A stretch of 61,997 nucleotides of DNA, taken from a virus. The DNA is taken from positions 1 to 61,997 of IMG/VR virus record IMGVR_UViG_3300035661_000067. The stretch is one strand, 5' to 3'. How positions within the stretch are numbered: position 1 is the first letter of the stretch; the number at the start of each line of letters is the position of its first letter. Positions 1 to 61,997 of the stretch are shown here, in pieces. Both the position numbers and the translations under genes were made by a program. The notes under the pieces were generated by a model. That model had not been told where the DNA came from, did not search any database, and worked only from the letters and a program-made list of their open reading frames with translations.

Positions 1-135
1 CAACGCGGTATATATGCACTTCAAGGATCACCCGGACGTGATCGAGGTTCTGCAGCGACTCGCCAATGCAGCGGTTCGCTCGCCAGACTGGAAGGAAGGC
101 GACATCAAGTCTGTCACCGTGAACATCACTGAAAC
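1..135. repeat. terminal redundancy, left copy
   Basis: Identical to 61863-61997 except for one base (C127/T61989). The overlap shows that the sequence closes on itself. It is either an assembly overlap of a circular or permuted genome, or a real direct terminal repeat. A true short terminal repeat inside a coding gene would be less usual than an assembly overlap. Confidence 0.9.
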
Positions 136-145
136 CCCTGTCTGA
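1..145 (+). CDS. 3' end of coiled-coil phage protein (gene spans the window ends)
   Basis: These bases continue, in frame, the gene that begins at 61249, because bases 1-135 repeat 61863-61997. The stop codon is TGA at 143-145, and the last residues are VNITETPV. The only difference between the two copies is C at 127 against T at 61989, and both codons encode Ile. See the entry at 61249 for function. Confidence 0.8.
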   Translation, partial: NAVYMHFKDHPDVIEVLQRLANAAVRSPDWKEGDIKSVTVNITETPV

Positions 146-156
146 AAGGCTATCCC

Positions 157-1407
157 ATGCCCATTGATGCCCAATACCATGGCGAGAGCGAGGCCATCGG
201 GGATGTCGTCCCCGGGACCGCGTTGGTGGTGCAGCTTGCGCGTGCCGAACTCGACGCCGCAGTCACCACGGCGAAAGCCTATCCTCGCAGTGTCGATCGC
301 GCGATGAAGGCCATCCTCACGCTCGCCACGCTGGACCCGGAAACCGCCAAGGAGTGCGTCTATGCCCTCCCTCGCGCCGGTAAGCCCATCACCGGCCCCT
401 CGGTGCGGCTGGCCGAAATCATCGCCAGCCAGTGGGGCAACTGCAAGGTCGGCGCGCGGGTTGTTGCGGTGGACCGGGTTGAGAAGGTTGTCATCGCTGA
501 AGGAATTTTCTACGACCTGGAAACCGGCATGACCCGCGTCCAGCAGACCCAGCGCCGGATCAGCGACAAGAACGGCAAAATCTTCAACGACGACATGATC
601 GCCGTGACGGGCAACGCCGCATGCTCCATCGCCATGCGTGAAGCGGTGCTGAAAGGGGTGCCCAAGGCCATCTGGCGCCGGGCCTACGAGGCGGCTGAAC
701 TGGTCATCAAGGGCGACGTGAAAACGATCAAAGAGCGCCGCGATGCAATGGTCAAGGCGTTCGCCGCCTTTGGAGTGGTGCCCGATCAGATCTTCGCCTG
801 CTTGGAGGTTGGGGGCCTGGACGACATCAATCTTGATGAAATTGGGATGCTGACCGCGATTTTCCTCGCCATCAAGGACGGCGAAGCGAAGGTCGAAGAC
901 TATTTCCCGGCTGTCACCAATGCCAAGGCTGCAGTTGAGGCGGCGCGCGGCACGGCGCGCAAGATGCAGGAGCAAGCCGCCCCCGCCGAAGTGGTCGAGC
1001 ATCAGCCCTCCGAGCCCGCGGCGAAGATCGACAAGGTTCCACCGAAGCCCCGCGCGACGAAGGCCGCCGAGCCGGCCAAGGTCGAGGCCAAGCCGAAGGC
1101 GGAGGTCCAGCCTGCAGAAGAGGCAGTCAATGACCTCTTCGCCGGCAAGGATGACCCCGACCGCAGCGATGGCAGCGAGAATGAGGTTGAGGATGCGGAA
1201 GGGGTCGATCAGGAAACGGGCGAGGTAGGCGAAGACTGGTCGAAGCACAAAATCTCCCGGCAGTTCGTGGAGGACTTGGATGTTATGGGCTCAGACGCAG
1301 TTGAAGACCTCTACAAGTACGACATGGAGAATATTCTCCGGGATCGGCCGGGCCAGCATGCCTACCTCTTGGAGGTTTTGAGGGCCGCAAAGGAGCAGGA
1401 GGAGTAA
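157..1407 (+). CDS. conserved phage protein, candidate ssDNA-annealing/recombination protein
   Basis: This is a 416-residue protein. Residues 1-260 form a compact domain containing the stretches GPSVRLAEIIASQWGN, RRISDKNGK and DMIAVTGNAACSIAMREAV, which resemble a conserved phage family I associate with recombination modules. Residues about 270-350 are a Lys/Ala/Glu/Pro linker, followed by an acidic helical tail. An AAAGG ribosome site precedes the ATG. It follows the coiled-coil gene by 11 bases, and RusA lies on the opposite arm. The recombination role is an inference from module context and remembered similarity, not from a catalytic motif. It could instead be an unrelated DNA-binding early protein. 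Confidence 0.5.
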   Translation: MPIDAQYHGESEAIGDVVPGTALVVQLARAELDAAVTTAKAYPRSVDRAMKAILTLATLDPETAKECVYALPRAGKPITGPSVRLAEIIASQWGNCKVGARVVAVDRVEKVVIAEGIFYDLETGMTRVQQTQRRISDKNGKIFNDDMIAVTGNAACSIAMREAVLKGVPKAIWRRAYEAAELVIKGDVKTIKERRDAMVKAFAAFGVVPDQIFACLEVGGLDDINLDEIGMLTAIFLAIKDGEAKVEDYFPAVTNAKAAVEAARGTARKMQEQAAPAEVVEHQPSEPAAKIDKVPPKPRATKAAEPAKVEAKPKAEVQPAEEAVNDLFAGKDDPDRSDGSENEVEDAEGVDQETGEVGEDWSKHKISRQFVEDLDVMGSDAVEDLYKYDMENILRDRPGQHAYLLEVLRAAKEQEE

Positions 1408-1410
1408 CGC

Positions 1411-1644
1411 ATGTCGGGGCCGAACATCAAAGAGCGCATCCTGGCCTGCATCAAGGCTGAACCTCGCGGGCTCACGACACGCGAGGTGGCCGAGAGGCTG
1501 GCCGCTGAACCGGCGAAGGTTCGGCCCCGCATTTCCGAACTCTATGGGGCCGGGCTAATCGCCCCCGGCCCTTACCGGCGCAGGACCGCGCAGGGCGGGG
1601 TCTGGCGCGAGAACATCTGGCATGCGCCTCCAGAGGCCAAGTGA
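1411..1644 (+). CDS. small winged-helix DNA-binding protein
   Basis: This 77-residue protein reads as one winged-helix domain. A helix at IKERILACIKAEP is followed by the helix-turn-helix LTTREVAERLAAEPAKVRPRI, then a SELYGAGLI turn and a short wing (YRRRTAQGGVWRENIWH). This resembles MarR/DprA-type wHTH folds used as transcription factors. It starts three bases after the previous stop with a strong GGAGGAG site, so the two are co-translated. It may regulate the early rightward operon. No effector domain is present. Confidence 0.7.
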   Translation: MSGPNIKERILACIKAEPRGLTTREVAERLAAEPAKVRPRISELYGAGLIAPGPYRRRTAQGGVWRENIWHAPPEAK

Positions 1645-1661
1645 GAGAGAGAGACAGGAAT

Positions 1662-1925
1662 ATGAACGCACCGACCGACATGGCAGATCCTTATGCCGTC
1701 ACCGCCTCCGAACTCCGGCAATTCATCGAGCGATATGAGCGGCTTGAAGCCGAGAAGAAGGATATGGCCGACCAACAGAAGGAGGTCATGGCTGAGGCCA
1801 AGGGCCGTGGATACGATACCAAGGCGCTGCGGAAGATCGTTGTGCTGCGGAAGATGAAGCCCGACGACATGGCCGAGGCCGAGGCGGTGCTGGATGTCTA
1901 TAAGCAAGCACTGGGGATGGTCTGA
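1662..1925 (+). CDS. GapR-family DNA-binding domain protein (DUF2312)
   Basis: The 87 residues match the GapR/DUF2312 (UPF0335) family almost end to end: ELRQFIERYERLEAEKKDM, then AKGRGYDTKALRKIV, then LRKMKPDDMAEAEAVL. GapR is an alphaproteobacterial nucleoid protein that clamps overtwisted DNA ahead of replication and transcription and stimulates type II topoisomerases. The start at 1662 is chosen over an upstream in-frame ATG at 1641 because a purine-rich site precedes it and the family domain begins just after. The stop overlaps the next start (TGATG). The phage copy may compete with or supplement host GapR. Confidence 0.9.
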   Translation: MNAPTDMADPYAVTASELRQFIERYERLEAEKKDMADQQKEVMAEAKGRGYDTKALRKIVVLRKMKPDDMAEAEAVLDVYKQALGMV

Positions 1926-2344
1926 TGGTGGGAGAAGAAGAGAAGATCGAGGCCATGGCCGCCGCGACAGAGGTGATGGGGACCGCTGGGCTCGAACACG
2001 CCGTCGCCATGATTAAGATCGCCATGAAGGAGGTTCCGGCTCACATCCCACCGAGCGAGCGGGCGCGCTATGCGGCTCATATTCTCGCTATCGCGGCGGG
2101 GGCCATTATCGGCGAGACGGTGATCGAAGAACCGACCATCGGGCGGCTGATGACGTTCATCAAGTCGGCCGACCTGCTGATGGTGTCGGCGCGAGAAAAT
2201 GTGAACTGGGTCGGTATCGCATCTATCCCCGTCGCCTCCCTCTGGGGCGCCGTGATTCATGGCTACAAGTTTGTGGTGGAGGAATCCCTTGACGACCTGC
2301 AGACCTTGGCAGACTTGGAGGTGGCGCATGTCCGCCCGAATTAG
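1925..2344 (+). CDS. hypothetical protein, helical
   Basis: This 139-residue protein is of unknown function. It is predicted to be mostly helical, with the hydrophobic stretch AAHILAIAAGAIIGETVI near residues 51-70 and a second one near VGIASIPVASLWGAVI. These are too interrupted by charge to call membrane segments with confidence. It is translationally coupled to the GapR-family gene (TGATG) and overlaps the next gene by 17 bases, so it belongs to the same early operon. Confidence 0.6.
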   Translation: MVGEEEKIEAMAAATEVMGTAGLEHAVAMIKIAMKEVPAHIPPSERARYAAHILAIAAGAIIGETVIEEPTIGRLMTFIKSADLLMVSARENVNWVGIASIPVASLWGAVIHGYKFVVEESLDDLQTLADLEVAHVRPN

Positions 2345-3227
2345 CCCGGAGGATCGCGCCACGATCGACGCCGCCATCCGTGAATTGCAGGTAATCGAAG
2401 GCGGGCCGAAGCCGAAGATCGACAAGGCGGGCACAAAGCGCAAGGACCGGGCCGAGCGCGCAGTGAGGAAGCTGGGCGAGATCCGCGATAGGCGCCGGTT
2501 CAAGGTCAATGTCGTGCCGCTGGGCGAGCCAAGGGTGATCGCACCCAAGGCGACGGAAGGAACGATCTTCCCGAGCATGGTCAAGGATGTGGTTCCCGGC
2601 CAGCCGGTGCTGCTGGACGGCGCGAGCAATGCCAAGATCGGCGGAGACGTGCTGGTCGGCTGGCTCAAGGGCGCCCGCATCGTCACGCTGACCCTTGAGG
2701 AGCGGGCGACGTGCCCCCGGTCCTGCGCCCTCTGGCAGGAGTGCTACGGCAATACCCTGAACTGGTCCGTGCGCTGGCGCCCGGGCGAATCGCTAGAACG
2801 CCAGATCGAGGCCGATGTGATCGACCTGCTGGACCGGTTCGGCAAGGTGCTGGTGCGCCTGCACATCACGGGCGACTTCTACTCTATGGGCTATCTGGCG
2901 CTCTGGGCGCGGCTCTTGGACGAGCATCCCAGCCTGGCCGTGTTCGGCTTCACCGCTCACCCCGACACAAGCCCCATGGGCGCCGCCATCGCCAAGGTCC
3001 GGGACCGCGATCCCAGGCGGTTCTCGATCAGGCACAGCGGTCGCTCTGGCTCGTGGGGCAGCGTTACCACGCCCCTTGTCGAGATTGACGCACCGATGGT
3101 CTTCGATGTGGCGATGTGCCCCGAACAGCGGGATGCCATGAAGGGAAGCCCGGACAAGATGCACTGCGGGGCCTGCGGGCTCTGCTGGAAGGGACAGCCG
3201 ACCCCCATCGGCTTTTATCAACATTGA
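2328..3227 (+). CDS. GP88-like cysteine-cluster phage protein
   Basis: This 299-residue protein has the cluster TCPRSCALWQECYGN (three Cys), the core VLVRLHITGDFYSMGYLALW, and a C-terminal cluster MHCGACGLCWKG. The pattern resembles the phage GP88 (gene product 88) family, whose members hold conserved cysteines and an RLNGTSD-like strand and have no established biochemical role. The cysteines suggest a bound metal or Fe-S cluster. The ATG at 2328 follows a GGAG site, and an upstream in-frame ATG at 2259 lies inside the previous gene. The family assignment is from memory of motifs and is moderate. Confidence 0.65.
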   Translation: MSARISPEDRATIDAAIRELQVIEGGPKPKIDKAGTKRKDRAERAVRKLGEIRDRRRFKVNVVPLGEPRVIAPKATEGTIFPSMVKDVVPGQPVLLDGASNAKIGGDVLVGWLKGARIVTLTLEERATCPRSCALWQECYGNTLNWSVRWRPGESLERQIEADVIDLLDRFGKVLVRLHITGDFYSMGYLALWARLLDEHPSLAVFGFTAHPDTSPMGAAIAKVRDRDPRRFSIRHSGRSGSWGSVTTPLVEIDAPMVFDVAMCPEQRDAMKGSPDKMHCGACGLCWKGQPTPIGFYQH

Positions 3228-3234
3228 GGTTGCC

Positions 3235-3681
3235 ATGACCGCCGATACAGCCTGCCCGCTCTGCGGCTATCCGTTCGACATCGACCCGCTGGGCAAGCAC
3301 AGGTGCCCCAACTGCCTCGGAGAGGGGCTGGATGACGCCGACCCGCTCGACGCGATGCTGAGTGATCGAGAACGTCTGGCGAGGGTGACGGAGTTCCGCG
3401 CCGAGATCGCCCGGCTGAACGGGCTGCTGCAAGAGGCTGGCGGGGCGCGCGACACAGCCATCAGCGGCCAGGCCGCCCGGGGCAGGGAGATCGACCACCT
3501 CAAGAACATCATGGCGCTCAAGGACAGCGACAAGAAAAAGCTGCTGGACCGGGCCAAGAAGGCCGAGGCGGTCCTGCGCGAGATCATCAGTCAGATCGAC
3601 CAAGGCGGCGAGTTTGGGACGGTATTCGACCGCGACAACTGCATCGCTCGCGCCCGCGAGATCATCAAGGGGGCCAAATGA
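3235..3681 (+). CDS. zinc-ribbon plus coiled-coil protein
   Basis: The 148 residues open with a zinc ribbon (CPLCGYPF ... HRCPNCLGEG, CxxC-x14-CxxC) and then form a long heptad-rich helix (residues about 40-115). No catalytic motif is visible. It starts seven bases after the previous gene and its stop overlaps the next start. A scaffold or nucleic-acid adaptor role is possible, but the function is unknown. Confidence 0.65.
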   Translation: MTADTACPLCGYPFDIDPLGKHRCPNCLGEGLDDADPLDAMLSDRERLARVTEFRAEIARLNGLLQEAGGARDTAISGQAARGREIDHLKNIMALKDSDKKKLLDRAKKAEAVLREIISQIDQGGEFGTVFDRDNCIARAREIIKGAK

Positions 3682-3968
3682 TGGTGGAAATAATCGTTCG
3701 ACTGGAAAACTGCGGCACGTGCCACTGGTGGGATCAGGCGACGAGGCTGACGCCCGAGGGTATCGTGCAAAAGACGCCCGAAGGGGCCTGCCACGGGTCG
3801 CCTCCGGCGCTGCTACTGACGGGCGAATGGAAGCTGCCTTTCACGCCGGCTAGCTTCTTCTGCGCGACATGGAAGTCGATCAGCTACCAGACCATCACCC
3901 TTCCTGCCGCGGAGCCCGCGCCCGCCGCGAAGCCCAAGCGGGTGCGCAAACCCCCGGCCCGGAAATGA
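3678..3968 (+). CDS. small Cys-containing hypothetical protein
   Basis: This is a 96-residue protein with CGTCHWW near the start, further Cys in GACHG and FFCATW, and a basic Ala/Pro/Lys tail (PKRVRKPPARK). The Cys/His pattern suggests a small metal-binding fold. ATGA overlap with the previous gene and a 4-base overlap with the next one place it in a coupled operon. No function recognised. Confidence 0.55.
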   Translation: MMVEIIVRLENCGTCHWWDQATRLTPEGIVQKTPEGACHGSPPALLLTGEWKLPFTPASFFCATWKSISYQTITLPAAEPAPAAKPKRVRKPPARK

Positions 3969-4702
3969 GGCGCTGGGTGATGGTAATGCTGCTGTGCGCC
4001 GGACCCGCCCTAGCTGATGGCCCCTCCACCATCCCGGGGGATCAGTGCGATACGCCTTTCATGGATTTGCCGACCTTCGCCGACCAATTCCCGGGCATCC
4101 CGGCGCAAATCGTTCACGGATGGTATGACACCGCGCTGCGCGAGTGGAGCGCGGCCTGCATCAGCCCCGGCGAGCGGCTGCGCGCCATGGGCTATACCGA
4201 TGAGGAACTGCTGGGCTGGGTCTTCAATGGCGGCGGCCATGTTCCCCCCAAGCCGGAGCCCGTGCCTCTGCCGTGGAGCGGCCTGCTGCTGCTCGTGCCC
4301 CTGTTGATGCTGTGGAGGATAGCGCGCATGCCAGACCTCGCCGGGCGCGGCCCGCTGGGACAGAAGAAGGGCAAGAAGCCCAAGGTCCAGAAGCGGGTGC
4401 TCGACAAGGCCCGCATCGAGGCGATCCACGGCCTGCCATGCGTGGCCTGCCGGGAATATGGAGACAAGCAGGAGACGCCGACCCAGGCGCACCACTGCAT
4501 CAGCGGGCGCTATAGCAGCGTCCGCGCGGGAGACGATGCCGCCATCCCTCTGTGCGAAGACCATCACCAGGGCGATCGGGGCAGCGACAAGGTAGCCATC
4601 CACAAGGACAAGGCGGCATGGGAAGCGAAGTATGGACCCGATACCGGGTTCATCGCCGTCACCGATTGGCTCATTCAGACAGGAGGGAAGCATGGGCTTT
4701 GA
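3965..4702 (+). CDS. signal-peptide/VPLP-type membrane segment fused to DUF968-like HNH nuclease
   Basis: The ORF encodes 245 residues in two parts. Residues 1-17 are a signal peptide ending ALA, followed by a short exported-type domain (three Cys in the whole part). VPLPWSG at 100-106 plus a hydrophobic stretch and WRIAR resemble a VPLPA-CTERM sorting tail. Residues 122-245 are a DUF968-like HNH nuclease with PCVACR, AHHCISGR and PLCEDHH, the expected zinc and catalytic Cys/His residues. DUF968-type nucleases act in phage recombination in the cytoplasm, so the two halves do not belong together topologically. An in-frame ATG at 4328 with GGAGG nine bases upstream could give a separate soluble nuclease. 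The start at 3965 overlaps the previous stop (ATGA). Confidence 0.7.
   Translation: MRRWVMVMLLCAGPALADGPSTIPGDQCDTPFMDLPTFADQFPGIPAQIVHGWYDTALREWSAACISPGERLRAMGYTDEELLGWVFNGGGHVPPKPEPVPLPWSGLLLLVPLLMLWRIARMPDLAGRGPLGQKKGKKPKVQKRVLDKARIEAIHGLPCVACREYGDKQETPTQAHHCISGRYSSVRAGDDAAIPLCEDHHQGDRGSDKVAIHKDKAAWEAKYGPDTGFIAVTDWLIQTGGKHGL
4314..4330 (+). promoter_or_regulatory. internal ribosome binding site and start codon for soluble HNH nuclease
   Basis: GGAGG at 4314-4318 lies nine bases before an in-frame ATG at 4328, exactly at the junction between the membrane segment and the HNH domain of the surrounding gene. This is stronger than the site of the full-length gene. It would yield a 124-residue soluble nuclease. 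Confidence 0.55.
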
Positions 4703-5558
4703 CCACAAGTCGCTGGCGGTGCCTGACCCCTGCGACAAGGCGACGTGCGACGGATGCGGGAAGGTCGAGGTTTTCCCGCACATACTGCCCACAAAGCAGA
4801 GCGACACCATAAATTGGCCCGCCTGCGTCAAAACCATGCAGGAGAAGGGCTGGTTCTTCGGGGGCAGAAGAAACCGCCTGCTGTGCCCAAACTGCAAGAC
4901 TGGACCGCAAACCATCGCTCAAACATCGGAGACGAAAGTGACGCCTGACCTGCTTGGAACCCAACCGGAGACGCCGAAGAAGCGCCGGGCGCATAGCAGC
5001 GTCCAGGCTGTCAATGATCGCCTCGGGGTGGTCAGGAAGATGCTTCTGGAGGGCGGCCCGGATCGCATCACCATCAAGGAAATCAGCCTCAGAACGGGGT
5101 TTTCCATCAACACCAGCAAGGCCGATATTCTGGCCTTGGGCTGGACCCATGATGGCAAGGTGGCGATTCCGCCCGTAAATGCGGAGCCAGAGCCTATCGT
5201 GCCGACACAAGCCCAGCGCAGGGCCATGACGGCGGCCCTCTCTGTCGCCTATGACATCGGCGGCCAGACCTATCACGAGGGGCATACCGACGCGACGGCG
5301 GCCATGGCCGCTGGCGTGAGCGAGTCGATGCTGGCAGGGCATCGGGACGCCAGCTATGGACCGGCGCCGGTTATCCTGCCGCCCGTGGATCTGGAGCAGA
5401 TGGCGACGGACTATGCTAGCCTCAAAGCCCGGGTCGAGTCTTACATCACCAAGCGGACGGCGAAGCGCGCGGAAGAGGATGCTTTCTCCCAGAGGATGGA
5501 AGACGAGGTGGCGGCCTTCGGCGCGGCGATTGAGCGCGCGAGGCTCAGCCGTGGGTGA
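4692..5558 (+). CDS. zinc-finger and HTH-containing hypothetical protein
   Basis: This 288-residue protein starts with a Cys-rich part (CDKATCDGCGKVEVFP ... CVKTM ... LLCPNCKTG). A helix-turn-helix-like segment follows at about residues 115-150 (ITIKEISLRTGFSINTSKADI), and the C-terminal half is helical. The arrangement suggests a DNA-binding regulator or replication accessory protein; no named family is recognised. The ATG at 4692 follows AGGAGGG directly, which decides the start over an upstream ATG at 4632. Confidence 0.6.
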   Translation: MGFDHKSLAVPDPCDKATCDGCGKVEVFPHILPTKQSDTINWPACVKTMQEKGWFFGGRRNRLLCPNCKTGPQTIAQTSETKVTPDLLGTQPETPKKRRAHSSVQAVNDRLGVVRKMLLEGGPDRITIKEISLRTGFSINTSKADILALGWTHDGKVAIPPVNAEPEPIVPTQAQRRAMTAALSVAYDIGGQTYHEGHTDATAAMAAGVSESMLAGHRDASYGPAPVILPPVDLEQMATDYASLKARVESYITKRTAKRAEEDAFSQRMEDEVAAFGAAIERARLSRG

Positions 5559-5928
5559 CGACTTCTCCTCGCATCCAACCCGCCATACCGCCGCGAAGGA
5601 CCACAAGTGCGAGTGCTGCGAGCGCACTATCCCGAAGGGCTCGACCTATGTCCGGCTGGCCGGGGTGTATGAGGGCGGGTTCTGGTCGCTCAAGTGCCAC
5701 GCGGACTGCGCGGAGGCTTGGTGGGTCTTCCCGCAAGTCCTCGGCTGCGGCTGGGACGAGTTCTCGATGCAGTATGTGATCGAGTTGGACATGATGACTG
5801 CCGATGAGGCGCAGGACACGCTGAACAGGGTGCGCGGCTTCTATCCTCATGTGGTCTGCAGGCTCGAAAGAAGCCTCGAACGGATGCTCGCCATGAACGA
5901 TGATGAAGACGCCCCGATGTTCAGCTAA
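5551..5928 (+). CDS. small zinc-binding hypothetical protein
   Basis: The 125 residues include CECCERTIPKG and LKCHADCAEAW, a treble-clef-like CxxC...CxxxC pattern. GTG at 5551 is used because it overlaps the preceding stop (GTG six bases before the TGA end) and the upstream ATG of this frame lies deep in the previous gene. It is the last gene of the rightward operon. Its stop overlaps the stop of the leftward wHTH gene by four bases. Function unknown. Confidence 0.6.
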   Translation: MGDDFSSHPTRHTAAKDHKCECCERTIPKGSTYVRLAGVYEGGFWSLKCHADCAEAWWVFPQVLGCGWDEFSMQYVIELDMMTADEAQDTLNRVRGFYPHVVCRLERSLERMLAMNDDEDAPMFS

Positions 5929-6257
5929 GGCGGCCCGCCCCAGAGCATCCTGAAACACTTCTCCAGAAGGGAGGCTACCTCGGCCTCCCTTTCTGCATCT
6001 GGTGTCATGGGCTGGTAGCTGAACCCCTGCCCTATATGGGTCACGATGGGCATGCCCTTGCGGCGGAGGCGCCGGATATGCGGGTCAACCACGTCGCGCG
6101 GGTCGCTGTCGTAGTTGCACAGGAGGTCTGCAATCTCGCCGCGCGTCCTGACCATGCCTGGGCGGAGGCACAGGAGTTCTGCGATGATAAACTCGGTCTT
6201 GGTGAGGGTGACGAACCGGCTATCGACCCATAGGCCATGGCGGGCGAGGTCAATCAT
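5925..6257 (-). CDS. orphan OmpR/PhoB-type winged-helix DNA-binding protein
   Basis: The 110 residues match only the effector domain of OmpR/PhoB regulators: VTLTKTEFIIAELLCLRPG, then VRTRGEIADLL, then DVVDPHIRRLRRKG and the wing IVTHIGQGFSYQ. No receiver domain is present, so it should not respond to a histidine kinase. It is the last gene of the leftward lysis end and converges on the early operon. It may repress or switch late promoters, or act on host promoters. Confidence 0.85.
   Translation of the reverse strand: MIDLARHGLWVDSRFVTLTKTEFIIAELLCLRPGMVRTRGEIADLLCNYDSDPRDVVDPHIRRLRRKGMPIVTHIGQGFSYQPMTPDAEREAEVASLLEKCFRMLWGGPP
5965..5994 (+). terminator. intrinsic terminator of the rightward operon
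   Basis: A hairpin is formed by GGGAGGC (5969-5975) and GCCTCCC (5983-5989) with a seven-base loop. It is extended by AGAA (5965-5968) pairing with TTCT (5991-5994) around one bulged T. The T-rich 3' arm fits a factor-independent terminator for plus-strand transcripts. It lies inside the 3' coding end of the opposing wHTH gene, so one sequence serves as coding DNA on one strand and terminator on the other. Confidence 0.65.
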
Positions 6258-6460
6258 CGGCCCGAGGCGGCCTCATTCCGCAGCTTGCAGATCCGCAGCG
6301 CCTCGCGGTCACGGTTCCACTGCTTCGCGGCCTCAAGGCCGGACAGGGCATGCGTCGGGGCAGGCACGGGATCATCGCACGGGGGCTGCGCCAGCGGGAC
6401 CGGGGGCTTAGCGCACCCAGCCAGGCTCAACGCAAGCAGGGCCGACATCAGGAATCGCAT
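6254..6460 (-). CDS. o-spanin, Rz1-like lipoprotein
   Basis: This 68-residue protein has a lipoprotein signal peptide with lipobox LAGC (Cys at residue 16) and then a short Pro-rich periplasmic part. Its start lies inside the out-of-frame i-spanin gene (overlap 6408-6460), the classic Rz/Rz1 arrangement. Outer-membrane Rz1 joins inner-membrane Rz to fuse the membranes at the last step of lysis. Confidence 0.85.
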   Translation of the reverse strand: MRFLMSALLALSLAGCAKPPVPLAQPPCDDPVPAPTHALSGLEAAKQWNRDREALRICKLRNEAASGR

Positions 6461-6665
6461 TCAGCTTGTCCTCCCACTCCCGGGTGTCGGCGCGGCTCTT
6501 GGCTTCCATCGCATCCAGCGCCATGCGCTTGTCGCGCGCGGCATTGTCGGTCTTCACTGTGGCGGCGTCGATGCCCGCCTGCATGCGCCAAGTGCCATAG
6601 CGATCGCCGGCAAAGAAGATCAGTCCGACCACCAGGAAGGCCCAGTTGATCTGGACCCACTTCAT
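6408..6665 (-). CDS. i-spanin, Rz-like
   Basis: This 85-residue type II membrane protein has one N-terminal membrane segment (INWAFLVVGLIFFAG) followed by a charged helical periplasmic part. The ATG at 6665 is chosen because the membrane segment follows at once and it overlaps the upstream stop (ATGA); longer upstream starts would bury the segment. Its 3' end overlaps the o-spanin gene in another frame. Confidence 0.85.
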   Translation of the reverse strand: MKWVQINWAFLVVGLIFFAGDRYGTWRMQAGIDAATVKTDNAARDKRMALDAMEAKSRADTREWEDKLNAIPDVGPACVEPGWVR

Positions 6666-6955
6666 TCCGGCGCCTTGGGGGCGATGGTCTTCTGGTGGAT
6701 CATCCGGCCAGGGCCGATAAGGAAGGCGCAGGCAAGGATTCCGCGGAAGCACTGCACCGTGACCCAATGCCTGGTGTCTGCCGGGATCACGTCATCGACC
6801 GTGACGAAACCCTGCAGCGTCTCCGGGATCAGCCCCTGCAGGTTCACCGCACCGATGATTCCCATGAGTATGCTCTGGATATACCAGAGCCACATCACGA
6901 TGGATTTCTTGGCGACGGTTGCTGCGTTGTCGATCATCTTCATCACGTCCCTCAT
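6662..6955 (-). CDS. putative holin with two membrane segments
   Basis: The 97 residues contain two hydrophobic segments, VMWLWYIQSILMGIIGAV near residues 20-40 and FRGILACAFLIG near 71-82, separated by a short acidic loop. Size, topology and position between endolysin and spanins fit a small class II-like holin. The ATG at 6955 overlaps the previous stop (ATGA). A second ATG four codons later has GAGGGA upstream, so two starts are possible, as in dual-start holins. Confidence 0.6.
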   Translation of the reverse strand: MRDVMKMIDNAATVAKKSIVMWLWYIQSILMGIIGAVNLQGLIPETLQGFVTVDDVIPADTRHWVTVQCFRGILACAFLIGPGRMIHQKTIAPKAPE

Positions 6956-7323
6956 TTCTCAGGAATTGCCACCGAATCACCCTCGGCGAACAGACAGGTC
7001 GGGCTTGAGGTCTTCACGCCCCAAGAGCCCGCGCTGTTGGTCGATCGCTTGACGAGTGTCGCGCGCCAGACCTTCTCCACCGGGTCATAGTAGATTTCCA
7101 CCTTGCGGCCCGTATCATCAAACTGGACCCACGTCGCGCCGATCTTCGCCCCATTGTGCTGCGCCGCCATCCGGGCGACCATTTCGTCATGCCTGATGTA
7201 GGTGCACGGGTCAGTGTAGGGGATAGGCGCCAGCGGATCGACGGCGGCCCCAGACGCGCTCGCAAAGAGCCCGACGAAGATCAGGACTTTCCAGCCCCAG
7301 CGATCAAACCTTGCCTTTGCCAT
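6952..7323 (-). CDS. small exported protein in lysis cassette
   Basis: This 123-residue protein has an N-terminal signal peptide (VLIFVGLFASASGAA) and a mature part with two Cys (DPCTYIRH and SPTCLFAEG), suggesting one disulfide. No known domain is recognised. It sits between the fibre gene and the putative holin. The ATG at 7323 overlaps the preceding TGA; another ATG three codons upstream is possible. It might be a lysis accessory or superinfection factor, but nothing proves either. Confidence 0.6.
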   Translation of the reverse strand: MAKARFDRWGWKVLIFVGLFASASGAAVDPLAPIPYTDPCTYIRHDEMVARMAAQHNGAKIGATWVQFDDTGRKVEIYYDPVEKVWRATLVKRSTNSAGSWGVKTSSPTCLFAEGDSVAIPEK

Positions 7324-8633
7324 CAAGCCCATCCGTTGCTGAATTGCGCGCTGTTGTCCCCGAGGTATTGCACGATGATGGAAGAGTTCGCCCTGCAGTG
7401 CGCCGAGGCTGCGGTGGTTAGAGCTACGCTCGGAATGATCGTTCCCGCGGCTGTCACCTTGAATGTCGCCTCGATCAGGAGTTGCAACTCCGCGCCCGAG
7501 GCGCCAGTGATAACTTGAGAGGCGCCGGTATTATCGAGCAGCCCCATAGCCACCCCCCCGCCCAATGCGTCCACACTGCCCACGTCCCGGCCAATGCTTT
7601 GGAAGCAGACTTCGGCAATGGTGGCTGTCCCGGCCAGGGTGAAGGTCAGGTTGCCGGTGACGATGCTCATGTTGTCCAGAGACGCAGAGAGCGTCATCGA
7701 ATACTGGCCCACGGGCAGGGTCAGAGCGCCCGAGAGTGTCGGCCCGAAGTTGAACAACTTCTGGACGGCAGTGGTGCTGGTCAGCACATAGTCCGCAGCC
7801 ATGCGCCCCCAATAGCGTGGCCCGGACGAGATCGGGACGCCCGCGATCCGCAGTCCAGTGGAAGCGTTGATGTCGCCGGTTACGTCCAGAGCATAGGCCG
7901 GGGTCGGGTTGCCGATGCCCACACGCCCGTTGTATGCGCTGTAAGCGTCGAAGGTATAGACCATCGGGTTGGCGATGTCGGCGCCCAGCGCCATCTGCCC
8001 AAGGCCCATGTTGAAGGTCAGGCCGCCCTGTCGCGTGGCCCCAGCAGCTCCATTGGTCAGGAGCAGTCCTGCCTGGGTCGTTCCGACGATGGATATGCCG
8101 CCGTTGACGGGCAGTTCCGTGCCGACCACAAGGCGGCGATAGTTCGTGGCGAAGGCGTTTGGGTCGCCCGTGCCGATGCCAAAGTGGCCCAGCTCGGACA
8201 CCTTGAACGCATCGACCTCGGACCCGGCGCGCATGGTCTTGACGCCATATCCGCCATCTTCGGAGCCATTCACCGGGTCCACAATCCAGCCATAGACGCG
8301 AGCGTAGGGTATCAGTTGGTCTGTGCTGTCGCGCCCCTCAAAGATCAGTTGACCGATCAGGTCGCTTGCTGCCGGAGACGCACTGTTGCGCTGGATGTGG
8401 ATATTGGGCGCAGCGGCGGCGGTGCCATCGGCCGATTTCACATAGAAGTCGTCGTTAATGGTGTTGTTGCCCCCGGTCAGGGCCGAGAGGCTGATGGTGA
8501 TAAGCCCCGTGGTCGGATCGCGCATGAATTGAAGCGTCGAGAGGTTCAGCTTGACCGGGCCCGATGGATCACCCAGGTCGATGTAGAAATCCTTGGACAG
8601 GTTTTCCGGTGTGACTACCTTGCGGGGGGCCAT
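7323..8633 (-). CDS. tail fibre / receptor-binding protein
   Basis: This 436-residue protein opens with KDFYIDLGDPSGPVKLNLS, a short anchor-like part. Fibre-type repeats follow, such as GRVGIGNPTPAYALDVTGDI near residues 235-255. A C-terminal beta-rich head (about 270-436) looks like a jelly-roll tip. VGIG...P..LDVTG motifs are typical of phage fibres. It is encoded next to the endolysin, away from the main tail cluster, so it may be an interchangeable side fibre. Confidence 0.7.
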   Translation of the reverse strand: MAPRKVVTPENLSKDFYIDLGDPSGPVKLNLSTLQFMRDPTTGLITISLSALTGGNNTINDDFYVKSADGTAAAAPNIHIQRNSASPAASDLIGQLIFEGRDSTDQLIPYARVYGWIVDPVNGSEDGGYGVKTMRAGSEVDAFKVSELGHFGIGTGDPNAFATNYRRLVVGTELPVNGGISIVGTTQAGLLLTNGAAGATRQGGLTFNMGLGQMALGADIANPMVYTFDAYSAYNGRVGIGNPTPAYALDVTGDINASTGLRIAGVPISSGPRYWGRMAADYVLTSTTAVQKLFNFGPTLSGALTLPVGQYSMTLSASLDNMSIVTGNLTFTLAGTATIAEVCFQSIGRDVGSVDALGGGVAMGLLDNTGASQVITGASGAELQLLIEATFKVTAAGTIIPSVALTTAASAHCRANSSIIVQYLGDNSAQFSNGWA

Positions 8634-8645
8634 GTCGGGTTCTCC

Positions 8646-9281
8646 TTACGCGGGAATCGGGGTGTCCCGGATGCCGCGCCAGTGATTATACGCTGCCTCC
8701 AGCTTCGTGTCATAGTGGTTCTTGGCATAGCCGGGCCCGTTATAGACCCGGGCGACCACAGCCCAGCGGTGCGCGCGGAGGTCATCGTCAATGTGGTTGG
8801 CGCGGATGAAATCGACCATGCCCTTGATGTGGTTTTCCTCGTCGGCCATGAACGCCGTCACCATGTCCTGCACCGAGGCATAGCCCAGGTCGAGGTAGTT
8901 TTCCCCGAGGATCTGGCTCCGGCCCCAGGAAGTGGACTTGAGCGCGGCAGTCTCATTGATCGCCATGGCGAGGCGGATGCGGTTGTAGCTGTCAGCCGGG
9001 TATTTCTGCGCGCCCCAATGGGCATAGGCGAGGTTCTTGCTCACGGCCTCGGCCCGCTCCGCTGCGGTATCGACGTTGCGGTAGAAGCGGTGAGGCTCGA
9101 ATAGGGCCTTTGGCCGGCCCATCGCGTCAAACCCGGAGCCGGGCGCCTCGGTGTCCATGATGGCGTGGATCTCATCCTCGCCAACGCCGATCAGGTTGCC
9201 CAGCTTGGGCAGGTCGATGTCATCAATGGGCTTCGCGGCGCCGATGAACGAGAGGGGCTGAAACATCTTCGGGGGCCTCAT
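8646..9281 (-). CDS. endolysin, N-acetylmuramidase (DUF3380-type)
   Basis: This 211-residue protein matches the N-acetylmuramidase family: TEAPGSGFDAMGRPKALFEPHRFYR holds the catalytic Glu (too far from a signal peptide to be exported alone). SWGRSQILGENYLDLGY and WAVVARVYNGPGYAKNHYDTKL follow. No peptidoglycan-binding domain is attached. It cleaves the glycan backbone in the periplasm after holin opening. The ATG at 9281 overlaps the previous stop (ATGA); an ATG at 9266 with GAGG upstream is an alternative start. Confidence 0.88.
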   Translation of the reverse strand: MRPPKMFQPLSFIGAAKPIDDIDLPKLGNLIGVGEDEIHAIMDTEAPGSGFDAMGRPKALFEPHRFYRNVDTAAERAEAVSKNLAYAHWGAQKYPADSYNRIRLAMAINETAALKSTSWGRSQILGENYLDLGYASVQDMVTAFMADEENHIKGMVDFIRANHIDDDLRAHRWAVVARVYNGPGYAKNHYDTKLEAAYNHWRGIRDTPIPA

Positions 9282-9619
9282 TTGAAGAACGCGATGACTT
9301 GATCGTGAAAATAGGTGAGGGCCGAGCCGATCACCGACCCGATCAGCCCAACCGCGAGGAGGACGCCGAACCCGATGGATTGCCAGCGGTGCCACTTCTC
9401 GGTCAGCGGCTTCACCGCGTCCATATCGGCCTTCACTGCGAGCAGGGTAGCCTCCATTTCGGCCATCTTCTTGATCTGCGCCTCTCTCTGTCGGAAGGCT
9501 TCGGCACGGTCAGCGTCAATGGCATCAGTGAGGTTGCCGATCAGTTCCTTCAACGCTTGCATTCCGCCTTCCAGCCTGCCGAGGGACTTGGCTGTTTCGA
9601 GATCCGATGATGCCGTCAT
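9278..9619 (-). CDS. holin-like membrane protein with coiled coil (DUF1515/XhlA-like)
   Basis: The 113 residues form a long charged helix (residues 10-80) followed by one C-terminal membrane segment (IGFGVLLAVGLIGSVIGSALTYF). This layout resembles DUF1515 and XhlA-type proteins found beside endolysins, which act as holins or holin partners. It overlaps the endolysin start by four bases. Together with the two-segment protein at 6662 it gives two holin candidates; which one forms the lesion is unclear. Confidence 0.65.
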   Translation of the reverse strand: MTASSDLETAKSLGRLEGGMQALKELIGNLTDAIDADRAEAFRQREAQIKKMAEMEATLLAVKADMDAVKPLTEKWHRWQSIGFGVLLAVGLIGSVIGSALTYFHDQVIAFFK

Positions 9620-9684
9620 GCTCGCCCCTTCTGTTTAATCGCCGATACCACATTTGCGGGGCGGCGCATAGAACCCCACAACAG

Positions 9685-12600
9685 TTAGTCCATGATCTGA
9701 GGCGAAAGCCCCGCACGAATTTCAGCATCTAGCCCGGGGATGAGTTCCGCCCCGCCCTGGTTGTTCGCGTGATGCTTCGCCCGCAGCTTCGCGGACGCCA
9801 CAATCCCCTCGCTCGTGATCGGGTAGGAGGGGTGCGCGGCGTTGAAGGCGTCCACCTTGGCCCGAATTTCCGGGGTAATGGCGGCATGGCTCAGGACCGC
9901 CGTGGCGAGTTCCTTCACGATGGCGCTCTTCTCGTCCTGGATCTCCTGCTGCTTGTTGTAGGCCAGGCTGTTCAGTTCGTTCTGCTCCGCGATTTCGGCC
10001 GGCGTGAAGCCCAGGGCCTGCACGATGACCTGCGGGGTGGTCACGGTATCGACCAGAGGATCGCCGTTCTTGGTCGTGGCGCCCTCCATCGCATAGCGGG
10101 CGGCCTTCATCACGTTCCGGGCGGCGACGGGAAGCATCTTCTCGATGCCGCGCTCGTAGTCTCCGTTGCTGATGTCCTGCGCGCCCATCAGCATGTTCTC
10201 GACAAGCGTCGGGGCTGCGCCGACCGACTGCGCGAGCCACTGCTGATACAGGGCCTCACCCTCTGCCGGGCGGCTGTCGTCCCTGAACCATAGGTCGGGC
10301 ATGCCGATGCGGCTGGACAGGCTCAGCCCGGTAACGGCCTGCGGGATGCCATAGAACACGGCGGCCCCCATCTTCTCGCCAAAGACCGAAACCACGTCGC
10401 TCTTGAAGTGATCCTTGACCTCAGATTGGGGTGCGCCGGTCAGAAGGCCCCAGATCATGCAGGCTGCGCCAAACATCCAGACGCCAGAGATACCGGCATG
10501 CAGCATCAACGAAGCGGAAATGCCAAAGAAGGTGCGGCGAGCCTCCTTCCGGGCCTCCGGGCTTTCGCCCCGCGTCATCTGGTGCAGATCCCGGGCCAGG
10601 CGCCACAGCATGTTAATCTGGAAATTTTTCATCGCAGTGACCACGCGCGCCACATTCCCTTGAGTGAGGCGCGGGCGGGCATCATTTTGGTAGTCGAAGT
10701 GCGTCTTCCAAGTCGCTGACATTGCAGCATTAACCGCTGCATCATGATTGCCGCGCACGGTCGGGCCGCCGTTTGCGCCGACCGCAGGGGCTGCGTTGAT
10801 CCGGGCCATACGGTAGGCGGCGAGGAAGGTGATTTCCCGATTCATCCGCTCGGTGTGGTGCAGCATTAAGGAGGCCGCAGCCATGATTTTGCTGCGCCAA
10901 TCCCGGAACTCAGTGCCGTGCGCTTCGATGCCGGCCAGGTCATGGGCGCGGCTCTTGTCGATCAGGCCGCTGGCATAGGCGAACTCCATCGCGGTCTTCT
11001 CGTCGTCTGTCAGGCGCGAAGAGTTGACGGCATGCCCCTTGCCCCGGGTGAAGTCGAGCGATGCCCGCGCGATTTGGGCTGAAGCCTGACGCATGTTCGC
11101 CCCCGGCATGGAGCCAAGGATCGGGATGCCGACAATCGTGGTCTGGCTGATATTCACGATGGCGGTCCCGGGCGAGAAGGCCATGAAGTAGAGGAACACC
11201 GCGCTCGTCGCCAACTGGCTCAGGGCCGAACCCTTGGGCGCCATGGTGCCCTGGTGGCGGCGCATCATTTCCTGCACGATCAGCCCGTTGCGGGTCGGCT
11301 CGCTGCTATTCTTGGCCTCGCGCTCGGCTTCGACAAGCGCATCCTGCAGGTCGAGGGCATAGGACAGCTTCGCAAGCTGGTGCGAACCATGGAAGGCGGC
11401 CTTGCCAAAGGCGCGGAAGGCATCCGACGAGAATCCCGCCGTAGCGTTCCGGTGCAGCCGGTTGCGGCGGATCGACAGTTCCGGCAGGGTTTCAAGCCAC
11501 CGCTGCCAGATCGCATCCATCACCACCTTGGGCGTGTCCACTCCGGCGAGGATCTGCTCGATGTCCGAGACGAAGGTCGGATCGACCATGCCGCGGATCT
11601 CGCTCTCGCCGATCACGCCGGTCTGCGGCTTGATGCCCGTCTCCGCCGCCGTCGCGTTGGCAAATTTGTCCCGCGCCCAGACGCTCTCGAACATATTGAA
11701 GGCCGTGACCTTGCCTTGGGCATTCCGAGTGGTGACGAAGAACTTGCCGAAGCGGGTCAGGGGGAAATAGGGCTTCTCTACCCGGTTGCTCTCGAACATC
11801 TTCCGCAGTGCAAAGGCGCGGGCGCGGGCGCCGTCGCCGTGGTTGCGGCGGGCCTTGTCCAGCCGGGCATTGGCCCGGTCCATGGCCTGGGCGCGCTCGC
11901 CGCCGATCAGGCCGTCATCCTGGATGCGGCGCATTTCATCGGCATGCGCCCGCTCGGCAGACCGAAGGCTGATGTTCATAGCCTTGGCGATGTTGGCGAT
12001 GATCGCCCGCTCGTAAGCCTGGGACATGGCGACATATTCATCGCGGACCTTGTTGAACATATGCTTGAAGGCCCCGGGAAGAGCCCGGTATTTCGGCACA
12101 AGGGCATCATACCGGGCTTTCGCCGCCCGGTCGGCCTGAACGCGCTCGGTCGCCGCCGCCATTTGGCCCGGGGTGCCGGTCTGGTTCTGAACCCGGGCAT
12201 AATCCTCCGGCGATGCCTTCGGCTCATAGGGCTGGCTTGGATCTTGCCCGGCGATGGTCGCCTCGTGCATCAGGTCCATCAGCTTGACGTTGGCGTTCTT
12301 GTTCTGGGACATGATGTAGCGCCAGCGCCGCGCCACCTCATCGGTGCGGGTCCACCACTCCGACCGCAGCTTGTCCATCTTGTCTTTCAGCTTTTGGTAG
12401 TTCTCAGCCGAAGGCATCTTCCGGCCCAACTCGGTGAAGAGCGCCCGGCCCGGTACTGCGGACAGGAGCGTGGAACTGCCCAGAGACATCGCCTGTGTGA
12501 GCAGTTTCGAGAGCATGGTGCGCTCGTATTCCTGCGTGATCGGCCGCCGCATCCGCATCGCCGATGCGACAGATTCCTCGCTGAGGAACCCATAGCCAAA

Positions 12601-15600
12601 GACCTGCTTCTCGCCCTTGACCGCGCGCTCCGCCAGAGAGCCATCGAACAGCTTCTCGAAGATCATGGCTTCATTGATATAGCCGCGGCCCCGCAGCACG
12701 TTGATGATGCCATGAATGATGTTCGTGAACTTGTGGTAGGCGCGGCTCAGCGGCCCGCCCGGGCTGTCCTTGCGGCCGGTAAAGGCCATGTAGCGGTCGG
12801 CGATGACCTCTTCGACCTGCCAGGCATAGGGCAGTCCGTCATATGCCTTCTTGACCCATGCCATGGTTGCCACGTCCATCCGGGCCGCAGATACCAGCGC
12901 CCGCCACTCTTCGGCGGTGAATGCCCCATACTGCGCGCCGTTCCAGATGGTCTGGTCGCGCGCCCAATGCAGCAACTCATGGCGCAGGACTGCCAGCGCC
13001 CCGTGCTTTTGGCCCCATGAGGTCCAGATTTTCCGCTCGGCCCCATAGAACATGCCGTAAATCTCATCACCGGCTTCGGTAATCCAGTGCGGTGCGACAT
13101 TCAGGCGAAGTGCGGCGGCCCCCACGCGCTTCAACTCGGCCAGAAGACGGGCGCGGAGATTGACCTCTTCGGCCTTGGTCATGGGCAACTCGCCCGGAAT
13201 CTCGGCCTCAATAAGCGGGTCGTTTTCTTTGAAGTCGATCCCGCGCTCGGAGAAGTGGTGCGCGCCCCCTTCGCCTTTGCGCGCCTTCGTGCCGGGAGGA
13301 ACGGCCCCGGTGATGGTCCGGGCCTCGTCCTTGTGGGCGCGCGATTCAAAGTTGACGCCGCCGATCGACTGGATCAGCCGCAGAAATTCCTCGAACTTGT
13401 CGGGGTAGATGATCTTCGCCTCGTAGGTCGGCCTCCCAGACCGGCTGTTGAAGTCGCCCACCAGGCTCGTGATCTGCTTGTTCGTCGCATAGGGGCGCCC
13501 GCCCTGCGTGTTCAGGATCACGCTGTAGCGGTTGTTCCGGGCGCCCCAAGAGGACATCGAGTGCGTGATCGTGATGACGGAATCGCTCGTCACCACCATG
13601 GTCTGGACTGGCTTTCCGTCCTTGCCATCCAGGTTCAGGAACGAGATCACCTGTGGGATGGTGCTGAACTGGACCGGCATGTCCCGAAGGGCGGCCTCGG
13701 TATCGAAAGACTTCGGCATGAGGATGCCATCGGACACGGTGCCATCCATGCGGGTGAAGCGCATGATCTGGCCCTTCTCGAAGGCTTTGAAGCCCGCGAC
13801 GAGGTTTCCAGTCAGGATAGTCCGATCCTCGCGCGAAACGGAGGATTGGTTTGCAAAGGCCGCGATGATCGCATGCGGGGAGACGGTCGAAGGCTCGGGC
13901 TGGTAGGCTACATCCTCGGTTTTCCCGGCGATGAGCCGCGACACCGGAACCTCAAACTCCCGCATCGAATCCGCGACGGCTAGCCGCAGGGTCATCTTAG
14001 ACTGTTGGAAGGCGTTACCCTCGGCCCGGCTCATGTCGATGCCCAGCGAGATCGCCGGGATGCGGGTCGTCTTTCCATTACCCTCGTCGCGGATCAGGAA
14101 CGCGCTGGCGCCAGGCTTCCAGGTCAGAGCAAGGCGTTCCTGGTCTTTGAGGATCGAGTGCGCCTCGGCGAGCCGGTCTTCCGCCTTCTTGATGCCAGCA
14201 TTGGCGTCCCGCTTCTGCGCGTCCGTCTTTGCCACCGCGAGGCGGCCTTGCCACATTGCCAGAGAAGCGTTCGCCGTGGCTGTGGCAGCAGGAAACCCGG
14301 CCCGAATGTCGGTCATCTGCTCCAGCGCCCACATCTCGGGCTTCTTCCCGTCGAGGATCTTGGCGATCCGATCCTTGAGTTCCGCCTCGGTGTAGGGCTT
14401 GGCGAGAACGTTCGCTTTGACAATTTCGCTCACGGCCTCGCGCTGGAAGGGCGAGGTGCCGACCGAAGGCGACAGGATGGTCTTCGAGAGGGTTTCAGCT
14501 TCAAGGTTCAGGGTCTTGGCCTCAAGCGTGTTTGTGCCGAGGCGGTCCATTTCCGCGATGATCGCGGTATAGGCGATGTCGAAGTCCTCATAGATTTTCC
14601 GGGCCACGGCATCAGCGACCACAGCGAGGCGACCAGTCAGCCGCGAGGCAAGGCCGGGCTCAGGCTTCTTCCCGTGCGCGAAACCAAGTTCCAGCCCCTG
14701 GTCCACATTCTCGGCGAGCCACTGGTTGACCACGATGTCGCCATAGCGGTTCAGGAAGTCCTTCACGTTCTTCATGGTGACGGCGGAGTCCTTGGCCGCC
14801 GTGGTGTTGGCATTGAGGGATGCCATCTTCCGCATCAGTTGCGCCACCACGCGCTGCTCGATGGCGAGGTCGGACGCCCCGATGGAATAGCGCGGAAGGT
14901 GGATCTGGCCCGTCCGGTGGATGCGGCCGAGCATCTGCATAAACACGTCGATGTTGGCGTCTGGCTGCAGCACCCTCATGTAGCGCGGCTTTCCGTCATT
15001 CCGGGGAGTCGCCGTGGCATGCAGGGAGAACCCAGTCGAGCCCGACGAGTTGATGATGAGCGCATCAAGGGCGCCAGAGTTGTAGCCCGCCATCGCCTTC
15101 GCCTTGAGGGCTTGGCTGTTGGGCATATTTTTCAGCTTGCCGTCATGGATCATCGAGCCGCGCCCGGTGATCTCGCCGACCTTCATGCCCGCCGCTTCCA
15201 GCCCGGCCTTGAGTTTGTCGATCGGGGATGCCGACATGCTGCCCGTGGCGGCGGCCCGGATGGTCCGCTCTGCGTCTTTCAGCGCCCGCAGCGCAGCCTG
15301 CCCGCCATGAGCGACAACCTCGGCGTCGGTGATGTAGTGGTAGGTCACAACCTCCGTCACCTTGTCCTTGAAGCCGATACGGCGCAGGCGCTGCAGGTAG
15401 CGGAGGATGATGTCGTTGAAGGTGATGTTGATCGCATCGCCCGCGCTCAGGCCCAGGTCTTCAGCATACTCGGAAATGATTGAGTCGTTGGTATTCGCCA
15501 GGGCAATGATCGGCTTCTCGCCGTTCTTCCACGCCTCGATCGCATCTTGGATCGCCGCATCAGACTTTGCCGCCAGAAGCACCTGACCCACGATGTTGTG

Positions 15601-18600
15601 GATCATCGAAGAGAAGGTCTTGGAGGTGGCGGACTGCGAGCCTACTGCGCCGCCCTGCCCAACCGCGCCGTGACCGCCCTTCTGGAGGTTCTTGATGTAG
15701 GCAGTCCGCACGTCCTGCATATGCTCTTCATCAGCCATGAAGACTGCCCGCACCGCGCCCAGCGCAGCATGCGTTTCGGCGCTGTTGGTCTTGAGCGTCC
15801 GGGAGTCGATCTTGACGCCGGCATAGGACCGCTCGCGGCGGATATACTGCCCGGCCTCCACCAGAAGGTTTGCGGAGATCTGCTGCAGTGGAACCCCGCC
15901 CTCGCTCAGAAGCCCGGCGAGGTCGCCCGGCACAAGGCTCATATCGGTCTTGAAGTAGAGCGACAGCACGTCAGGGTTCTTGGCAAAGGTCGCCGAGGAA
16001 TAGAGGGTGCCGTGCTTCGACGTCGCCAGCATTTCCCGGAGGATGCGCCCGCGGCTCTTCTTGGTGATGCCGGTTTCCTTGTTGGTCGTCTCGCCGTCGC
16101 CGCCCGCCTCGTGCGCCTCATCCATGATGAACATGGAGTTCTCGGCCAGCCCCATCACCGCCTCTTGGCGCAAGGTCGTGCCGTCACCACCCTCTTGAAG
16201 CTGGCTATAGGTGGTGAATAGGACGGTTTTGCCTTGCGGAAGGCCGAGGCCATCCCGCATATTCTGCATCGCCTTGGCGAGTGCGGGCTTCCCAAGGCTT
16301 TCGACCTTGGGGCTATTCGGGTCGTCCGGGTCCACCCGGAGGATGTTCTTGCCGGTCAGGTCGGTATTGGTGGCGAGGATTTCTGGGATGGAATCGCCCT
16401 CGCCGATGTCCGTCAGGTCGCGGATCATGTCGAGATAGAGCCCGGGGGTCTTGGTAACGAAGATCGGCGTGATGCCGTTCTTGCGCGCATAGCGGATCAT
16501 CCCGGCCACGACGCGGCCCTTCCCGACGCCAGTCTGGTCGCCGATGATGAAGCCCTTGCCGTCCTTCACATTGTCGATCGCCATCGCCAGGGCGTCTATT
16601 TGCTCCGCAGAGAAGCGGCCCTTGCCATCCGGCGCCCCGTTGCCGGTGAGTTCGGCCTCGGAATAGCCCAATTCTTTGGCAACAAAGGTGTCGATCTTGC
16701 CATATTTCTGCTCGATCCGGTCCAGCGCCCGGTTCATCGCATACTGCATATTGACCGGGATCAGCGTTCCGACCGCATAGGCGGCGCCGGAGCGCGGGGT
16801 ATATTGGACCTGGAAGTCCGTCTCCTGCTCGTTGTTCACGCGCTCAGAGGTGTCCCACACGATCTTGGCCGCACCGCTCGCCAGTTCCTGCGCCAGGCGC
16901 GTCAGCTGCCCCATCAGGCGCTGCAGCCCCTCGTTGCTCAGGCCAATGTCCTTGAGGGCCTGCACCAGAGCGCGCATGAGATCCTTGATGCTCGATGCCG
17001 CGTTGCCGAAATGCTTGAGCATCGCGAGGAATTGCGGCTTGGCCCGCTGATAGTCCTCCTCGTCAAACCCAAGGCCGGAGTTCAGCCGGGAGGGGTTGTT
17101 GAGCATGTTCACCAGCCCGGCAAGGCCATCGAGAAAGCCTGCGCCGGTTTCGGTGATGATGTTGCCCGCAGCGTCCCGGATCAGCGGCTTTTGCGCCGGA
17201 TCTTTCGGGGGCTCGTTCGGCTTGTCTTTCAGCTTGTCCTTGGGCGGCTTTTTGTCCTTGGGCTTGTTGGCCTTTTCTTCCTGCTCCGCAACCCAGGCCC
17301 CAGCTTCCTCCAGCAGGGTCGCATTGGAATTGGCGTGATAGCTGGAAGCATCGACCGAGGCGAACATGGCCCAAGGTATGCCTGCCGGGTAAACCCCCAG
17401 CCGAACGGACCCGGGCTGCACGAAAACGCCAGCCTCCACACCCTTCGGCAGCGCGGCGCGCAGAGCTGCCAGCGCGCCGCGCTGTGCCTCGATCAGCTTG
17501 AATCTCTCGTAGCGATTGGCCTTTGCGGCGAGGTCCTTGGGGTCTTGGTCGAGAAGATCCTGATTTCCGCCTAGAGCCTTGGCGGCTTTCTTGGCGCCCG
17601 CATCATCCTTGGAGGTGAACGGGTTGTCGTCCGGCGCAGCCAGGGCATCCGGGGGCGGCGGCTCGTTCGGAGGCGCACCAGCGCCACCGGCCTCCGGCTC
17701 GATGCCGAGGTCAGAGAAGATGTCGTTGAGAAGGTCTTGGGCGTCCTGATCGCTCAGGGCCCCAGAGCCAGGAGGAAGCTGTCCAGCGTCTCCGCCTGCA
17801 GGGCGTCCACCCGTTCCTGCGGATCTGCTTGTGCTGCCAGAGCCTCCGGCTTGATCGCTGCCGGAACCGTCCGGTTGCCCGACATTTCCCGGAGCCTGTC
17901 CAGGCTGTGCCACAGGGTTTCCCCCAGGCCCTGCAGTTCCGCCTCCTTGACCAGCGGAATCCCCAAATCCCGGAGCCGACTGATCGCCTCCTGCGGGTCG
18001 GCCTTCTCCACCAGCCGGTCGATTCGGCTTTCCAGCGCCGCCCTGTGCCGCGCCGGGGTCATCGGCGTTGTCGGGTTGACCAGCACTGTTCCCACTCCCG
18101 CCAAGCTGCCTGCGGGTGTCCAGGCTACGAGGTCCATTCAATCCTCCTTCAAGGTCGGTCCAACTCGTGATGATCGGCGGCGCCTCCGACATCGGAAGCA
18201 CCAGTTTCGATTCGCCGCGGCCCTCGATCACTATCACATCGACGGGCCATTGCGCGCCTTGCCGTGCATAGAGCGATCCAGCGACAGTAAAGTGCCCTAC
18301 AACGTTGTATTGGTCGTAAATCGTGTTCCAAAAGCGCCGCTGCCTGGCCTGGGAATAGGCTTGCGCCCGGTCGCTTCCGGTCAAGGTCGGGCTCTGGCCG
18401 CCGACGATCAGCACTGCGCGCCCATCCTTTTTCATGGACTGCAGCGCCCGCAGGGCGATGGCGTGGTCGATCTCCGTGGTCTGGCCGCCGCCCGCTAGCC
18501 CGGGGGCGTTGAATCGGGTTTCATTCCCCGCATCATCCATCACCTTGCCGAAGGGCGGGTTAGCGATGACGACATCCACAGAGGCCGGGCCCTGATGCTC

Positions 18601-21600
18601 CATCGCATCGCCGACGCTGATCTTGGTCATAAAGCTGCCCAGCGCATAGCTAGCGCGGGCCGCCCGGGCGGGGTCCAGTTCGTTCGCGGTCGTCTTTGCC
18701 GGGTCCGCGCCGATCAAGAGCATGCCGTTGCCCACGGTCGGCTCATAGACGGTTGTGTCCTCAGTGATGCCGGCCAGTTGCGAGGCCAGATAGGCCAGTG
18801 GCGCCGGGGTCGAATATGCCTGATTCCGCAGGCTCGTGGAGGTGCGTTGGGCCAGAAGCGGCTGGCGCGCATAGAGATCCACCAGCGCGGTATAGGTTTC
18901 GGCCGGGCTCTTGCCTTGGCTGATGATGTGGCGCGCAGTGATGACCACGGCGGCCTCAAGCGCCTCTTCCACCAGCTTGTATTCCTCGTCGGCGAGGGGC
19001 CGATCCAGAGCCTCTGCCGCCACCTTCCGGGCGACGAGGATGTTGTGGAAACCGTCACCATCGACGAGGCGCTTGGAGAAGGTGTCGATCAGCGTCTGGA
19101 CCATCTTCGGGACGGTCGGGTTGGCATCCGCAGGCTTGGGTGCAACTGCCTCCAGGAGGGCCTGCTCGGCCTCCATTTGCGCGATCTTCCACTTGATGTA
19201 GGGGTAGGTCACTTTCTTCGGGAAAGCAGCCGTCCGGGTGTTATAGCTGTTCCCCTTCGGCCCCTTGAACGTGACGATGGCCTTGTTGTTGCCGTCCGGG
19301 AGCAGCCGCCAGCCCTCGTCCAGCTTGTCGTGGATGAACTCCTGCGGGGTCTGCATCTTCCCATCGACACGGATGCCATAGAGCAGGGCGCCATCAAACT
19401 CATAAGACATCGGGCCATAGATCGCAGTGAAGGCGTCATAATCGGCCTTTAGGGCGGCCTTCTTGTCTTCGGCGGCCCGTGCTTCCTCCATGACCCGCTT
19501 GGTATCGGCCTCAAATTTGGCCTGATCCAGCGCAGCCTGGGGCGACATCAGATAGGCATCGGTTTCCCGCTTCCCATCGGCAATGTCGTCTTCCATGACC
19601 TCGGGCTTGCCGCCAGCGGTTGAGACGCCAACCATCATCGGCAGCATCGCGCCACGGTCCTCGATCGACACGATCTTCCGCTCGCCCTTGGGCGAGGCCC
19701 AGGTATCGCCGATCTTCATGCCGGTTAGGGTTTCGGTGCGCTTGGGCATGTCCGGCGCGGCCTTACCGTCCGGGTTCAGGAGTTTGCCGACCTCGCGCAT
19801 GACCTCGCGCGCCGCGGCGATGGTGCCGCTCTTCTGCAGTTCCTTGGCCGCGGGGTAGGCGCCGGACGCGGTGTCGATGTTGACGAGATAGTCATTCGAC
19901 ATCCCATAGGTCTGCAGGGCGAGCGTGAAGATCGCCTCGAAGGCCCGCGCCGTCTCTTCGATGGTCGTGCCCCAATAGGCGACCTTCCGATATGTATCGA
20001 AGGCGATATTGCGCTGGTGCCACGGTCCCTGTTTCAGGGTCAGGGCGAAGTGCTGCAGCGCCTTCGCCAGCCCATCGCCCAGGCCCTTGTTGTTGGTCTC
20101 GCCCCGGTCGGAGGCAAAGTCGGTGCGCTGCTTATCCTTGGGCTTGGCCGCCGCCGATACGCCGCCTTTGCTGGCCGCCTCGCGCGCCAGATAGTTGTCG
20201 AGAGCATGCACCCACTCATGGGCCAGCGAGCCCGAGCCGTTGCCCGCCGTGAGGTTGATGACGACCTCAAGCTGCTCATAGTGGGCCGCCGCCGCGCCCC
20301 TGCCACCCCGGCCCCGCGATGCGAAGCCGATTCCGAGGGTCTTGCCATCAACAGGAAGAACGGCAATCGCCTGCGAGGGGATGCCCAGCATGCCGGCCAG
20401 ATCCATGAAGGCATCATAGGCCCGGTTCAGGTCCAACTGCCGCTGGTCGTTGTTCCGGGATGCCCCAAACTCAACGCGCAGACCGAAGGCTTTCTCAAAG
20501 TCAGCGGTCGAGACATTACCCTCGCGGCGCTTCATGCCGCTGCGCTCGCGGTTCTCCAGCCGGTGTTCGCGCGGCCCGACACGGAGCGCCCGCACCTTGT
20601 TCCGAAGTTCCTCTTCGTTGGCGGTGATGTAGTCCCGGGCGGCCTGATAGGTTTCAAACCCGCCGACGATAATCGGGGAGTTCTCGTCGTTCGAAGACCA
20701 GATGCCATAGGTCTTTGTGGTGGAAATGCCCTTGGCGTCCCTCTCGAAGGTTTCAGACTTCACTGAGAGGCGGATCTCGCGCTCCTTTGGCACGGTCGTA
20801 TCGCCGCCTTCGCCTTCGGGCTTCATCGCCTCATCGAGCGCCTGTTGGTCAATGATCTTCCGCACCTCAGCGAGGGCACGGGCCTGCACCTCGGCCATCG
20901 TGTCGATGTAGAGCCCGCGCCCGTTGCTGTAGTGCGGCCCATTGGCGAGGAAATAGGTGTCCGGTTCGCGGGCGCGGACCTTGGTTTTCCCGTCATCGCT
21001 GGGAACGAGGACATAAGACTTCGTGATCGGGTCCATCTTATACTGGATCACCCGATTCAGCTGGTAGGTCGCAAGCAACTCCTGCTCTTGCGGGGTTGCG
21101 CCATCGCGGACCAGGCCAAAGCTGAGAAGGCCGGAGCCAGTGTTGTCCTCGTAGTCCTTGATATGATTGCGGATGTCGGCATCGAGATCGGGGCCATCCC
21201 AGACTTGCCGGGTGCCATCCAAAAGATCCTTCGCCAGCTTCCGCGCGGCGCTGACATGGTTGACCCACCGAGCCAGCTTGTATTTGTTCGTCCGGCCCTG
21301 CGGTTTTAGCGGGATCTGGCGACGGATCGAGAGGATCACCGCGATGGTGTCATGTATGGCCCCGCCTTGGGCCAGCGCCGCTGCATCAATCGGCGGGAAG
21401 GTCTTGCCCAGCGGGTTCGTGGCGATGTCGAGATCTGCCCCGATCGCCCGGACGAACTGCCCGAAGAGGTGCTTGCGAGCGCCCTCGATCTTGCCGCCGA
21501 AGTCATCAATCTTCTCCGGGGGCTCTTCGGGCTTCGGGTTCGCGTCTTGCGGCGCATCAACCGCGGGTGGGTCGATGATTACGGGCGGTTTTTCAGGCTC

Positions 21601-24600
21601 GCCGCCTTCTGGCGCAACTGCCGGACCTCCGCTGGGTTTTTCTCGGTTTCCGCCATCGCCCGAAGTGTTTCCGCCATCGCCTTGCGGTGCAGAGGGGCCG
21701 CCTGTGGGCTTGTCGAAGAGCCCGCCTTGTCCTTTTGTGCCATCTTGGGCTCCTTTTGCCATTTTCAGCACATCGCGCGGGTTCGCGGTATGCCCGAACA
21801 TATCGGCCTCGGCCTGGGTCTTGCCCATTTCCTGAACGTAGAAGGCCAGCGCCGATCCGATGCGCTCGCGGCTGGCAGGCTTGGTCCATTTCACGACATC
21901 GTTGAAGAGCAGGGATAGGAAGTCCTTGGCCTCATCCGACACGGTGCCGCCCGCGGCGAACATATCGGTCTGGTTAACGAAATCCGTGATGGGCCGGCCA
22001 GCGCGCCGCGCCCGGTCCACAAGCTGCACGGCCTCCATCAGGGCCGGGGTCATATCGGCATGGGGCGAGATCACCCCTTCCGCTGCCTGCGCCCGCATCT
22101 TGGCCCACTCGCCCGCAACATCGGTCAGCGCGCCGCCGATGGCCTTGATGTTGGTGTCCGATGCCTCCATCAGCGTCTTGATGAGGTCCGGGCTTCCATA
22201 GGCTTTTGCCAGCAGGGCCGCTTGGATGCGGAGAAGGCCAGCCTGGCTGATCGAGCCATCCGAGCCGATCATCCCGATCGCATCGTTCTCGCCGATCACG
22301 TCCTTGATGATCTGCCGCACGAAGTCCCGGTTGCCCGCGGAATCGAGATCGCCGCCACGATAGAGGGCGAGGTGCGCGGCCTGGATCTGCCCGGCATCCG
22401 CCATCGCGGTTTCCGAGACGGTCATGCCAAGGTTCGTGCGCTCGTTGTATTCCTTGGTCGCCGCGATGCGGGTCGCCGTGTCCATTTCCGTTGTGCGGAG
22501 GCGGATCAGCACCGGGTTCTTCATCGACTTGTGGACCGGATAGCCCTTGGCCTTGAGCCATGCGCGATAGGCTTCGGCGCTCTTGCCGTTCTCGACATAG
22601 GCGCGGCGTAGGGCCATCATGCGCCCGTTGCCGCTTTCGACCACGCCATCCTTGGAAACGATCGGGGCGCCGGGGCCAGCTTCGGGGCCTTCGCCCATGA
22701 ACTCTGGGTTCAGGTTCGTTGCCATGCGCTGCACCTGGAGCATGGCAGAGGGGTGCGATCGGTCGCGCGGCTGTAGTTCGGACGGATAGGCTTTGTTGAC
22801 CCGGCCATCATCGTCGTTCGAGATCACCAGATCATCGAGCGACACCACGCCATAATCGACCTTGACCACGCGCCCCTGCGGCGTCGTCACCTTGTCGTGG
22901 CTGTGAAGGTTGAAGTGCTGGATGCCCGGCTTCTTGGCCGCATCGCCCTCGGTGTAGTTGCTGGAAATCGGCTTCTTCCATGCCGGGGTGTGCGGCAGCA
23001 GGGCGCGCAACTCCGCAACTTCCATGGTCTTGATACCGCCGACACGGGCCTCGCCCTTGCCATCGCTGAACCCGGCCTCATAGACCTTGAGTGCTTCGCT
23101 GGCGCTGTCGAACCCCATCAGGATCTTGTGTTCATCGAACTTGCCGGTCGCCAGATCGTTCTGATCGACAACGACAACCAGCTTCGATTCGGGGTTGGGG
23201 CCGACATAGACATCGACGTGGTCTTTGTCTTTGCCAACGGTGCCCTTGATGTAGCCATAGTCGGCAGCGAGCGTGACGCTCCATTCCTTGCCGTCCGGCG
23301 AGGTGCCCTTCCGGGTGCCGGCCTTCTCGGTTTCGATGCTGATGTCCAGCCCGTGAACCTTGATATGCTTCATCTGGTAGTTGCCCGCCTCGGCCTGTGC
23401 CGGGGTCGGGTTTGGGTTCGCGTGATTGTCGTCGGCGGCAGGCTTCTCGCCCATGCGCTCGCGCGCCTGGGGGTCGTTTGCCATGAAGAAGGCATAGCTG
23501 AACCCAAAAGGCGTGGTGGAGCGCGCCTCTTTGCCCAGAGGATCGGTGCCGCGCAGCTTGGACTGCATCTTGGACCCTTCAACCGGGTCCACATTGGCGG
23601 TCGGCAGATCCGTCTGGAACATGCCGTAAAGCTGGGTGCGCTTGGTGTAGGGGTCGCCGAAGTTGTGCGGGTGGAAGCGCACGGTCGGGGCAGGCATGCC
23701 CGCCTTTTCCTCGATGCGGCCGACAGGGTTTTCAAGGACATGGAAGCCGGTCGGGTTCGATTCCTCGATGATCCGGCGTGTCTCGTTCACCAGCATGATG
23801 TTGTATTCCAGAGGCGACTTCGCCCCGGATGCCAGCGCAGCCTCGCCGAAGACCTTCACCAGGGCCTCGGGGGTCTGGATGTCGTGCAGCGGCTCCCACC
23901 AGCGCGCGCCCGCGCCGGAGAAGGTGGTGCAGGGTGTGGCCGCCAGAACACCATAGACCTCGTAGCCTTCGGCCCGGCGCTCCGCAATTTGGTCGTTGAT
24001 CCACTGATCGAGCCCGATCTTCGAGCCGATCTTGATGTCGTGCTGGATCACCTGATACCCAGCGTCCCGCCACGGCTGCGACCACTGGCCGCTGTAGTCG
24101 AACAGGCTGATGATGATCTTGCCGGCGTTCTTGCCGGTCTTCCCGATGTCCTTGGCGACCTGCTTCCATGCCGCCAGTTTGGCGTCGGCCTCGGCCTGCG
24201 GGATATAGCCATCCTTGGCCGCCTTGGCCTCGATGCTGACCGTTCCCTTGCGTTCCGGGAACACGTCCTTGGGGTCCATGTGCGGCACATCGGCCTCGGC
24301 CATGGGCTCGCCTTTGGGCGCACCGTTCACCGTGTCGGTGTTGACGCCGTTCGACTCGAAGTTCTGGAGGAAGTCCATGGCATCGGCGACCGCAGAGCCA
24401 TCGCTGTCAAACTCGCCCGTGCCCTCGTCAAACTTGGGCTCCGGCAGATCCCCGGTCTTCGCCGCGCGGGCCTCTTCGATCAGGCGCTTGGCGATGTCTT
24501 CGGCTTCCCGGATCAGGGTCGCCTCTTGGTTCCACTCCTTGGTGGTCTTGTGCTGTCCCTGGGCATCGAAGTTGTCGATCGCGTGGCCCTTGGAGCGCAT

Positions 24601-27588
24601 CTGCGCCTCGGCGCGGCGCGTGGCGGCATCCAACTCGCCCACCAGGTGGCCGAGGGTGCTGTCATTGCGGTATTTGGCGAGCGTCTTGCGCTCTTGGTCC
24701 GTGAGGGCATGCTCCAGCCGGTAGGGCTTGTCGGCCTCGGCGGGTGGGACGGGCGCTTTCGGCGGGGCCTTCGGGCCGCCTTCGCCCACCGGGGGCGCGG
24801 CGGGAGGCGGCGGCGTGTTGGTCTGGGGCTTCTTCGGGGCTTCCGCAGCGGGGGGCGGGGTTTCGGGCTCCAGATAGGGCTCGACCTGCTTGAGAAGGTT
24901 CGCGGCGGCTTTGCGAACCCGGTCGCCAGCGATGGAATCGGCGGGATGGATGGTCAGGTTGCGACGAAGGCCCTCGGCGGCCGACTTGACCGCCTCTTCC
25001 GGGGTGGAGAAATACTGCCGGTGCGCGCTTCCGCCAGAGCCTCCGCTGTGGCCGGGCAGATCCCAATTCAGGTTTGAGGTCCAGCCCTTGCCTTCATGGT
25101 GGATGGGCGTGAGGGTGACGTGCGCCTTGCCTGCCTTGTCTGCAGTAAACTTGATCGGGGCCACGTTCTCCGGCGTCGGCGCGGCGATGGTCGCCGGGTC
25201 GGGGCGCTTGGCGCTCTGCTGATCTGGGGGCAGCTTGTCATGGGCATCCATCACCAGCTTTGCCAGAGCCTCGGGCGGCATGGTGGTCAACTGCTCATGC
25301 GTGACCGAGATATGGGTTTTCCCGCGGCCCGCCGTGGCAATGATCGCGCCGATTTGGTCCGTGGAATCGCGCCCGCCCGAAACCTGCCAGTCCTCGGGGA
25401 GGTGCTTCGCCAGGTTGCGAATCCCAACGGCATGGGGCTTGGTGTCGTCGGGCTTGATGTAGTGGTCGGCGCCAAAACCGGGCTTTACTGCCGGTGCTGC
25501 AGGCTCGCCTCCGGGACCGGCGTCAGGAGCAGGCTGGCCTGCAGGATTGCCCTGGTCACTCTGCGGCGCGGCAGGTCCGCCAGTGTCGGGTTGACCCGTG
25601 CTGCCTTGATCCACCGAAGCACCGCCTTGCGGCGCTTGCGGCTTAGGTGCCCCATCGCCTCCAACAGGAGCAGGGCCTGCTTCATTTCCCGGATCTTGTG
25701 TTTCATCAGGAGCCTTCGCGGGTTTCGGGGGGGACTCGGTCTGAGGCTTGACGTTGGTGAAGTCCGGCTTTGGCCGAGAGGTCGAGCCAGAGCCCGGCTT
25801 CGGGGGCAGGGGTTGGACCATGAAGCCGCCATCGACAGCGATGATCTGGAAGGCATCGCCAGTCAGGCCATTGGCCTTAGCGCCCTTAGCCGCCTGCTTG
25901 GCAGTCTCGAAGGGTATGCCGCCCTTCTTGCCGAACGGGGGCGGGGGCTCGGGGGCCTTGGTTTCGCCCGGGGCGGAGCCCGGAACGTGGAATGTCATGG
26001 TCTGCATGTCGGCATGCGAGATGATGCTGTCCTTGCCATCATCGAACCGGAATTGCGGGCCGTGGGGCGTGTTCTTCACGAACTGGACGTTGACGTTCGT
26101 GCCATCAGGCATACGCGCGGTGAATCGCTCGCCGGTCTTGGCGTCATCCCCCGTTTCGGGGTGCTTGAAGTTCATGTCGGGCGCAGCACCAGCCGCGCCG
26201 CCCATGGGGCCAGATCCAGCGCCGGGGCCTGCGGACGGGCCTGCGGACGGGCCTGCGCCAGGCGCAGCGCCGGGGCCGCCAGAAGGTTGCGCGCCGGGGG
26301 TAGAGGGGCTACCACCCGGCAGCGCGCCCCCAGGTGCAGCGGGGGGAGGTGCCGTGCCGGGGGGAGGGGTTTGGGGTTGCGCTTCGCCCTTGCGGGTCAG
26401 GGCGCTCACGCCAGCACCAAGGCCGGAAATGCCAACCGTGGCAAGCATGGTCTGGACGATGGTATCCCGGATTGCCGCAGGCTGTTCCGCGAGGAAGTCC
26501 TTCATGGGCTTGTCGGGGTTCAGCGAAGCATAGGCATTCATGTTCTGGAACAGGGTCGTGGCGACCTCTGTCGGCACTTCCGTCATAAGCTGGTGCATCA
26601 GGATCTTGCCAAAGCCAGACCCTTCCACGATGTCGCCAAGCAGCTTGTGGACCGGGATTTTCTCGAACAGGCCCTCAGCCAGTGCATCTACGCCGCCATA
26701 GAGCAGCGATGCCGCATCAGACTTGCCCGCCTTCTCGGCCTCGCCGACAGATTGGCCGCCTTGTTGGATCATCCCGGGGGCAAGAAAGGTCGCAGCGACG
26801 GCCGGCGTGGCCGCGCCGCCAGACAGGATCGAGGCAAGGATGCCGGGTGCCATGGTCCCGATCGACTGCGCCGCACCCTGAACTTGCTCGCCGATCCATG
26901 TGTCGGGCTTGCCAGCGACCCACTCCTTGGTCCTGCCGGCACCTGCGGCCTGCTTCTGCAGCCATGTCTTGGCGTCGTCCAGCCCTGCAAGGCCGGCCAT
27001 CGCACCCATGATATTCCACGAGGCTTCGCTGAACGCAGGGGCTGCCGATGCGATGCCGCGCGGGACCGTCCCCAACGCATCCATCGCATCGCCCACAAAG
27101 CCCTTCGGGGGCGGGGGCGGGCGACCGCCTGGGTTCAGTTCATCGGCCAGTTGGTAAGCGCGCGACATGATCTGCGAGGTCAGCGATGGATCTGCGTTCG
27201 GGCCGAGAACCTTGGCAATGGCCTCTTCGGGTTTCATCCCGCCCTTGAGAAGCGGAGAAAGGACCGATGCAGCATGCGTAGCTGCCTGCAGGGCTTCATC
27301 CTTGTTCGATGCCCCGCCGACCTCGCCGATGGACATCAGGAGGTTGATCGGAACGCCGCTCTGGCTGCTGAGTGCGCCCATAGCGTTCAGGTGGGGGTCG
27401 TTCTGGGGCATGCCTGTCGCTGCAGCACCGCCCAGCGATGAAGGGCCGGTCGGCTGCGGCTGTTGCGCGCTCGGAGTGGTCTGGGGGGCTTGGGGGGGGG
27501 CAACACCGTTGCGGGCGTCGATCTTGGCCTGCTCTTCGGCAAGCGCCGCATCCACCGGATTGCGGCTCGTGTAATCAGTCCCAGCCAC
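9685..27588 (-). CDS. giant polyvalent protein (DarB/DdrB-like), 5,967 residues
   Basis: One uninterrupted ORF starts at GTG 27588 after AAAAGGGG. Regions in order: weak lysozyme-like segment (66-150); hydrophobic patches (240-400); C5-methylase-like domain with TPCTTFS, Cys 1220 (1140-1340); InPase-like polyvalent domain with DYGYIKG and DHVDVYVG (1404-1536); DdrB/ParB-like domain with SGNGR (1652-1656); LPD1 with HEWVH (2457-2461); N6-methylase with NPPF (3010-3013); Strawberry-notch-like SF2 helicase with GVGKG (about 3690), DEAH (3823) and GRIHRTG (about 4219); second metallopeptidase-like HELLH (4870-4874); PLxRFG motif (about 5275); LPD38-like membrane-rich C-terminus. Low-complexity Pro/Gly linkers separate the domains. 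Polyvalent proteins are known to be packaged and injected with DNA to counter host defence. The position between internal-virion genes and lysis fits that. Domain calls come from motifs read by eye. Confidence 0.93.
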   Translation of the reverse strand: MAGTDYTSRNPVDAALAEEQAKIDARNGVAPPQAPQTTPSAQQPQPTGPSSLGGAAATGMPQNDPHLNAMGALSSQSGVPINLLMSIGEVGGASNKDEALQAATHAASVLSPLLKGGMKPEEAIAKVLGPNADPSLTSQIMSRAYQLADELNPGGRPPPPPKGFVGDAMDALGTVPRGIASAAPAFSEASWNIMGAMAGLAGLDDAKTWLQKQAAGAGRTKEWVAGKPDTWIGEQVQGAAQSIGTMAPGILASILSGGAATPAVAATFLAPGMIQQGGQSVGEAEKAGKSDAASLLYGGVDALAEGLFEKIPVHKLLGDIVEGSGFGKILMHQLMTEVPTEVATTLFQNMNAYASLNPDKPMKDFLAEQPAAIRDTIVQTMLATVGISGLGAGVSALTRKGEAQPQTPPPGTAPPPAAPGGALPGGSPSTPGAQPSGGPGAAPGAGPSAGPSAGPGAGSGPMGGAAGAAPDMNFKHPETGDDAKTGERFTARMPDGTNVNVQFVKNTPHGPQFRFDDGKDSIISHADMQTMTFHVPGSAPGETKAPEPPPPFGKKGGIPFETAKQAAKGAKANGLTGDAFQIIAVDGGFMVQPLPPKPGSGSTSRPKPDFTNVKPQTESPPKPAKAPDETQDPGNEAGPAPVGGDGAPKPQAPQGGASVDQGSTGQPDTGGPAAPQSDQGNPAGQPAPDAGPGGEPAAPAVKPGFGADHYIKPDDTKPHAVGIRNLAKHLPEDWQVSGGRDSTDQIGAIIATAGRGKTHISVTHEQLTTMPPEALAKLVMDAHDKLPPDQQSAKRPDPATIAAPTPENVAPIKFTADKAGKAHVTLTPIHHEGKGWTSNLNWDLPGHSGGSGGSAHRQYFSTPEEAVKSAAEGLRRNLTIHPADSIAGDRVRKAAANLLKQVEPYLEPETPPPAAEAPKKPQTNTPPPPAAPPVGEGGPKAPPKAPVPPAEADKPYRLEHALTDQERKTLAKYRNDSTLGHLVGELDAATRRAEAQMRSKGHAIDNFDAQGQHKTTKEWNQEATLIREAEDIAKRLIEEARAAKTGDLPEPKFDEGTGEFDSDGSAVADAMDFLQNFESNGVNTDTVNGAPKGEPMAEADVPHMDPKDVFPERKGTVSIEAKAAKDGYIPQAEADAKLAAWKQVAKDIGKTGKNAGKIIISLFDYSGQWSQPWRDAGYQVIQHDIKIGSKIGLDQWINDQIAERRAEGYEVYGVLAATPCTTFSGAGARWWEPLHDIQTPEALVKVFGEAALASGAKSPLEYNIMLVNETRRIIEESNPTGFHVLENPVGRIEEKAGMPAPTVRFHPHNFGDPYTKRTQLYGMFQTDLPTANVDPVEGSKMQSKLRGTDPLGKEARSTTPFGFSYAFFMANDPQARERMGEKPAADDNHANPNPTPAQAEAGNYQMKHIKVHGLDISIETEKAGTRKGTSPDGKEWSVTLAADYGYIKGTVGKDKDHVDVYVGPNPESKLVVVVDQNDLATGKFDEHKILMGFDSASEALKVYEAGFSDGKGEARVGGIKTMEVAELRALLPHTPAWKKPISSNYTEGDAAKKPGIQHFNLHSHDKVTTPQGRVVKVDYGVVSLDDLVISNDDDGRVNKAYPSELQPRDRSHPSAMLQVQRMATNLNPEFMGEGPEAGPGAPIVSKDGVVESGNGRMMALRRAYVENGKSAEAYRAWLKAKGYPVHKSMKNPVLIRLRTTEMDTATRIAATKEYNERTNLGMTVSETAMADAGQIQAAHLALYRGGDLDSAGNRDFVRQIIKDVIGENDAIGMIGSDGSISQAGLLRIQAALLAKAYGSPDLIKTLMEASDTNIKAIGGALTDVAGEWAKMRAQAAEGVISPHADMTPALMEAVQLVDRARRAGRPITDFVNQTDMFAAGGTVSDEAKDFLSLLFNDVVKWTKPASRERIGSALAFYVQEMGKTQAEADMFGHTANPRDVLKMAKGAQDGTKGQGGLFDKPTGGPSAPQGDGGNTSGDGGNREKPSGGPAVAPEGGEPEKPPVIIDPPAVDAPQDANPKPEEPPEKIDDFGGKIEGARKHLFGQFVRAIGADLDIATNPLGKTFPPIDAAALAQGGAIHDTIAVILSIRRQIPLKPQGRTNKYKLARWVNHVSAARKLAKDLLDGTRQVWDGPDLDADIRNHIKDYEDNTGSGLLSFGLVRDGATPQEQELLATYQLNRVIQYKMDPITKSYVLVPSDDGKTKVRAREPDTYFLANGPHYSNGRGLYIDTMAEVQARALAEVRKIIDQQALDEAMKPEGEGGDTTVPKEREIRLSVKSETFERDAKGISTTKTYGIWSSNDENSPIIVGGFETYQAARDYITANEEELRNKVRALRVGPREHRLENRERSGMKRREGNVSTADFEKAFGLRVEFGASRNNDQRQLDLNRAYDAFMDLAGMLGIPSQAIAVLPVDGKTLGIGFASRGRGGRGAAAAHYEQLEVVINLTAGNGSGSLAHEWVHALDNYLAREAASKGGVSAAAKPKDKQRTDFASDRGETNNKGLGDGLAKALQHFALTLKQGPWHQRNIAFDTYRKVAYWGTTIEETARAFEAIFTLALQTYGMSNDYLVNIDTASGAYPAAKELQKSGTIAAAREVMREVGKLLNPDGKAAPDMPKRTETLTGMKIGDTWASPKGERKIVSIEDRGAMLPMMVGVSTAGGKPEVMEDDIADGKRETDAYLMSPQAALDQAKFEADTKRVMEEARAAEDKKAALKADYDAFTAIYGPMSYEFDGALLYGIRVDGKMQTPQEFIHDKLDEGWRLLPDGNNKAIVTFKGPKGNSYNTRTAAFPKKVTYPYIKWKIAQMEAEQALLEAVAPKPADANPTVPKMVQTLIDTFSKRLVDGDGFHNILVARKVAAEALDRPLADEEYKLVEEALEAAVVITARHIISQGKSPAETYTALVDLYARQPLLAQRTSTSLRNQAYSTPAPLAYLASQLAGITEDTTVYEPTVGNGMLLIGADPAKTTANELDPARAARASYALGSFMTKISVGDAMEHQGPASVDVVIANPPFGKVMDDAGNETRFNAPGLAGGGQTTEIDHAIALRALQSMKKDGRAVLIVGGQSPTLTGSDRAQAYSQARQRRFWNTIYDQYNVVGHFTVAGSLYARQGAQWPVDVIVIEGRGESKLVLPMSEAPPIITSWTDLEGGLNGPRSLDTRRQLGGSGNSAGQPDNADDPGAAQGGAGKPNRPAGGEGRPAGGDQSAPGFGDSAGQGGGTAGPGGNPVAQPGQAPGNVGQPDGSGSDQAGGSGSTSRSAGTGGRPAGGDAGQLPPGSGALSDQDAQDLLNDIFSDLGIEPEAGGAGAPPNEPPPPDALAAPDDNPFTSKDDAGAKKAAKALGGNQDLLDQDPKDLAAKANRYERFKLIEAQRGALAALRAALPKGVEAGVFVQPGSVRLGVYPAGIPWAMFASVDASSYHANSNATLLEEAGAWVAEQEEKANKPKDKKPPKDKLKDKPNEPPKDPAQKPLIRDAAGNIITETGAGFLDGLAGLVNMLNNPSRLNSGLGFDEEDYQRAKPQFLAMLKHFGNAASSIKDLMRALVQALKDIGLSNEGLQRLMGQLTRLAQELASGAAKIVWDTSERVNNEQETDFQVQYTPRSGAAYAVGTLIPVNMQYAMNRALDRIEQKYGKIDTFVAKELGYSEAELTGNGAPDGKGRFSAEQIDALAMAIDNVKDGKGFIIGDQTGVGKGRVVAGMIRYARKNGITPIFVTKTPGLYLDMIRDLTDIGEGDSIPEILATNTDLTGKNILRVDPDDPNSPKVESLGKPALAKAMQNMRDGLGLPQGKTVLFTTYSQLQEGGDGTTLRQEAVMGLAENSMFIMDEAHEAGGDGETTNKETGITKKSRGRILREMLATSKHGTLYSSATFAKNPDVLSLYFKTDMSLVPGDLAGLLSEGGVPLQQISANLLVEAGQYIRRERSYAGVKIDSRTLKTNSAETHAALGAVRAVFMADEEHMQDVRTAYIKNLQKGGHGAVGQGGAVGSQSATSKTFSSMIHNIVGQVLLAAKSDAAIQDAIEAWKNGEKPIIALANTNDSIISEYAEDLGLSAGDAINITFNDIILRYLQRLRRIGFKDKVTEVVTYHYITDAEVVAHGGQAALRALKDAERTIRAAATGSMSASPIDKLKAGLEAAGMKVGEITGRGSMIHDGKLKNMPNSQALKAKAMAGYNSGALDALIINSSGSTGFSLHATATPRNDGKPRYMRVLQPDANIDVFMQMLGRIHRTGQIHLPRYSIGASDLAIEQRVVAQLMRKMASLNANTTAAKDSAVTMKNVKDFLNRYGDIVVNQWLAENVDQGLELGFAHGKKPEPGLASRLTGRLAVVADAVARKIYEDFDIAYTAIIAEMDRLGTNTLEAKTLNLEAETLSKTILSPSVGTSPFQREAVSEIVKANVLAKPYTEAELKDRIAKILDGKKPEMWALEQMTDIRAGFPAATATANASLAMWQGRLAVAKTDAQKRDANAGIKKAEDRLAEAHSILKDQERLALTWKPGASAFLIRDEGNGKTTRIPAISLGIDMSRAEGNAFQQSKMTLRLAVADSMREFEVPVSRLIAGKTEDVAYQPEPSTVSPHAIIAAFANQSSVSREDRTILTGNLVAGFKAFEKGQIMRFTRMDGTVSDGILMPKSFDTEAALRDMPVQFSTIPQVISFLNLDGKDGKPVQTMVVTSDSVITITHSMSSWGARNNRYSVILNTQGGRPYATNKQITSLVGDFNSRSGRPTYEAKIIYPDKFEEFLRLIQSIGGVNFESRAHKDEARTITGAVPPGTKARKGEGGAHHFSERGIDFKENDPLIEAEIPGELPMTKAEEVNLRARLLAELKRVGAAALRLNVAPHWITEAGDEIYGMFYGAERKIWTSWGQKHGALAVLRHELLHWARDQTIWNGAQYGAFTAEEWRALVSAARMDVATMAWVKKAYDGLPYAWQVEEVIADRYMAFTGRKDSPGGPLSRAYHKFTNIIHGIINVLRGRGYINEAMIFEKLFDGSLAERAVKGEKQVFGYGFLSEESVASAMRMRRPITQEYERTMLSKLLTQAMSLGSSTLLSAVPGRALFTELGRKMPSAENYQKLKDKMDKLRSEWWTRTDEVARRWRYIMSQNKNANVKLMDLMHEATIAGQDPSQPYEPKASPEDYARVQNQTGTPGQMAAATERVQADRAAKARYDALVPKYRALPGAFKHMFNKVRDEYVAMSQAYERAIIANIAKAMNISLRSAERAHADEMRRIQDDGLIGGERAQAMDRANARLDKARRNHGDGARARAFALRKMFESNRVEKPYFPLTRFGKFFVTTRNAQGKVTAFNMFESVWARDKFANATAAETGIKPQTGVIGESEIRGMVDPTFVSDIEQILAGVDTPKVVMDAIWQRWLETLPELSIRRNRLHRNATAGFSSDAFRAFGKAAFHGSHQLAKLSYALDLQDALVEAEREAKNSSEPTRNGLIVQEMMRRHQGTMAPKGSALSQLATSAVFLYFMAFSPGTAIVNISQTTIVGIPILGSMPGANMRQASAQIARASLDFTRGKGHAVNSSRLTDDEKTAMEFAYASGLIDKSRAHDLAGIEAHGTEFRDWRSKIMAAASLMLHHTERMNREITFLAAYRMARINAAPAVGANGGPTVRGNHDAAVNAAMSATWKTHFDYQNDARPRLTQGNVARVVTAMKNFQINMLWRLARDLHQMTRGESPEARKEARRTFFGISASLMLHAGISGVWMFGAACMIWGLLTGAPQSEVKDHFKSDVVSVFGEKMGAAVFYGIPQAVTGLSLSSRIGMPDLWFRDDSRPAEGEALYQQWLAQSVGAAPTLVENMLMGAQDISNGDYERGIEKMLPVAARNVMKAARYAMEGATTKNGDPLVDTVTTPQVIVQALGFTPAEIAEQNELNSLAYNKQQEIQDEKSAIVKELATAVLSHAAITPEIRAKVDAFNAAHPSYPITSEGIVASAKLRAKHHANNQGGAELIPGLDAEIRAGLSPQIMD

Positions 27589-27676
27589 TGGCGATACCCC
27601 TTTTGGGTCGAATGTGGTTGCCCCGATTTAGGGGCATGCTCGGGGAAAGCTACACGATGTAGATGAGCCTGGGAAG

Positions 27677-27919
27677 ATGTTGTATGTTGGAGATCCACAA
27701 AGGAGGCACCTAGCCATTCCGGAAGTCAAATCCTCGATGTTTTCTGCTCTCGATCACGATCCGAAGACGGGAACGCTCACCGCCACGATGAAAAATGGGG
27801 CGCAATACCACTATGACGGGGTGGATACGAAGACGTTTGCGGACCTGATGGCCGCGCCGTCGCTCGGCCAGCACTTCGCCCGGTATATCAAGCCGCACTA
27901 CACTGCCCGGAAGGGGTGA
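27677..27919 (+). CDS. KTSC-domain protein
   Basis: Residues VKSSMFSALDHDPKTGTLTATM through ...LGQHFARYIKPHY match the KTSC domain (about 60 residues), often attached to or near lysyl-tRNA synthetase and phage genes, of unsettled function. This is the only plus-strand gene between 5928 and 60654. The listed ATG at 27677 has almost no ribosome site. A near-perfect AAGGAGG lies at 27700-27706, nine bases before an in-frame ATT at 27716, where the domain begins, so ATT may be the real start (67 residues). Confidence 0.75.
   Translation: MLYVGDPQRRHLAIPEVKSSMFSALDHDPKTGTLTATMKNGAQYHYDGVDTKTFADLMAAPSLGQHFARYIKPHYTARKG
27700..27706 (+). promoter_or_regulatory. ribosome binding site pointing to an ATT start
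   Basis: AAGGAGG is the strongest Shine-Dalgarno match around this gene. The first in-frame codon at normal spacing is ATT at 27716-27718, with no ATG, GTG or TTG in that frame at normal spacing. Starting there gives a protein beginning just before the conserved VKSS of the KTSC domain. Confidence 0.55.
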
Positions 27920-27920
27920 T

Positions 27921-27994
27921 TGGTGGCGCGGGATGGAATCGAACCACCGACCTATGGGTTATGAGCCCACCGGACAACCTGTCCTACGCGCGCC
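27921..27994 (-). tRNA. tRNA-Met (CAT)
   Basis: The minus strand folds as a cloverleaf: acceptor GGCGCG with CGCGCC, D arm GGAC/GTCC with a very short AGGTT loop, anticodon arm GTGGG-CTCATAA-CCCAT, variable AGGTC, T arm GGTGG-TTCGATT-CCATC, and an encoded ACCA end. The anticodon is CAT. The three stacked G-C pairs next to the anticodon loop and the AGGTC variable loop are initiator-like, but G1-C72 is paired, as in elongators. The seventh acceptor pair is mismatched and the total is 74 bases. A CAT anticodon could also belong to a lysidine-modified tRNA-Ile. Confidence 0.8.
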
Positions 27995-28044
27995 TTGCAG
28001 ACTAATTCCCCTTTTTAGCCTGCACTTGTAATCCTGAAAAGCCA

Positions 28045-28072
28045 GATGGCGCCGAGGTTCCCCGGCGCCATC
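28045..28072 (-). terminator. intrinsic terminator after the structural gene cluster
   Basis: A perfect 10-bp stem, GATGGCGCCG (28045-28054) with CGGCGCCATC (28063-28072), encloses an eight-base loop. On the minus strand it is followed by TGGCTTTTCAGG. It lies 44 bases downstream of the last structural gene and upstream of the tRNA. It would end or reduce late transcription before the tRNA and the giant gene. A second, weaker stem (ACCCGCG/CGCGGGT, about 28083-28107) sits just upstream. Confidence 0.6.
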
Positions 28073-28115
28073 CTACAGGGCTACCCGCGTCCCTTGCCGC
28101 CGCGGGTGGCCTTTC

Positions 28116-30005
28116 TCACTGTCCAGTGCCGTAAACCCACGAGGGGTCGGCGGGCTGCGTTGTGCTTCCCCCGCCTTCATAGTTTGCCGCGCCCTGGTCA
28201 GCGGTGCGAAGGAAATCCGCCGCCTGCGAGGCTTGTTCTTCGGGCGGAAGATCGGCGAAGCCGGGATGCCCGAGGGGATCGGCCGTGAAGATCTTCATCA
28301 CGTTCAGGATGTCGTTGCGGCTCTTGTTTGTGCCCTGCAGCTTCATCTGTGCGATCTGCACTGAGGTTTCCAGCTTTTGAGAGGCCATCACTGCAGCCCG
28401 GGTAGAGACCTGCTGCTTCTGTGATTCCTCGAATAGCTTGTCGGGCGGCAGGGCCAGGAGCCCGGTCTGAACCATGTCGTTCATCCCGTTGTAGTGCGTC
28501 ATGGTCGTCTTGCCGTCCTTGCCGACCACGGCGATGTCGAACCCGGTGACGATGCCATTCTCGTCTCGCGTCACCTTGCTCGCAGCCTTGTCCACAGTAA
28601 CACCGACATCCATGCCGTTGATATATGTGGTAAAGTTCGTGAGAAGCCCATCGGCATCCCCAATCGCAAGGCTGTGAAGCGCCTTGGACCAATCCGTCAT
28701 GGAATCCTGCGCCTTGCTGCCCGTAGCCCAATCCTTGAGGGCCTGCGCCCTGTCGATCTCGCCCCTCGACATATAGTAGTCGATCAACTTCGGAACCCCG
28801 ATGTCTCGGTAGTTTTCCATGGTCGATTTGACGGCCTTGGTTTCCTGCTCGGGGGTGCGCGAGAGGGGGCTGTTGAAGCTGATCGCGCTCCGCCCAGCCT
28901 TGGGTGCGGGCGGCGTCATGGCTGCGGCGATAGCGGGCGCGGTCGTGTCGGGCGGAGGCGCAGCGGCGGCGGCTGCCTGATTGCCACCCATCGGGGGCGC
29001 GGCGGGCTGCTGCTGGGGCGCGGCCGCCGATGTAGATGTGCCAGCACTGAACCCCGTCAAGGCTGCAGCGTTGGCGCGAGGATCTGGCGGGGTCTTCGGG
29101 TTGACAATGGTCTGGCCCGCCGTGGCGTTCGGATCGGATGGCGGGACCGTAGGGCCGCCAGGTGTGGCATAGCCACCGGGCGGGGGCGGGGCGTTCAGCC
29201 GAGCCTGCTCTTCGGCATCGGAAGGCCGCGCGCCGGGCAGGCTGCGGCCCTGCGTCCCGACCGAGTTCTGAATCGCAGCACTGACAGCCCCGGGCGGCAC
29301 CAGTGCGCGCTCTTCCGGGGTCATGGCATTCCACTCTTCGATGGTCTGTGGGATCTTCACGCCGGGGGGCGCCTGGGTCTGCGGCGTAGGTCCGGCCGGA
29401 GCCTGGGCGACACCATTGCCTCCCACGGAGCGATTGATCGCCGCGCTGATCGCTTCGGGCGGGACCGTGGCCCGCTGCTCAGGGGTCATGGCGTTCCACT
29501 GCTCGACGGTCAGTGTGGAATAGTCATTGGGTTCGGGAGAGGTAGGGCCGCCCACCGGGCTAATAGCGCCCGGAAGAGATCGCTGCGTGGTTGGAGCCCC
29601 TGCAGGCGCACCGGGGTCCACCCCATCGCTCATAGAGGGAACACTGGAGCCGAAGGATAGGCTGGGCGCGCTGGGGTCGCCCATCATGCCGGGGATGTCG
29701 GTGTTCACGCCGGACTGCGGCGGAGACGCCTCGCTGGCCGCGCCGCCCTCCTGAGAGGCTTTCCATGCCGCCGCCTTAGCGTCCCGATCATCCTGCGCTT
29801 CTTTCAGCACACGGTCTTGCTCGGCCCGAAGGCGCTGGCGCTCTTCGACGGTATATGTCCGGTCGCCGCGCGCCCAATCGCGGTTCTCGTTGAGCCACTT
29901 CCGGTCTTCCGCATCGAGGGCAATCTGCCGCTTGCGGTCATCCCATGCGTTGCGCTGGTTCATCCCCCCAACGAAGCCGTCCACAAAGCTGCCAAGTCCG
30001 GCCAT
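28116..30005 (-). CDS. internal-virion-like structural protein with duplicated motif
   Basis: This 629-residue protein has a charged helical N-terminus (residues 15-85), a long Pro/Ala/Gly-rich middle and a helical C-terminal half (about 375-600). Two copies of a roughly 33-residue motif are visible, each with EWNAMTPEE or QWNAMTPEQ, then VPP and SAAI..SVG. Position after the GH104 lysozyme and before the giant polyvalent gene fits a core or ejection protein of a podovirus. Function is inferred from context only. Confidence 0.65.
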   Translation of the reverse strand: MAGLGSFVDGFVGGMNQRNAWDDRKRQIALDAEDRKWLNENRDWARGDRTYTVEERQRLRAEQDRVLKEAQDDRDAKAAAWKASQEGGAASEASPPQSGVNTDIPGMMGDPSAPSLSFGSSVPSMSDGVDPGAPAGAPTTQRSLPGAISPVGGPTSPEPNDYSTLTVEQWNAMTPEQRATVPPEAISAAINRSVGGNGVAQAPAGPTPQTQAPPGVKIPQTIEEWNAMTPEERALVPPGAVSAAIQNSVGTQGRSLPGARPSDAEEQARLNAPPPPGGYATPGGPTVPPSDPNATAGQTIVNPKTPPDPRANAAALTGFSAGTSTSAAAPQQQPAAPPMGGNQAAAAAAPPPDTTAPAIAAAMTPPAPKAGRSAISFNSPLSRTPEQETKAVKSTMENYRDIGVPKLIDYYMSRGEIDRAQALKDWATGSKAQDSMTDWSKALHSLAIGDADGLLTNFTTYINGMDVGVTVDKAASKVTRDENGIVTGFDIAVVGKDGKTTMTHYNGMNDMVQTGLLALPPDKLFEESQKQQVSTRAAVMASQKLETSVQIAQMKLQGTNKSRNDILNVMKIFTADPLGHPGFADLPPEEQASQAADFLRTADQGAANYEGGGSTTQPADPSWVYGTGQ

Positions 30006-30014
30006 GATCGGCTC

Positions 30015-30851
30015 CTATTGCGTGAGGGAGGCGAGAACGCCCCCAAGAGGTGAGTTTTTGAAGCCATCTTGCAGGTTGTTCATCATGGTTTGCCCAAAAG
30101 ACAGAGGCGCAGTGTCCACAGATCTTTCCACAGGCGCGGCTGGGGTCGAATATCGGGCCAAGCTGTCGGCATAGATCTTCGATCGCCCGCCTTGGTTCGA
30201 GTTCATGCTCGTCCATGTGGACTGCAGCGTGTTCATGATCTCTGGGGTCATCCCACCCACCTGCAGATCCGCATCGAGATTGCGCCCAGTGCGCTTGCCA
30301 TAGTTCGAGGCCGCGAGTTGCCACGCATACTTGTCCTGATTTTCAGGCGTGAACGGCGTGTCGGCCCCGGCAGTGTCTTTCCAGGTGGACCATGTGAACT
30401 GATACCGGCCCGCCGCCGAAGACTTCCCGGCTGGGCCAGGCTCATAGATCCGCGGGTGAGTGCCGTTCAGGTCGAACTTTGCGCCACCTTGCGGAGTATA
30501 GCGCACGTCATAGGCCCCACCCGGCGATTCCCCATACGAGATCGCATTCAGTGCCGCGCGCTGATAGGGCGCAAGGGTGGTGTTCACAGGATCTGTAGTC
30601 GGGCCGTCAGGCTGGTAAGAGCCGCCGCCGTTGCTGCTTGCTGCGGGAGCATAGCCTGCAGCCGGGCCTGCAGCACCGCTGTTCTCGCCGCTGCCATCAA
30701 CAGGCATGCCCTGATAGGCGCCCTCGCGCATAGCATCGCGCCGCGCCTGATCTTCGGCGGCGATGTCCTGCTTCTGGCGCAGATAGTCCTTCTGCTTCGT
30801 GTAGCTGGTGGAGAAGCTGGAGAGGAAATCGCCGGTCGGAGATCCGCTCAT
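30015..30851 (-). CDS. virion-associated lytic transglycosylase (GH104-like)
   Basis: Of the 278 residues, about 95-205 match the GH104/lambda R-type fold: ALNAISYGESPGGAYDVRY with the catalytic Glu, then THPRIYEPGPAGKSSAAGRYQF and NQDKYAWQLAASNYG. It lacks a signal peptide, and its place among ejection-type genes suggests a virion enzyme that opens the cell wall during DNA entry rather than the lysis enzyme. The N- and C-terminal extensions are low complexity. The start overlaps the next upstream stop (ATGA). Confidence 0.8.
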   Translation of the reverse strand: MSGSPTGDFLSSFSTSYTKQKDYLRQKQDIAAEDQARRDAMREGAYQGMPVDGSGENSGAAGPAAGYAPAASSNGGGSYQPDGPTTDPVNTTLAPYQRAALNAISYGESPGGAYDVRYTPQGGAKFDLNGTHPRIYEPGPAGKSSAAGRYQFTWSTWKDTAGADTPFTPENQDKYAWQLAASNYGKRTGRNLDADLQVGGMTPEIMNTLQSTWTSMNSNQGGRSKIYADSLARYSTPAAPVERSVDTAPLSFGQTMMNNLQDGFKNSPLGGVLASLTQ

Positions 30852-32275
30852 GCGGCCCTCGCCATCTGCGGAAGGGACCGCTTCGAAGTCGGCATATGAT
30901 TGCCGCGCGCCTCGACCATACGGTTTTGTCTGGCATCCATCGACTGGCTGACGGTCGGGTGTGTGGTTGCGCGGTCGGTCGCATTGGCCTTGGATTGCGC
31001 CATCGCCACCCGGTCTTGCCGGGCCTGCATCGAAGATCCGCCCGGGGATTTGCGGTCATCAGCTTCTGGTCGGCCAGCCGCCACATCGGCGCGCTCTTGG
31101 GCCTTGACCTTGAGCGTTTCGCCGGCCTCGTGGCTCTTGGATTCCTTCTCGCCCGCCTCACCCTTGGATTGCGCCAGAGCCACGCGGTCTTGCCGGGCCT
31201 GCATACTCTTGCCGCCCGGCGCATTTCGGTCATCGGCTTCTGGTCGGCCGGCCGCCACATCAGCGTGCTCCCGGGCCTTGACCTTGAGCGTTTCACCGGC
31301 CTCGTGGCTTTTGGATTCCTTCTCGCCCGCCTCGCCCTTGGCACCCGGAATCGACCGCTTGAGGCCATCGACCTCCTTGGAGAGTTCCTGCACTGCGCCC
31401 ATGACCGTGCCGATTGCGTCGATCACATTGATCGTGCGCCCGTCGCCGAACCCGGTCTGTGCCTTGAAGTCTTGCGCCATGGTGCCGACATGGCGCCCGC
31501 CGTCGCCCGCGCCGTCTTTGTAGGTCCAGTCTTTGACTGGCATGCTGTCCACCGCATCAAGCAGGGACCGGCCCGGCTTCTTGATGTCCTTCTTGGTGTT
31601 TTTGTCCGAGCCAAAGGCCAGACCCACGATGGAGCCGACGCCGCTGTAGAGCGCGGAACTGGCGTCGGCCTTCGCCTGATACCCCTGCATTTGCTGGGAA
31701 TACTGCTGGTTCAGGCTGTTGGCTTGCCCGGTATAGCCTGCCTGCGCGCCAGAATAGCCCGACGAAGCGGCTTGGTTTGATGTCTGGATGTCCGATGTCG
31801 CCTGCATCGGAAGCCCACTGACCATATTGATCGCGTTAGCCTGCATCGCATCGGCGGTCGCATGGGTCTGGGCGCGCGAGGCATTGGCAGCACCGGCCAC
31901 TTGGAGGCCACCCATGATCGAAGCTGACTTGTCAGCCGCCATGGCTTTGCCGGAGTTCGGGTTGACGCCCATGCCCTGCATCTGGCGATTCATCGCGCCA
32001 GTCTGCGCGTCGATCGAGGTTTGGGCCTGAGCACTCGCCTGGTTGGCCTTCAGCGCGAGGTTGTCCGCGCTGTCGTAATTGGCAGCGTCCTTGATGTATT
32101 GGTCCTGCATTGGGACCGTGACACTCTCGTATCGTGCCCGATCATCGGCGGCCCACTGGTTGGTGATGCCAGCCTGCTGCTGCATATACGCGAGATAGTC
32201 CTGCCCGGTCTGGGCCTGCATCATGGCCGCCTGGCCCATGGCGGGATCTGGCGACGGAACGCTGGGTTTACCCAT
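30848..32275 (-). CDS. structural protein with internal S74 chaperone/autoprotease and tandem tail repeats
   Basis: In this 475-residue protein, residues 1-215 are Ala/Gln/Met-rich and helical, unlike a fibre shaft. Residues about 222-300 are a Peptidase S74 intramolecular chaperone domain: SDKNTKKDI with the Ser223-Lys228 dyad, then LLDAVDSMPVKDW, DGGRHVGTMAQD and the VIGAVQ-like trimer helix. S74 domains normally end the protein and cleave themselves off; here about 175 residues follow. That tail holds two 58-residue repeats (313-370 and 371-428). The neighbouring lysozyme suggests a tail or ejection apparatus part. Confidence 0.75.
   Translation of the reverse strand: MGKPSVPSPDPAMGQAAMMQAQTGQDYLAYMQQQAGITNQWAADDRARYESVTVPMQDQYIKDAANYDSADNLALKANQASAQAQTSIDAQTGAMNRQMQGMGVNPNSGKAMAADKSASIMGGLQVAGAANASRAQTHATADAMQANAINMVSGLPMQATSDIQTSNQAASSGYSGAQAGYTGQANSLNQQYSQQMQGYQAKADASSALYSGVGSIVGLAFGSDKNTKKDIKKPGRSLLDAVDSMPVKDWTYKDGAGDGGRHVGTMAQDFKAQTGFGDGRTINVIDAIGTVMGAVQELSKEVDGLKRSIPGAKGEAGEKESKSHEAGETLKVKAREHADVAAGRPEADDRNAPGGKSMQARQDRVALAQSKGEAGEKESKSHEAGETLKVKAQERADVAAGRPEADDRKSPGGSSMQARQDRVAMAQSKANATDRATTHPTVSQSMDARQNRMVEARGNHMPTSKRSLPQMARAA
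30992..31339 (-). repeat. two 174-bp tandem repeats in the S74 gene
   Basis: Units 31166-31339 and 30992-31165 each encode 58 residues beginning KGEAGEKESKSHEAGE and ending MQARQDRVA.AQS. They differ by only a few substitutions (for example REHAD against QERAD). The high DNA similarity suggests a recent in-frame duplication. Confidence 0.85.
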
Positions 32276-32741
32276 TTTCTTGCCTCATCAGGTCTGCAAT
32301 GAACTTGCACTCGACGTTGAACATCTGGCCCACAGCGTTCTTCTTCGATCCATCGGGCGTCTTGCGGATTTCGCCCTCGACCTTGAATCCCATCTGCAGC
32401 CACATTTTTATCGCGGCGGCGTTCTCACTTGGGGTCGAAGCTATCACGCTTCGCACACCCAAGACCAGAAAGATGTAGTGGAACAGGCCCCTCAGAACCC
32501 TATAGGTGGCCCATTTTCGTTTTCCATCGCTGGCAAAATGCCCTGTGCAGGTGTCGTCATAGAAGGCGTTCAGCACCGCAACGGCCACAATCCGGCCATC
32601 CTCGCTGTCCAGAATCCCAAAAGCCTTGGCATCCGGTCCCCAATACCAAGGGCCGTCTCCGCCCAAAATGCGCTGACCGGCCCATTGCAGGAGGGTTTCC
32701 TGCCCGGAAAGCGTCATCTTGAGGTGCTGATGGTTCGCCAT
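32268..32741 (-). CDS. GNAT-family acetyltransferase
   Basis: The 157 residues show the GNAT pattern: beta strands FGILDSEDGRIVAVAVL, a helix after RVLRGLFHYIFLVLGV, then the conserved VIASTPSENAAAIKMWLQMGFKVEGE, the acetyl-CoA and substrate region found in RimI-like enzymes. Such proteins occur among tail genes of several podoviruses; their target is unknown. It overlaps the S74 gene by eight bases and sits directly after the glycine-rich tail protein. Confidence 0.75.
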   Translation of the reverse strand: MANHQHLKMTLSGQETLLQWAGQRILGGDGPWYWGPDAKAFGILDSEDGRIVAVAVLNAFYDDTCTGHFASDGKRKWATYRVLRGLFHYIFLVLGVRSVIASTPSENAAAIKMWLQMGFKVEGEIRKTPDGSKKNAVGQMFNVECKFIADLMRQENG

Positions 32742-32742
32742 T

Positions 32743-34095
32743 TTACCAGGTGAAGATGTAGATCGCGCCGTCGCCGCCCACGCCGCCGCCGCCGCCGAGG
32801 CCCGGGTTCATGCCTACGCCGCCGCCGCCGCCGCCGCCGCCGCCTGCGCCGCCTGCGCCGCCTGCCGCGCCATTGGTCGAGGCGTTTACGGTCGATCCGC
32901 CGCCGCCGCCACCCGCGCCGCCGCGCGACGAGTTGCCCGCCGCACCCGCGCTGCCTGCGGTAGGAGCCGGACCAGACGTGCCCGCCGCGCCCCCGCCGCC
33001 GCTGGTATAGGAGTTCGAGGCCCCGCCTGCCGCTGCCGCGGTGACGGCAGGGGTCGCGTCGTGCCCGCCGCCGCAGCCGCCGCCTCCGCCGCCCCGCAGG
33101 GACGAGCCGCCAGCGCATGCCACGGCTAGGGTGCTAGATCCGCCGCCGCCGCCGCCGCCCCATTCCGCGCAATGGGTAGAAATGACGGCAACGGAGCCGA
33201 GAGAGCCAGTCCCTGCGACGCAGCCGGTGTTGACCGGGGCGCCGGGAGATCCGCCCGAGCCAGCAGCTGTGGAGCCGGTGCCGCCCGCGCTGGCTGTCCC
33301 GCCGCCGCCGCCGCCGCCCGTGACTGCGCCGGAAATCGCCCCGCCGCGCCCGCCGCCGCCACCAAAGGCCGAGACAAGGTTGCCCGCAGTGCCGAAGGTG
33401 GTGTTTCCGCCGATGCCGCCATCACCGCCAAGGGCGCCAGCCACACCGGGAACGCCTGCCGCCCCGCCTGCGCCTACGGAGAAGTTCTCGGTGGCGCTGA
33501 GGTCGGAGGCGATGAAGATGCGCTGGTTATAGGCCCCGGCGCCGCCGCTGCCGCCGCCCTTGGCAACAACCGCCGTGGCAAGGGATGCGCCTGCCCCGCC
33601 GCCGCCGCCCGCACCATATTCGACCACATTGACGAATTTCGGCACAAAGGCGGTGGGCTTGGTCCAGGTGCCCGCGCCCGACACAAGGCGGGTCTGCACA
33701 TCGTTCGGCCCGGCCTGATAGTTCCAGGTCGGGATGCCATTGTTGTTGTAAAGCTGGAAGTCGCCGTTGAGGTCGAAAACAATGGTTTCACCGGCCTGTA
33801 GGATGTGCGTGTAGCCGCGATAGGCCACAGCCGATTCCAGCTTTTCGATGCTGATCGTGTTCGGGTTCGAGGCGTCCCGGTTTGTCACGGACAGGCGCTT
33901 GATCTGCCGGAAGGTCGATGCAGCTGGCGCGGCGAGGATCGTCGTCGTCGTCGCCGTGGTGATCTTGGTTTTCTGGTCGCCCAGCCCTGTCACGCCCGAG
34001 GCTGTCGTGATGTCGGTATAGTCCACCATGATGTCGAGTGCCGCGGTGGAGGACGAGACAAGCTGGACAAGGGTCGTGGAGTTCAGAAGGAACAT
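32743..34095 (-). CDS. glycine-rich tail tip / adhesin protein
   Basis: This 450-residue protein has a beta-rich N-terminal part (1-150). It contains TWTKPTAFVPKFVNVVEYGAG, the usual entry to glycine-rich phage domains, then about 280 residues of GGGGG tracts broken by AG, SG and VG, ending DGAIYIFTW. Polyglycine II sandwich tips of phage adhesins (S16 gp38 type) look like this and bind receptors through loops between Gly strands. GCC-rich DNA across 32770-33650 reflects this composition and is not a separate repeat array. Confidence 0.75.
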   Translation of the reverse strand: MFLLNSTTLVQLVSSSTAALDIMVDYTDITTASGVTGLGDQKTKITTATTTTILAAPAASTFRQIKRLSVTNRDASNPNTISIEKLESAVAYRGYTHILQAGETIVFDLNGDFQLYNNNGIPTWNYQAGPNDVQTRLVSGAGTWTKPTAFVPKFVNVVEYGAGGGGGAGASLATAVVAKGGGSGGAGAYNQRIFIASDLSATENFSVGAGGAAGVPGVAGALGGDGGIGGNTTFGTAGNLVSAFGGGGGRGGAISGAVTGGGGGGGTASAGGTGSTAAGSGGSPGAPVNTGCVAGTGSLGSVAVISTHCAEWGGGGGGGSSTLAVACAGGSSLRGGGGGGCGGGHDATPAVTAAAAGGASNSYTSGGGGAAGTSGPAPTAGSAGAAGNSSRGGAGGGGGGSTVNASTNGAAGGAGGAGGGGGGGGGVGMNPGLGGGGGVGGDGAIYIFTW

Positions 34096-34098
34096 GGT

Positions 34099-35607
34099 TC
34101 AGATCCTCAAGCTGGAATAGGCCATGACCTGGCCGGGTGAAACACCGCCGCCGCCGCCACCCGGCACGGCCCAGGTGCCATCGGCGCGCAGGTAGAGGAC
34201 GGTGCCCCCGCCCGAGGCTGGCACGAGGCCCGCAAGGGCACTGGTGAAGGCGGGTAGCATGGCATTGACCTGATCGACGGTAAGGGCTGCGGGAACGGCA
34301 GAACCGCCCGTGTTGTTGCCTATCAGGGTCAGGGTGGGCAGGTTCGCCATGTGCGAGAGGGCAACGGCACCCGATGTGATGGTGGTGGCAAAGGTGCCCG
34401 TGCCGCTGCCGGTGATGGAGCCGGTCAGGGTGACGGTCTGGTCGCCCGAGTTTGTGCCGGTCAGGCTGAGGTCGGTCTTGACCTGCGCGATGGTGCGCCC
34501 GGTCCATGCGCCCCCCTTCACCTGCATGAAGTTGTCGTTGGTGAGGGCAAGCGCCTGGATCGCGGTTAGGCTAGCGCCGAGGGGCTGATAGGCTGCCGCA
34601 AGGCCGCCAATATCGGCGGTCGTGATGGCAAGGCTGGTCTTGAACGCGGCGAAGGTGGCTTCGGCGATCACCTTCCCGCTGGCGCCGGAAAACACGGCCG
34701 GGTTGCCGCTGGTGACGGCGGATGGGCCGACAACAGCGCCGTCGATGTTGGTCTGTGTGACGTTCCACTGTGCGCCGACCGTGGCTTGGTCGCCCGAGGC
34801 AGTGCTGTCGGTCTGACACATGATGGTATCGCCAATTTCCACCACGACACCGGACGCTCCGCCGATCCGGCCCGCCGATGTCACCTTGTAAAGGTGGCCG
34901 GTATCCGCTGCGGGATAGTTCGGGTTGGCGGCGCAGGCGATCCCGCCCTTGTAAACCATGGCGTCCGCGGCGGCGATGATCGCGCCCACGGCTGCGGTAA
35001 CAAAGGCGGTCGAGGCGATCTGCGTCGTGTTGGTGCTTGGCGCTGCCGTGGGCGCGGCTGGGGTGCCGGTGAAAGTCGGCGATGCGAGGTTGGCCTTGAG
35101 CGCATCCGCCGTGTCCACATAGGCAGTGGTGGCGATCTGCGTCGTGTTGGTTCCCGGCGCGGCGGTCGGGGCCGCAGGAACGCCCGTAAAGGTCGGCCCC
35201 GCGATGTTGGCCTTGAGGTTGTCGGCGGTCGTCACGAAAGCGGTCGTAGCAAGCTGGGTCGTGTTCGTGCTGGGTGCCGCTGTGGGCGCGGCAGGGGTGC
35301 CGAGGAAAGTGGGGCTGGTGATAGGCGCCCGCAGGGTGATCTGCGCCTGCAACTGCCCGAAGGCGGCGAGGATCGTGTCGGTAGCAGCAATGACGGCGCT
35401 GGATGCGAGCGAAAGTCCAGTTAGGACCGTGGTCAGGACCGAGCTTCCCCCGCCCCCGCCAGCGGTGGCGAGGGTATTGTAGGCCGTGACGCCATCGCCC
35501 ACCTTGAAGATCTTGTTGGTCTTGTCGAAACAGATTTGACCATCGCCAGGGATAGGGTTCACGGAGGCCCAATTTGCTGCTGTATCTCGCCGAACGCGGA
35601 GCATCAT
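34099..35607 (-). CDS. tail fibre with Mtd-like N-domain and fibre repeats
   Basis: In this 502-residue protein, residues 4-47 (RRDTAANWASVNPIPGDGQI ... FKVGDGVTAYNTL) match the N-terminal domain of the major tropism determinant family that anchors the fibre. Residues about 90-210 carry three copies of a SPTF.G.PAAPTAAP.TNTTQ.A.TAFV repeat, a common fibre shaft motif. The rest is beta-rich, ending in poly-Gly and SLRI. It starts four bases inside the preceding 91-residue gene with the same N-domain type. Confidence 0.8.
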   Translation of the reverse strand: MMLRVRRDTAANWASVNPIPGDGQICFDKTNKIFKVGDGVTAYNTLATAGGGGGSSVLTTVLTGLSLASSAVIAATDTILAAFGQLQAQITLRAPITSPTFLGTPAAPTAAPSTNTTQLATTAFVTTADNLKANIAGPTFTGVPAAPTAAPGTNTTQIATTAYVDTADALKANLASPTFTGTPAAPTAAPSTNTTQIASTAFVTAAVGAIIAAADAMVYKGGIACAANPNYPAADTGHLYKVTSAGRIGGASGVVVEIGDTIMCQTDSTASGDQATVGAQWNVTQTNIDGAVVGPSAVTSGNPAVFSGASGKVIAEATFAAFKTSLAITTADIGGLAAAYQPLGASLTAIQALALTNDNFMQVKGGAWTGRTIAQVKTDLSLTGTNSGDQTVTLTGSITGSGTGTFATTITSGAVALSHMANLPTLTLIGNNTGGSAVPAALTVDQVNAMLPAFTSALAGLVPASGGGTVLYLRADGTWAVPGGGGGGVSPGQVMAYSSLRI

Positions 35608-35879
35608 GCGCCTCCTTCTTCAAGGTCATAGGCTGTAGTCGTGGCGCTGGCTGTGCCATCATCGAAGTTATAAACCCCGGTGCCGCCCCCACCGCCACCG
35701 CCACCGCCACCGCTGCCTCCGGCATAGGAAAGCGAGTTCCATGCGGTCACGCCGTCGCCAAATTTCCACTGCAGGGTGTCCATTTCCAGCCCGAGTTCTC
35801 CAGCGAACAGGACAGGGTTCGCAGCGGTCCAATCGGCCGCCGTGAAATGCCATTGCCACTGTCGCTGGTAGGAGGTCAT
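35604..35879 (-). CDS. short fibre-anchor protein with Mtd-like domain
   Basis: The 91 residues contain ADWTAANPVLFAGELGLEMD, KFGDGVTAWNSL, the same domain type as the N-terminus of the following fibre. A 10-Gly hinge and a short acidic tail follow. It seems to be a free-standing adaptor between tail and fibre, or a remnant of a split fibre. ATGA overlaps occur at both ends, so it is co-translated with both neighbours. Confidence 0.7.
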   Translation of the reverse strand: MTSYQRQWQWHFTAADWTAANPVLFAGELGLEMDTLQWKFGDGVTAWNSLSYAGGSGGGGGGGGGGTGVYNFDDGTASATTTAYDLEEGGA

Positions 35880-36394
35880 GCTGTGCCGAAGTTAGGGGTC
35901 AAAAGGTTTCCAGATCCGTCCACCCATGTCGGGGCCACGAAGGAGCCATTGACATCGGTCAGGTAGTGCTGCGCCGGATCTGCCACATTCCCGATGCCGG
36001 ACCCATAGTAGTTGCTAAGCGTCTCATTTGCATCACCATAGGTAGTGATCTCGGCATCGAAGGTCATGACGCGGCCCCGGTTAGTTGTCGCGGCGATCTT
36101 GAGGGTAAAAGTCGTGGCATCGAGGCCCTGATCAACGAAGGCGACCACGCCATACTTGGCGAAGCGGACCCATGTGCATGGCATGTTCACGTCATCGCTG
36201 GATTCGCCGGTTGCCGCAACCACTTCCTCGCCCGGCGCCAGCCGCAGGGACAGATCCACGGAATAGTCAAAGTGTTCCGCCGACCGTTTCGTGAAGGGCT
36301 GGGTGTCGCCCTGAGCCTGATCCCATCGGATGCGCCGCTTGTTGTAGCGGGGGAAGGACGATTCCGGCATGGTGAAGCCATTTTGAACGGTCAT
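35876..36394 (-). CDS. tail adaptor-like beta protein, paralogue of 38323-38841
   Basis: The 172 residues read as a beta-rich domain with YSVDLSLRLAPGEEV, WVRFAKYGVVAFVDQGLDATTFTL and RVMTFDAEI. The spacing resembles the protein at 38323-38841 and phage fibre-tail adaptor (gp77-like) families. It probably links fibre proteins to the tail hub. The family name is a moderate-confidence recollection. Confidence 0.6.
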   Translation of the reverse strand: MTVQNGFTMPESSFPRYNKRRIRWDQAQGDTQPFTKRSAEHFDYSVDLSLRLAPGEEVVAATGESSDDVNMPCTWVRFAKYGVVAFVDQGLDATTFTLKIAATTNRGRVMTFDAEITTYGDANETLSNYYGSGIGNVADPAQHYLTDVNGSFVAPTWVDGSGNLLTPNFGTA

Positions 36395-36401
36395 GTGGTC
36401 C

Positions 36402-36689
36402 TCATGGGATAATCATGATCCCGGGCCGGCCGAGGTCCGGGCTGGGGTATGTGGGAGCAAAGGCGGTGTCGAACAGGGCTTGGATCGCGGCCGTCTCTGA
36501 AATCAGGAGCGTGACCTGGGAGTTGAGCGCGCTGATGCGCTTGATCTCCTTCCCGATGGTGGCCTGAACCTCTTGCAGATTCTTCAAGCGGAGGGCGGCA
36601 AGGAGCGGGTCGCCACGGTCGCCGTTCAGCCGGGCAACCTTTTCTTCAATCACCCGCATCGCGGCTTCGTTCAGGAGGGGCGTGGTCAT
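36402..36689 (-). CDS. small coiled-coil tail-cluster protein
   Basis: This 95-residue protein is mostly helical (AMRVIEEKVARLNGDR, then LKNLQEVQATIGKEIKRISALNSQVTLL with heptad spacing) and has a short Pro-rich tail. The ATG at 36689 overlaps the stop of the upstream hub gene (ATGA), which decides it over a longer in-frame start. It may be a small tail assembly or adaptor protein; no family recognised. Confidence 0.55.
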   Translation of the reverse strand: MTTPLLNEAAMRVIEEKVARLNGDRGDPLLAALRLKNLQEVQATIGKEIKRISALNSQVTLLISETAAIQALFDTAFAPTYPSPDLGRPGIMIIP

Positions 36690-38320
36690 GGCGTTGCCAG
36701 TTCTTCTGGGCCATGCGCGAAGCTGATGGCCGTGATCGGGATGTTGCCAAGGATCTCCACGAACCACCTCTCAGCGAGGAAGCCGCCCGGAAGGCGCCCA
36801 ACCTTGTTACGGTCTGGGGCGGCGGTCGTGAACACCAGTGCATCATCGGCATAGAAGTTCAGAGTGCATGCCCCCGTCCCGCTATAATTTGAGGTCTGCA
36901 GGAGATAGCAGCCGAAATTGACTGGCATCGGAAGGTAGATCTCCTTGGATGACCACCACATCGTCAACGTGCTTCCAGCATTCCACTCTCCGGCGACATT
37001 GCCCCCAGTCATCACATAGAGTTTGCCCGATCCAATCTCGAAGAAGGTCGAGGTAAACCCGGTATCATGCTCGATCAGGAACGGCTGTTGGCCGGTTAGG
37101 TCGATGATGCCGCCCCAAACCGGGCCAGAGCCCCAATCCGTGCGGCTGCTTCGGAAGATGTAGCGCCCGAAATGCTGCGAGGCGATGAAGGTTGCCGGCA
37201 GATATTGGGTCCACTGCTTTTGCGTGAACATGGCCGCCGTGATGTTGTTCACGCCGTTGTTCGTGACCTGAACCAGCCCTTCGGTCGAGGCATACATCAC
37301 GAAATTACCCATATCCACAATGGACCGGGACGCCACGCAGGGCAGGTTTTGCTCCAGCTTGGTCAAGACCATGCTGGCTGGATCAGTGCCAGAGCAGACA
37401 TAGGGTGTGCCCGTGGTCATGATGATGAAGCTGGAGCCGATCGAGGCGACCCCCACGATGTCGAAGTCCATAGAAAGGCTGTATTTGACCGGCCAGGCAT
37501 GCGGGAAGAAGGGCTCGCAGAAGTAGAGATCCTTGCCAGAGAAGGCCGCCATCATGCCGTTGGGGCCCGCGCAGAGCCCGACAAGCGTGTCGATCGGCGA
37601 GGTCCAGTCCAGCGAGGGGAGGCTGTTCTGGTTCGGCTCAACCACAGGGTCGTGCAGGATCAGCAGCGGGTTAGACTGGGCCAGGATCGAGGCGATGGTC
37701 GCCTCCCGGATGAAAAACAATGTCGTGTTGCCGATACTGTCCGTCTGGCTGCGATAGAGCCGGATCTTGTCGATGTCGCGCGTCACCGGAAGGCTGGTGA
37801 TTGTGTAGCTTACCAGACTGATGACCTGGAGCGGGCTGCAGAGCAACTTGTTCGACAGGCCCGAGGGCTGGCTCTCTTCGCCCGTGGTCGTCACGTAGGT
37901 ATAGACGTAATAGACATCCTCTTCGGTTTCGGTATCGAGAACGCCCGACGACACGGCGATGACCAGCGGGGTTGCGGGCGGAAGGACCGCCAGATCCCAC
38001 GTGACACCAGCCCCGGCGCCATAGTTGACCTTCGGATGACCATCCCCGGTGTAATAGGTGCGGTCGGAATCGGTGATCGGGCCGCGCGTGGCGTTGACCT
38101 CCGTCTCCCATGCGAGCCAGGTGCCATCATATTTCTTGTAGAACGCCTTGTATTCCGACACCGGAGCCGAGAATGTGTAGGCCGCCAACGGCCCGCGTAG
38201 CGGCGTGAGCGATCCATCCTCCAGCATCATGTTGACGGCGATATAGGCGGCATTGTCGGGCAAGAGCCGGGGAATGGTCCGGGGGGTTTCGCCTTGGAAC
38301 CCTGCGATGCGCTGTTTCAT
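36686..38320 (-). CDS. tail hub / beta-propeller-like tail protein
   Basis: This 544-residue protein consists of repeated beta-blade-like segments (LVGLCAGPNGMMAAFSGKDLYF, VASIGSSFIIMTTGTPYVCSG, IVDMGNFVMYASTEGLVQV). Such proteins form the tail stabilisation or nozzle part in podoviruses with N4-gp56-type capsids. Its place between adaptor-type genes and fibres supports that. No enzyme motif is visible. Confidence 0.65.
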   Translation of the reverse strand: MKQRIAGFQGETPRTIPRLLPDNAAYIAVNMMLEDGSLTPLRGPLAAYTFSAPVSEYKAFYKKYDGTWLAWETEVNATRGPITDSDRTYYTGDGHPKVNYGAGAGVTWDLAVLPPATPLVIAVSSGVLDTETEEDVYYVYTYVTTTGEESQPSGLSNKLLCSPLQVISLVSYTITSLPVTRDIDKIRLYRSQTDSIGNTTLFFIREATIASILAQSNPLLILHDPVVEPNQNSLPSLDWTSPIDTLVGLCAGPNGMMAAFSGKDLYFCEPFFPHAWPVKYSLSMDFDIVGVASIGSSFIIMTTGTPYVCSGTDPASMVLTKLEQNLPCVASRSIVDMGNFVMYASTEGLVQVTNNGVNNITAAMFTQKQWTQYLPATFIASQHFGRYIFRSSRTDWGSGPVWGGIIDLTGQQPFLIEHDTGFTSTFFEIGSGKLYVMTGGNVAGEWNAGSTLTMWWSSKEIYLPMPVNFGCYLLQTSNYSGTGACTLNFYADDALVFTTAAPDRNKVGRLPGGFLAERWFVEILGNIPITAISFAHGPEELATP

Positions 38321-38322
38321 GT

Positions 38323-38841
38323 CTATGCCGAGATCAGAACGTTGTTCACATCAGCATACATGGGCTCAAAGATCGTGCCCATGACATCTGCGAGGTAGCT
38401 GTTCTTCGGATAGGAGGTGTCGGCGGGCGGCGAAACAACGGCAGTCGAGGTGCCGGTGACATCAAGCGTCACCTTCCACTGATAGGCGCGCTGCAGGTTG
38501 GTCTGGGCATGCAGGCTCAGGACAACGCTCGTGCCATCCACACCGCCCGACACGTTGGCATAGACGCCCCGGTCGGCGAAGCGGCAGGTTGTCACCTCCA
38601 TCAAGGTGTCGTCAGTCCACGCATAGGCCGCGAGGATCGCCTCGCCATCTTCAAAGGCCAGGGTGCAATCCACGGAGAAGTCCGTGATCTCTTCAGCGGC
38701 GACATAGAGGATAAACTCATCCTCGGGGGCCAGGTTCGCAGGAATGCGGCGGCTGCGGTCGGTGGGGAAGTCACCCTCGTCAATCGGTGTCCCGATGACC
38801 GCGATGCTAGAAATACTGACCACGAGATCGGGAAGGGGCAC
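38323..38841 (-). CDS. fibre-tail adaptor-like protein
   Basis: The 172 residues are beta-rich: FILYVAAEEITDFSVDCTLAFEDGE, TCRFADRGVYANVSGGVDGTSVVLSLHA, KVTLDVTGTS. The same layout and length occur in the protein at 35876-36394, so the two look like paralogues. GTG at 38841 is chosen because GAGG lies about nine bases upstream; it overlaps the preceding gene by 35 bases. Confidence 0.6.
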   Translation of the reverse strand: MPLPDLVVSISSIAVIGTPIDEGDFPTDRSRRIPANLAPEDEFILYVAAEEITDFSVDCTLAFEDGEAILAAYAWTDDTLMEVTTCRFADRGVYANVSGGVDGTSVVLSLHAQTNLQRAYQWKVTLDVTGTSTAVVSPPADTSYPKNSYLADVMGTIFEPMYADVNNVLISA

Positions 38842-39487
38842 GTTGCTGACCTCGCAGGTTGGACCGGAAGTTGTTGTCGCAGGCTCGCTCGAAAATGGCG
38901 AAGAAACCAGAGGCGCGGTTCGGGTCGGTGAAGGACTGCCCGGGGATGCTCAAGAGCCTGGTGAGCGCGCCGGCCGCAATGGTCTCGCCATACTGCACCA
39001 GCATGAACTCTGGGACCACGTTGTAATCGTCGTCGGTATTCGGCGCATAGGCAGAGGCGACGGGAAGGTCATTCATCACCTTGGGCTTGAGGAAGAGCGA
39101 CAACACCAGCGTTGCGGGATCAGCGGGCGGCGGGATCAGCACCACGCTGTTCAGGTTTTTCTGGCTGATGTAGTAGGGCTGGCCGGTGTTATCTGCCAGA
39201 GGGTCGAGCCCTTGGTCCAGTTGGGTATATTGGGTCGGCTCCAGGCGCAGCCCATCGAATGTCGCGCTCTCGATCTCAAAGATCGTGGCATAGCTGGGAG
39301 CGACGATGGTCGATTCCTCGCGCGAAATCGTCCGGGTGGTGAGGTAGCGCCAGCAGCGGGTGCGCTCGCAGAACTCCGCGGCGGAGAGGCGGAGGGCCTG
39401 CTCCATCATCGGGTGAGGGACGCCAGCGCAATAGGGCATCACCAGAGAGGAGAAGTCATCGAGGGGGCGGATAGGCAGGTCGGCCAT
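38807..39487 (-). CDS. head-tail adaptor protein
   Basis: This 226-residue protein begins LPIRPLDDFSSLVMPYCAGVPHPMMEQALRLSAAEFCERTRCWR, a helical start typical of phage adaptor proteins that sit below the portal, then a beta domain (PYYISQKNLNSVVLIPPP) and a C-terminal helix. Together with 39499-40200 it probably forms the adaptor ring or connector of a short tail. Confidence 0.65.
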   Translation of the reverse strand: MADLPIRPLDDFSSLVMPYCAGVPHPMMEQALRLSAAEFCERTRCWRYLTTRTISREESTIVAPSYATIFEIESATFDGLRLEPTQYTQLDQGLDPLADNTGQPYYISQKNLNSVVLIPPPADPATLVLSLFLKPKVMNDLPVASAYAPNTDDDYNVVPEFMLVQYGETIAAGALTRLLSIPGQSFTDPNRASGFFAIFERACDNNFRSNLRGQQRAPSRSRGQYF

Positions 39488-39498
39488 GTCGTTGCCCC

Positions 39499-40200
39499 TT
39501 ACGAGTGCGGTTGGGCGTTGGTCGTGTTCACATTTGCGGAACCAAGGGCAGCTGCGCGGGCGTCGATGGCGCCCCGGAATTGGTTGTAGTGTGCCGAGGC
39601 GCGCTGTTCTGCGCCCTGAAACTGCGTGTCCTTGGAATAGGACCGATAGAGGACATAATCCACCAGCGCCGACTGCCAGACCGCGATGAGGGGGATGGTC
39701 ACAGAGGCATAGTCGTTCAGCGCATCGGGGTCTGCGGGGGTGCCGGTCAGCACCGGAATTGCGGAGAGGGTCGTCTCGATCATGCCAGAGGCGTCATTTC
39801 CCGGGTAAACGTAGAATGTCATCGGATCTTGGATGTCCATGATGACGTGCCGGACAGTCTTCTTGAAGCCGACCACAGCGGGGTCGTGCCAGTTCTCGCT
39901 CTGTTGGTCCAGAACCTCGCGGTTCACGGCCTTGATGGCGAGCCCGCCGACAGTTCCATCCTCGGTGAGGTTCCGCACAGCCCGCATGATGCCCTGGTAG
40001 CCATCAGGAACGGTCTGTTTGGTGCCGAGAACCATGTCCAGCTTGATGGTGACGGCGGTTGCGCTGGGCTGGAACAGGGCGATTTCCTTTGCCCCGTCCA
40101 GAACCCAGAGAGTCATTTCTGGCAACGGCCAGCGGACAGATGCCCCATCCTGCAGCACGATCCGGGTGCGGGTGAGGATGTCCTTGACCGAGATAACCAT
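39499..40200 (-). CDS. head-tail adaptor protein (DUF6682-like)
   Basis: The 233 residues start VKDILTRTRIVLQDGASVRWPLPEMTLWVLDGAKEIALFQPSA, matching the phage adaptor (DUF6682) pattern, with a later IPLIAVWQSALVDYVLYRSYSKDTQ helix and a flexible tail. This family lies between the capsid and tail hub genes of podoviruses. It is three bases from the next upstream gene and so likely co-translated. Confidence 0.7.
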   Translation of the reverse strand: MVISVKDILTRTRIVLQDGASVRWPLPEMTLWVLDGAKEIALFQPSATAVTIKLDMVLGTKQTVPDGYQGIMRAVRNLTEDGTVGGLAIKAVNREVLDQQSENWHDPAVVGFKKTVRHVIMDIQDPMTFYVYPGNDASGMIETTLSAIPVLTGTPADPDALNDYASVTIPLIAVWQSALVDYVLYRSYSKDTQFQGAEQRASAHYNQFRGAIDARAAALGSANVNTTNAQPHS

Positions 40201-40203
40201 AGC

Positions 40204-40827
40204 TCAGTTCCCTTGCTCGGCGTCAACCGCAGCGATCATCACCTCGCGGGAGGTGCCGTCCTTGGGGGTGCGCCCGGTCACATCCTTGACCTTGAGCGCG
40301 ATTTCCGCATCAGTCAGGTCTTCATGCCACGCCTTCGGGGGAAGATCGGGATCGGCCGCATCTGGTTGGGGCAGCGCCTCGGGCAGCGCCTCGGGCAGCG
40401 CCTCGGGCAGCGCCTTGGGGATGGATCGCTTCTGCGCGCCAGCCGGGGCGGGTTTCGGGAGCTTGGCGGACTTCTCCACCGGGCCGCCGAGGCTCTGGTC
40501 GGTCAGTTCCATACCCATCGCGCGCATTGTGGACAGCACAGCGTGGCCGCTTTTGACGCACAGGAAGGTCAGGCTCTCGCCCGCCTCGATCTCCAGCAGA
40601 TCCTCTGCGTCGTCAACCAGCACAACACCAGCCTGGTTCTTGCCGATGCGGTAGGCTTCCTTGATGCCGAGCAGGGTGCCAATGTGATCAGGCTCGACCA
40701 CTTCAGCCAGGTGCGGGCCCTGCGGGTCATCGGCAGCGGGGGTAAAGTGGTAGTTCACGTTGTGACCATTCAGGGGCAGGTCGATCACGGTTCCACCTTT
40801 GCGGCGGAGAATGCACTCGATGAGCAT
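40204..40827 (-). CDS. hypothetical structural-cluster protein with ALPE repeat hinge
   Basis: This 207-residue protein has a beta-rich N-terminal part (GHNVNYHFTP, GIKEAYRIGKNQAGVVLVDDAEDLLEIEAG), a middle hinge made of ALPE repeats (residues about 137-152), and a C-terminal helical part resembling HeH/SAP-like or Lys-rich end domains (LTDAEIALKVKDVTGRTPKDGTSREVMI). Proteins with this end occur between capsid and adaptor genes. The role is unknown. Confidence 0.55.
   Translation of the reverse strand: MLIECILRRKGGTVIDLPLNGHNVNYHFTPAADDPQGPHLAEVVEPDHIGTLLGIKEAYRIGKNQAGVVLVDDAEDLLEIEAGESLTFLCVKSGHAVLSTMRAMGMELTDQSLGGPVEKSAKLPKPAPAGAQKRSIPKALPEALPEALPEALPQPDAADPDLPPKAWHEDLTDAEIALKVKDVTGRTPKDGTSREVMIAAVDAEQGN
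40369..40416 (-). repeat. 12-bp tandem repeat, four units
   Basis: Four units of GGGCAGCGCCTC (plus-strand reading), the last ending in T, encode the ALPE hinge of the surrounding gene. In-frame 12-bp units can vary in number without breaking the reading frame. Confidence 0.85.
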
Positions 40828-40906
40828 GGGAAAACCCTTGGCTGTTGGGGGAGGGATGGAGGTTTACGATACCGCCAAACGTTCGCAAGGCTGGGTAGCC
40901 TAGAGA

Positions 40907-41374
40907 TTACAGGATGTTGGCCGAGTAGATGGCCTTGATGCGGAGGTAGCGGCCCGCACCTTGGGTGATGTCGGCGGAGACGGTCAGGCCCACGCCGCGA
41001 TCATAGTCCACCGGGGCGATGTCGAAGCCAGTCGGCAGGATCATCCGGGTCTGGGCGGCGTTGTTGGAGACGGCGGAGAAGAACTCCACGCCGACAGTCC
41101 GCGCGTTCGCCACGTCCGGGTCGCCAGCGGTGCCGGACATCAGGCCGATGTTGCAGGTGCCGGCCGCGCCGGACACGCCGTAGAAGATCATTTCATCGAC
41201 CGTGCAGAAGGCAGGGAGGATGAACATTTCAATGCGGTCGGTGGCGGCGATCAGCGCCGGGTCTTGCCCGGACACGATGTCGTAGGAAGCGCGAACAGAA
41301 ACGCAGCCGCCCGCATCCTTCGGATAGGGCACGGAACGCTGACCGTTCGCATATTTGGTCTGACGGGTGGTCAT
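40907..41374 (-). CDS. capsid decoration-like protein
   Basis: The 155 residues are beta-rich with a long N-terminal arm (MTTRQTKYANGQRSVPYPKDAGG) and DRIEMFILPAFCTVDEMIFYGV, GTCNIGLMSGT, FDIAPVDYDRGVGLTV. Position directly after the major capsid gene fits a head decoration or stabilisation protein; no named family is certain. A GC-rich stem (41413-41436) separates the two genes and could tune their ratio. Confidence 0.55.
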   Translation of the reverse strand: MTTRQTKYANGQRSVPYPKDAGGCVSVRASYDIVSGQDPALIAATDRIEMFILPAFCTVDEMIFYGVSGAAGTCNIGLMSGTAGDPDVANARTVGVEFFSAVSNNAAQTRMILPTGFDIAPVDYDRGVGLTVSADITQGAGRYLRIKAIYSANIL

Positions 41375-41412
41375 AGAAGATGTCCTTCAAAAGGGCGTTA
41401 CGGGTTGCAGTT

Positions 41413-41436
41413 CGGGCCGAGGCGAACCCCGGCCCG
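41413..41436 (-). terminator. possible attenuating hairpin between capsid and decoration genes
   Basis: CGGGCC and GGCCCG arms with a 12-base loop lie in the 74-base gap downstream of the capsid gene. On the minus strand a TTTT occurs only about 20 bases later, so this is not a good intrinsic terminator. It may be an RNA stem protecting or attenuating the message. Confidence 0.3.
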
Positions 41437-41448
41437 TCATTCAGAGGC

Positions 41449-42543
41449 TTACGGCGTCGGCGAGGACGTATCCACGGCCACCAGGCCGAAGTCCTTGCCG
41501 TTGTAGCGGGTCTTCTTGATCCCGACGATCATGCCAGCGGCCACGGTGGGCTCGTTGCCATAGTCTTCGAGCTCTTCTTCCCACATCATCCGGGTGCCGT
41601 TCGGGGTGCCGTAAGCGATGATGCCAGCCTGGCGGCCCATGAATAGGGCGCGCGAGGCGGGGAGGTTGGCGCCAGCACCGTAGTCGGAGAAGCGGATCAC
41701 TGACTTGTGGCTGTGCAGGATAACGCCGCCAATCATACCCAAGGAGCCCTTGAACATCTTGTCGTTGTCGCCATTCGCGGCCGCCGCAGCCTTCTGGATT
41801 TCGAGCCAGCCGGTCGCGCCAGTCGCAGTTTTCATGCTGTATTCTTGGAACAAACTCATCAACAGGATGTAGCGGGTTTCCCCGTCCATCGTGACCGGTT
41901 CCAGGTTGGAAGCGGTCGGGTCCAGCGCGCGGATCATGCCCACGTTCACGTTCACCTTGACCACCAGGTCGCGCGACATCAGGTCGCCGGCCACCATGGA
42001 AGCCTTGGAGGTTGCCGCGCCGCCATACATCAGGTGGGCGGTATCCGGGGCCTGCACGGGGTTGTTGGCGAAGCCGGTATAGGTGATCGGCTCATAGAAG
42101 TCCTGGTTGATGCCACGCGCACCCGACAGGTAAACGAAGGTCACTTGGTCGATGTATTCCGACCAATAATCGCCCAGCTTGTCGCGGGCCAGCTTGCGGA
42201 GATCATGCGCGGTGCGCTTCCGGGTCATCCGACCACCGGCCGAGACGCTGTGGCGCAGTTGGTCGATGCGAACTTCGTCGCTGTAGAAACGAAGGTTCTC
42301 TTCGCGGCCCTTGAGGCGGTTGTCGCCGGAGGTCGGGGTGCCCTTCAGTTGCACCGACAGGTCGAACTGGATGTCATCGCCAGCGTCCGACTGCAGTTCG
42401 GTCTTCTGCTGGATGATGGAGTTGTCGTCGGTGCCGATGAACTTCTTGGAGAAGTATTGCTTGGACAGCATGTCCGAAGCGAGCAGGCTGGACCAGCGTT
42501 TGATTGCGCGGGCATCACCAAACGGAACAGTGGTGGCGGTCAT
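41449..42543 (-). CDS. major capsid protein, N4-gp56 family
   Basis: The 364 residues match the N4-gp56 (DUF4043) capsid family. The N-terminus is PFGDARAIKRWSSLLASD, then SKQYFSKKF, DDIQFDLSVQLKG, RLKGREENLRFYSDEVRIDQLRHSV and RRTAHDLRKLAR-type segments, and the C-terminus is FGLVAVDTSSPTP. The order scaffold, capsid, adaptor is standard. GAGGGA lies ten bases before the ATG and contains an AGGGA motif that could be a CsrA-type site. Confidence 0.93.
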   Translation of the reverse strand: MTATTVPFGDARAIKRWSSLLASDMLSKQYFSKKFIGTDDNSIIQQKTELQSDAGDDIQFDLSVQLKGTPTSGDNRLKGREENLRFYSDEVRIDQLRHSVSAGGRMTRKRTAHDLRKLARDKLGDYWSEYIDQVTFVYLSGARGINQDFYEPITYTGFANNPVQAPDTAHLMYGGAATSKASMVAGDLMSRDLVVKVNVNVGMIRALDPTASNLEPVTMDGETRYILLMSLFQEYSMKTATGATGWLEIQKAAAAANGDNDKMFKGSLGMIGGVILHSHKSVIRFSDYGAGANLPASRALFMGRQAGIIAYGTPNGTRMMWEEELEDYGNEPTVAAGMIVGIKKTRYNGKDFGLVAVDTSSPTP

Positions 42544-42647
42544 CTTGAGTATCCCTCATGCGGAGTTAAACACGCGCGAGGCACTCATGCGCCATTGCAT
42601 AGGCCGAGACATACCACCCATAGAGGCTTTTGAGAAGCCCTCACATT

Positions 42648-42839
42648 CTATGGCGTTCCGGGTTCGGCGTCCGACCGGGCGCGGAGGCCGCCATCGGCTC
42701 TCACATGCTGAATCAGGACATCGAGGGGCGCGGCGATTTCCAACCTGAGTTGACCAGCGCGCGATCGGATGCAGGTCAGGACAGTCTCCTTGTCCACCCT
42801 GATCTGGTCGCCGGGTTTCAGGTTCAGAAACAAAGACAT
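42648..42839 (-). CDS. CsrA-like small protein
   Basis: The 63 residues follow the carbon-storage regulator CsrA fold: a first strand and turn LNLKPGDQIRV, then ETVLTCIRSRAGQLRLEIAAPLDVLIQ, which matches the V..I....GQ(V/L)R(L/I)..AP.(D/E)V core. CsrA is a dimer that binds GGA motifs near ribosome sites. The usual RNA-contact residues are altered: the TRR pair reads NLK and Arg44 aligns with His. It may therefore have lost or changed RNA binding. It lies between scaffold and capsid genes, so capsid translation is a natural target. Confidence 0.7.
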   Translation of the reverse strand: MSLFLNLKPGDQIRVDKETVLTCIRSRAGQLRLEIAAPLDVLIQHVRADGGLRARSDAEPGTP

Positions 42840-42860
42840 GCCGCGCCCATCAATCGTTTA

Positions 42861-43793
42861 TCAGCCTTCAAAAGCGCCGTAGGCTTCGCGCTGATCCTTG
42901 GTCATGCGAGCCAGCGCGCGCTCGTGCTGCTCGATCTTCCCTTGGTCCAGAAGCCGGTTCAGGGCCTGCCAGCGGTCGCCGTCCGTATCGTTCGTCGCTG
43001 CCGCAGGGATGCGGGCCAGGGTTGGGATGGGCTCGGCGCGGATCGGCTCCGGCTTGGCGGCGGGATCGGCCGCTTTGGCCTTCGGCGCGGGGTTCTTCGC
43101 GGTCAGCGGGGCAAGGGCCGGATCGCCGACATCGAGGGCGTAGAGCGTCTGCGCCTTCTCAAGCTGCTGGGTGAACGTCATCTTGGCGTTCTTGGGGTCT
43201 GCAGTGACCAGTTCCACGAAGCGGTTGTAGCCAGGCAGATGCTCCGGCCCGAAAAGGCCCGGTGTTGCGGTCTTCACGGCGGTCACGGCAGCGAGGAAGG
43301 CGGCATCTCCCGATGCCTTGGCGGTCTTGATCGCCTCGGCGCGGGCGTTCTGCTCGTCCTCATACCGGCCCTGATCCTTGGCGATGGCCTTGATTTGCGC
43401 CTTGTAGTCGGTGTCGCTGATCTCGCCATCATCGAACAGCGATTGGAGGGCGGCTTCCTTGGTCGCCAGATCGGCCAGCTCAGCGGTGCGGTCCACCCGT
43501 TCCGGGATCACCGGGGGCAGTTGCTCGGCAACGGGGGCCGTGGCGGGTGTGGCGGCAGGCTCGGCCTTCACCGGGGGCAGGACGCCGGTTTTGGGGTCGA
43601 TCACCGGCTCGGCGTCCGGGTCATCTGGGTCATACGTGTCGGGTTCGCTGTCGCCCTCTTTCAGCGCCGCGCGTTCTTCCTCGGACAAGAGCGATTCATC
43701 GAGTTCGCTGCTCTTGCCCTCATCTGGGTCAGCCAGCGCGGTGTCGATGTCGGGGTCTTCGTCATCAAGCAGGTCTTCGGGGGTCTTCGCCAT
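42861..43793 (-). CDS. capsid scaffold protein
   Basis: This 310-residue protein has a very acidic N-terminus (DEDPDIDTALADPDEG, DSEPDTYDPDDPDAEP), Ala/Pro linkers, helical middle (TAELADLATKEAALQSLFDDG, YEDEQNARAEAI) and a basic C-terminal helix (QHERALARMTKDQREAYGAFEG). Acidic, helical proteins between portal and capsid genes are scaffolds that guide procapsid assembly and leave later. No protease domain is seen. Confidence 0.8.
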   Translation of the reverse strand: MAKTPEDLLDDEDPDIDTALADPDEGKSSELDESLLSEEERAALKEGDSEPDTYDPDDPDAEPVIDPKTGVLPPVKAEPAATPATAPVAEQLPPVIPERVDRTAELADLATKEAALQSLFDDGEISDTDYKAQIKAIAKDQGRYEDEQNARAEAIKTAKASGDAAFLAAVTAVKTATPGLFGPEHLPGYNRFVELVTADPKNAKMTFTQQLEKAQTLYALDVGDPALAPLTAKNPAPKAKAADPAAKPEPIRAEPIPTLARIPAAATNDTDGDRWQALNRLLDQGKIEQHERALARMTKDQREAYGAFEG

Positions 43794-43834
43794 GATTTCA
43801 GTCTCCTTGGCAGGGGTTTTAGTGGTCGTGGGGC

Positions 43835-43900
43835 TTAGTGATCGTCGCCGGTCGCATAGGGCGTCACGGACAGCTTTTCCACGATGCGCTGGGCTGGCAT
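43835..43900 (-). CDS. 21-residue ORF between portal and scaffold
   Basis: The ORF reads MPAQRIVEKLSVTPYATGDDH and ends in TAA at 43835. The ribosome site is weak (ACGAGA). It fills an otherwise empty 122-base gap, and short peptides of similar type occur here in related phages by my recollection. It could be chance. Confidence 0.35.
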   Translation of the reverse strand: MPAQRIVEKLSVTPYATGDDH

Positions 43901-43915
43901 GGGGGTTCTCGTGAG

Positions 43916-46216
43916 TTATTGCGCCATCTGGGGCGCGGGTTGGGGCGCGGAGGGTGCGCCAGGGGGGGGTGCTGCGGCTGTCGGAGGTGTCGCACCCATC
44001 GGGATGGGGCCTGCGGAGGGCGGAAGCGCACCTTGCGGGATGCCCTGGGGAAGCCCGCTCGCCTTGTATCCAGCCTCTTTGAGCAAGGCATCGCTGACCG
44101 GCGCGGCCTGCGGGACGGAAAGCATCTGGAACGCGACCTCCATCGCCTTCTGAAACTGTTCGAGGCTCATCGACACGGCGGCCTGGTGCAGTCCATCGGT
44201 TTCGGTCTTGGCCTTGCCGGCAGCGGCCGCCTTTTGCATCGCTCCGGCCTCGTCCAGCCCGACCTTCGCCATGAATGCGCGCTTCTGCATGTCGGCCTGT
44301 TCCTTCTTCGCGGCATCGGCGGCCTGCTCTTCTGGGCTCGGCGGCACGTTCGGATCGGCGTCGGGGTCTTTCTGGCCCGTCTCCTGCCGGATGCGTTTCA
44401 CGATCTCGTCACGGTTTGGCATATCGGACTGGTCGATCAGAAGGTCCATGATGAGAAGGGCGAACTGTGGGGCCACGGGGGCCACGGCCTTAATCATTTC
44501 CACCGTCGCATCGAACTGCGCCTGCCGCGCGGTCGCAGTCCAAGCCTGTTCGGTGATGATGAAGTCGGCCTTGGTGCGGCAGATGTCGTTCTCGGGCAGT
44601 CCATCGTTGATGGTCACGTGCTGCGGGACACCCCGGCTGTTCGTGATGCGGAACTGCTTCTCTTCGGTGAGGAACTGCTCCATCAGGCTCAGCATCTTCT
44701 GCCCGTGGATGCGGCGCGCGAAGGACAGGTTGTCCAGCGGCTCAGCCGTCACCAGCCCACCTTGGTCCTGCCGGGCGGTGATGGCCTTGCCCGATGTCGC
44801 GTTGGTGGTGCGGCCCATGTTTTCGTCGGTCACGCCGCCGACCTGCTGCACCATTTGGATATTGCGGGACATCAGATCCACGAAAGATGCGGCCAACTCC
44901 CGATCGACATTGATGACCAACTCCTTGCCGGGGTTCTTCACGATGATCGCGTCGGGCCGGGCGACCTCTTCTTCAAACTCATCGAGATCATCCACCGCGC
45001 CCTTGTCCATGATGGTCTTGTTCGTGGATAGGACGTGCTGTGCCTTCGAGGCGGCGTGGTTGATCTGGGTCTGCAGGCTGCGGAGGTTGCGGATCATGCC
45101 GTAGGACTCTCCATCGGCGGCCTTCCGGTAGCAGAAGATGGGCGTCAGCCCGAAGCGGTTGTGGCGATAGGGGCTCTCCTGGAAGTGCAGGATGCCTGCC
45201 GAGGTGAAGATCGCCACGTGCATCCGCATCTTTGTGCGGGTTTCGAGCGATGCTACACCCGTGTCCAACTCGTAGGTATGGCCCTCGCTGTCGGCGTCGA
45301 AGATTTCCCCGGTGAACTGCCCGCCCGACATCACATCAGTCTGGCAGGGCTTGCGAAACCAGCCTTCGATCAGCCGGACGCGGGACCGGGCCGAGGCGAT
45401 AAACCCGGAATTGCTGCTGTGATGGTTGCTGCCGTAGATGGTCTGGGCATTCTCTGCCTCGTCGCTCCACTCGTCGCCGAAGTGGTCGCCGGACCCGATG
45501 ATGCTGTGGTCGGAAGATCGCGCCCGGTCAATGGCTTCCTTCGCCCCAGGGTAGGTCGCATGCGCCACATCCTCATCCACCCACTTCATGCGGAAGAGAT
45601 AGCGAGCATCGGAATAGTCCTGCTCGCGGCTCAGGCTGTCGCGGATGATGTTGCGCCACGATTCCGCCCGGTCATAGACGGGCTCGCCCTCGTCGTCGCG
45701 CTGCCACCCCGATTCCACCCAGCCCTCGCCGCTCTTGATCGCGTCGGCATAGGCTTGGGACATGGCGAACTCACTGTTGTTCGCGTCGGCCAGGTATTTC
45801 ATCAGTTGCGTCTTGCGCTGGGCGGCCTGTGAGCCTTCCTTGCGGCGGGGGAGAATCTTGTATTCCGTGCGCCCGCGCCGCTCCGTGCCGATCATCCAGT
45901 TCAGCGTCGTGGCGACCACATTGTAGTTCGTCGCGTCCTGCCCGCGCGCCTTGAGGGTTGCCTTTTCCTCTTCCGACCATGGGTCGTTGTCGTAGAATCG
46001 CTCGTCGGTAGCCTTCTCGGCCCGCCAGTTAGCCTGAAACTCGATCTCGCGCAGGTAATGCCCAAGCAGGGAGCGATGCAGCACCTCCGCCTGGTGCGAC
46101 CGCAGGTCTGGGACCATGATCGCGCCGCCGCTGTGTCCGATGCCCGGCATGGGCCGAGAGCCCCGCTTGTAGGGGATGATGGTCTTGGCGCCCGCCGTGT
46201 TCCCGAGGTCATACAT
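43916..46216 (-). CDS. portal protein
   Basis: This 766-residue protein has portal features of the large podovirus type: WRAEKATDERFYDNDPWSEEE, then TLNWMIGTERRGRTEYKILPR, AYADAIKSGEGWVESGW, RMKWVDEDVAHATYPGAKEAIDRA, RNLRSLQTQINHAASKAQHVLS. A helical, Pro/Ala-rich C-terminal tail forms the barrel. The ATG at 46216 is preferred over an upstream in-frame ATG at 46330 because the conserved part starts here and it overlaps the previous gene by only eight bases. It forms the 12-fold ring for DNA packaging and tail attachment. Confidence 0.9.
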   Translation of the reverse strand: MYDLGNTAGAKTIIPYKRGSRPMPGIGHSGGAIMVPDLRSHQAEVLHRSLLGHYLREIEFQANWRAEKATDERFYDNDPWSEEEKATLKARGQDATNYNVVATTLNWMIGTERRGRTEYKILPRRKEGSQAAQRKTQLMKYLADANNSEFAMSQAYADAIKSGEGWVESGWQRDDEGEPVYDRAESWRNIIRDSLSREQDYSDARYLFRMKWVDEDVAHATYPGAKEAIDRARSSDHSIIGSGDHFGDEWSDEAENAQTIYGSNHHSSNSGFIASARSRVRLIEGWFRKPCQTDVMSGGQFTGEIFDADSEGHTYELDTGVASLETRTKMRMHVAIFTSAGILHFQESPYRHNRFGLTPIFCYRKAADGESYGMIRNLRSLQTQINHAASKAQHVLSTNKTIMDKGAVDDLDEFEEEVARPDAIIVKNPGKELVINVDRELAASFVDLMSRNIQMVQQVGGVTDENMGRTTNATSGKAITARQDQGGLVTAEPLDNLSFARRIHGQKMLSLMEQFLTEEKQFRITNSRGVPQHVTINDGLPENDICRTKADFIITEQAWTATARQAQFDATVEMIKAVAPVAPQFALLIMDLLIDQSDMPNRDEIVKRIRQETGQKDPDADPNVPPSPEEQAADAAKKEQADMQKRAFMAKVGLDEAGAMQKAAAAGKAKTETDGLHQAAVSMSLEQFQKAMEVAFQMLSVPQAAPVSDALLKEAGYKASGLPQGIPQGALPPSAGPIPMGATPPTAAAPPPGAPSAPQPAPQMAQ

Positions 46217-46664
46217 CTGCCTTGATGTCCTTTTCGATGACCTCGCCCGTCGCAAGGTTCCTGAAATGAGACGCGCCCACGATAAACTTGTCGAAGTTCT
46301 GCGGCATGGGAGGGCACATGAGCAGATCATCGAGCAGGTCGTGGATCACGGTCGCCACCTTCCGCGCGCTCGCGGGGGTCGCACTGAGCCCGAGGTCATT
46401 GGCGAAGAGCATGGACTGGAACGCGACGTGCGGGATGTCGCGGAGGCGCTTGTCCTCCGACCACGCCCAGGCGGTCAGGTCTTTGACCACGCAAGGGGTG
46501 ATGGTGTCGAAGTGCAGGAGGCGAAGGGTCGGGATCAGTGCGAGGCAGGGGCGCTGGTCGTCAAGGGTCCACGTGATGATGGCGGTGATCTCGCCACGGA
46601 CAAAGGTCGCATGCCGCTTGGACAGGTCCAGAAGTTCGCGGGCGACGGGTCGGTTCTCATACAT
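46209..46664 (-). CDS. hypothetical protein upstream of portal
   Basis: This 151-residue protein is of unknown function, with a hydrophobic strand FVRGEITAIITWTLDDQRPCLALIPTL and a helical middle (ARKVATVIHDLLDDLL). It lacks signal or membrane segments and overlaps the portal gene by eight bases. It may be a packaging accessory. Confidence 0.55.
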   Translation of the reverse strand: MYENRPVARELLDLSKRHATFVRGEITAIITWTLDDQRPCLALIPTLRLLHFDTITPCVVKDLTAWAWSEDKRLRDIPHVAFQSMLFANDLGLSATPASARKVATVIHDLLDDLLMCPPMPQNFDKFIVGASHFRNLATGEVIEKDIKADV

Positions 46665-46726
46665 GGGGGTCTATCCCTAGTGGGCTTCGGCATTCATGCC
46701 ACGAAATGGCCTGTGGGTCCACCAGA

Positions 46727-46927
46727 TCAGGTGGATTGGCGGGCGATGCGTTGCATGGCTTCCTCGCGGGCCTGCATCAGAGCGTTCTCGACGGCCGCCA
46801 TGACGCTCTTGTCGGTGCCGGCCATGCTGATCCTGCAGGTGAAGGGCGGGCCGAACGGCATCGCATAACGGAGGGCGACATCAGTCAGTTCAGGGTCGGG
46901 CGGCAGGTTGGGATGCGGTAGGGTCAT
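46727..46927 (-). CDS. small hypothetical protein
   Basis: This 66-residue protein has a beta-type start and an Ala/Arg-rich C-terminal helix (MAAVENALMQAREEAMQRIARQ). ATGA coupling to the preceding gene supports a real gene. Function unknown. Confidence 0.5.
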   Translation of the reverse strand: MTLPHPNLPPDPELTDVALRYAMPFGPPFTCRISMAGTDKSVMAAVENALMQAREEAMQRIARQST

Positions 46928-47214
46928 TTGGCCTCCAGTGCAGCGGCGATCCCGCCTTCGATGATTTCAAGGGCCTTCCGCGTCACGTTCTCGCGCAGCT
47001 TTCCCGCGATCTCGATATGCTTTGGGACCGGCGATGTCGTCCAGTGGGTGGTGACGCCCATTGATACGCCCTGGACCTCCCACTCGATGAAGACGTTGTT
47101 GTGCTTGGTCAGGGTCGGCGGCTCCCAGACCTGAGAGGTGCGCAGCCGGTCCAGTTCGGTCATGTCTCCACGCCCGAGGCTTTCGATCAGCCGGTGAAGG
47201 GATTGCAGGGTCAC
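46924..47214 (-). CDS. small hypothetical protein
   Basis: The 96 residues form a helix (LQSLHRLIESLGRGDMTELDRL), a beta part (NNVFIEWEVQGVSMGVTTHW) and a final helix. It shares ATGA overlaps with both neighbours. No family recognised. Confidence 0.5.
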   Translation of the reverse strand: MTLQSLHRLIESLGRGDMTELDRLRTSQVWEPPTLTKHNNVFIEWEVQGVSMGVTTHWTTSPVPKHIEIAGKLRENVTRKALEIIEGGIAAALEAK

Positions 47215-47492
47215 ATCCGCCTCCTGATCTCTTCCGCCCGCTTGGTCGCCTTCTCCACCACGGCGCAGGCCAGCACCTCCAGCGCCAGGTGATCGACACT
47301 CGGCCAGACGCCTTCGAGGTGGATATTCGTGCCATCCGGCATCTGGAAGGTGCAGAACATGGACGTGCAGAGCGGGCCTTTGCGCGTCTCCTCGCCTGGG
47401 GGCTGGGTGAACGGGGCGATTCCTGCGGCCTTGTTGGCCTCATCGACGGCCTCGCGCTTCGCTTCCTTCTTGTAGCGGTCGATGGGCCTCAT
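47211..47492 (-). CDS. small hypothetical protein
   Basis: The 93 residues have a basic helical N-terminus (MRPIDRYKKEAKREAVDEANKAAG), two Cys (LCTSMFC) and a C-terminal basic helix. It overlaps neighbours by four bases on both sides. No family recognised. Confidence 0.5.
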   Translation of the reverse strand: MRPIDRYKKEAKREAVDEANKAAGIAPFTQPPGEETRKGPLCTSMFCTFQMPDGTNIHLEGVWPSVDHLALEVLACAVVEKATKRAEEIRRRM

Positions 47493-47767
47493 TTGCCCTT
47501 CCCCCGGCTCCGCCGCTGCTTGCGCTTGCCGTCGCGCCGCACAAAGACGGTGGACAGGTCAAACTCCACCTCGGGAGGCATTGGGGCCTGTATCGGCGAG
47601 CCAAGCGCCACCCTGAACCATGCCTTGATGCGCTGCCAGCGGGTCGGCGGGGTTCTGATGAACCTCTTGCTGAAGTAGGATTTGCTCACCGTATCCATGG
47701 CGAGAGCCTTCGCCCATCGGTCGATGCCGGCCTGATCCCCGAATGGCTTGTGTTCCGGGTTCGTCAT
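47489..47767 (-). CDS. truncated paralogue of the capsid N-terminus
   Basis: Residues 8-37 (PFGDQAGIDRWAKALAMD, SKSYFSKRFI) align with capsid residues 7-36 (PFGDARAIKRWSSLLASD, SKQYFSKKFI) at roughly half identity and the same spacing, and VEFDLS echoes the capsid IQFDLS. The other residues are a basic tail (RRDGKRKQRRSRGKGK). Only the N-terminal arm region of the N4-gp56 fold is present, so it cannot form a capsomer. The ATG at 47767 overlaps the previous stop, and an ATGA overlap follows at the end, so it is a coupled gene, not debris. Confidence 0.7.
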   Translation of the reverse strand: MTNPEHKPFGDQAGIDRWAKALAMDTVSKSYFSKRFIRTPPTRWQRIKAWFRVALGSPIQAPMPPEVEFDLSTVFVRRDGKRKQRRSRGKGK

Positions 47768-48021
47768 GCTTTTGCTCCTTCGGAAAGCCACCCTTGGACG
47801 GTGGCGATGTCTGCTTCGGTCAGGAACATTTCGCGCGCCGAGGCGGCCATCGGCTGGCCTTTCCCGGTGATCTCCATCATCTGCGCCTTGTTGCAGTTGC
47901 GCTTGATGATGTGCGCTGGGTCGCCGGTCAGGGACGCGAAGTCCCATTGCACCTCAAGGGTGCGATCTTCCTGGTTCACGCGGGCGGTGAAAGCCTTGTT
48001 GATGGTCGGGATGATGCTCAT
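47764..48021 (-). CDS. small hypothetical protein
   Basis: The 85 residues have a beta start (NKAFTARVNQEDRTLEVQWDF) and a helical C-terminal half. It is overlapped by four bases by TerL upstream and by the capsid-arm paralogue downstream. Unknown function. Confidence 0.5.
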   Translation of the reverse strand: MSIIPTINKAFTARVNQEDRTLEVQWDFASLTGDPAHIIKRNCNKAQMMEITGKGQPMAASAREMFLTEADIATVQGWLSEGAKA

Positions 48022-49682
48022 AGGACGGACGCTCCAAGGTGGCGGGTTTTGCGGCGGGTGGGGCGCTGCTGGAAGTCCAGAAGCGATGGCTCAAAGCCTT
48101 GCGCGCACTGGCGGATGCTGTCGGCGGCCTCGGTGTGGGGGCTGTCGTGGTCATGCTCGTCGGACCAGACGCCAAGCCGGGTGTTCCACTTCTTCTTGTA
48201 AGCCTGGAGGTGGGTGAGCCCGGCCTCGCAGCCCTTGGCGTCGAACCAATATTGCGAGAACTGGTTGCGGACCATGGTGATGCCATGCGTCAGGGTGTCC
48301 ACGCGCGGCACGATGTGGAACTGCCAGTCAGGGGCCAGCGATTGCAGTGCGTCGAGGGGCCTGCCGACCTTGTATTCAAGCTGGCGCTCGTGGTTGGCGT
48401 CGTGCGGGAGAAACATGCCGCCGAAGAGATAGCCCGTCTCGCGCAGGGTGCGGACATACCACTCGTAGCCATGCCCCCAATTCTCGATGAAGCCGATGAA
48501 CCTGTGCTGGGTGCCGACATACTGGTGCAGCCAGATCGCGGTTCCATCGCCCGAGCCGATGTCCCAGAACGTGTTGACCCGGATCGAGGGGATGTGCGGC
48601 ACGATACCAATCCGTCCGGCCATGCGGGATTGGGCAAGCTGGACAGCATACCATGTGCCTTCGGTCGATTTCTGCCAGCACTCGGCGGGGGTCGAGGGAT
48701 ATTCTCGCCACATCTTCTCCACGTCGCCCGAGAAGTCATTGTCGCGCATCGACACGTAGTAGGCGCGCTGCCAGAGGTCGAGGTGAACGTTCATGGTCGC
48801 CTCGACGGTGGCGAAGTAGGCATGATCGGCGTCGGTCATCGACACATGTGCCGGGTTCGTCCGGTAGTTGGGCTCGATGAACCACGGATAGAACTTGAAC
48901 GCCCATTCCTTCTGCCCAAGCTGGCGCGGCGCGGCCTGCAAGGACTGGTGCAGCACCTCGGCGCGGTGCGCGATGTCGTAGAACGCGCCCTCTTGCCCCT
49001 CGGCGGTCGATTCAATGACGGCGATCTGGTTCTGAGGCACGGCAGGCAGGGAGCCGGTGATGATCTCCACGGCCTTCTGAGGGAACTTCGCGGCGATCTT
49101 GCCCATTTCGCTGATATGCAGCCGGTGGATGGTGCCGGAGCGCATCGAGGTCGCCACGCGGATGCTGGAGTTGTTGTGCGCCCAGAGCAATTCCTTGGTG
49201 GTCTTGCGCCCGAGTGGCGTCATAGCCTGGAGGAAGTCGGGCAGATGCTCGTAGGCGAACAGCACCTTGTCTCGCAGGATTTCAGCGGCGGGGTCCATGT
49301 GATGGGCGATGATCCCGACACGCTGGTTGGCGTTGAAGAGCGCATGGTCTGTCCAGCACAGCGCAATGGCGGTCGTGAATCCAAGCTGCCGGGCCTTGAG
49401 TATCACCGTGCGGTTGTGGAGATTGGTCAGGAAGTCCTGTTGCGCGGCGTTCGGCACGAAGGGCGCGATGGTGCCCGGGTCTCCGTCATCCTCACCCTTG
49501 ATGAGGATCTGATAGAGCCAGCCTGAGCCCAGCCGCCACTCGACACTGCCGAGGCAGTCGGTGATGTCCTGCTCGCTGGATGGGATGAAGTGCGCCGCGA
49601 CATCAGTGACTGGGAAGACCGAGGGAAGCACCAGCTTCGCGCCCGCCTTGCCAGTGATTGCACCGAGGCCAGACATCAGCAT
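48018..49682 (-). CDS. terminase large subunit
   Basis: In this 554-residue ATPase-nuclease, the Walker A variant KARQLGFTT is at residues 96-104, Walker B HISEM at 189-193, and the coupling motif ESTAEG at 224-229. The nuclease part begins TFWDIGSGDG with acidic Asp374 and Asp379. It pumps DNA into the prohead through the portal and cuts it. GGAG lies six bases before the ATG. Confidence 0.93.
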   Translation of the reverse strand: MLMSGLGAITGKAGAKLVLPSVFPVTDVAAHFIPSSEQDITDCLGSVEWRLGSGWLYQILIKGEDDGDPGTIAPFVPNAAQQDFLTNLHNRTVILKARQLGFTTAIALCWTDHALFNANQRVGIIAHHMDPAAEILRDKVLFAYEHLPDFLQAMTPLGRKTTKELLWAHNNSSIRVATSMRSGTIHRLHISEMGKIAAKFPQKAVEIITGSLPAVPQNQIAVIESTAEGQEGAFYDIAHRAEVLHQSLQAAPRQLGQKEWAFKFYPWFIEPNYRTNPAHVSMTDADHAYFATVEATMNVHLDLWQRAYYVSMRDNDFSGDVEKMWREYPSTPAECWQKSTEGTWYAVQLAQSRMAGRIGIVPHIPSIRVNTFWDIGSGDGTAIWLHQYVGTQHRFIGFIENWGHGYEWYVRTLRETGYLFGGMFLPHDANHERQLEYKVGRPLDALQSLAPDWQFHIVPRVDTLTHGITMVRNQFSQYWFDAKGCEAGLTHLQAYKKKWNTRLGVWSDEHDHDSPHTEAADSIRQCAQGFEPSLLDFQQRPTRRKTRHLGASVL

Positions 49683-49685
49683 GCA

Positions 49686-50327
49686 TTACTCCGCCGCATC
49701 GAGGGTTCGGTCGGGGTTAACGATCCGTATCGGTGGCCGGCCAGAGCCCAGCGGGCCCATGATCCGCACGGGAAGCGCAGAGCCGCGCGCCAAGAGTTCG
49801 CGGAAGGCATCGGCCAGCGGGTTCGGAGGCACGTTGTTCGGGCCTTCCTTGAAAAGCCCGAGGTGTTTGCCCAGCAGTTCGAGGGCCTTCATCTGGTCGT
49901 AGGGCTTGATCTTGACCTTCTTGACGGTCCTCGCCTCATCGCCCACGCCTTCGATGTAAGTTTCGATGGTGACTTCGGCCAGGGTGTCGATCTGCGCTGG
50001 GGTGACGTTCGCGGTATTCACGCAGAGATCACCACCCTCATTCACCGACACGAAGGCAGACATGCCGGTGAAGGCCAAGAGGCTCAGCCGGTCCACGATG
50101 TCATCGACGGTCTTGACGTGACGGCGCTTCGCATCGCCGAGTCCGGCCTGCAGGGCCGCCGCCACATTATCCTTGCTCATCAAGCGGCTCGCGTTTTGGG
50201 CTGCTCCTGTCGGGGAATAGCCCGCTGCGATGTAAGCCTGGGTCTGGTTCTTACCTTCGATGACGGCCTCAACGAAGAGGCGCTCGCGGACAGTCAGCTT
50301 GATGTTGTCCGCCATGAAAAGGCCCAC
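49686..50327 (-). CDS. terminase small subunit
   Basis: The 213 residues match the TerS family: LTVRERLFVEAVIEGKNQTQAYIAAGYSPTGAAQNASRLMSKDNV, a helix-turn-helix for DNA recognition, then helical oligomerisation segments. The GTG start at 50327 follows AAGGA; an ATG four codons later is the alternative. The stop is followed three bases later by the TerL ATG. Confidence 0.9.
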   Translation of the reverse strand: MGLFMADNIKLTVRERLFVEAVIEGKNQTQAYIAAGYSPTGAAQNASRLMSKDNVAAALQAGLGDAKRRHVKTVDDIVDRLSLLAFTGMSAFVSVNEGGDLCVNTANVTPAQIDTLAEVTIETYIEGVGDEARTVKKVKIKPYDQMKALELLGKHLGLFKEGPNNVPPNPLADAFRELLARGSALPVRIMGPLGSGRPPIRIVNPDRTLDAAE

Positions 50328-50349
50328 AATCCTTGGGGAAATTGCGGGC
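50322..50349 (-). promoter_or_regulatory. hairpin enclosing the TerS ribosome site
   Basis: Arms GCCCACAAT (50322-50330) and ATTGCGGGC (50341-50349) pair at eight of nine positions. The ten-base loop holds the AAGG ribosome site, and the GTG start lies in the stem. This could regulate translation of the terminase genes, perhaps by TerS or the CsrA-like protein. Confidence 0.4.
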
Positions 50350-50350
50350 C

Positions 50351-50379
50351 AGTATCCGTCATGATGTGCGTTCGCGCAA
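50351..50379 (-). promoter_or_regulatory. candidate promoter for the packaging/structural genes
   Basis: On the minus strand TTGCGC (50374-50379) and GATACT (50351-50356) are spaced by 17 bases. The -10 box has four of six consensus bases. It lies directly upstream of TerS in a 140-base non-coding gap, where a late promoter is expected. No other better match is seen in the gap. Confidence 0.4.
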
Positions 50380-50467
50380 GGTGGTGCGTTGTGCGTTCCG
50401 GGTTCGTCTATATGTGGCGCGACGAATATCCGCGGTCGGTTATCTTCGCGGGCCGAAAACTATAAGG

Positions 50468-50749
50468 TCAGTCCTCCAATGGGCTGATGGGTTTGGCGAG
50501 GCTCGGTCCGGGCCTGCGGCCCGTCTTCTTCTCCTCCAGGATCGCCAGATAGGATTGGTGGATGTTCGCCATCACGGGGTCGGGCTCGAAGTCATCCTTG
50601 CCGGTCCACGCTTCCAGCTTGCTGATGATCTTCTTCGCCATGAACAGCCCTGAGGTGTTGCCATCGCGCGCCTCGCTATTCTCGTGGTCCTGCACGATAT
50701 GGCGCAGCACCTCCCATTCCCGCTTGGTCAGCTTGATGTGACGGGCCAT
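50468..50749 (-). CDS. small HTH-like hypothetical protein
   Basis: The 93 residues begin MARHIKLTKREWEVLRHIVQDHEN, resembling the first helices of winged-helix proteins, and end in a basic tail. The ATG at 50749 is two bases from the previous stop. It may be a DNA-binding regulator placed just before the packaging promoter, but the fold is uncertain. Confidence 0.5.
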   Translation of the reverse strand: MARHIKLTKREWEVLRHIVQDHENSEARDGNTSGLFMAKKIISKLEAWTGKDDFEPDPVMANIHQSYLAILEEKKTGRRPGPSLAKPISPLED

Positions 50750-50750
50750 G

Positions 50751-51179
50751 TCAGTTCTCCTCCAGAACGGCTGTCCGCAGTGCTGCGAAGGCGGGCCATC
50801 GCTTGATCCCGGGCTTGGCAGGGTTGCACCAGCCAGCGCCAGTGTTCGGGCTGACGCCAAGGCTCTCCCATGCCTGCGCGCGGCTGCGGAAGCCCTTCTT
50901 GAAGCACAGCGCGTCGATCAGGACCGAGGTATCATCCGATGTGATCTCCTGGTCGATGCGTGGCTCCAGTTTCTTGAGGTAGCCGGTGGTGAAGGCGGCG
51001 CTGCGCTTCATTCGCTCGGCCAGAGTCTCGCTCTCCATGCCGAACAAGTCCCAGCCCTGCTCGATGTCCTTCCGCATCGCCACGGCTCCCAGCCCCCGGG
51101 CGCGGTCGGGCTCGCGGGTCATGGCCTCCCGCAGCAGCATGGCCTGATAGATCAACGTCTCGCCGATGGTCATCATCAC
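50751..51179 (-). CDS. hypothetical helical protein
   Basis: The 142 residues are mostly helical (ETLIYQAMLLREAMTREPDRARGL, AERMKRSAAFTTGYLKKLEPRID). Three alternative starts (GTG, ATG, ATG) overlap the preceding TGA. Possibly a DNA-binding accessory protein; nothing specific recognised. Confidence 0.5.
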   Translation of the reverse strand: MMMTIGETLIYQAMLLREAMTREPDRARGLGAVAMRKDIEQGWDLFGMESETLAERMKRSAAFTTGYLKKLEPRIDQEITSDDTSVLIDALCFKKGFRSRAQAWESLGVSPNTGAGWCNPAKPGIKRWPAFAALRTAVLEEN

Positions 51180-52105
51180 ACGCCCTCCAGCATGTCTTGA
51201 GCCTCGTCGCGGCTGATCGGCATGAGGTTAGATCGCTCACATGCGGCAGTCATCGCCCATTGGGCCATCTGCGCGGCCCCTTCGGTCTGGGTGTCGCCGG
51301 TCCCGGGGATCAGCCCCGTGGCGCGCTCTTCCATCAGAGCGTCGAGGGTATCCCACGCCCAGCGCGGGGCATAGCGGCTGATGATCTCGCTGTCGTGCAG
51401 CTTTTCCTCACGGGCGCGCTCTTCGTCCACTGCATCCCACAGATCTTCCGGGGTCATACCGGCCTCTTGGGCCTTGCAATAGGCTTGCATCGCCAGCCAG
51501 ACGGCCTCTTTCGCCGGGTCGAGGGTGCGGGGTGGGCCGCCATTGGTGGGCATGATGCGCGCAAGCGAATCGCGGATGGCGGCGTTCATCGCGGCCTGCT
51601 TATCGTTCAGGGTGTCGGCCACGATCTTGCTCATCGGGCGCTCGGGCTCGGGTGGGGCTCCAGCGTTGGGCAGGTTCTGCCATGTGCGGACCTGCTCGCC
51701 CTCGGGGCCAAGCCAATCGCTGCCCTCGGGGCTGTTGTTCTTGCCGCACTTCGGGCAGTCATCGTCGCATTGCGCGGACCAGTCATCGGACCATGCCGTG
51801 CCACAGTCTCCGCAGACGTAGTTGTTCGACCAGACACAGGGGTTGCCGTCGCCATCGACGTTGAGGTTGTCGAAGCCGGGTTGGTCCGCCAGATCTGCGC
51901 GCGTCTCGGGCCGGAAGGCTTCTTCGATGATGATGGGTTCCGGGGCGCGGCGTTTCACGGTGCGAGCCGGCGACGGGACAGGGGCCTCGGAAGGCGGCGG
52001 CGCGCCTGCGATTGCGCCCATCTGGGCCTTGAGGCGGGCGAGGTCGGCGGCGTGGTCCCGCTCGGCTTGGGCGATTTCTTCGGGGGTCAGGGTGATCTTG
52101 GCCAT
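51176..52105 (-). CDS. zinc-ribbon hypothetical protein
   Basis: This 309-residue protein has a charged helical start, the linker PPPSEAPVPSPARTVKRR, a zinc ribbon CGDCGTAWSDDW ... CDDDCPKCGKNN, and a helical C-terminal half (EAVWLAMQAYCKAQEAGMTPEDLWDAV). The start at 52105 is used because GAGGAA precedes it; longer starts at 52138 and 52171 exist. Function unknown. Confidence 0.55.
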   Translation of the reverse strand: MAKITLTPEEIAQAERDHAADLARLKAQMGAIAGAPPPSEAPVPSPARTVKRRAPEPIIIEEAFRPETRADLADQPGFDNLNVDGDGNPCVWSNNYVCGDCGTAWSDDWSAQCDDDCPKCGKNNSPEGSDWLGPEGEQVRTWQNLPNAGAPPEPERPMSKIVADTLNDKQAAMNAAIRDSLARIMPTNGGPPRTLDPAKEAVWLAMQAYCKAQEAGMTPEDLWDAVDEERAREEKLHDSEIISRYAPRWAWDTLDALMEERATGLIPGTGDTQTEGAAQMAQWAMTAACERSNLMPISRDEAQDMLEGV

Positions 52106-52118
52106 TTCTTCCTCTGGG

Positions 52119-52436
52119 TTATCGCTCAAGGGGGCCATCGGCCCATCCCATCGCGCGGTGGATCGCGTCACGATAGCGGAACAGGTGGTGTATCGCTATG
52201 CCTTGGTCCTCGGCCCTGCTCATCTTCGGGACCATGAGCCAAAGCCCGTTTGCCGATGTCTCGGCGAGGCTTTCGGCGACGAGGCGCATGGAATACGCGC
52301 TGTCTTGGTAGGCGAAGGTGATCGCGATAGGGCTGTCCCATGTCATATGGGGGCTGGCCCGCCATGTCGGGGCGAAGCTGACCATGCCGGTCGGCGTTGC
52401 CAAGACGTAGAGGGCGGGCCAGCGGTGAAGCATCAC
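52119..52436 (-). CDS. hypothetical protein
   Basis: The 105 residues are of unknown function, beta-like at the start (LYVLATPTGMVSFAPTW, PIAITFAYQDSAYSMRLVAESLA) and helical at the end. A four-base overlap with the upstream gene supports coupling. Confidence 0.45.
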   Translation of the reverse strand: MMLHRWPALYVLATPTGMVSFAPTWRASPHMTWDSPIAITFAYQDSAYSMRLVAESLAETSANGLWLMVPKMSRAEDQGIAIHHLFRYRDAIHRAMGWADGPLER

Positions 52437-53071
52437 GCCCTCGGCTTGAGGTCCGGCAGGACGAATAGCCTTCCATAGACACTGATGGTCAGGTCGGTCA
52501 GTTCATATTCCGGCCCCAGCATGGCATGCATGGCCTCCACCAGCGATGCCGGGATCACCATGGGCGGCCCCACAGGCAAATCCGGACCAGCGGCGCGATA
52601 GGTGTCGGCGGCGAGGGACCGGATCACCTCGCGCACCACGGTCACGCAGGCTTTCAGCCGGTCGATCTCCTTGTTGCTCGTCTCAAGGTCGCGCTCGCGG
52701 TTCTTGCCCTCGGCCAGCAGGGCCTGGGTCATGCCCTCCAGCTTGCGCGACATGTCGGCAGTGGTTTCGCGCTCCCGCCTAAGGGTTCCCACGGTCCAAT
52801 TCAGGTCGCGGTGAAGCGCGCCAATCCTGCCATCGCGCTCGATGATCGCGCTGGCCTGCAGTGCGTTTGTGGCATGAAGGGCCTCCAGTTCGCCCTTTAG
52901 GTTGACGATCAGCACGGCCTGCCGGCTGATTTGGTCCCGCAGCTTCATCGCCTTGGCCTTGCGGCGCTGCTTCTTCGCGGCCTTCTTGGCTCGCGCGTTT
53001 GCGGCGATTTGGGCTTCTTCGTCGGCGGTCAGTTCTTCCTGATCGCGGATGTAGTCTTCAAGGTTGCTCAT
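52433..53071 (-). CDS. coiled-coil hypothetical protein
   Basis: The 212 residues begin SNLEDYIRDQEELTADEEAQ, then a Lys/Arg/Ala-rich segment (KKAAKKQRRKAKAMKLRDQI) and a long coiled coil to about residue 145. The end is beta-like (LTDLTISVYGRLFVLPDL). AAGGAC before the ATG at 53071 decides the start. A parS-like palindrome lies 18-31 bases upstream. Confidence 0.55.
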   Translation of the reverse strand: MSNLEDYIRDQEELTADEEAQIAANARAKKAAKKQRRKAKAMKLRDQISRQAVLIVNLKGELEALHATNALQASAIIERDGRIGALHRDLNWTVGTLRRERETTADMSRKLEGMTQALLAEGKNRERDLETSNKEIDRLKACVTVVREVIRSLAADTYRAAGPDLPVGPPMVIPASLVEAMHAMLGPEYELTDLTISVYGRLFVLPDLKPRA

Positions 53072-53330
53072 GGTCTTTGTCCTTCTGGGTTTCACGTGAA
53101 ACATAGCGGTAGATCGCCACGACAATGTGGCGGGTTTCGCGCTTGGGCTTGGGCTGCCAAGATATACCGGGCTGATCCTTCGGTAGTTGGCGCACGGGCA
53201 AGTCGATGGTGCCCTGCAGCGTTTTCACTAGGTCGATGTCGCCCTTCCGGTGGAGGCGCAGATAATGCTCCAGCTCGCGGTCGGCCTCGGCTTGGGTGTC
53301 GTAGGCCGACACGACCTTGATCTGGGTCAC
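53058..53330 (-). CDS. small hypothetical protein (parS-like site in its 3' end)
   Basis: This 90-residue protein starts at GTG 53330, overlapping the previous stop (GTGA). It contains KVVSAYDTQAEADRELEHYLRLHRKGD, an amphipathic helix, and a basic end (RHIVVAIYRYVSRETQKDKDHEQP). The residues YVSRET are encoded by the palindrome at 53089-53102. Function unknown. Confidence 0.5.
   Translation of the reverse strand: MTQIKVVSAYDTQAEADRELEHYLRLHRKGDIDLVKTLQGTIDLPVRQLPKDQPGISWQPKPKRETRHIVVAIYRYVSRETQKDKDHEQP
53088..53103. promoter_or_regulatory. parS-like palindrome (ParB-binding site)
   Basis: The 14-bp perfect palindrome GTTTCACGTGAAAC (53089-53102), flanked by G and A, matches the chromosomal parS consensus TGTTTCACGTGAAACA at 15 of 16 positions. 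parS is bound by host ParB, which then spreads as a CTP clamp. The phage has no normal ParB gene in this window. Confidence 0.6.
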
Positions 53331-53776
53331 AGCGTCACCTCGAACCGGTGAAGGCTGAACCATGTTTCGGCGGGATCGGTGAAGCTGTAGAAGTCTTGGG
53401 CGGCGGCGGCAAACCCATGCGGCATGGTAGACCAATCGCGCTTCCAGTTGCGCCCCAGCCACGCCAGACCGGCAAGATGCGCTTGCTCTTCCGAGGTATA
53501 GGGCTCGGACACAGCGCCATCGTCGCCGCAGGACATGAGAATCCAGATCGTGCGGCGGGTCGGGTGCGCCTCGCGCCACGCATGGACGAAGCTGCCCAGC
53601 CAGTTGATGTGCTGGAAATTGCAGTCCTCGCGGGGGATGAGATACATCAGCAGGTCGAGGGCATGCTTGGCCGGGTAGTTGGTGGCCTGCAGGAATGCGC
53701 CGTAGGCCGCGCACAGATCCATGGGGATCATGCCGTCCAGTTCGGCGGCGGGTGGAAACTCGTAGATGTGGTTCAT
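53327..53776 (-). CDS. hypothetical protein
   Basis: This 149-residue protein is rich in aromatic residues (FQHINWLGSFVHAWREAHP, LAGLAWLGRNWKRDWSTM). No family recognised. It is coupled on both sides by short overlaps (ATGA, GTGA). Confidence 0.5.
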   Translation of the reverse strand: MNHIYEFPPAAELDGMIPMDLCAAYGAFLQATNYPAKHALDLLMYLIPREDCNFQHINWLGSFVHAWREAHPTRRTIWILMSCGDDGAVSEPYTSEEQAHLAGLAWLGRNWKRDWSTMPHGFAAAAQDFYSFTDPAETWFSLHRFEVTL

Positions 53777-53874
53777 TTCTTGGCTCCCTGGCGGGCGGCG
53801 CGCATATCAGAGCGATATGCGGCCAAGGTGAGGATCGCGGCGAAGTAGCCACAGATGAGGTGTTCGAGGGTCAT
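53773..53874 (-). CDS. 33-residue putative membrane peptide
   Basis: The ORF reads MTLEHLICGYFAAILTLAAY and 13 further residues with a basic end (RSDMRAARQGAKK). The hydrophobic stretch fits one short membrane helix. ATGA overlaps on both sides are the best evidence that it is translated. Confidence 0.5.
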   Translation of the reverse strand: MTLEHLICGYFAAILTLAAYRSDMRAARQGAKK

Positions 53875-53996
53875 CCGGCCCGCTCCTGCTCTTGCTCGTG
53901 CCGAAGCGCGGCCAAGACGCTGTTGGCGTCGGCCAGTTCGGCCAGTTCGGCCAGTTCGGCCAGCGCGTCGATGATGCGCTCGATGCGGGCGGTCAT
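53871..53996 (-). CDS. 41-residue helical peptide with LAE repeats
   Basis: The peptide is MTARIERIIDALAELAELAE followed by LADANSVLAALRHEQEQERAG, an amphipathic helix. The LAE units are encoded by a 9-bp tandem repeat GGCCAGTTC (three exact copies, 53931-53957). The ATG at 53996 is chosen as the one adjacent to the previous stop; a longer start at 54113 overlaps the neighbour. Confidence 0.45.
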   Translation of the reverse strand: MTARIERIIDALAELAELAELADANSVLAALRHEQEQERAG

Positions 53997-53997
53997 G

Positions 53998-54558
53998 TCA
54001 GCCCCCCACCGAGAAGGGCATGCAGCAGACCCAGCCATCCTCGGGCTTCTCGTCGTCGTAGCTTTCGCCAATCTTCTCGATGTCGGCGTCGATGATCGCC
54101 AGCAGGCGGTCATGCTCGGCCATTGCCGCGGATTTCGTCGCCCAGAGGCTCACGTTCCGGCCCGGAATGTAGGGGTGGCAACCATCCACCATCCAGACGG
54201 TCGCGCCCTCCAGCGTCAGAACCTGCGCCACGGCGAAGTCGTTGGCCTTCTTCATCACGGCCTCGGTCCCCGGGTCGGTGGTGTAGTCGCTGATTACGCC
54301 CCACTCGTTGCCATGGACGAACATGACCCAGCCGAAGGGCTTCTTGCCGTCCTTGGTGTAGAAGTCGAAGAGGGTTTCGCCGGTCGCGGCCACCTCGGCC
54401 CGGATCGCCTCCGGGTCGGTCATGGGGTTTGCCGGGTCGCTGCCATCGCCGTAGGCATCCCGCACGTCGATCTGGCCACCATCGGCCAGCGCAGAGGCGA
54501 TCACGATGTCGATGATCCGGGCCTCAATGGGGTTCATCCAGTCGGGATAGCAGTTCAT
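53998..54558 (-). CDS. hypothetical protein
   Basis: The 186 residues begin MNCYPDWMNPIEARIIDIVI. They include GKKPFGWVMFVHGNEWGVISDYTTDP and AATGETLFDFYTKDG, an alpha-beta layout with no known motif. The start overlaps the previous stop by one base (TGATG). Confidence 0.5.
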   Translation of the reverse strand: MNCYPDWMNPIEARIIDIVIASALADGGQIDVRDAYGDGSDPANPMTDPEAIRAEVAATGETLFDFYTKDGKKPFGWVMFVHGNEWGVISDYTTDPGTEAVMKKANDFAVAQVLTLEGATVWMVDGCHPYIPGRNVSLWATKSAAMAEHDRLLAIIDADIEKIGESYDDEKPEDGWVCCMPFSVGG

Positions 54559-55058
54559 CAGAGAGCTCCACGGAACAGGGCCACGGCCTCGGCGCGCGGC
54601 AGGGTGTTGAGTATGATCAGGTGTGGATGGTTCTTGGCGACGGATGCGACCGCCGCGTCCACGGTGCTGCCCTTGGGTATGCCCCACTGGCGAACGCCCC
54701 TCTTGCCGGGCTCGACGGCAAGCGCGGCCTTGCGGCGGGCTTTGTCGAAGTCCTTGCCGATCATCCAGTCCTCCAGCAGCCCGGCGCAGACCATTTCGAG
54801 GTCATTGCTCAGCTTCCTGCCGTAGGCTTCGATGGGCGGAAGGGTCCGGCAGAACGAATCGGCGGCGTTGTAGATCGCCTGATCGGCCTTCCAGTCCTCG
54901 GGGGTCTTGCCCATGGGCCGGAAGCTGTCGCAGCCGCCGTGCCCATCATTGGACACGGTGCCGATCTTCTTGCCGTCGATGATGAGGAATGCGCTGTAGC
55001 ACGAGGTTTCCTCGCTCATGCGCTCCGAGTGTTCGATGCCGGTCAGTTCGATTTTCAT
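54558..55058 (-). CDS. hypothetical protein
   Basis: The 166 residues start MKIELTGIEHSERMSEETSCYSAFLIIDGKKIGTVSNDGHGG, a beta sheet with a possible ligand loop, then helices. No family recognised. The ATG at 55058 is six bases downstream of the previous stop; longer in-frame starts run into that gene. Confidence 0.5.
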   Translation of the reverse strand: MKIELTGIEHSERMSEETSCYSAFLIIDGKKIGTVSNDGHGGCDSFRPMGKTPEDWKADQAIYNAADSFCRTLPPIEAYGRKLSNDLEMVCAGLLEDWMIGKDFDKARRKAALAVEPGKRGVRQWGIPKGSTVDAAVASVAKNHPHLIILNTLPRAEAVALFRGAL

Positions 55059-55063
55059 GGTTT

Positions 55064-55810
55064 TCACTCCCCAATGGAGGCGACAGTCACCTCGCCGATG
55101 CTGTTGCCGTTGCTGTCCTGCAGGGCCAGCCAGCCCGGCAGTCCGTCTTGCTCTGCGATGTCGGCCAGCTTCCGCAGGATGCGGGCCACCTCGCTCATGG
55201 GCTCGTCCGCGAAAGCGTCGTTCTCGGTATCGAACCAAATGGTGATGCGCTCGCCCATGTCAGCCTTGGCAACCTCACCCCAAGCGTCGGAATAGGCGGC
55301 GAGCCAAGCTCTCACCGGGCTCCCGATCACGCCCTCCAGTTCCTCCATCTTGGCAAGCCCATCGACCGGCTCAAAGCCATGGTGCGCGGCAAACAGGACC
55401 AGTTGCTCATTCAGCGCCATGGCGTCGAGCCCGATAAGCCCTTCCTTGGGCAGGTATGCCGGAGCGGGCGGGTCGATCTGCGGCAGCACGACCTCGGTCA
55501 TGCGGGGCTTGGTGAAGAGCATGGCGGCGATGTCCATGGGTGCGTTGGGTCGGGTCCAGCAGTTGCAGCCCTCGCGGTCCATGCCGTCCTGCCACGATCG
55601 CTGCGAATTGTGATACATGGTCGCCCCGGCGTCGTAGCAGTGCAGCACTTCCTCAGCATTGAACCGGCAGTGCTGGCGCAGCTTGAACTCGCCGTCGATG
55701 TGGCGCGAGTGATCCATGAAGGTGACGATCCCGTCATCATGCAGCGTAGCGATGATGATCTGGCCGTTGGCGGCATACTGTCTGCCGGTCTGGAAGGCGA
55801 TGGTTTTCAC
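55064..55810 (-). CDS. hypothetical protein, first gene after the 55858 promoter
   Basis: This 248-residue protein has His/Cys-rich stretches (RQHCRFNAEEVLHCYD, REGCNCW) and a C-terminal helix (MSEVARILRKLADIAEQDG). The start is GTG at 55810 with AGGAG six bases upstream. It is the first gene of a string of small accessory genes downstream of a good promoter. Confidence 0.55.
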   Translation of the reverse strand: MKTIAFQTGRQYAANGQIIIATLHDDGIVTFMDHSRHIDGEFKLRQHCRFNAEEVLHCYDAGATMYHNSQRSWQDGMDREGCNCWTRPNAPMDIAAMLFTKPRMTEVVLPQIDPPAPAYLPKEGLIGLDAMALNEQLVLFAAHHGFEPVDGLAKMEELEGVIGSPVRAWLAAYSDAWGEVAKADMGERITIWFDTENDAFADEPMSEVARILRKLADIAEQDGLPGWLALQDSNGNSIGEVTVASIGE

Positions 55811-55857
55811 TAGTTTCTCCTAGGTAGCTGTCAGTAGTTGTGGTGTCGTGGCCTATA

Positions 55858-55886
55858 GCAATAATGGTTGCCACAACCACTGTCAA
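55858..55886 (-). promoter_or_regulatory. promoter with operator-like dyad
   Basis: On the minus strand TTGACA (55881-55886, perfect -35) is 17 bases from TATTGC (55858-55863). The spacer holds the inverted repeat TGGTTG-CCA-CAACCA (55865-55879), positioned where a repressor would block polymerase. It drives the accessory block beginning at 55810. Confidence 0.55.
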
Positions 55887-55892
55887 GCCCCC

Positions 55893-56378
55893 TCAGAAGG
55901 GTATTTCGTCGTTCATGCCGTCGCGGTCACGGGCCCCGCCGCGCGACCCGCCCTTGTCATAGTCGCTCTTGTCGCCCGGCTTCCGGTCATACCGGCCCTC
56001 GCGCTGGCCTTCGCCTCCGCCTTCGCGCTTGTCGAGCATGGTCAGGGTGCCCCGATAGGGCCGCAGCACGACCTCGGTCGAGTATTGGTCCTTGCCGTCC
56101 TTGTCCTGCCACTTGCGGGTTTCAAGCTGGCCCTCCAGATACACCAGCGCCCCCTTCTTGAGGTATTGGTCGGCGATCTTCACCAGGTTCTCATCGAGGA
56201 TGCTGATCTTGTGCCACTCGGTGCGATCCTTGCGCTCCCCGGTATTCTTGTCCTTCCACGACTCCGATGTGGCAATGCGAAGATTCGCTACCTGGCCGGA
56301 CCCTCCGGCAAAACTTCTCACCTCGGGGTCTGCTCCGAGGTGTCCGATCAAGATCACTTTATTGACGCTTCCAGCCAT
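55893..56378 (-). CDS. ssb: single-stranded DNA-binding protein
   Basis: The 161 residues show the SSB OB-fold ([63 protein letters not shown]), a Gly/Arg/Asp linker, and the acidic tip DEIPF that recruits host replication proteins. AGGAGG precedes the ATG. It covers ssDNA in replication and recombination. Confidence 0.95.
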
Positions 56379-56387
56379 GATGGCCTC

Positions 56388-56663
56388 CTATTTTGGTTTG
56401 AAGACTTCTTTGAGGTTTTCGATCAAGGACAGCGCCAAGGCCCGGCTCTCCCCCCGCTCCACCGCGCCAAGCCGCGCGCTCTGCACCTCGCCATGGCAGG
56501 CAACAGCGATGACGTATTCCTGCCAGTCCGGGTCAAACAAGACGCGAACCGTCGCGTTCACCCCGCACTTCATGCATAGCGGGCGCGGCAGCTTCGGCAG
56601 GTCCGGGGGCTTCTGTGCCGCCTTGAAGGCCGCCTCGTCCCAGATCACGTTCAGTCGTTCCAT
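56388..56663 (-). CDS. small Cys-containing hypothetical protein
   Basis: This 91-residue protein has CMKCG and a later Cys in AVACHG, and a helical tail. Its start overlaps the 3' end of the methylase gene by 131 bases in another frame. GGAGG lies directly before the ATG. Function unknown. Confidence 0.5.
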   Translation of the reverse strand: MERLNVIWDEAAFKAAQKPPDLPKLPRPLCMKCGVNATVRVLFDPDWQEYVIAVACHGEVQSARLGAVERGESRALALSLIENLKEVFKPK

Positions 56664-57261
56664 CCTCCCCCTCCATCGGGATTGTGCCGGCCTGATCTCC
56701 CCAGCTTGCCCAGCCTGGCCGGTTCGTCCGGCTGAACACCTCGATCCTTCGCGCGCCCGGCATCAACTTCTCGGCGGCGGCGAACGCCTCGGCCGGTTTT
56801 TGGCTATGCCGCAGCAGCCTGGCCTCGATCACCGATCGAACTCCGCGCGTGACGGGGATCTTTGCGCGGTTGCCGCGGCGACCCAGCAGGAATGGCTCGC
56901 CCGCGCTCCGCAAGACATAGCCCGTGCCCATGGCCTGCTTATGCGTGGCCGGGTTGCGCTTCGACCAGTGCCCAGAGGTCACGAAGTCGAACCCCCAGGC
57001 TTTCATCACGTCGAGTTGCTGCGGCAGCATGTTGTTCGTCGCCCAGAGCCAGAGCCAGCAGTCATCGGCGGCCAGCGCATCCAGCGGCAGCGCCTTGATC
57101 CACTCGAACGATTGCGTCTCATAATGCGCGTCGGGGCTCTTCTTGAACCCCTTCGCGGACCATGCAACGTGCTTCCATGGGGGATCGGCCATGATGAGGT
57201 TGAACCCGCCGAACGGGCGCAGGGCGAACCACTCTGCCTGGATCTGCGCCATGGCTTTCAT
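56533..57261 (-). CDS. MT-A70-family adenine methyltransferase
   Basis: This 242-residue protein has the catalytic motif DPPW (FNLIMADPPWKH), then DDCWLWLWATNNML, SGHWSKRNPATHKQAMGTGYVLRSAGEPFLLG and a C-terminal RIEVFSRTNRPGWASWGDQ, the standard MT-A70/DUF class of phage N6-adenine methylases. It probably methylates phage DNA against restriction. The last 44 residues are a low-complexity tail translated from DNA shared with the next gene. Confidence 0.9.
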   Translation of the reverse strand: MKAMAQIQAEWFALRPFGGFNLIMADPPWKHVAWSAKGFKKSPDAHYETQSFEWIKALPLDALAADDCWLWLWATNNMLPQQLDVMKAWGFDFVTSGHWSKRNPATHKQAMGTGYVLRSAGEPFLLGRRGNRAKIPVTRGVRSVIEARLLRHSQKPAEAFAAAEKLMPGARRIEVFSRTNRPGWASWGDQAGTIPMEGEDGTTERDLGRGGLQGGTEAPGPAEAAAPAMHEVRGERDGSRLV

Positions 57262-58151
57262 GCGCTCGTGGCCTTCGGCCCGATAGCCCTTTTCAGCTTC
57301 TCGATGCGCGGGCCAAGGTCGCGCAGCAGCGTGGCTATGGCAGCGCCGTCCCGTTCCAGCCGGGCGAAGGCTTCACGCTGTGCCCCGAAGTCATTGGACC
57401 AAGCGGCTAGGCGCACCAGCGCCGCTGCATGCTCAGCCACCAGCGCGGCCAGTTCGTCGTTGCCGCCCTCCGGCCCGAACAGTTCCTCGCGGATTTCCGC
57501 CACCCAGCCGGGCATGACGCCCCCGCCCAGGCTCTCGGCGATGGTCTTGTCGGTTTCGCCGCCGACATACCGGCCAGCGGCGGTGTCGTAGGCAGCGTCG
57601 AGCATGCCGATGATCTGGCGCTTTTCTTCGCGGGTCGGCTGGCGGATGCCTTGAACGTTGGCCGGGGTCGATTCCATGGGTTGTTCCTTCTCAGGTTGAA
57701 CGTTGAGGTGGTAGGCTTCGAGATCGCCTGGCAGGATGCGGATGAGGCGAGAGCCTGGCCCGACACGGGACACCTTCAAGAGGCCCTGCTCTATTGCGCG
57801 GCGCACCGTCTTCGTGGAGCAGCGGTCGATACGCGCCACCTCCTCGATGGTCAGGGTATCGGGGGCATGCGGTGGGGTCTGGCCCTTCTGCCGGGTCTGA
57901 GCCTTTTGCCGGGTATCGGCTTTGTGTTTGACGGCGCAAGCGTGGCAGCGAAGGACGCCCTTGATGAGGGTGAACCCCGCCTTCTTCGCCTTCTCATGCA
58001 CCTGGCCGACATTCGGCTTCCCGGTGCTTCCGGGAACGCCGGGGTTTCGCCCCTCGTATGTGCAGACGAACTCCCGTTCCGCTCCGCAGCAGTCACACAC
58101 GGCCATGGCCTTCGGGATTCTGCCGTATGAATGAGGTAGGGGTTTTATCAT
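57258..58151 (-). CDS. zinc-finger plus MerR-like HTH protein
   Basis: This 297-residue protein has an N-terminal treble-clef-like zinc region (CDCCGAEREFVCTYEG ... LRCHACAVKH). An excisionase/MerR-like helix-turn-helix follows (TLTIEEVARIDRCSTKTVRRAIEQGLLK ... RILPGDLEAYHL, about residues 100-150), with a helical C-terminal half. It is a candidate transcriptional regulator. The ATG at 58151 overlaps the previous stop (ATGA); an apparent upstream extension is a shadow of other genes. Confidence 0.7.
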   Translation of the reverse strand: MIKPLPHSYGRIPKAMAVCDCCGAEREFVCTYEGRNPGVPGSTGKPNVGQVHEKAKKAGFTLIKGVLRCHACAVKHKADTRQKAQTRQKGQTPPHAPDTLTIEEVARIDRCSTKTVRRAIEQGLLKVSRVGPGSRLIRILPGDLEAYHLNVQPEKEQPMESTPANVQGIRQPTREEKRQIIGMLDAAYDTAAGRYVGGETDKTIAESLGGGVMPGWVAEIREELFGPEGGNDELAALVAEHAAALVRLAAWSNDFGAQREAFARLERDGAAIATLLRDLGPRIEKLKRAIGPKATSA

Positions 58152-58357
58152 GGCGCGGCCTCCAGCTTGGCTTTCACGGCCCTCAGTGCCGCGATGGTTT
58201 CGGTGTAGTGCGTCCAGCCCTTCGGCGTCCGCTTCGGGTCGGCCATGCGGGTGTAGAACGCAATTTGCGCGGTCAGATCCGCGACGGGGCAGGTCTGGCG
58301 CCATGAGCCCTTGACCATGGTGAACCGGGTCCGGTCCTTGTGCAGCAACACCTTCAT
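58148..58357 (-). CDS. small hypothetical protein
   Basis: The 69 residues start MKVLLHKDRTRFTMVKGSWR and contain a helical C-terminus (TIAALRAVKAKLEAAP). ATGA overlaps occur at both ends. Unknown function. Confidence 0.5.
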   Translation of the reverse strand: MKVLLHKDRTRFTMVKGSWRQTCPVADLTAQIAFYTRMADPKRTPKGWTHYTETIAALRAVKAKLEAAP

Positions 58358-58854
58358 GGGCGGAAAACCTTCTTCTTGCGGGCGAGGTCGGCCTCGATCT
58401 CCGCAGGGTCGCGGTCGCCCCAGCCCGCCTCGCGCATGATCTCCAGACGCCGCTCCATCGACACGGGCGGAGGCTTCGGCAACTCCGGGGCCGGAGGCGG
58501 CTTCGGACGCATGCGCGCGGCGTTGGCGCGGGCCTCCATGACCAGCTTGTAGATCGCCCCGGCGTCGGGTCGGTAGAGAACCCCCAGCTTGCTCCGCGCC
58601 CCGGTCTTCTGGTATTCGGCCCATGCCGCGCGCACCTCGTCACGGGCGATCCCGTCCAGCACATCGAGCCAGCCGCGCAACTGGAAGGCGCGCACCTCGT
58701 CCGGCTCATCCTCGCTGACCCAGAATTGGCTCAGGATCGACGTTGCAAGGACGGCGATGCTCCCCCGGTCAACCTTCCCCTGTTGCGAGCCCGATGATCC
58801 TGTTGAGGGTGCCAGCATCCCTCCCCGATCTTGGCCTTCCACTTCGCTGCCCAT
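58354..58854 (-). CDS. hypothetical replication-module protein
   Basis: The 166 residues include SILSQFWVSEDEPDEVRAFQLRGWLDVLDG, RAAWAEYQKTGARSKLGVLYRPDAGAIYKLV and a Pro hinge. The position after the DUF1376 protein suits a helicase loader or primosome partner, but no ATPase motif is present. AAGGAG six bases before ATG 58854 decides the start. It overlaps the DUF1376 gene by 86 bases. Confidence 0.55.
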   Translation of the reverse strand: MGSEVEGQDRGGMLAPSTGSSGSQQGKVDRGSIAVLATSILSQFWVSEDEPDEVRAFQLRGWLDVLDGIARDEVRAAWAEYQKTGARSKLGVLYRPDAGAIYKLVMEARANAARMRPKPPPAPELPKPPPVSMERRLEIMREAGWGDRDPAEIEADLARKKKVFRP

Positions 58855-59605
58855 TTCCAACTCCTTCTGGTTCAAAGGCCGGGGCCGAAAGCGCCCCGCT
58901 CAGCTTCCTCATGGCCCCCGTGAAATATCGGAAGTTCGACGGGGGCCCGTCTCCCTTCCGCAGCACTATCGCCTCCACCTCCAGCAGCACCGAGGACTCG
59001 CTCAGGCCGGGAAGCCTCAACCACGCCTCAGCCTCGGCCATGTCGGCCTGCGTCCCCAGCATGTTCCCACCCCTGCCGGTGAGCCCGGACGGGGGAACCC
59101 CCATCGCCACCAGCAACTTCTCTCGCAATGTCGGCCCATCATCGTCATGAGCATGGTCTTCTTTATGGTTCTGGTTCTCTATCTCACGCGCCTGCGCGAG
59201 GGGGTTGTTTTCATTGACTAATATTTCCGTTATCTCAAGATGATCTGAAGATGATGTTGAGATCATCTTCAGATCATCTTCGGATGATCTTGAGATAATC
59301 TTTGGATCGGACTTTTTCCCGCGCGTCTCGGCCAGCACCTCGTCGGCCTTCGGGTTGCTGATGATGTTGTTCTCGATGACCAGCTTGCCGAGCGCCACCA
59401 GTTCCGGGATCACCAGCCCGAGGCCGCGGACGCCCATGCCGAGGTGCCCGGCGATATACTGGCGGTTGTCCGGTAGAGCCCCATCGTGTATGTAGATCAG
59501 GTCGAGCAGCAGCCCATATGGCCCCTTCAACTTGATGCTCATGCCCGCCGTCCCCTCGAAGAGGTCGCGCGGCCTGCGTGGATACCAGGGCAGTCCATTC
59601 GCCAT
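58769..59605 (-). CDS. DUF1376-family replication protein
   Basis: In this 278-residue protein, the N-terminus WYPRRPRDLFEGTAGMSIKL, GPYGLLLDLIYIHDGALPDNRQYIAGHLGM matches DUF1376 (YdaU-like), a winged-helix initiator family of phage and prophage replication modules. A charged middle follows (residues 100-145). The C-terminal ends resemble primosome proteins (LRKLSGALSAPAF). The DNA coding for the middle holds nested inverted repeats at 59230-59298, as lambda-like origins lie inside the initiator gene. Confidence 0.8.
   Translation of the reverse strand: MANGLPWYPRRPRDLFEGTAGMSIKLKGPYGLLLDLIYIHDGALPDNRQYIAGHLGMGVRGLGLVIPELVALGKLVIENNIISNPKADEVLAETRGKKSDPKIISRSSEDDLKMISTSSSDHLEITEILVNENNPLAQAREIENQNHKEDHAHDDDGPTLREKLLVAMGVPPSGLTGRGGNMLGTQADMAEAEAWLRLPGLSESSVLLEVEAIVLRKGDGPPSNFRYFTGAMRKLSGALSAPAFEPEGVGNGQRSGRPRSGRDAGTLNRIIGLATGEG
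59230..59298. other. candidate replication origin: nested inverted repeats in the DUF1376 gene
   Basis: A perfect 19-bp inverted repeat (59237-59255 with 59262-59280, six-base loop) is nested in an outer 12-bp one (59230-59241 with 59287-59298). The unit AGATCATCTTC also occurs twice in tandem (59260-59281). The stretch is AT-rich against a GC-rich genome. Position within the initiator gene resembles lambda-type origins. No protein binding can be proven from sequence. Confidence 0.5.
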
Positions 59606-59913
59606 CAGTTCGACCGACCCCCCAATTTCAGGCGCGCGATGCGCCGCATGACGGCGGATCGGGACATGCTGAACCTATCGGCGAGGGCGGTGATTGTCAG
59701 GCCGCACCGGTAGGCGAGGGCGAAGTCCTTCTCATTGACCTTGACCTTCGGCTTGGGGCCTGGCCGGCGCATCGGCAGCAGCGCGCCATCGGCGGCGGCC
59801 CGGACTGCATCTTTCGACACACCCATGACGCCCGCGATGTCGTCCAGCGACGAGTTTGTCGGCCATAGCTTCCGCAGGAGGCCGATGTTGACCCCATCAG
59901 AATTTGACGCCAC
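59605..59913 (-). CDS. HTH DNA-binding protein
   Basis: The 102 residues hold two helix-turn-helix-like segments: SLDDIAGVMGVSKDAVRAAA near residues 22-41 and ITALADRFSMSRSAVMRRIARL near 73-94. A Pro/Lys linker joins them (RRPGPKPKVKV). GTG at 59913 has GGGAGGA seven bases upstream. It may bind the nearby origin or early promoters. Confidence 0.7.
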   Translation of the reverse strand: MASNSDGVNIGLLRKLWPTNSSLDDIAGVMGVSKDAVRAAADGALLPMRRPGPKPKVKVNEKDFALAYRCGLTITALADRFSMSRSAVMRRIARLKLGGRSN

Positions 59914-60448
59914 GGATGTTCCTCCCGATGAAGCTGGGTAGTTTGACCTTGGTCGCCCGTTTCTTCTTGGGTGGTGGATCTTCGGGGCGCCGAGTTAGGA
60001 GCGGCACATCGGCCAGCGGCCAGACCCCGATTTGCGTGTATCCCACGGCGATTCGCGGGTCGTAGGAGACGACGAAGCTGTAGAGCCACTTGTCGTCCGG
60101 GGTAATCCTCATCCGGTGCAGCAGGTCGAAGATCGCCTTGAGCCGGTTGTCGAGGTCCACCGGGTCGATGCCCGCGAAAGTTTCCAGCGCGACCATGATC
60201 CCAGCACAGTAATTCCCAGGGGGCAGCGCCTTGAACCTCATCGAGGGCAACTGCAGCACGATCTCAGTCATCGCCCGATCCTTCCACGCCTCATAGAACG
60301 GCGTGTTGTGCCGGGCTCCATGCTCATCGGATCGCTGCATGTCGTTGGTCGATGGTCCCATGGCGACGATCAGATCCACCCGATCCTGGGGCGGCAGGAT
60401 ACGCGCATGGAAATCCATAATTCGCATCGGCTGTCGCTGAACTTGCAT
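59897..60448 (-). CDS. rusA: RusA-family Holliday junction resolvase
   Basis: This 183-residue protein has the RusA core: PVDLDNRLKAIFDLLHRM with the conserved Asp and Lys residues, then ITPDDKW with the final Asp pair. RusA dimers cut Holliday junctions in recombination and may debranch DNA before packaging. GAGGAAG lies shortly before ATG 60448, so this start is preferred over a GTG at 60496. The basic end (PPPKKKRATKVKLPSFIGRN) may bind DNA. Confidence 0.85.
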   Translation of the reverse strand: MQVQRQPMRIMDFHARILPPQDRVDLIVAMGPSTNDMQRSDEHGARHNTPFYEAWKDRAMTEIVLQLPSMRFKALPPGNYCAGIMVALETFAGIDPVDLDNRLKAIFDLLHRMRITPDDKWLYSFVVSYDPRIAVGYTQIGVWPLADVPLLTRRPEDPPPKKKRATKVKLPSFIGRNIRGVKF

Positions 60449-60653
60449 CAACTTCCTCAGCTTGGAGTTTGAACACTGCGGAACAATGGCGGTCACTTTG
60501 TGGCATCACCACCCCACGCATACCGCCAGCCTGGCAAAGCCGCAAGAAATATCGTGCCGGGTTTGTCTAAAACTGTTTTGAAAGTGGTTTGACACGCCAT
60601 CAGGCATGGAGTATCGCTGAAAGCCATTGTTCTGACATGCGGAGGGAATCGCG
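60449..60653. promoter_or_regulatory. divergent control region between the two transcription units
   Basis: This 205-base non-coding region separates the leftward (RusA) and rightward units. It contains a good rightward promoter (60589-60617) and the 11-bp palindrome AAAACTGTTTT (60569-60579), ten bases upstream of its -35. I find no convincing leftward promoter by eye. A repressor bound at the palindrome could control both units. Confidence 0.5.
60589..60617 (+). promoter_or_regulatory. rightward early promoter
   Basis: TTGACA (60589-60594, perfect) and TATCGC (60612-60617) are 17 bases apart. It precedes GGAGGG (60641-60646) and the first rightward gene at 60654. This fits a strong sigma-70 promoter for the early operon. 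Confidence 0.55.
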
Positions 60654-60866
60654 ATGAACATGCCCACCAAGGAAGCCGTCCTCGTGCTGCGCCGCCCGGT
60701 GCCGACCGAAGAGCAAAACCGGCTGTTGGAGAAAGCCTTCAAAAACTTCGGCGCAGATGCGCGCCGCCGCCATCGCCGCAAGATGTTGATCGACATCGGC
60801 ATCACCGCAGCCCTGCTCTGCGGCCTGCTCGGCGTCATCGCCGCGATTGCCTATTCACTCTGGTAA
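60654..60866 (+). CDS. small single-pass membrane protein
   Basis: The 70 residues have a basic N-terminal part (RRPVPTEEQNRLLEKAFKNFGADARRRHRRK) and one C-terminal membrane helix (MLIDIGITAALLCGLLGVIAAIAYSL). It is the first rightward gene, with GGAGGG eight bases before ATG, so it should be made early. An inner-membrane superinfection or host-takeover role is possible but not shown. Confidence 0.6.
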   Translation: MNMPTKEAVLVLRRPVPTEEQNRLLEKAFKNFGADARRRHRRKMLIDIGITAALLCGLLGVIAAIAYSLW

Positions 60867-61252
60867 TGCGCCAGCCGACCCCCGCTAAAGACCTCTATGC
60901 CTGGCACACGGGCATACTGTCCGGCGACCCTGATACTCAAACCCACGGCGACTGGCCGGAGTGCGGATGGTTCAGGACAAAGCTGGTAAAGGGCGGGCCT
61001 TGGGTTGCGGTCGAGATTCGCATCATACGGGGCATCGACACCGATACCGGAGAACTGGCCTACCCAGAAACGCTTGGCGGGACCATCAACGGAAACCCAC
61101 TTTCTCAAGACGAAATTTTGAAGCTGTGGACGTGGATCAAACCTATCAGTCGAGACGCATATAAGGCCCTTCTCAAGCTGATCTCTGCCACGCCCTCGAT
61201 GCACGACCCCTACCAAATCCTTAACCCGATCAAAGATGGAGCGAAACGATGA
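60866..61252 (+). CDS. hypothetical conserved phage protein
   Basis: This 128-residue protein is beta-rich at the start (WHTGILSGDPDTQTHGDWPECGWFRTKLVKGGPWVAVEIRII) and helical at the end. It overlaps the previous stop by one base and the next start by four. It belongs to the same operon as the coiled-coil and recombination-type proteins; no function recognised. Confidence 0.5.
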   Translation: MRQPTPAKDLYAWHTGILSGDPDTQTHGDWPECGWFRTKLVKGGPWVAVEIRIIRGIDTDTGELAYPETLGGTINGNPLSQDEILKLWTWIKPISRDAYKALLKLISATPSMHDPYQILNPIKDGAKR

Positions 61253-61997
61253 CCGAACCAGCTGCGGGCGACAACGCCCCCCCGACACCCGCCCTCCCCA
61301 CCGCTTATAGCCCGGCATCGCTGGCAGAGGCGAAGAAGCTGCGCGATGACACGGTTCGCCTGGCCGACGATATTATCGCCAAAGGCCCGATCCAGGACGA
61401 CGCGACCTCGCGGGTTGTGACCGACATCAATGGAGCCTTGAGGGCCGCGAAGAGGAAGATCGACGATCTGCGCGCGGAGCAGAAGAGGCCGCACATGGCG
61501 GCGGCCGAGGATGTCCAGAAGACATTCAAGGACATCGAGGATGCCGTGGACAAGGCCATCAAGCGCCTCGCCCCTCTCGCGGCGGCGTGGATCACCAAGG
61601 AGAACGATCGGATCGCTGCCGAGAAGGAGGCGCAGCGCATCGCAGCACAGAAGGCCGAGGCCGACGCCTTTGCCGCTCAGCAGTTGGCCGAGGCCAAGGG
61701 CGACAGCATCGCTATGGCCGAGGCGGAATCGGCGACGAAGGCGGCTGCAAAGATGGTCGCCCAGGCTGAGCGCCCCGCCGATAAGGCGCGGATGGAAAGC
61801 GCGACCGGCGCGGTGCGCTCGATCAGCATGCGGAAGACCAAGACGGCGGTCATCGGCAGTTTCAACGCGGTATATATGCACTTCAAGGATCACCCGGACG
61901 TGATCGAGGTTCTGCAGCGACTCGCCAATGCAGCGGTTCGCTCGCCAGACTGGAAGGAAGGCGACATCAAGTCTGTCACCGTGAACATTACTGAAAC
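61249..61997 (+). CDS. coiled-coil phage protein (5' part, continues at base 1)
   Basis: The full protein joins 61249-61997 to bases 1-145, giving about 250 residues ending ...VNITETPV. It is a long charged helix (residues 45-190, rich in Ala, Lys, Glu) followed by a conserved C-terminal domain: SMRKTKTAVIGSFNAVYMHF and DHPDVIEVLQRLANAAVRS. Similar proteins lie beside single-strand annealing recombinases in other phages by my recollection, suggesting a recombination or host-nuclease-inhibitor role. Confidence 0.65.
   Translation, partial: MTEPAAGDNAPPTPALPTAYSPASLAEAKKLRDDTVRLADDIIAKGPIQDDATSRVVTDINGALRAAKRKIDDLRAEQKRPHMAAAEDVQKTFKDIEDAVDKAIKRLAPLAAAWITKENDRIAAEKEAQRIAAQKAEADAFAAQQLAEAKGDSIAMAEAESATKAAAKMVAQAERPADKARMESATGAVRSISMRKTKTAVIGSFNAVYMHFKDHPDVIEVLQRLANAAVRSPDWKEGDIKSVTVNITE
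61863..61997. repeat. terminal redundancy, right copy
   Basis: These 135 bases repeat bases 1-135, with T at 61989 where the left copy has C at 127. The change is silent (Ile). This closes the genome and gives a unique length of 61,862 bp. Confidence 0.9.

Follow-up and report, generated by a model that had tools for sequence, protein, structure and literature searches.

The window analysed here is a virus record of 61,997 nt, the ends of which (1-135 and 61863-61997) overlap by 135 bp with one mismatch. This overlap suggests a near-complete, possibly circularly permuted genome; the record is therefore close to the whole genome, and a single gene takes up 28.9% of it. The gene runs on the minus strand as one unbroken frame of 5,967 codons from 27588 down to 9685, with the stretch AAAAGGGG about 8 nt 5' of its GTG start. 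The original prediction, which gave no strand, had described an uninterrupted 17.9-kb frame of 5,967 residues occupying about 29% of the genome, and both the intact frame and the proportion hold. Megablast of known phages gave no match. The giant gene and its surroundings are as follows.

48018-49682: terminase
43916-46330: portal
41449-42543: major head protein
36686-38320: internal virion protein
34099-35607: tail fibre
32268-32741: acetyltransferase
30848-32275: virion structural gene
30015-30851, minus strand: lysozyme-like gene among the virion genes (endolysin family phrog_90, E 1e-13; weak match to 'pilot protein for DNA ejection')
28116-30005, minus strand: virion structural gene directly upstream of the giant (phrog_9667)
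27921-27994: tRNA-Met (cat), in the interval separating the giant from the structural gene at 28116-30005
9685..27588, minus strand: giant polyvalent (DarB-like) gene, 5,967 aa, 639 kDa, GTG start at 27588
8646-9395, minus strand: endolysin (N-acetylmuramidase) downstream of the giant (PF11860, E 1e-48)

The giant gene is flanked by virion genes upstream and by lysis genes, including the endolysin, downstream, in agreement with the position originally proposed for it; such a genomic association with late packaging and virion genes is a further mark of polyvalent proteins according to Iyer et al. (2017). The order of the acetyltransferase, the two virion structural genes and the giant is shared with phages PEp14, Skulduggery, LASTA and Parlo, and the wider succession of internal virion protein, acetyltransferase, virion structural genes, giant and endolysin is PEp14-like. 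A homologue of the structural gene at 28116-30005 adjoins the giant in most relatives, and the lysozyme-like gene, two genes upstream of the giant, has a homologue only in locus L041 among the loci compared. No tyrosine integrase (PF00589) was found in the window (1-61997), although both PEp14 and Atu_ph08 have an annotated integrase. Judging from its kin, the window phage would have podovirus morphology.

Third-position GC, taken in blocks of 300 codons, stays between 0.64 and 0.87 over the entire giant frame without a break. The longest opposite-strand reading frame within the gene reaches only 781 aa, so that a frame of 5,967 aa greatly exceeds what chance would give, even in GC-rich DNA. 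Plus-strand reading frames up to this length inside the gene (25096-27441) are expected for GC-rich coding DNA.

Domain content of the giant protein

Profiles from Pfam, PHROGs and NCBIfam support at least nine domains of disparate activity in this one polypeptide, the criterion for polyvalent proteins used by Iyer et al. (2017). From the N-terminus to the C-terminus the following features were recognised.

27529..27573, minus strand, residues 6-20: N-terminal peptide YTSRNPVDAALAEEQ, candidate capsid-targeting signal (shared motif)
27133..27408, minus strand, residues 61-152: eroded transglycosylase (SLT) domain, catalytic segment deleted (hhalign)
26389..27096, minus strand, residues 165-400: Ala/Gly-rich helical segment (composition and alignment; low model confidence)
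24289..26388, minus strand, residues 401-1100: Pro/Gly/Ala-rich linker region (composition)
23440..24135, minus strand, residues 1152-1383: C5-methylase-like domain (phrog_757 DNA methyltransferase, E 1e-31)
23002..23400, minus strand, residues 1397-1529: InPase domain with DKDHVD (PF18823, E 2e-46)
22495..22878, minus strand, residues 1571-1698: DdrB-like ParB domain with SGNGR (PF18763, E 6e-31; phrog_5143, E 2e-98)
20488..20718, minus strand, residues 2291-2367: LPD5 (PF18799, E 4e-10)
19828..20544, minus strand, residues 2349-2587: zincin-like HEWVHALD region (CLCA_X-like) plus LPD1 (NF041907, PF18796)
18403..18816, minus strand, residues 2925-3062: N6-adenine methylase, NPPF at 3010 (PF02384, E 1e-4, above the cut-off)
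16879..17877, minus strand, residues 3238-3570: methylase-helicase insert (alignment; folded part missing from five close kin)
14704..16620, minus strand, residues 3657-4295: Strawberry-notch-type SF2 helicase with GVGKG, DEAH, SAT and GRIHRTGQ (PF13872, PF13871)
12769..13155, minus strand, residues 4812-4940: zincin-like metallopeptidase region with HELLH and EE (invariant residues)
11893..12504, minus strand, residues 5029-5232: LPD39 (PF18858, E 6e-50)
9742..11772, minus strand, residues 5273-5949: tail-700 / PLxRFG domain (NF032893, E 1e-193)

Nearly all the domains named in the original prediction were found by these profile searches, i.e. the C5-like, InPase, DdrB-ParB, LPD1, N6-methylase, Strawberry-notch and PLxRFG domains. 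The proposed LPD38 was not among them, as no profile match to it was present in the giant at E 0.1; LPD39 and the tail-700 domain are there instead, and LPD5 and LPD39 extend the original list. The supposed 'LPD1 HEWVH' separates into two elements, both present: the HEWVH at 2457 lies about 70 aa ahead of the Pfam LPD1 match (residues 2531-2586, PF18796, E 4e-9) and within the CLCA_X match (2349-2587, NF041907, E 4e-26, under the profile's own 260-bit cut-off). Its HEWVHALD agrees with the published description of phage-type metallopeptidases, in which an aspartate follows three residues past HExxH (PMC5512222). The proposed HELLH peptidase (4870) has no Pfam profile match, but H4870, E4871, H4874, E4926 and E4927 are invariant in 9-10 relatives.

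Among the remaining domains, the C5-like domain carries TPCTTF (1218-1223), ENPVG and DPYTKRT, which are non-canonical motifs; the region is 43% identical to part of a phage 8P protein scored as PF00145, and gave nothing meaningful against PDB sequences. The InPase residues D1454, D1459, D1485 and E1486 are conserved in 26 sequences, and the N6 methylase is 41-47% identical in relatives. For LPD5, no sufficiently long matches were available among relatives for a conservation tally. The N6 methylase is followed by an SF2 helicase of the Strawberry-notch rather than the SNF2 type, its halves matching AAA_34 (3657-3936, PF13872, E 1e-18) and Helicase_C_4 (4135-4295, PF13871, E 2e-15), and the insert between the two (about 3238-3570) has weak matches in L041, L113 and L075. 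The C-terminal domain, with PLTRFG at 5276, scores 645 bits against a cut-off of 100. Relatives retain the active-site residues in the InPase, N6-methylase, helicase and HELLH regions. Profiles of the methylase-helicase and HELLH-LPD39 regions gave nothing meaningful against PDB sequences. Structure prediction by region was partly informative: AlphaFold was confident only for the N-terminal helical domain (residues 61-152) and parts of the zincin-LPD39 piece, and Foldseek with these models returned no fold match at E <= 0.001, so the SLT and zincin assignments are not fold-based.

The N-terminus deserves separate consideration. A motif, [NS]P[LVM][DEQ], occurs near the N-terminus in 11 of the 21 proteins examined (the giant and 10 of 20 relatives), compared with a rate of 0.4% in 30-aa windows from the rest of these proteins; as the sequences are related and several starts were assumed, these occurrences are not independent events. 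Beyond the first 20 or so residues that bear the motif, the next thousand are largely unalignable between relatives. Residues 61-152, modelled with AF2 pLDDT mostly >90, align with the SLT region of PEp14-type giants with an hhalign score of 53.6 (E 2e-8; <=12.6 in 40 shuffles), across a gap of about 30 residues in which the catalytic glutamate and the GLMQ segment are gone. The same catalytic loss is seen in the other aligned members of the alphaproteobacterial type, and by its sequence this wall-hydrolase domain of the giant is probably catalytically dead. The loss of the transglycosylase active site and the candidate targeting motif are the two details that look new. For the adjoining Ala/Gly-rich segment (165-400) a membrane-interacting role is only a guess, since a hydropathy scan of the N-terminal segment gave no strong transmembrane helix.

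Relatives and modular architecture

The best-scoring large family is phrog_10089, 'DarB-like antirestriction' (4,647 aa), with E 3e-228, and tblastn aligned about 920 aa of the giant, at 36-41% identity, with proteins annotated as DarB-like in PEp14, Skulduggery, Atu_ph08, LASTA and Parlo, in line with the DarB/DdrB-type assignment made at the outset. Matches in bacterial genomes came from Paracoccus, Sediminimonas, Falsiroseomonas, Rhodospirillaceae, Rhodospirillales, Rhizobiales/Hyphomicrobiales, Sphingomonas, Thalassospira, Rubellimicrobium and Azospirillum, and from two MAGs of other or unclear label; the named isolates among them are all Alphaproteobacteria. The C-terminal module order in one frame is common to relatives from IMG/VR and GTDB genomes, and the last ~2,400 aa are colinear with single frames in L013, L014, L020 and others. 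Two loci, L016 and L113, share one contig, and the giant frame exits both of its ends, which suggests a circular or permuted genome. In Sinorhizobium phage PBC5 (L119), the annotation gives two DarB-like genes, separated by a gap, in place of one giant.

The size of the protein had been called exceptional, a claim that we do not uphold. Modular proteins of 3.7-5.4 kaa are the rule in Bcep22/PBC5/PEp14-type phages, known examples being those of JC1 (4,515 aa), Atu_ph08 (4,877 aa), PEp14 (4,914 aa), Mwe-JY07 (4,985 aa) and 8P (5,145 aa, from coordinates). The 65 distinct closed frames bearing the helicase have a median length of 4,100 aa, counted from stop to stop, and the four longest measure 5,129, 5,285, 5,419 and 6,124 aa, and Iyer et al. 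(2017) reported a polyvalent protein of 12,242 aa (PMC5512222). The 6,124-aa frame (L031, 3794-22165, Thalassospira sp. MCCC 1A01428) combines an N6 methylase with a helicase, but neither the LPD39 nor the PLxRFG segment of the window protein matches it, and its Pfam matches differ; it is probably a different kind of polyvalent element. The LPD39 clade is represented by 11 distinct closed frames of 4,237-5,410 aa, so the window protein is the largest member seen of this clade.

The combination of domains, likewise called exceptional, has a precedent in part, as C5-like and N6-type methylases and a helicase occur together in 8P; none of the other loci examined showed exactly the set of the window. 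L014, L015, L017, L019, L020 and Atu_ph08 have InPase but neither ParB nor LPD5/LPD1; L022 has it together with ParB and also keeps the order InPase-ParB-N6. LPD5 and LPD1 are paired in L013 and L038, and are joined by InPase in L041, L113 and L075, the order in L041 being N-terminal domain-InPase-LPD5-LPD1-N6-insert-helicase. Of the giants gathered through homology to the core, that of the window alone has the C5-like domain; elsewhere it is present in 8P and in the 2,110-aa protein L009, which contains ParB as well. The domain set of the window protein is thus the union of modules that occur piecemeal in its kin. The N-terminal half is modular, and the exchange of enzyme modules among relatives leaves the position of the gene unchanged.

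Proposed role of the protein

We consider it likely, chiefly by analogy with characterised homologues, that the giant is a DarB-like polyvalent protein that is made late, packaged into the head via its extreme N-terminus and ejected with the DNA, which it would protect and prepare in the first minutes of infection; delivery into the host had also been suggested in the original prediction. In phage P1, DarB is a head protein of which the first 30 aa are enough to send a reporter to the capsid (PMC9024508), and by the same principle the N-terminal peptide of the giant would direct the chain to the prohead. Packaging is directly supported for a homologue, gp69 of Burkholderia phage JC1 (4,515 aa), which was detected in purified virions by mass spectrometry (PMC9144972). 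As the N-terminal wall hydrolase of the giant is probably dead, the neighbouring lysozyme-like protein (30015-30851) may open the wall in its place. The N6-methylase and the SF2 translocase would then act as a pair that modifies the incoming genome against restriction, in the manner of DarB, and the C5-like methylase probably helps in this modification. In the weakest steps of the model, the ParB and InPase domains would have nucleic acid or nucleotides as their targets, and cleavage by the zincin-like domains may release functional parts of the chain; these roles follow the proposals of Iyer et al. The passage of a 639-kDa chain via a podovirus portal is a point against this explanation, as are the non-canonical motifs of the C5-like domain, its lack of a PDB sequence match and the absence of fold matches for the structure models.

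A further suggestion can be made only tentatively, namely that [NS]P[LVM][DEQ]xxL is the capsid-targeting signal of the family, retained despite free exchange of the following thousand residues, and could thereby load very large cargo, and that in the alphaproteobacterial type the transglycosylase has been disabled and wall opening has passed to separate virion genes such as that at 30015-30851. The stronger notion that every relative with an eroded SLT domain has a separate lysozyme gene was abandoned, as it holds only for the window and L041.

The giant could instead be mainly an internal virion or ejection-conduit component, its size dictated by structural needs and its enzyme domains secondary. 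It does sit among internal virion genes, the 5,145-aa counterpart in 8P is annotated as a 'structural protein', and the conserved C-terminal PLxRFG/tail-700 domain is not known to have an enzyme activity. We regard this reading as unlikely, because the active-site motifs of several of the enzymes are retained across relatives and because the exchange of enzyme modules at a constant gene position fits cargo better than a scaffold. Methylases encoded beside late genes would equally be explained if the giant worked at a late stage inside the cell that produces it, either by methylating progeny DNA ahead of packaging or by targeting the host, with no injection; this is more doubtful still, given that the JC1 homologue is in the virion and that the N-terminal wall-hydrolase domains of many relatives, live or eroded, fit a protein that enters a cell. 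Least credible of all is an assembly artefact fusing separate genes, to which the large size and the two-gene annotation in PBC5 might point, as the frame shows no stop or break and high third-position GC throughout, its last ~2,400 aa and its InPase-ParB-N6 and N-terminal-to-helicase orders recur in relatives, and kin have the same module order in single frames of 4.2-5.4 kaa.

The giant is a real, intact protein whose family and mode of action have both been described before, and it extends the known class of virion-delivered anti-restriction proteins by a very large member rich in domains. It shows a pattern of growth in which a C-terminal core and an N-terminal peptide are conserved and cargo modules are inserted between them. 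Two types of methylase in one chain could widen protection against restriction systems, and the N-terminal motif, should it prove to be a capsid-targeting signal, would provide a testable delivery tag for large proteins.

Comparison with known systems

By homology to the DarB-like C-terminal core (LPD39 and PLxRFG), the giant belongs to the known 'massive DarB-like' proteins of Bcep22/PBC5/PEp14-type podoviruses, and comparison with other podoviruses, in matching gene order and in module order within single frames, speaks against a fusion error. JC1 gp69 is likewise a giant DarB-like protein (22% of the JC1 genome) encoded by a late gene that ends the virion module, and has an N-terminal peptide followed by a transglycosylase-like region; the window protein is one third larger and its transglycosylase is eroded, whereas that of JC1 is virion-proven.

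The proteins of PEp14 (4,914 aa) and Skulduggery (3,695 aa) are 40% and 39% identical to that of the window over the C-terminal 920 aa, share its flanking virion genes and downstream endolysin or lysozyme, and carry SPLEKVL and SPLQKVL as the N-terminal motif. In contrast to the window, PEp14 has an intact SLT domain, an SNF2 helicase, an Eco57I-type methylase and LPD37, and no InPase, ParB, LPD5/LPD1 or C5-like domain was found in it. Agrobacterium phage Atu_ph08 (gp21, 4,877 aa) and Sinorhizobium phage PBC5 have alphaproteobacterial hosts, InPase and a 37% identical C-terminus. Atu_ph08 gp21 shares the N6-type methylase, but its helicase is of the SNF2 clade, its N-terminus bears Hydrolase_2/M15 wall enzymes and its C5 methylase is a separate gene (gp7).

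The structural protein of Pseudomonas phage 8P_023 (5,145 aa), which adjoins a holin and a lysozyme, likewise joins C5 and N6-type methylases and a helicase in one giant, although its helicase is SNF2-type, it has LPD23, and no InPase or ParB was found in its first 4,259 aa. Paracoccus onchidii L022 (4,738 aa) combines in one frame an eroded N-terminus, InPase, ParB, N6 methylase, Strawberry-notch-type helicase, HELLH, LPD39 and the C-terminal domain, whereas no C5-like domain, LPD5/LPD1 or insert was found in it. Finally, while phage P1 divides these functions among several proteins, together with DarA, Hdf, DdrA and Ulx, it shares with the window the methylase-helicase pair and N-terminal capsid targeting of DarB, which protects phage DNA in cis (PMC5512222), and the ParB and peptidase of DdrB.

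Follow-up and report, generated by a model that had tools for sequence, protein, structure and literature searches.

A Bcep22-like podovirus carries in its head operon a short gene, P0002, which encodes a free-standing, diverged copy of the N-terminal arm (N-arm) of the major capsid protein (MCP) of the same phage. The whole virus contig, 61,997 bases long, is called the window here. Judged from its sequence, P0002 is a partial MCP paralogue that is restricted to this lineage and sits in an insert of ORFan genes; it can be placed in the broad class of capsid-derived accessory proteins, with a putative function. Four features are firmly supported: its homology, its co-operonic position, its translation signals and its restriction to one lineage. 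The favoured reading, held with somewhat less than even confidence, is that this paralogue, derived from the MCP of the phage itself, is expressed and that its product would act as a soluble arm. A preliminary description had placed a gene of 92 residues at 47489-47767, which is correct; the strand is minus. The head region contains the following genes.

49686..50327, minus strand: terminase small subunit (phrog_51).
48018..49682, minus strand: terminase large subunit (TerL), assigned by synteny and by homology to the annotated TerL of Bcep22-like phages.
47764..48021, minus strand: 85-residue ORFan, first gene of the insert; 4-base overlaps with the TerL stop and the P0002 start.
47489..47767, minus strand: P0002, MCP N-arm paralogue, 92 residues; start codon at 47767, stop at 47489.
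47211..47492, minus strand: 93-residue ORFan of the insert; starts at the stop of P0002 (ATGA).
46924..47214, minus strand: 96-residue ORFan of the insert with a GTG start; one residue differs in contig L001.
46727..46927, minus strand: 66-residue ORFan, last gene of the insert.
46209..46664, minus strand: g151, a conserved gene that relatives also have between terminase and portal; it borders the insert on the downstream side.
43916..46330, minus strand: portal protein, P22_portal family; the listed start is possibly too early.
42861..43793, minus strand: g310, encodes an acidic protein (pI 4.4) and lies between portal and MCP; position and composition alone make it a scaffold candidate.
42648..42839, minus strand: CsrA-like gene, just below the Pfam cut-off.
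41449..42543, minus strand: MCP, 364 residues, HK97 fold, N4-gp56/Phage_capsid_3 (PF13252 E=6e-66, TIGR04387 E=9e-69).

The nearest annotated kin of this phage are the Bcep22-like podoviruses BcepIL02, DC1, JC1, Itty13 and POI1126; among MCPs of solved structure the closest comes from Ralstonia phage GP4 (T=9, PDB 8h89) and is 60% identical to the window MCP. The head operon runs in the order terminase, five-gene insert, g151, portal, acidic g310, CsrA-like gene and MCP. Relatives conserve the order TerL-g151-portal-g310-(csrA)-MCP. The insert consists of five small ORFan genes (85, 92, 93, 96 and 66 residues) between TerL and g151, and the TerL-portal gap is 1676 nt compared with about 380-500 nt in most relatives. 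No relatives of the insert genes were found in searches of three of the genes against phages and two against viral contigs. Most Bcep22-like phages have g151 alone between TerL and portal, but several related loci (L009, L061, L060, L117 and L045) carry 1-2 kb of unrelated small genes there, so this region (window 46664-48018) is an insertion hot spot. The portal ORF as listed begins inside g151 (46209-46330, minus strand), about 80 residues ahead of the portal profile, and the true portal start is therefore probably further downstream. The CsrA-like gene lies between the scaffold candidate and MCP, as it does in Lessieviruses.

An alignment with statistics, proposed as a check in the preliminary description, is significant. 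BLASTP of the short protein against its own MCP gives 47.4 bits (E=4e-12; 38% over residues 8-73). Smith-Waterman alignment with shuffles gives p of about 2e-11 for the full-length protein (score 109, shuffle mean 28) and about 6e-12 for residues 1-39 (101, mean 24); none of 2000 shuffles reaches the score. The aligned arm comprises residues 8-37 of the short protein and 7-36 of MCP, and 18 of its 30 residues are identical, which bears out an earlier estimate of about half over some 37 residues. The motifs PFGD, RW, SK and YFSK(K/R)FI are common to both proteins, as had been noticed, and a free-standing copy of the MCP N-arm is established by homology. In an all-against-all comparison of the window ORFs, the short protein and MCP form one of just two paralogue pairs. 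The other pair (35879-36394 and 38326-38841, minus strand; 30% identity, E 6e-15; both phrog_4137) flanks the gene for an internal virion protein. When P0002 was compared with the six-frame ORFs of 20, later about 100, loci, MCPs were the sole convincing matches and scored far above the rest. The short arm is most similar to MCPs from its own clade (the window MCP, L014 and L015, at 0.58), which argues that the arm arose from the phage's own ancestry by duplication within the lineage.

The copy probably extends beyond residue 37, where the preliminary description had ended it. Past FI(R/G)T the sequences diverge, and the short protein has about eight extra residues. EVEFDLS in the short protein then resembles DIQFDLS in MCP, at the position where nearly all MCPs have (I/V)x(F/Y)DL, the start of the E-loop. 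EVEFDLST (residues 66-73, probably equivalent to MCP 57-64) aligns with the start of the first E-loop strand of MCP. Statistical support for this second segment is marginal: residues 38-92 alone give p=0.053 against the whole MCP and 0.012 against MCP 37-110, and against 40 MCPs five of 300 shuffles score as well. The copy is probably colinear with MCP up to about residue 73.

P0002 lacks the HK97 core (P- and A-domains) and matches no family HMM; PF13252 and TIGR04387 give no match at E<=1, and scans of Pfam, PHROGs, NCBIfam and PADLOC give no significant match. By this comparison it is a partial paralogue, not an MCP. The N-arm (the helix and the YFSK[K/R]F block) appears to have been kept in the copy, probably along with the start of the E-loop strand; the P- and A-domains are gone, and a basic C-terminus has been added. 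Set against the MCPs of GP4 and the window, residues 8-37 match the N-arm and EVEFDLS the first E-loop strand; the P-domain, the A-domain and the rest of the E-loop are absent, residues 38-65 differ, and a tail is added.

The tail (residues 74-92) is basic, as had been described, with a net charge of +9 in the last 19 residues and a pI of 11.4. An out-of-frame or DNA-level source for it was sought in MCP and in the rest of the window, and none was found. Such a tail could have taken the protein outside capsid biology: arm helix and tail together would form a small DNA- or RNA-binding protein, or a packaging accessory beside terminase. The charge of the tail and the situation of the gene between terminase and portal are consistent with this exaptation. 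However, it leaves the retention of MCP-family-specific arm residues unexplained, and it is improbable.

The short gene carries the same kinds of coding signal as its neighbours. It starts with ATG, preceded at 8 nt by a strong Shine-Dalgarno sequence, AAGGAG. Overlaps of four bases (ATGA) link it to the 85-residue gene upstream and the 93-residue gene downstream, so that its described position upstream of the portal in a coupled gene string holds. GC1/2/3 is 0.55/0.52/0.82, similar to that of the neighbours, and GC3 is high in both halves (0.79 in the arm and 0.85 in the tail). In start, ribosome-binding site (RBS), frame composition and coupling the gene resembles those around it, and by these signs it is predicted to be protein-coding. 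A frameshifted or split MCP was rejected, since the full MCP is intact 5 kb away from the short gene. An assembly artefact was rejected as well; an independent contig (L001) has the same gene arrangement.

That contig, 99.98% identical over 6.4 kb, carries the only second copy of the short gene. No free-standing arm was found in 55 whole related records, each of which has one MCP match, or in 13 bacterial genomes with such prophages, in which MCP is the sole good match. Among 50,697 phage records, 48 matched, at 48 places, with full-length MCP only and no free-standing arm; 72,556 plasmids contained none. Scans of IMG/VR with the protein and two arm profiles, with ORF checks of all loci, gave no arm gene beyond L001; the first profile (A1) admits FIG only and the second (A4) also admits the FIR of the short sequence. 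Short N-terminal MCP ORFs in L067, L097, L050 and L081 were rejected, as each is either cut off by the end of its contig or part of an MCP frame interrupted by a stop or frameshift. In L081 (4696-5781) an in-frame TGA interrupts the MCP frame about 128 codons from its start, and the frame is otherwise intact beyond it; the TGA can be read as a sequencing error, a nonsense mutation or recoding.

The preliminary description therefore stands in so far as it saw a free-standing copy of the N-arm. It had named a lack of conservation in relatives as counting against its reading, and conservation does fail: the gene occurs only in this phage and the nearly identical contig. A conserved head-assembly factor would be present at the same locus in related phages, and the short gene is not. 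Since it is missing from all relatives examined, assembly of this type of phage does without the short protein. Confinement to one lineage makes a general assembly role less likely; what remains is either an accessory protein peculiar to the lineage or a duplicate that is drifting.

The latter is the main rival to the soluble-arm model. An MCP fragment would have entered the terminase-portal hot spot, become fused to random basic coding sequence, and drifted while the frame happened to stay open, with no selected function. This would account for a gene found in one lineage only, in an insert which is entirely ORFan, with a tail of no traceable source and no DNA similarity to MCP; between the short gene and MCP as a whole there is just a trace of DNA similarity. 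Several near-invariant MCP residues have also been altered: across 81 MCP sequences, T4, A13 and K15 are nearly invariant, and they are replaced by E, G and D respectively in the short arm. The open frame, the intact RBS, the 4-base overlaps and the normal GC3 argue against drift. Furthermore, useless DNA seldom persists for long in phage genomes.

The codons of the arm bear on the same question. Of 32 codon pairs, 19 encode the same residue in the short gene and MCP; the codons themselves are identical in 10 of these, compared with 11.2 expected if synonymous choice were fully randomised. Synonymous sites are thus saturated with respect to MCP, and the arm residues have persisted well beyond that point. 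This also argues against drift, and suggests a maintained protein function. With conserved columns defined as at least 90% across the 81 MCP sequences, the short protein keeps 9 of 12 in the arm and 2 of 10 in the next 30 positions (Fisher p=0.03); the same contrast with the other two cut-offs gives p of 0.057-0.058. One replacement event could explain the loss of conserved columns after the arm, and the constraint may, at least in part, date from the time when the arm sat inside a full MCP. A functionless drifting duplicate is, on balance, rather unlikely.

In the soluble-arm model, the short protein would be made late, together with the head proteins, and would compete with MCP for the partner of the arm. 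The likeliest partner would be the C-terminus of g310 or a neighbouring capsid subunit. Binding would tune or delay assembly, and the basic tail would add affinity for an acidic scaffold or DNA. The acidity of g310 (pI 4.4) and its place between portal and MCP make it the obvious candidate for the scaffold; in JC1 the homologous protein, gp46, was detected in virions at low score (PMC9144972). In P22 the scaffold C-terminus is anchored on coat N-arm residues D14/E15/E18 (PMC9965877), and in 80alpha the N-arm helix is touched by a scaffold helix, with SaPI1 CpmB acting as a competitor of the scaffold (PMC5644958). No procapsid structure was found for the MCP clade of this phage, so the arm-scaffold contact is an extrapolation from P22 and 80alpha. 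In these phages (gp8-gp5 in P22) the N-arm is a docking site during procapsid assembly; the contact belongs to normal assembly, and a free arm protein is not described there.

The GP4 capsid indicates what the altered residues may do. Its N-arm comprises residues 2-47 and its E-loop 48-91; residues 2-15 form part of a quasi-3-fold pedestal, and 14-19 take part in a sheet shared with the adjacent subunit (PMC9698820). The short protein differs from MCP at S18 (MCP numbering) as well as at the three near-invariant residues, and it retains the W17/L21/K28-F31/F35 positions. The changes at T4, A13, K15 and S18 fall in the pedestal and sheet segments, as would suit a soluble arm which still recognises a partner without locking into the mature shell; the same changes of near-invariant residues mean that the short protein may fail to bind its normal partner. 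An AlphaFold model of the short protein places a helix at 12-28 over the arm with low confidence (mean pLDDT 57), and the MCP model has a helix at 11-20. The roles suggested earlier (assembly regulator, plug, or binder of scaffold or DNA) would fit the location in the head operon. The soluble-arm explanation as a whole, with its late expression and partner binding, is plausible but stops short of probable.

Known systems resemble P0002 in part. Ccm of SaPIbov5, which redirects phi12 capsids (PMC8569155), is likewise a second capsid-protein homologue beside a normal MCP. However, it is a satellite protein of 355 residues with a complete HK97 fold, and the long extended N-arm that the phage CP has is missing from it; the short protein is the opposite part alone and is encoded by the phage itself. 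Proteins of the Ccm type have a complete HK97 fold and form shell pentamers, whereas the short protein has the N-arm and possibly the first E-loop strand only. CpmB (SaPI1) and Rcm (SaPIpT1028) are small scaffold mimics whose proposed site of action is where scaffold and MCP meet (PMC5644958, PMC12409344); they are likened to P0002 by role. They mimic the scaffold side; the short protein would mimic the capsid side, its soluble N-arm titrating scaffold or capping neighbouring arm sites and so timing assembly or sabotaging co-infecting relatives. Such capsid-side mimicry is possible, though less likely than not.

The phage might instead use the logic of SaPI Ccm and CpmB for competition: a free arm tolerated by its own MCP would poison or divert head assembly in satellites or related phages that infect the same cell. 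Redirected assembly is known to result both from homologues of capsid protein and from scaffold mimics (PMC8569155, PMC5644958, PMC12409344), and presence in a single lineage fits an arms-race gene. No separate promoter-like site was found for the short gene, however, and from within a late head operon it would act late and in every infected cell, which makes a competition factor rather improbable. Late expression would also coincide with that of MCP rather than precede it, as would be needed by a decoy, a free arm which occupies a host sensor of capsid protein without triggering it. Capsid proteins do activate two defence systems, CapRel and a TIR system (PMC9712102, PMC11312562). The link of any sensor to the short arm is conjectural, the protein has no defence-related match, and a decoy is very improbable.

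No free-standing capsid N-arm was described in the literature searched, which takes in few subscription journals. To our knowledge, no earlier known phage encodes an isolated N-arm of its own capsid protein; if functional, P0002 would be the first known case. It would then also provide, in natural and minimal form, a reagent for the scaffold-arm contact with which procapsid assembly begins in HK97-fold viruses, and would show that partial duplication can make capsid genes a source of small regulators. If it does act as a capsid-side mimic, it would mirror CpmB and other scaffold mimics, and no such protein was found described. If it is not functional, it gives a clear view of how a gene is born when part of another is duplicated in an insertion hot spot.

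The largest open frame in the window is 9688-27588 (minus strand; 5967 residues). The related phage JC1 has a large protein, gp69, annotated as a DarB-like antirestriction protein, and is a candidate for comparison.
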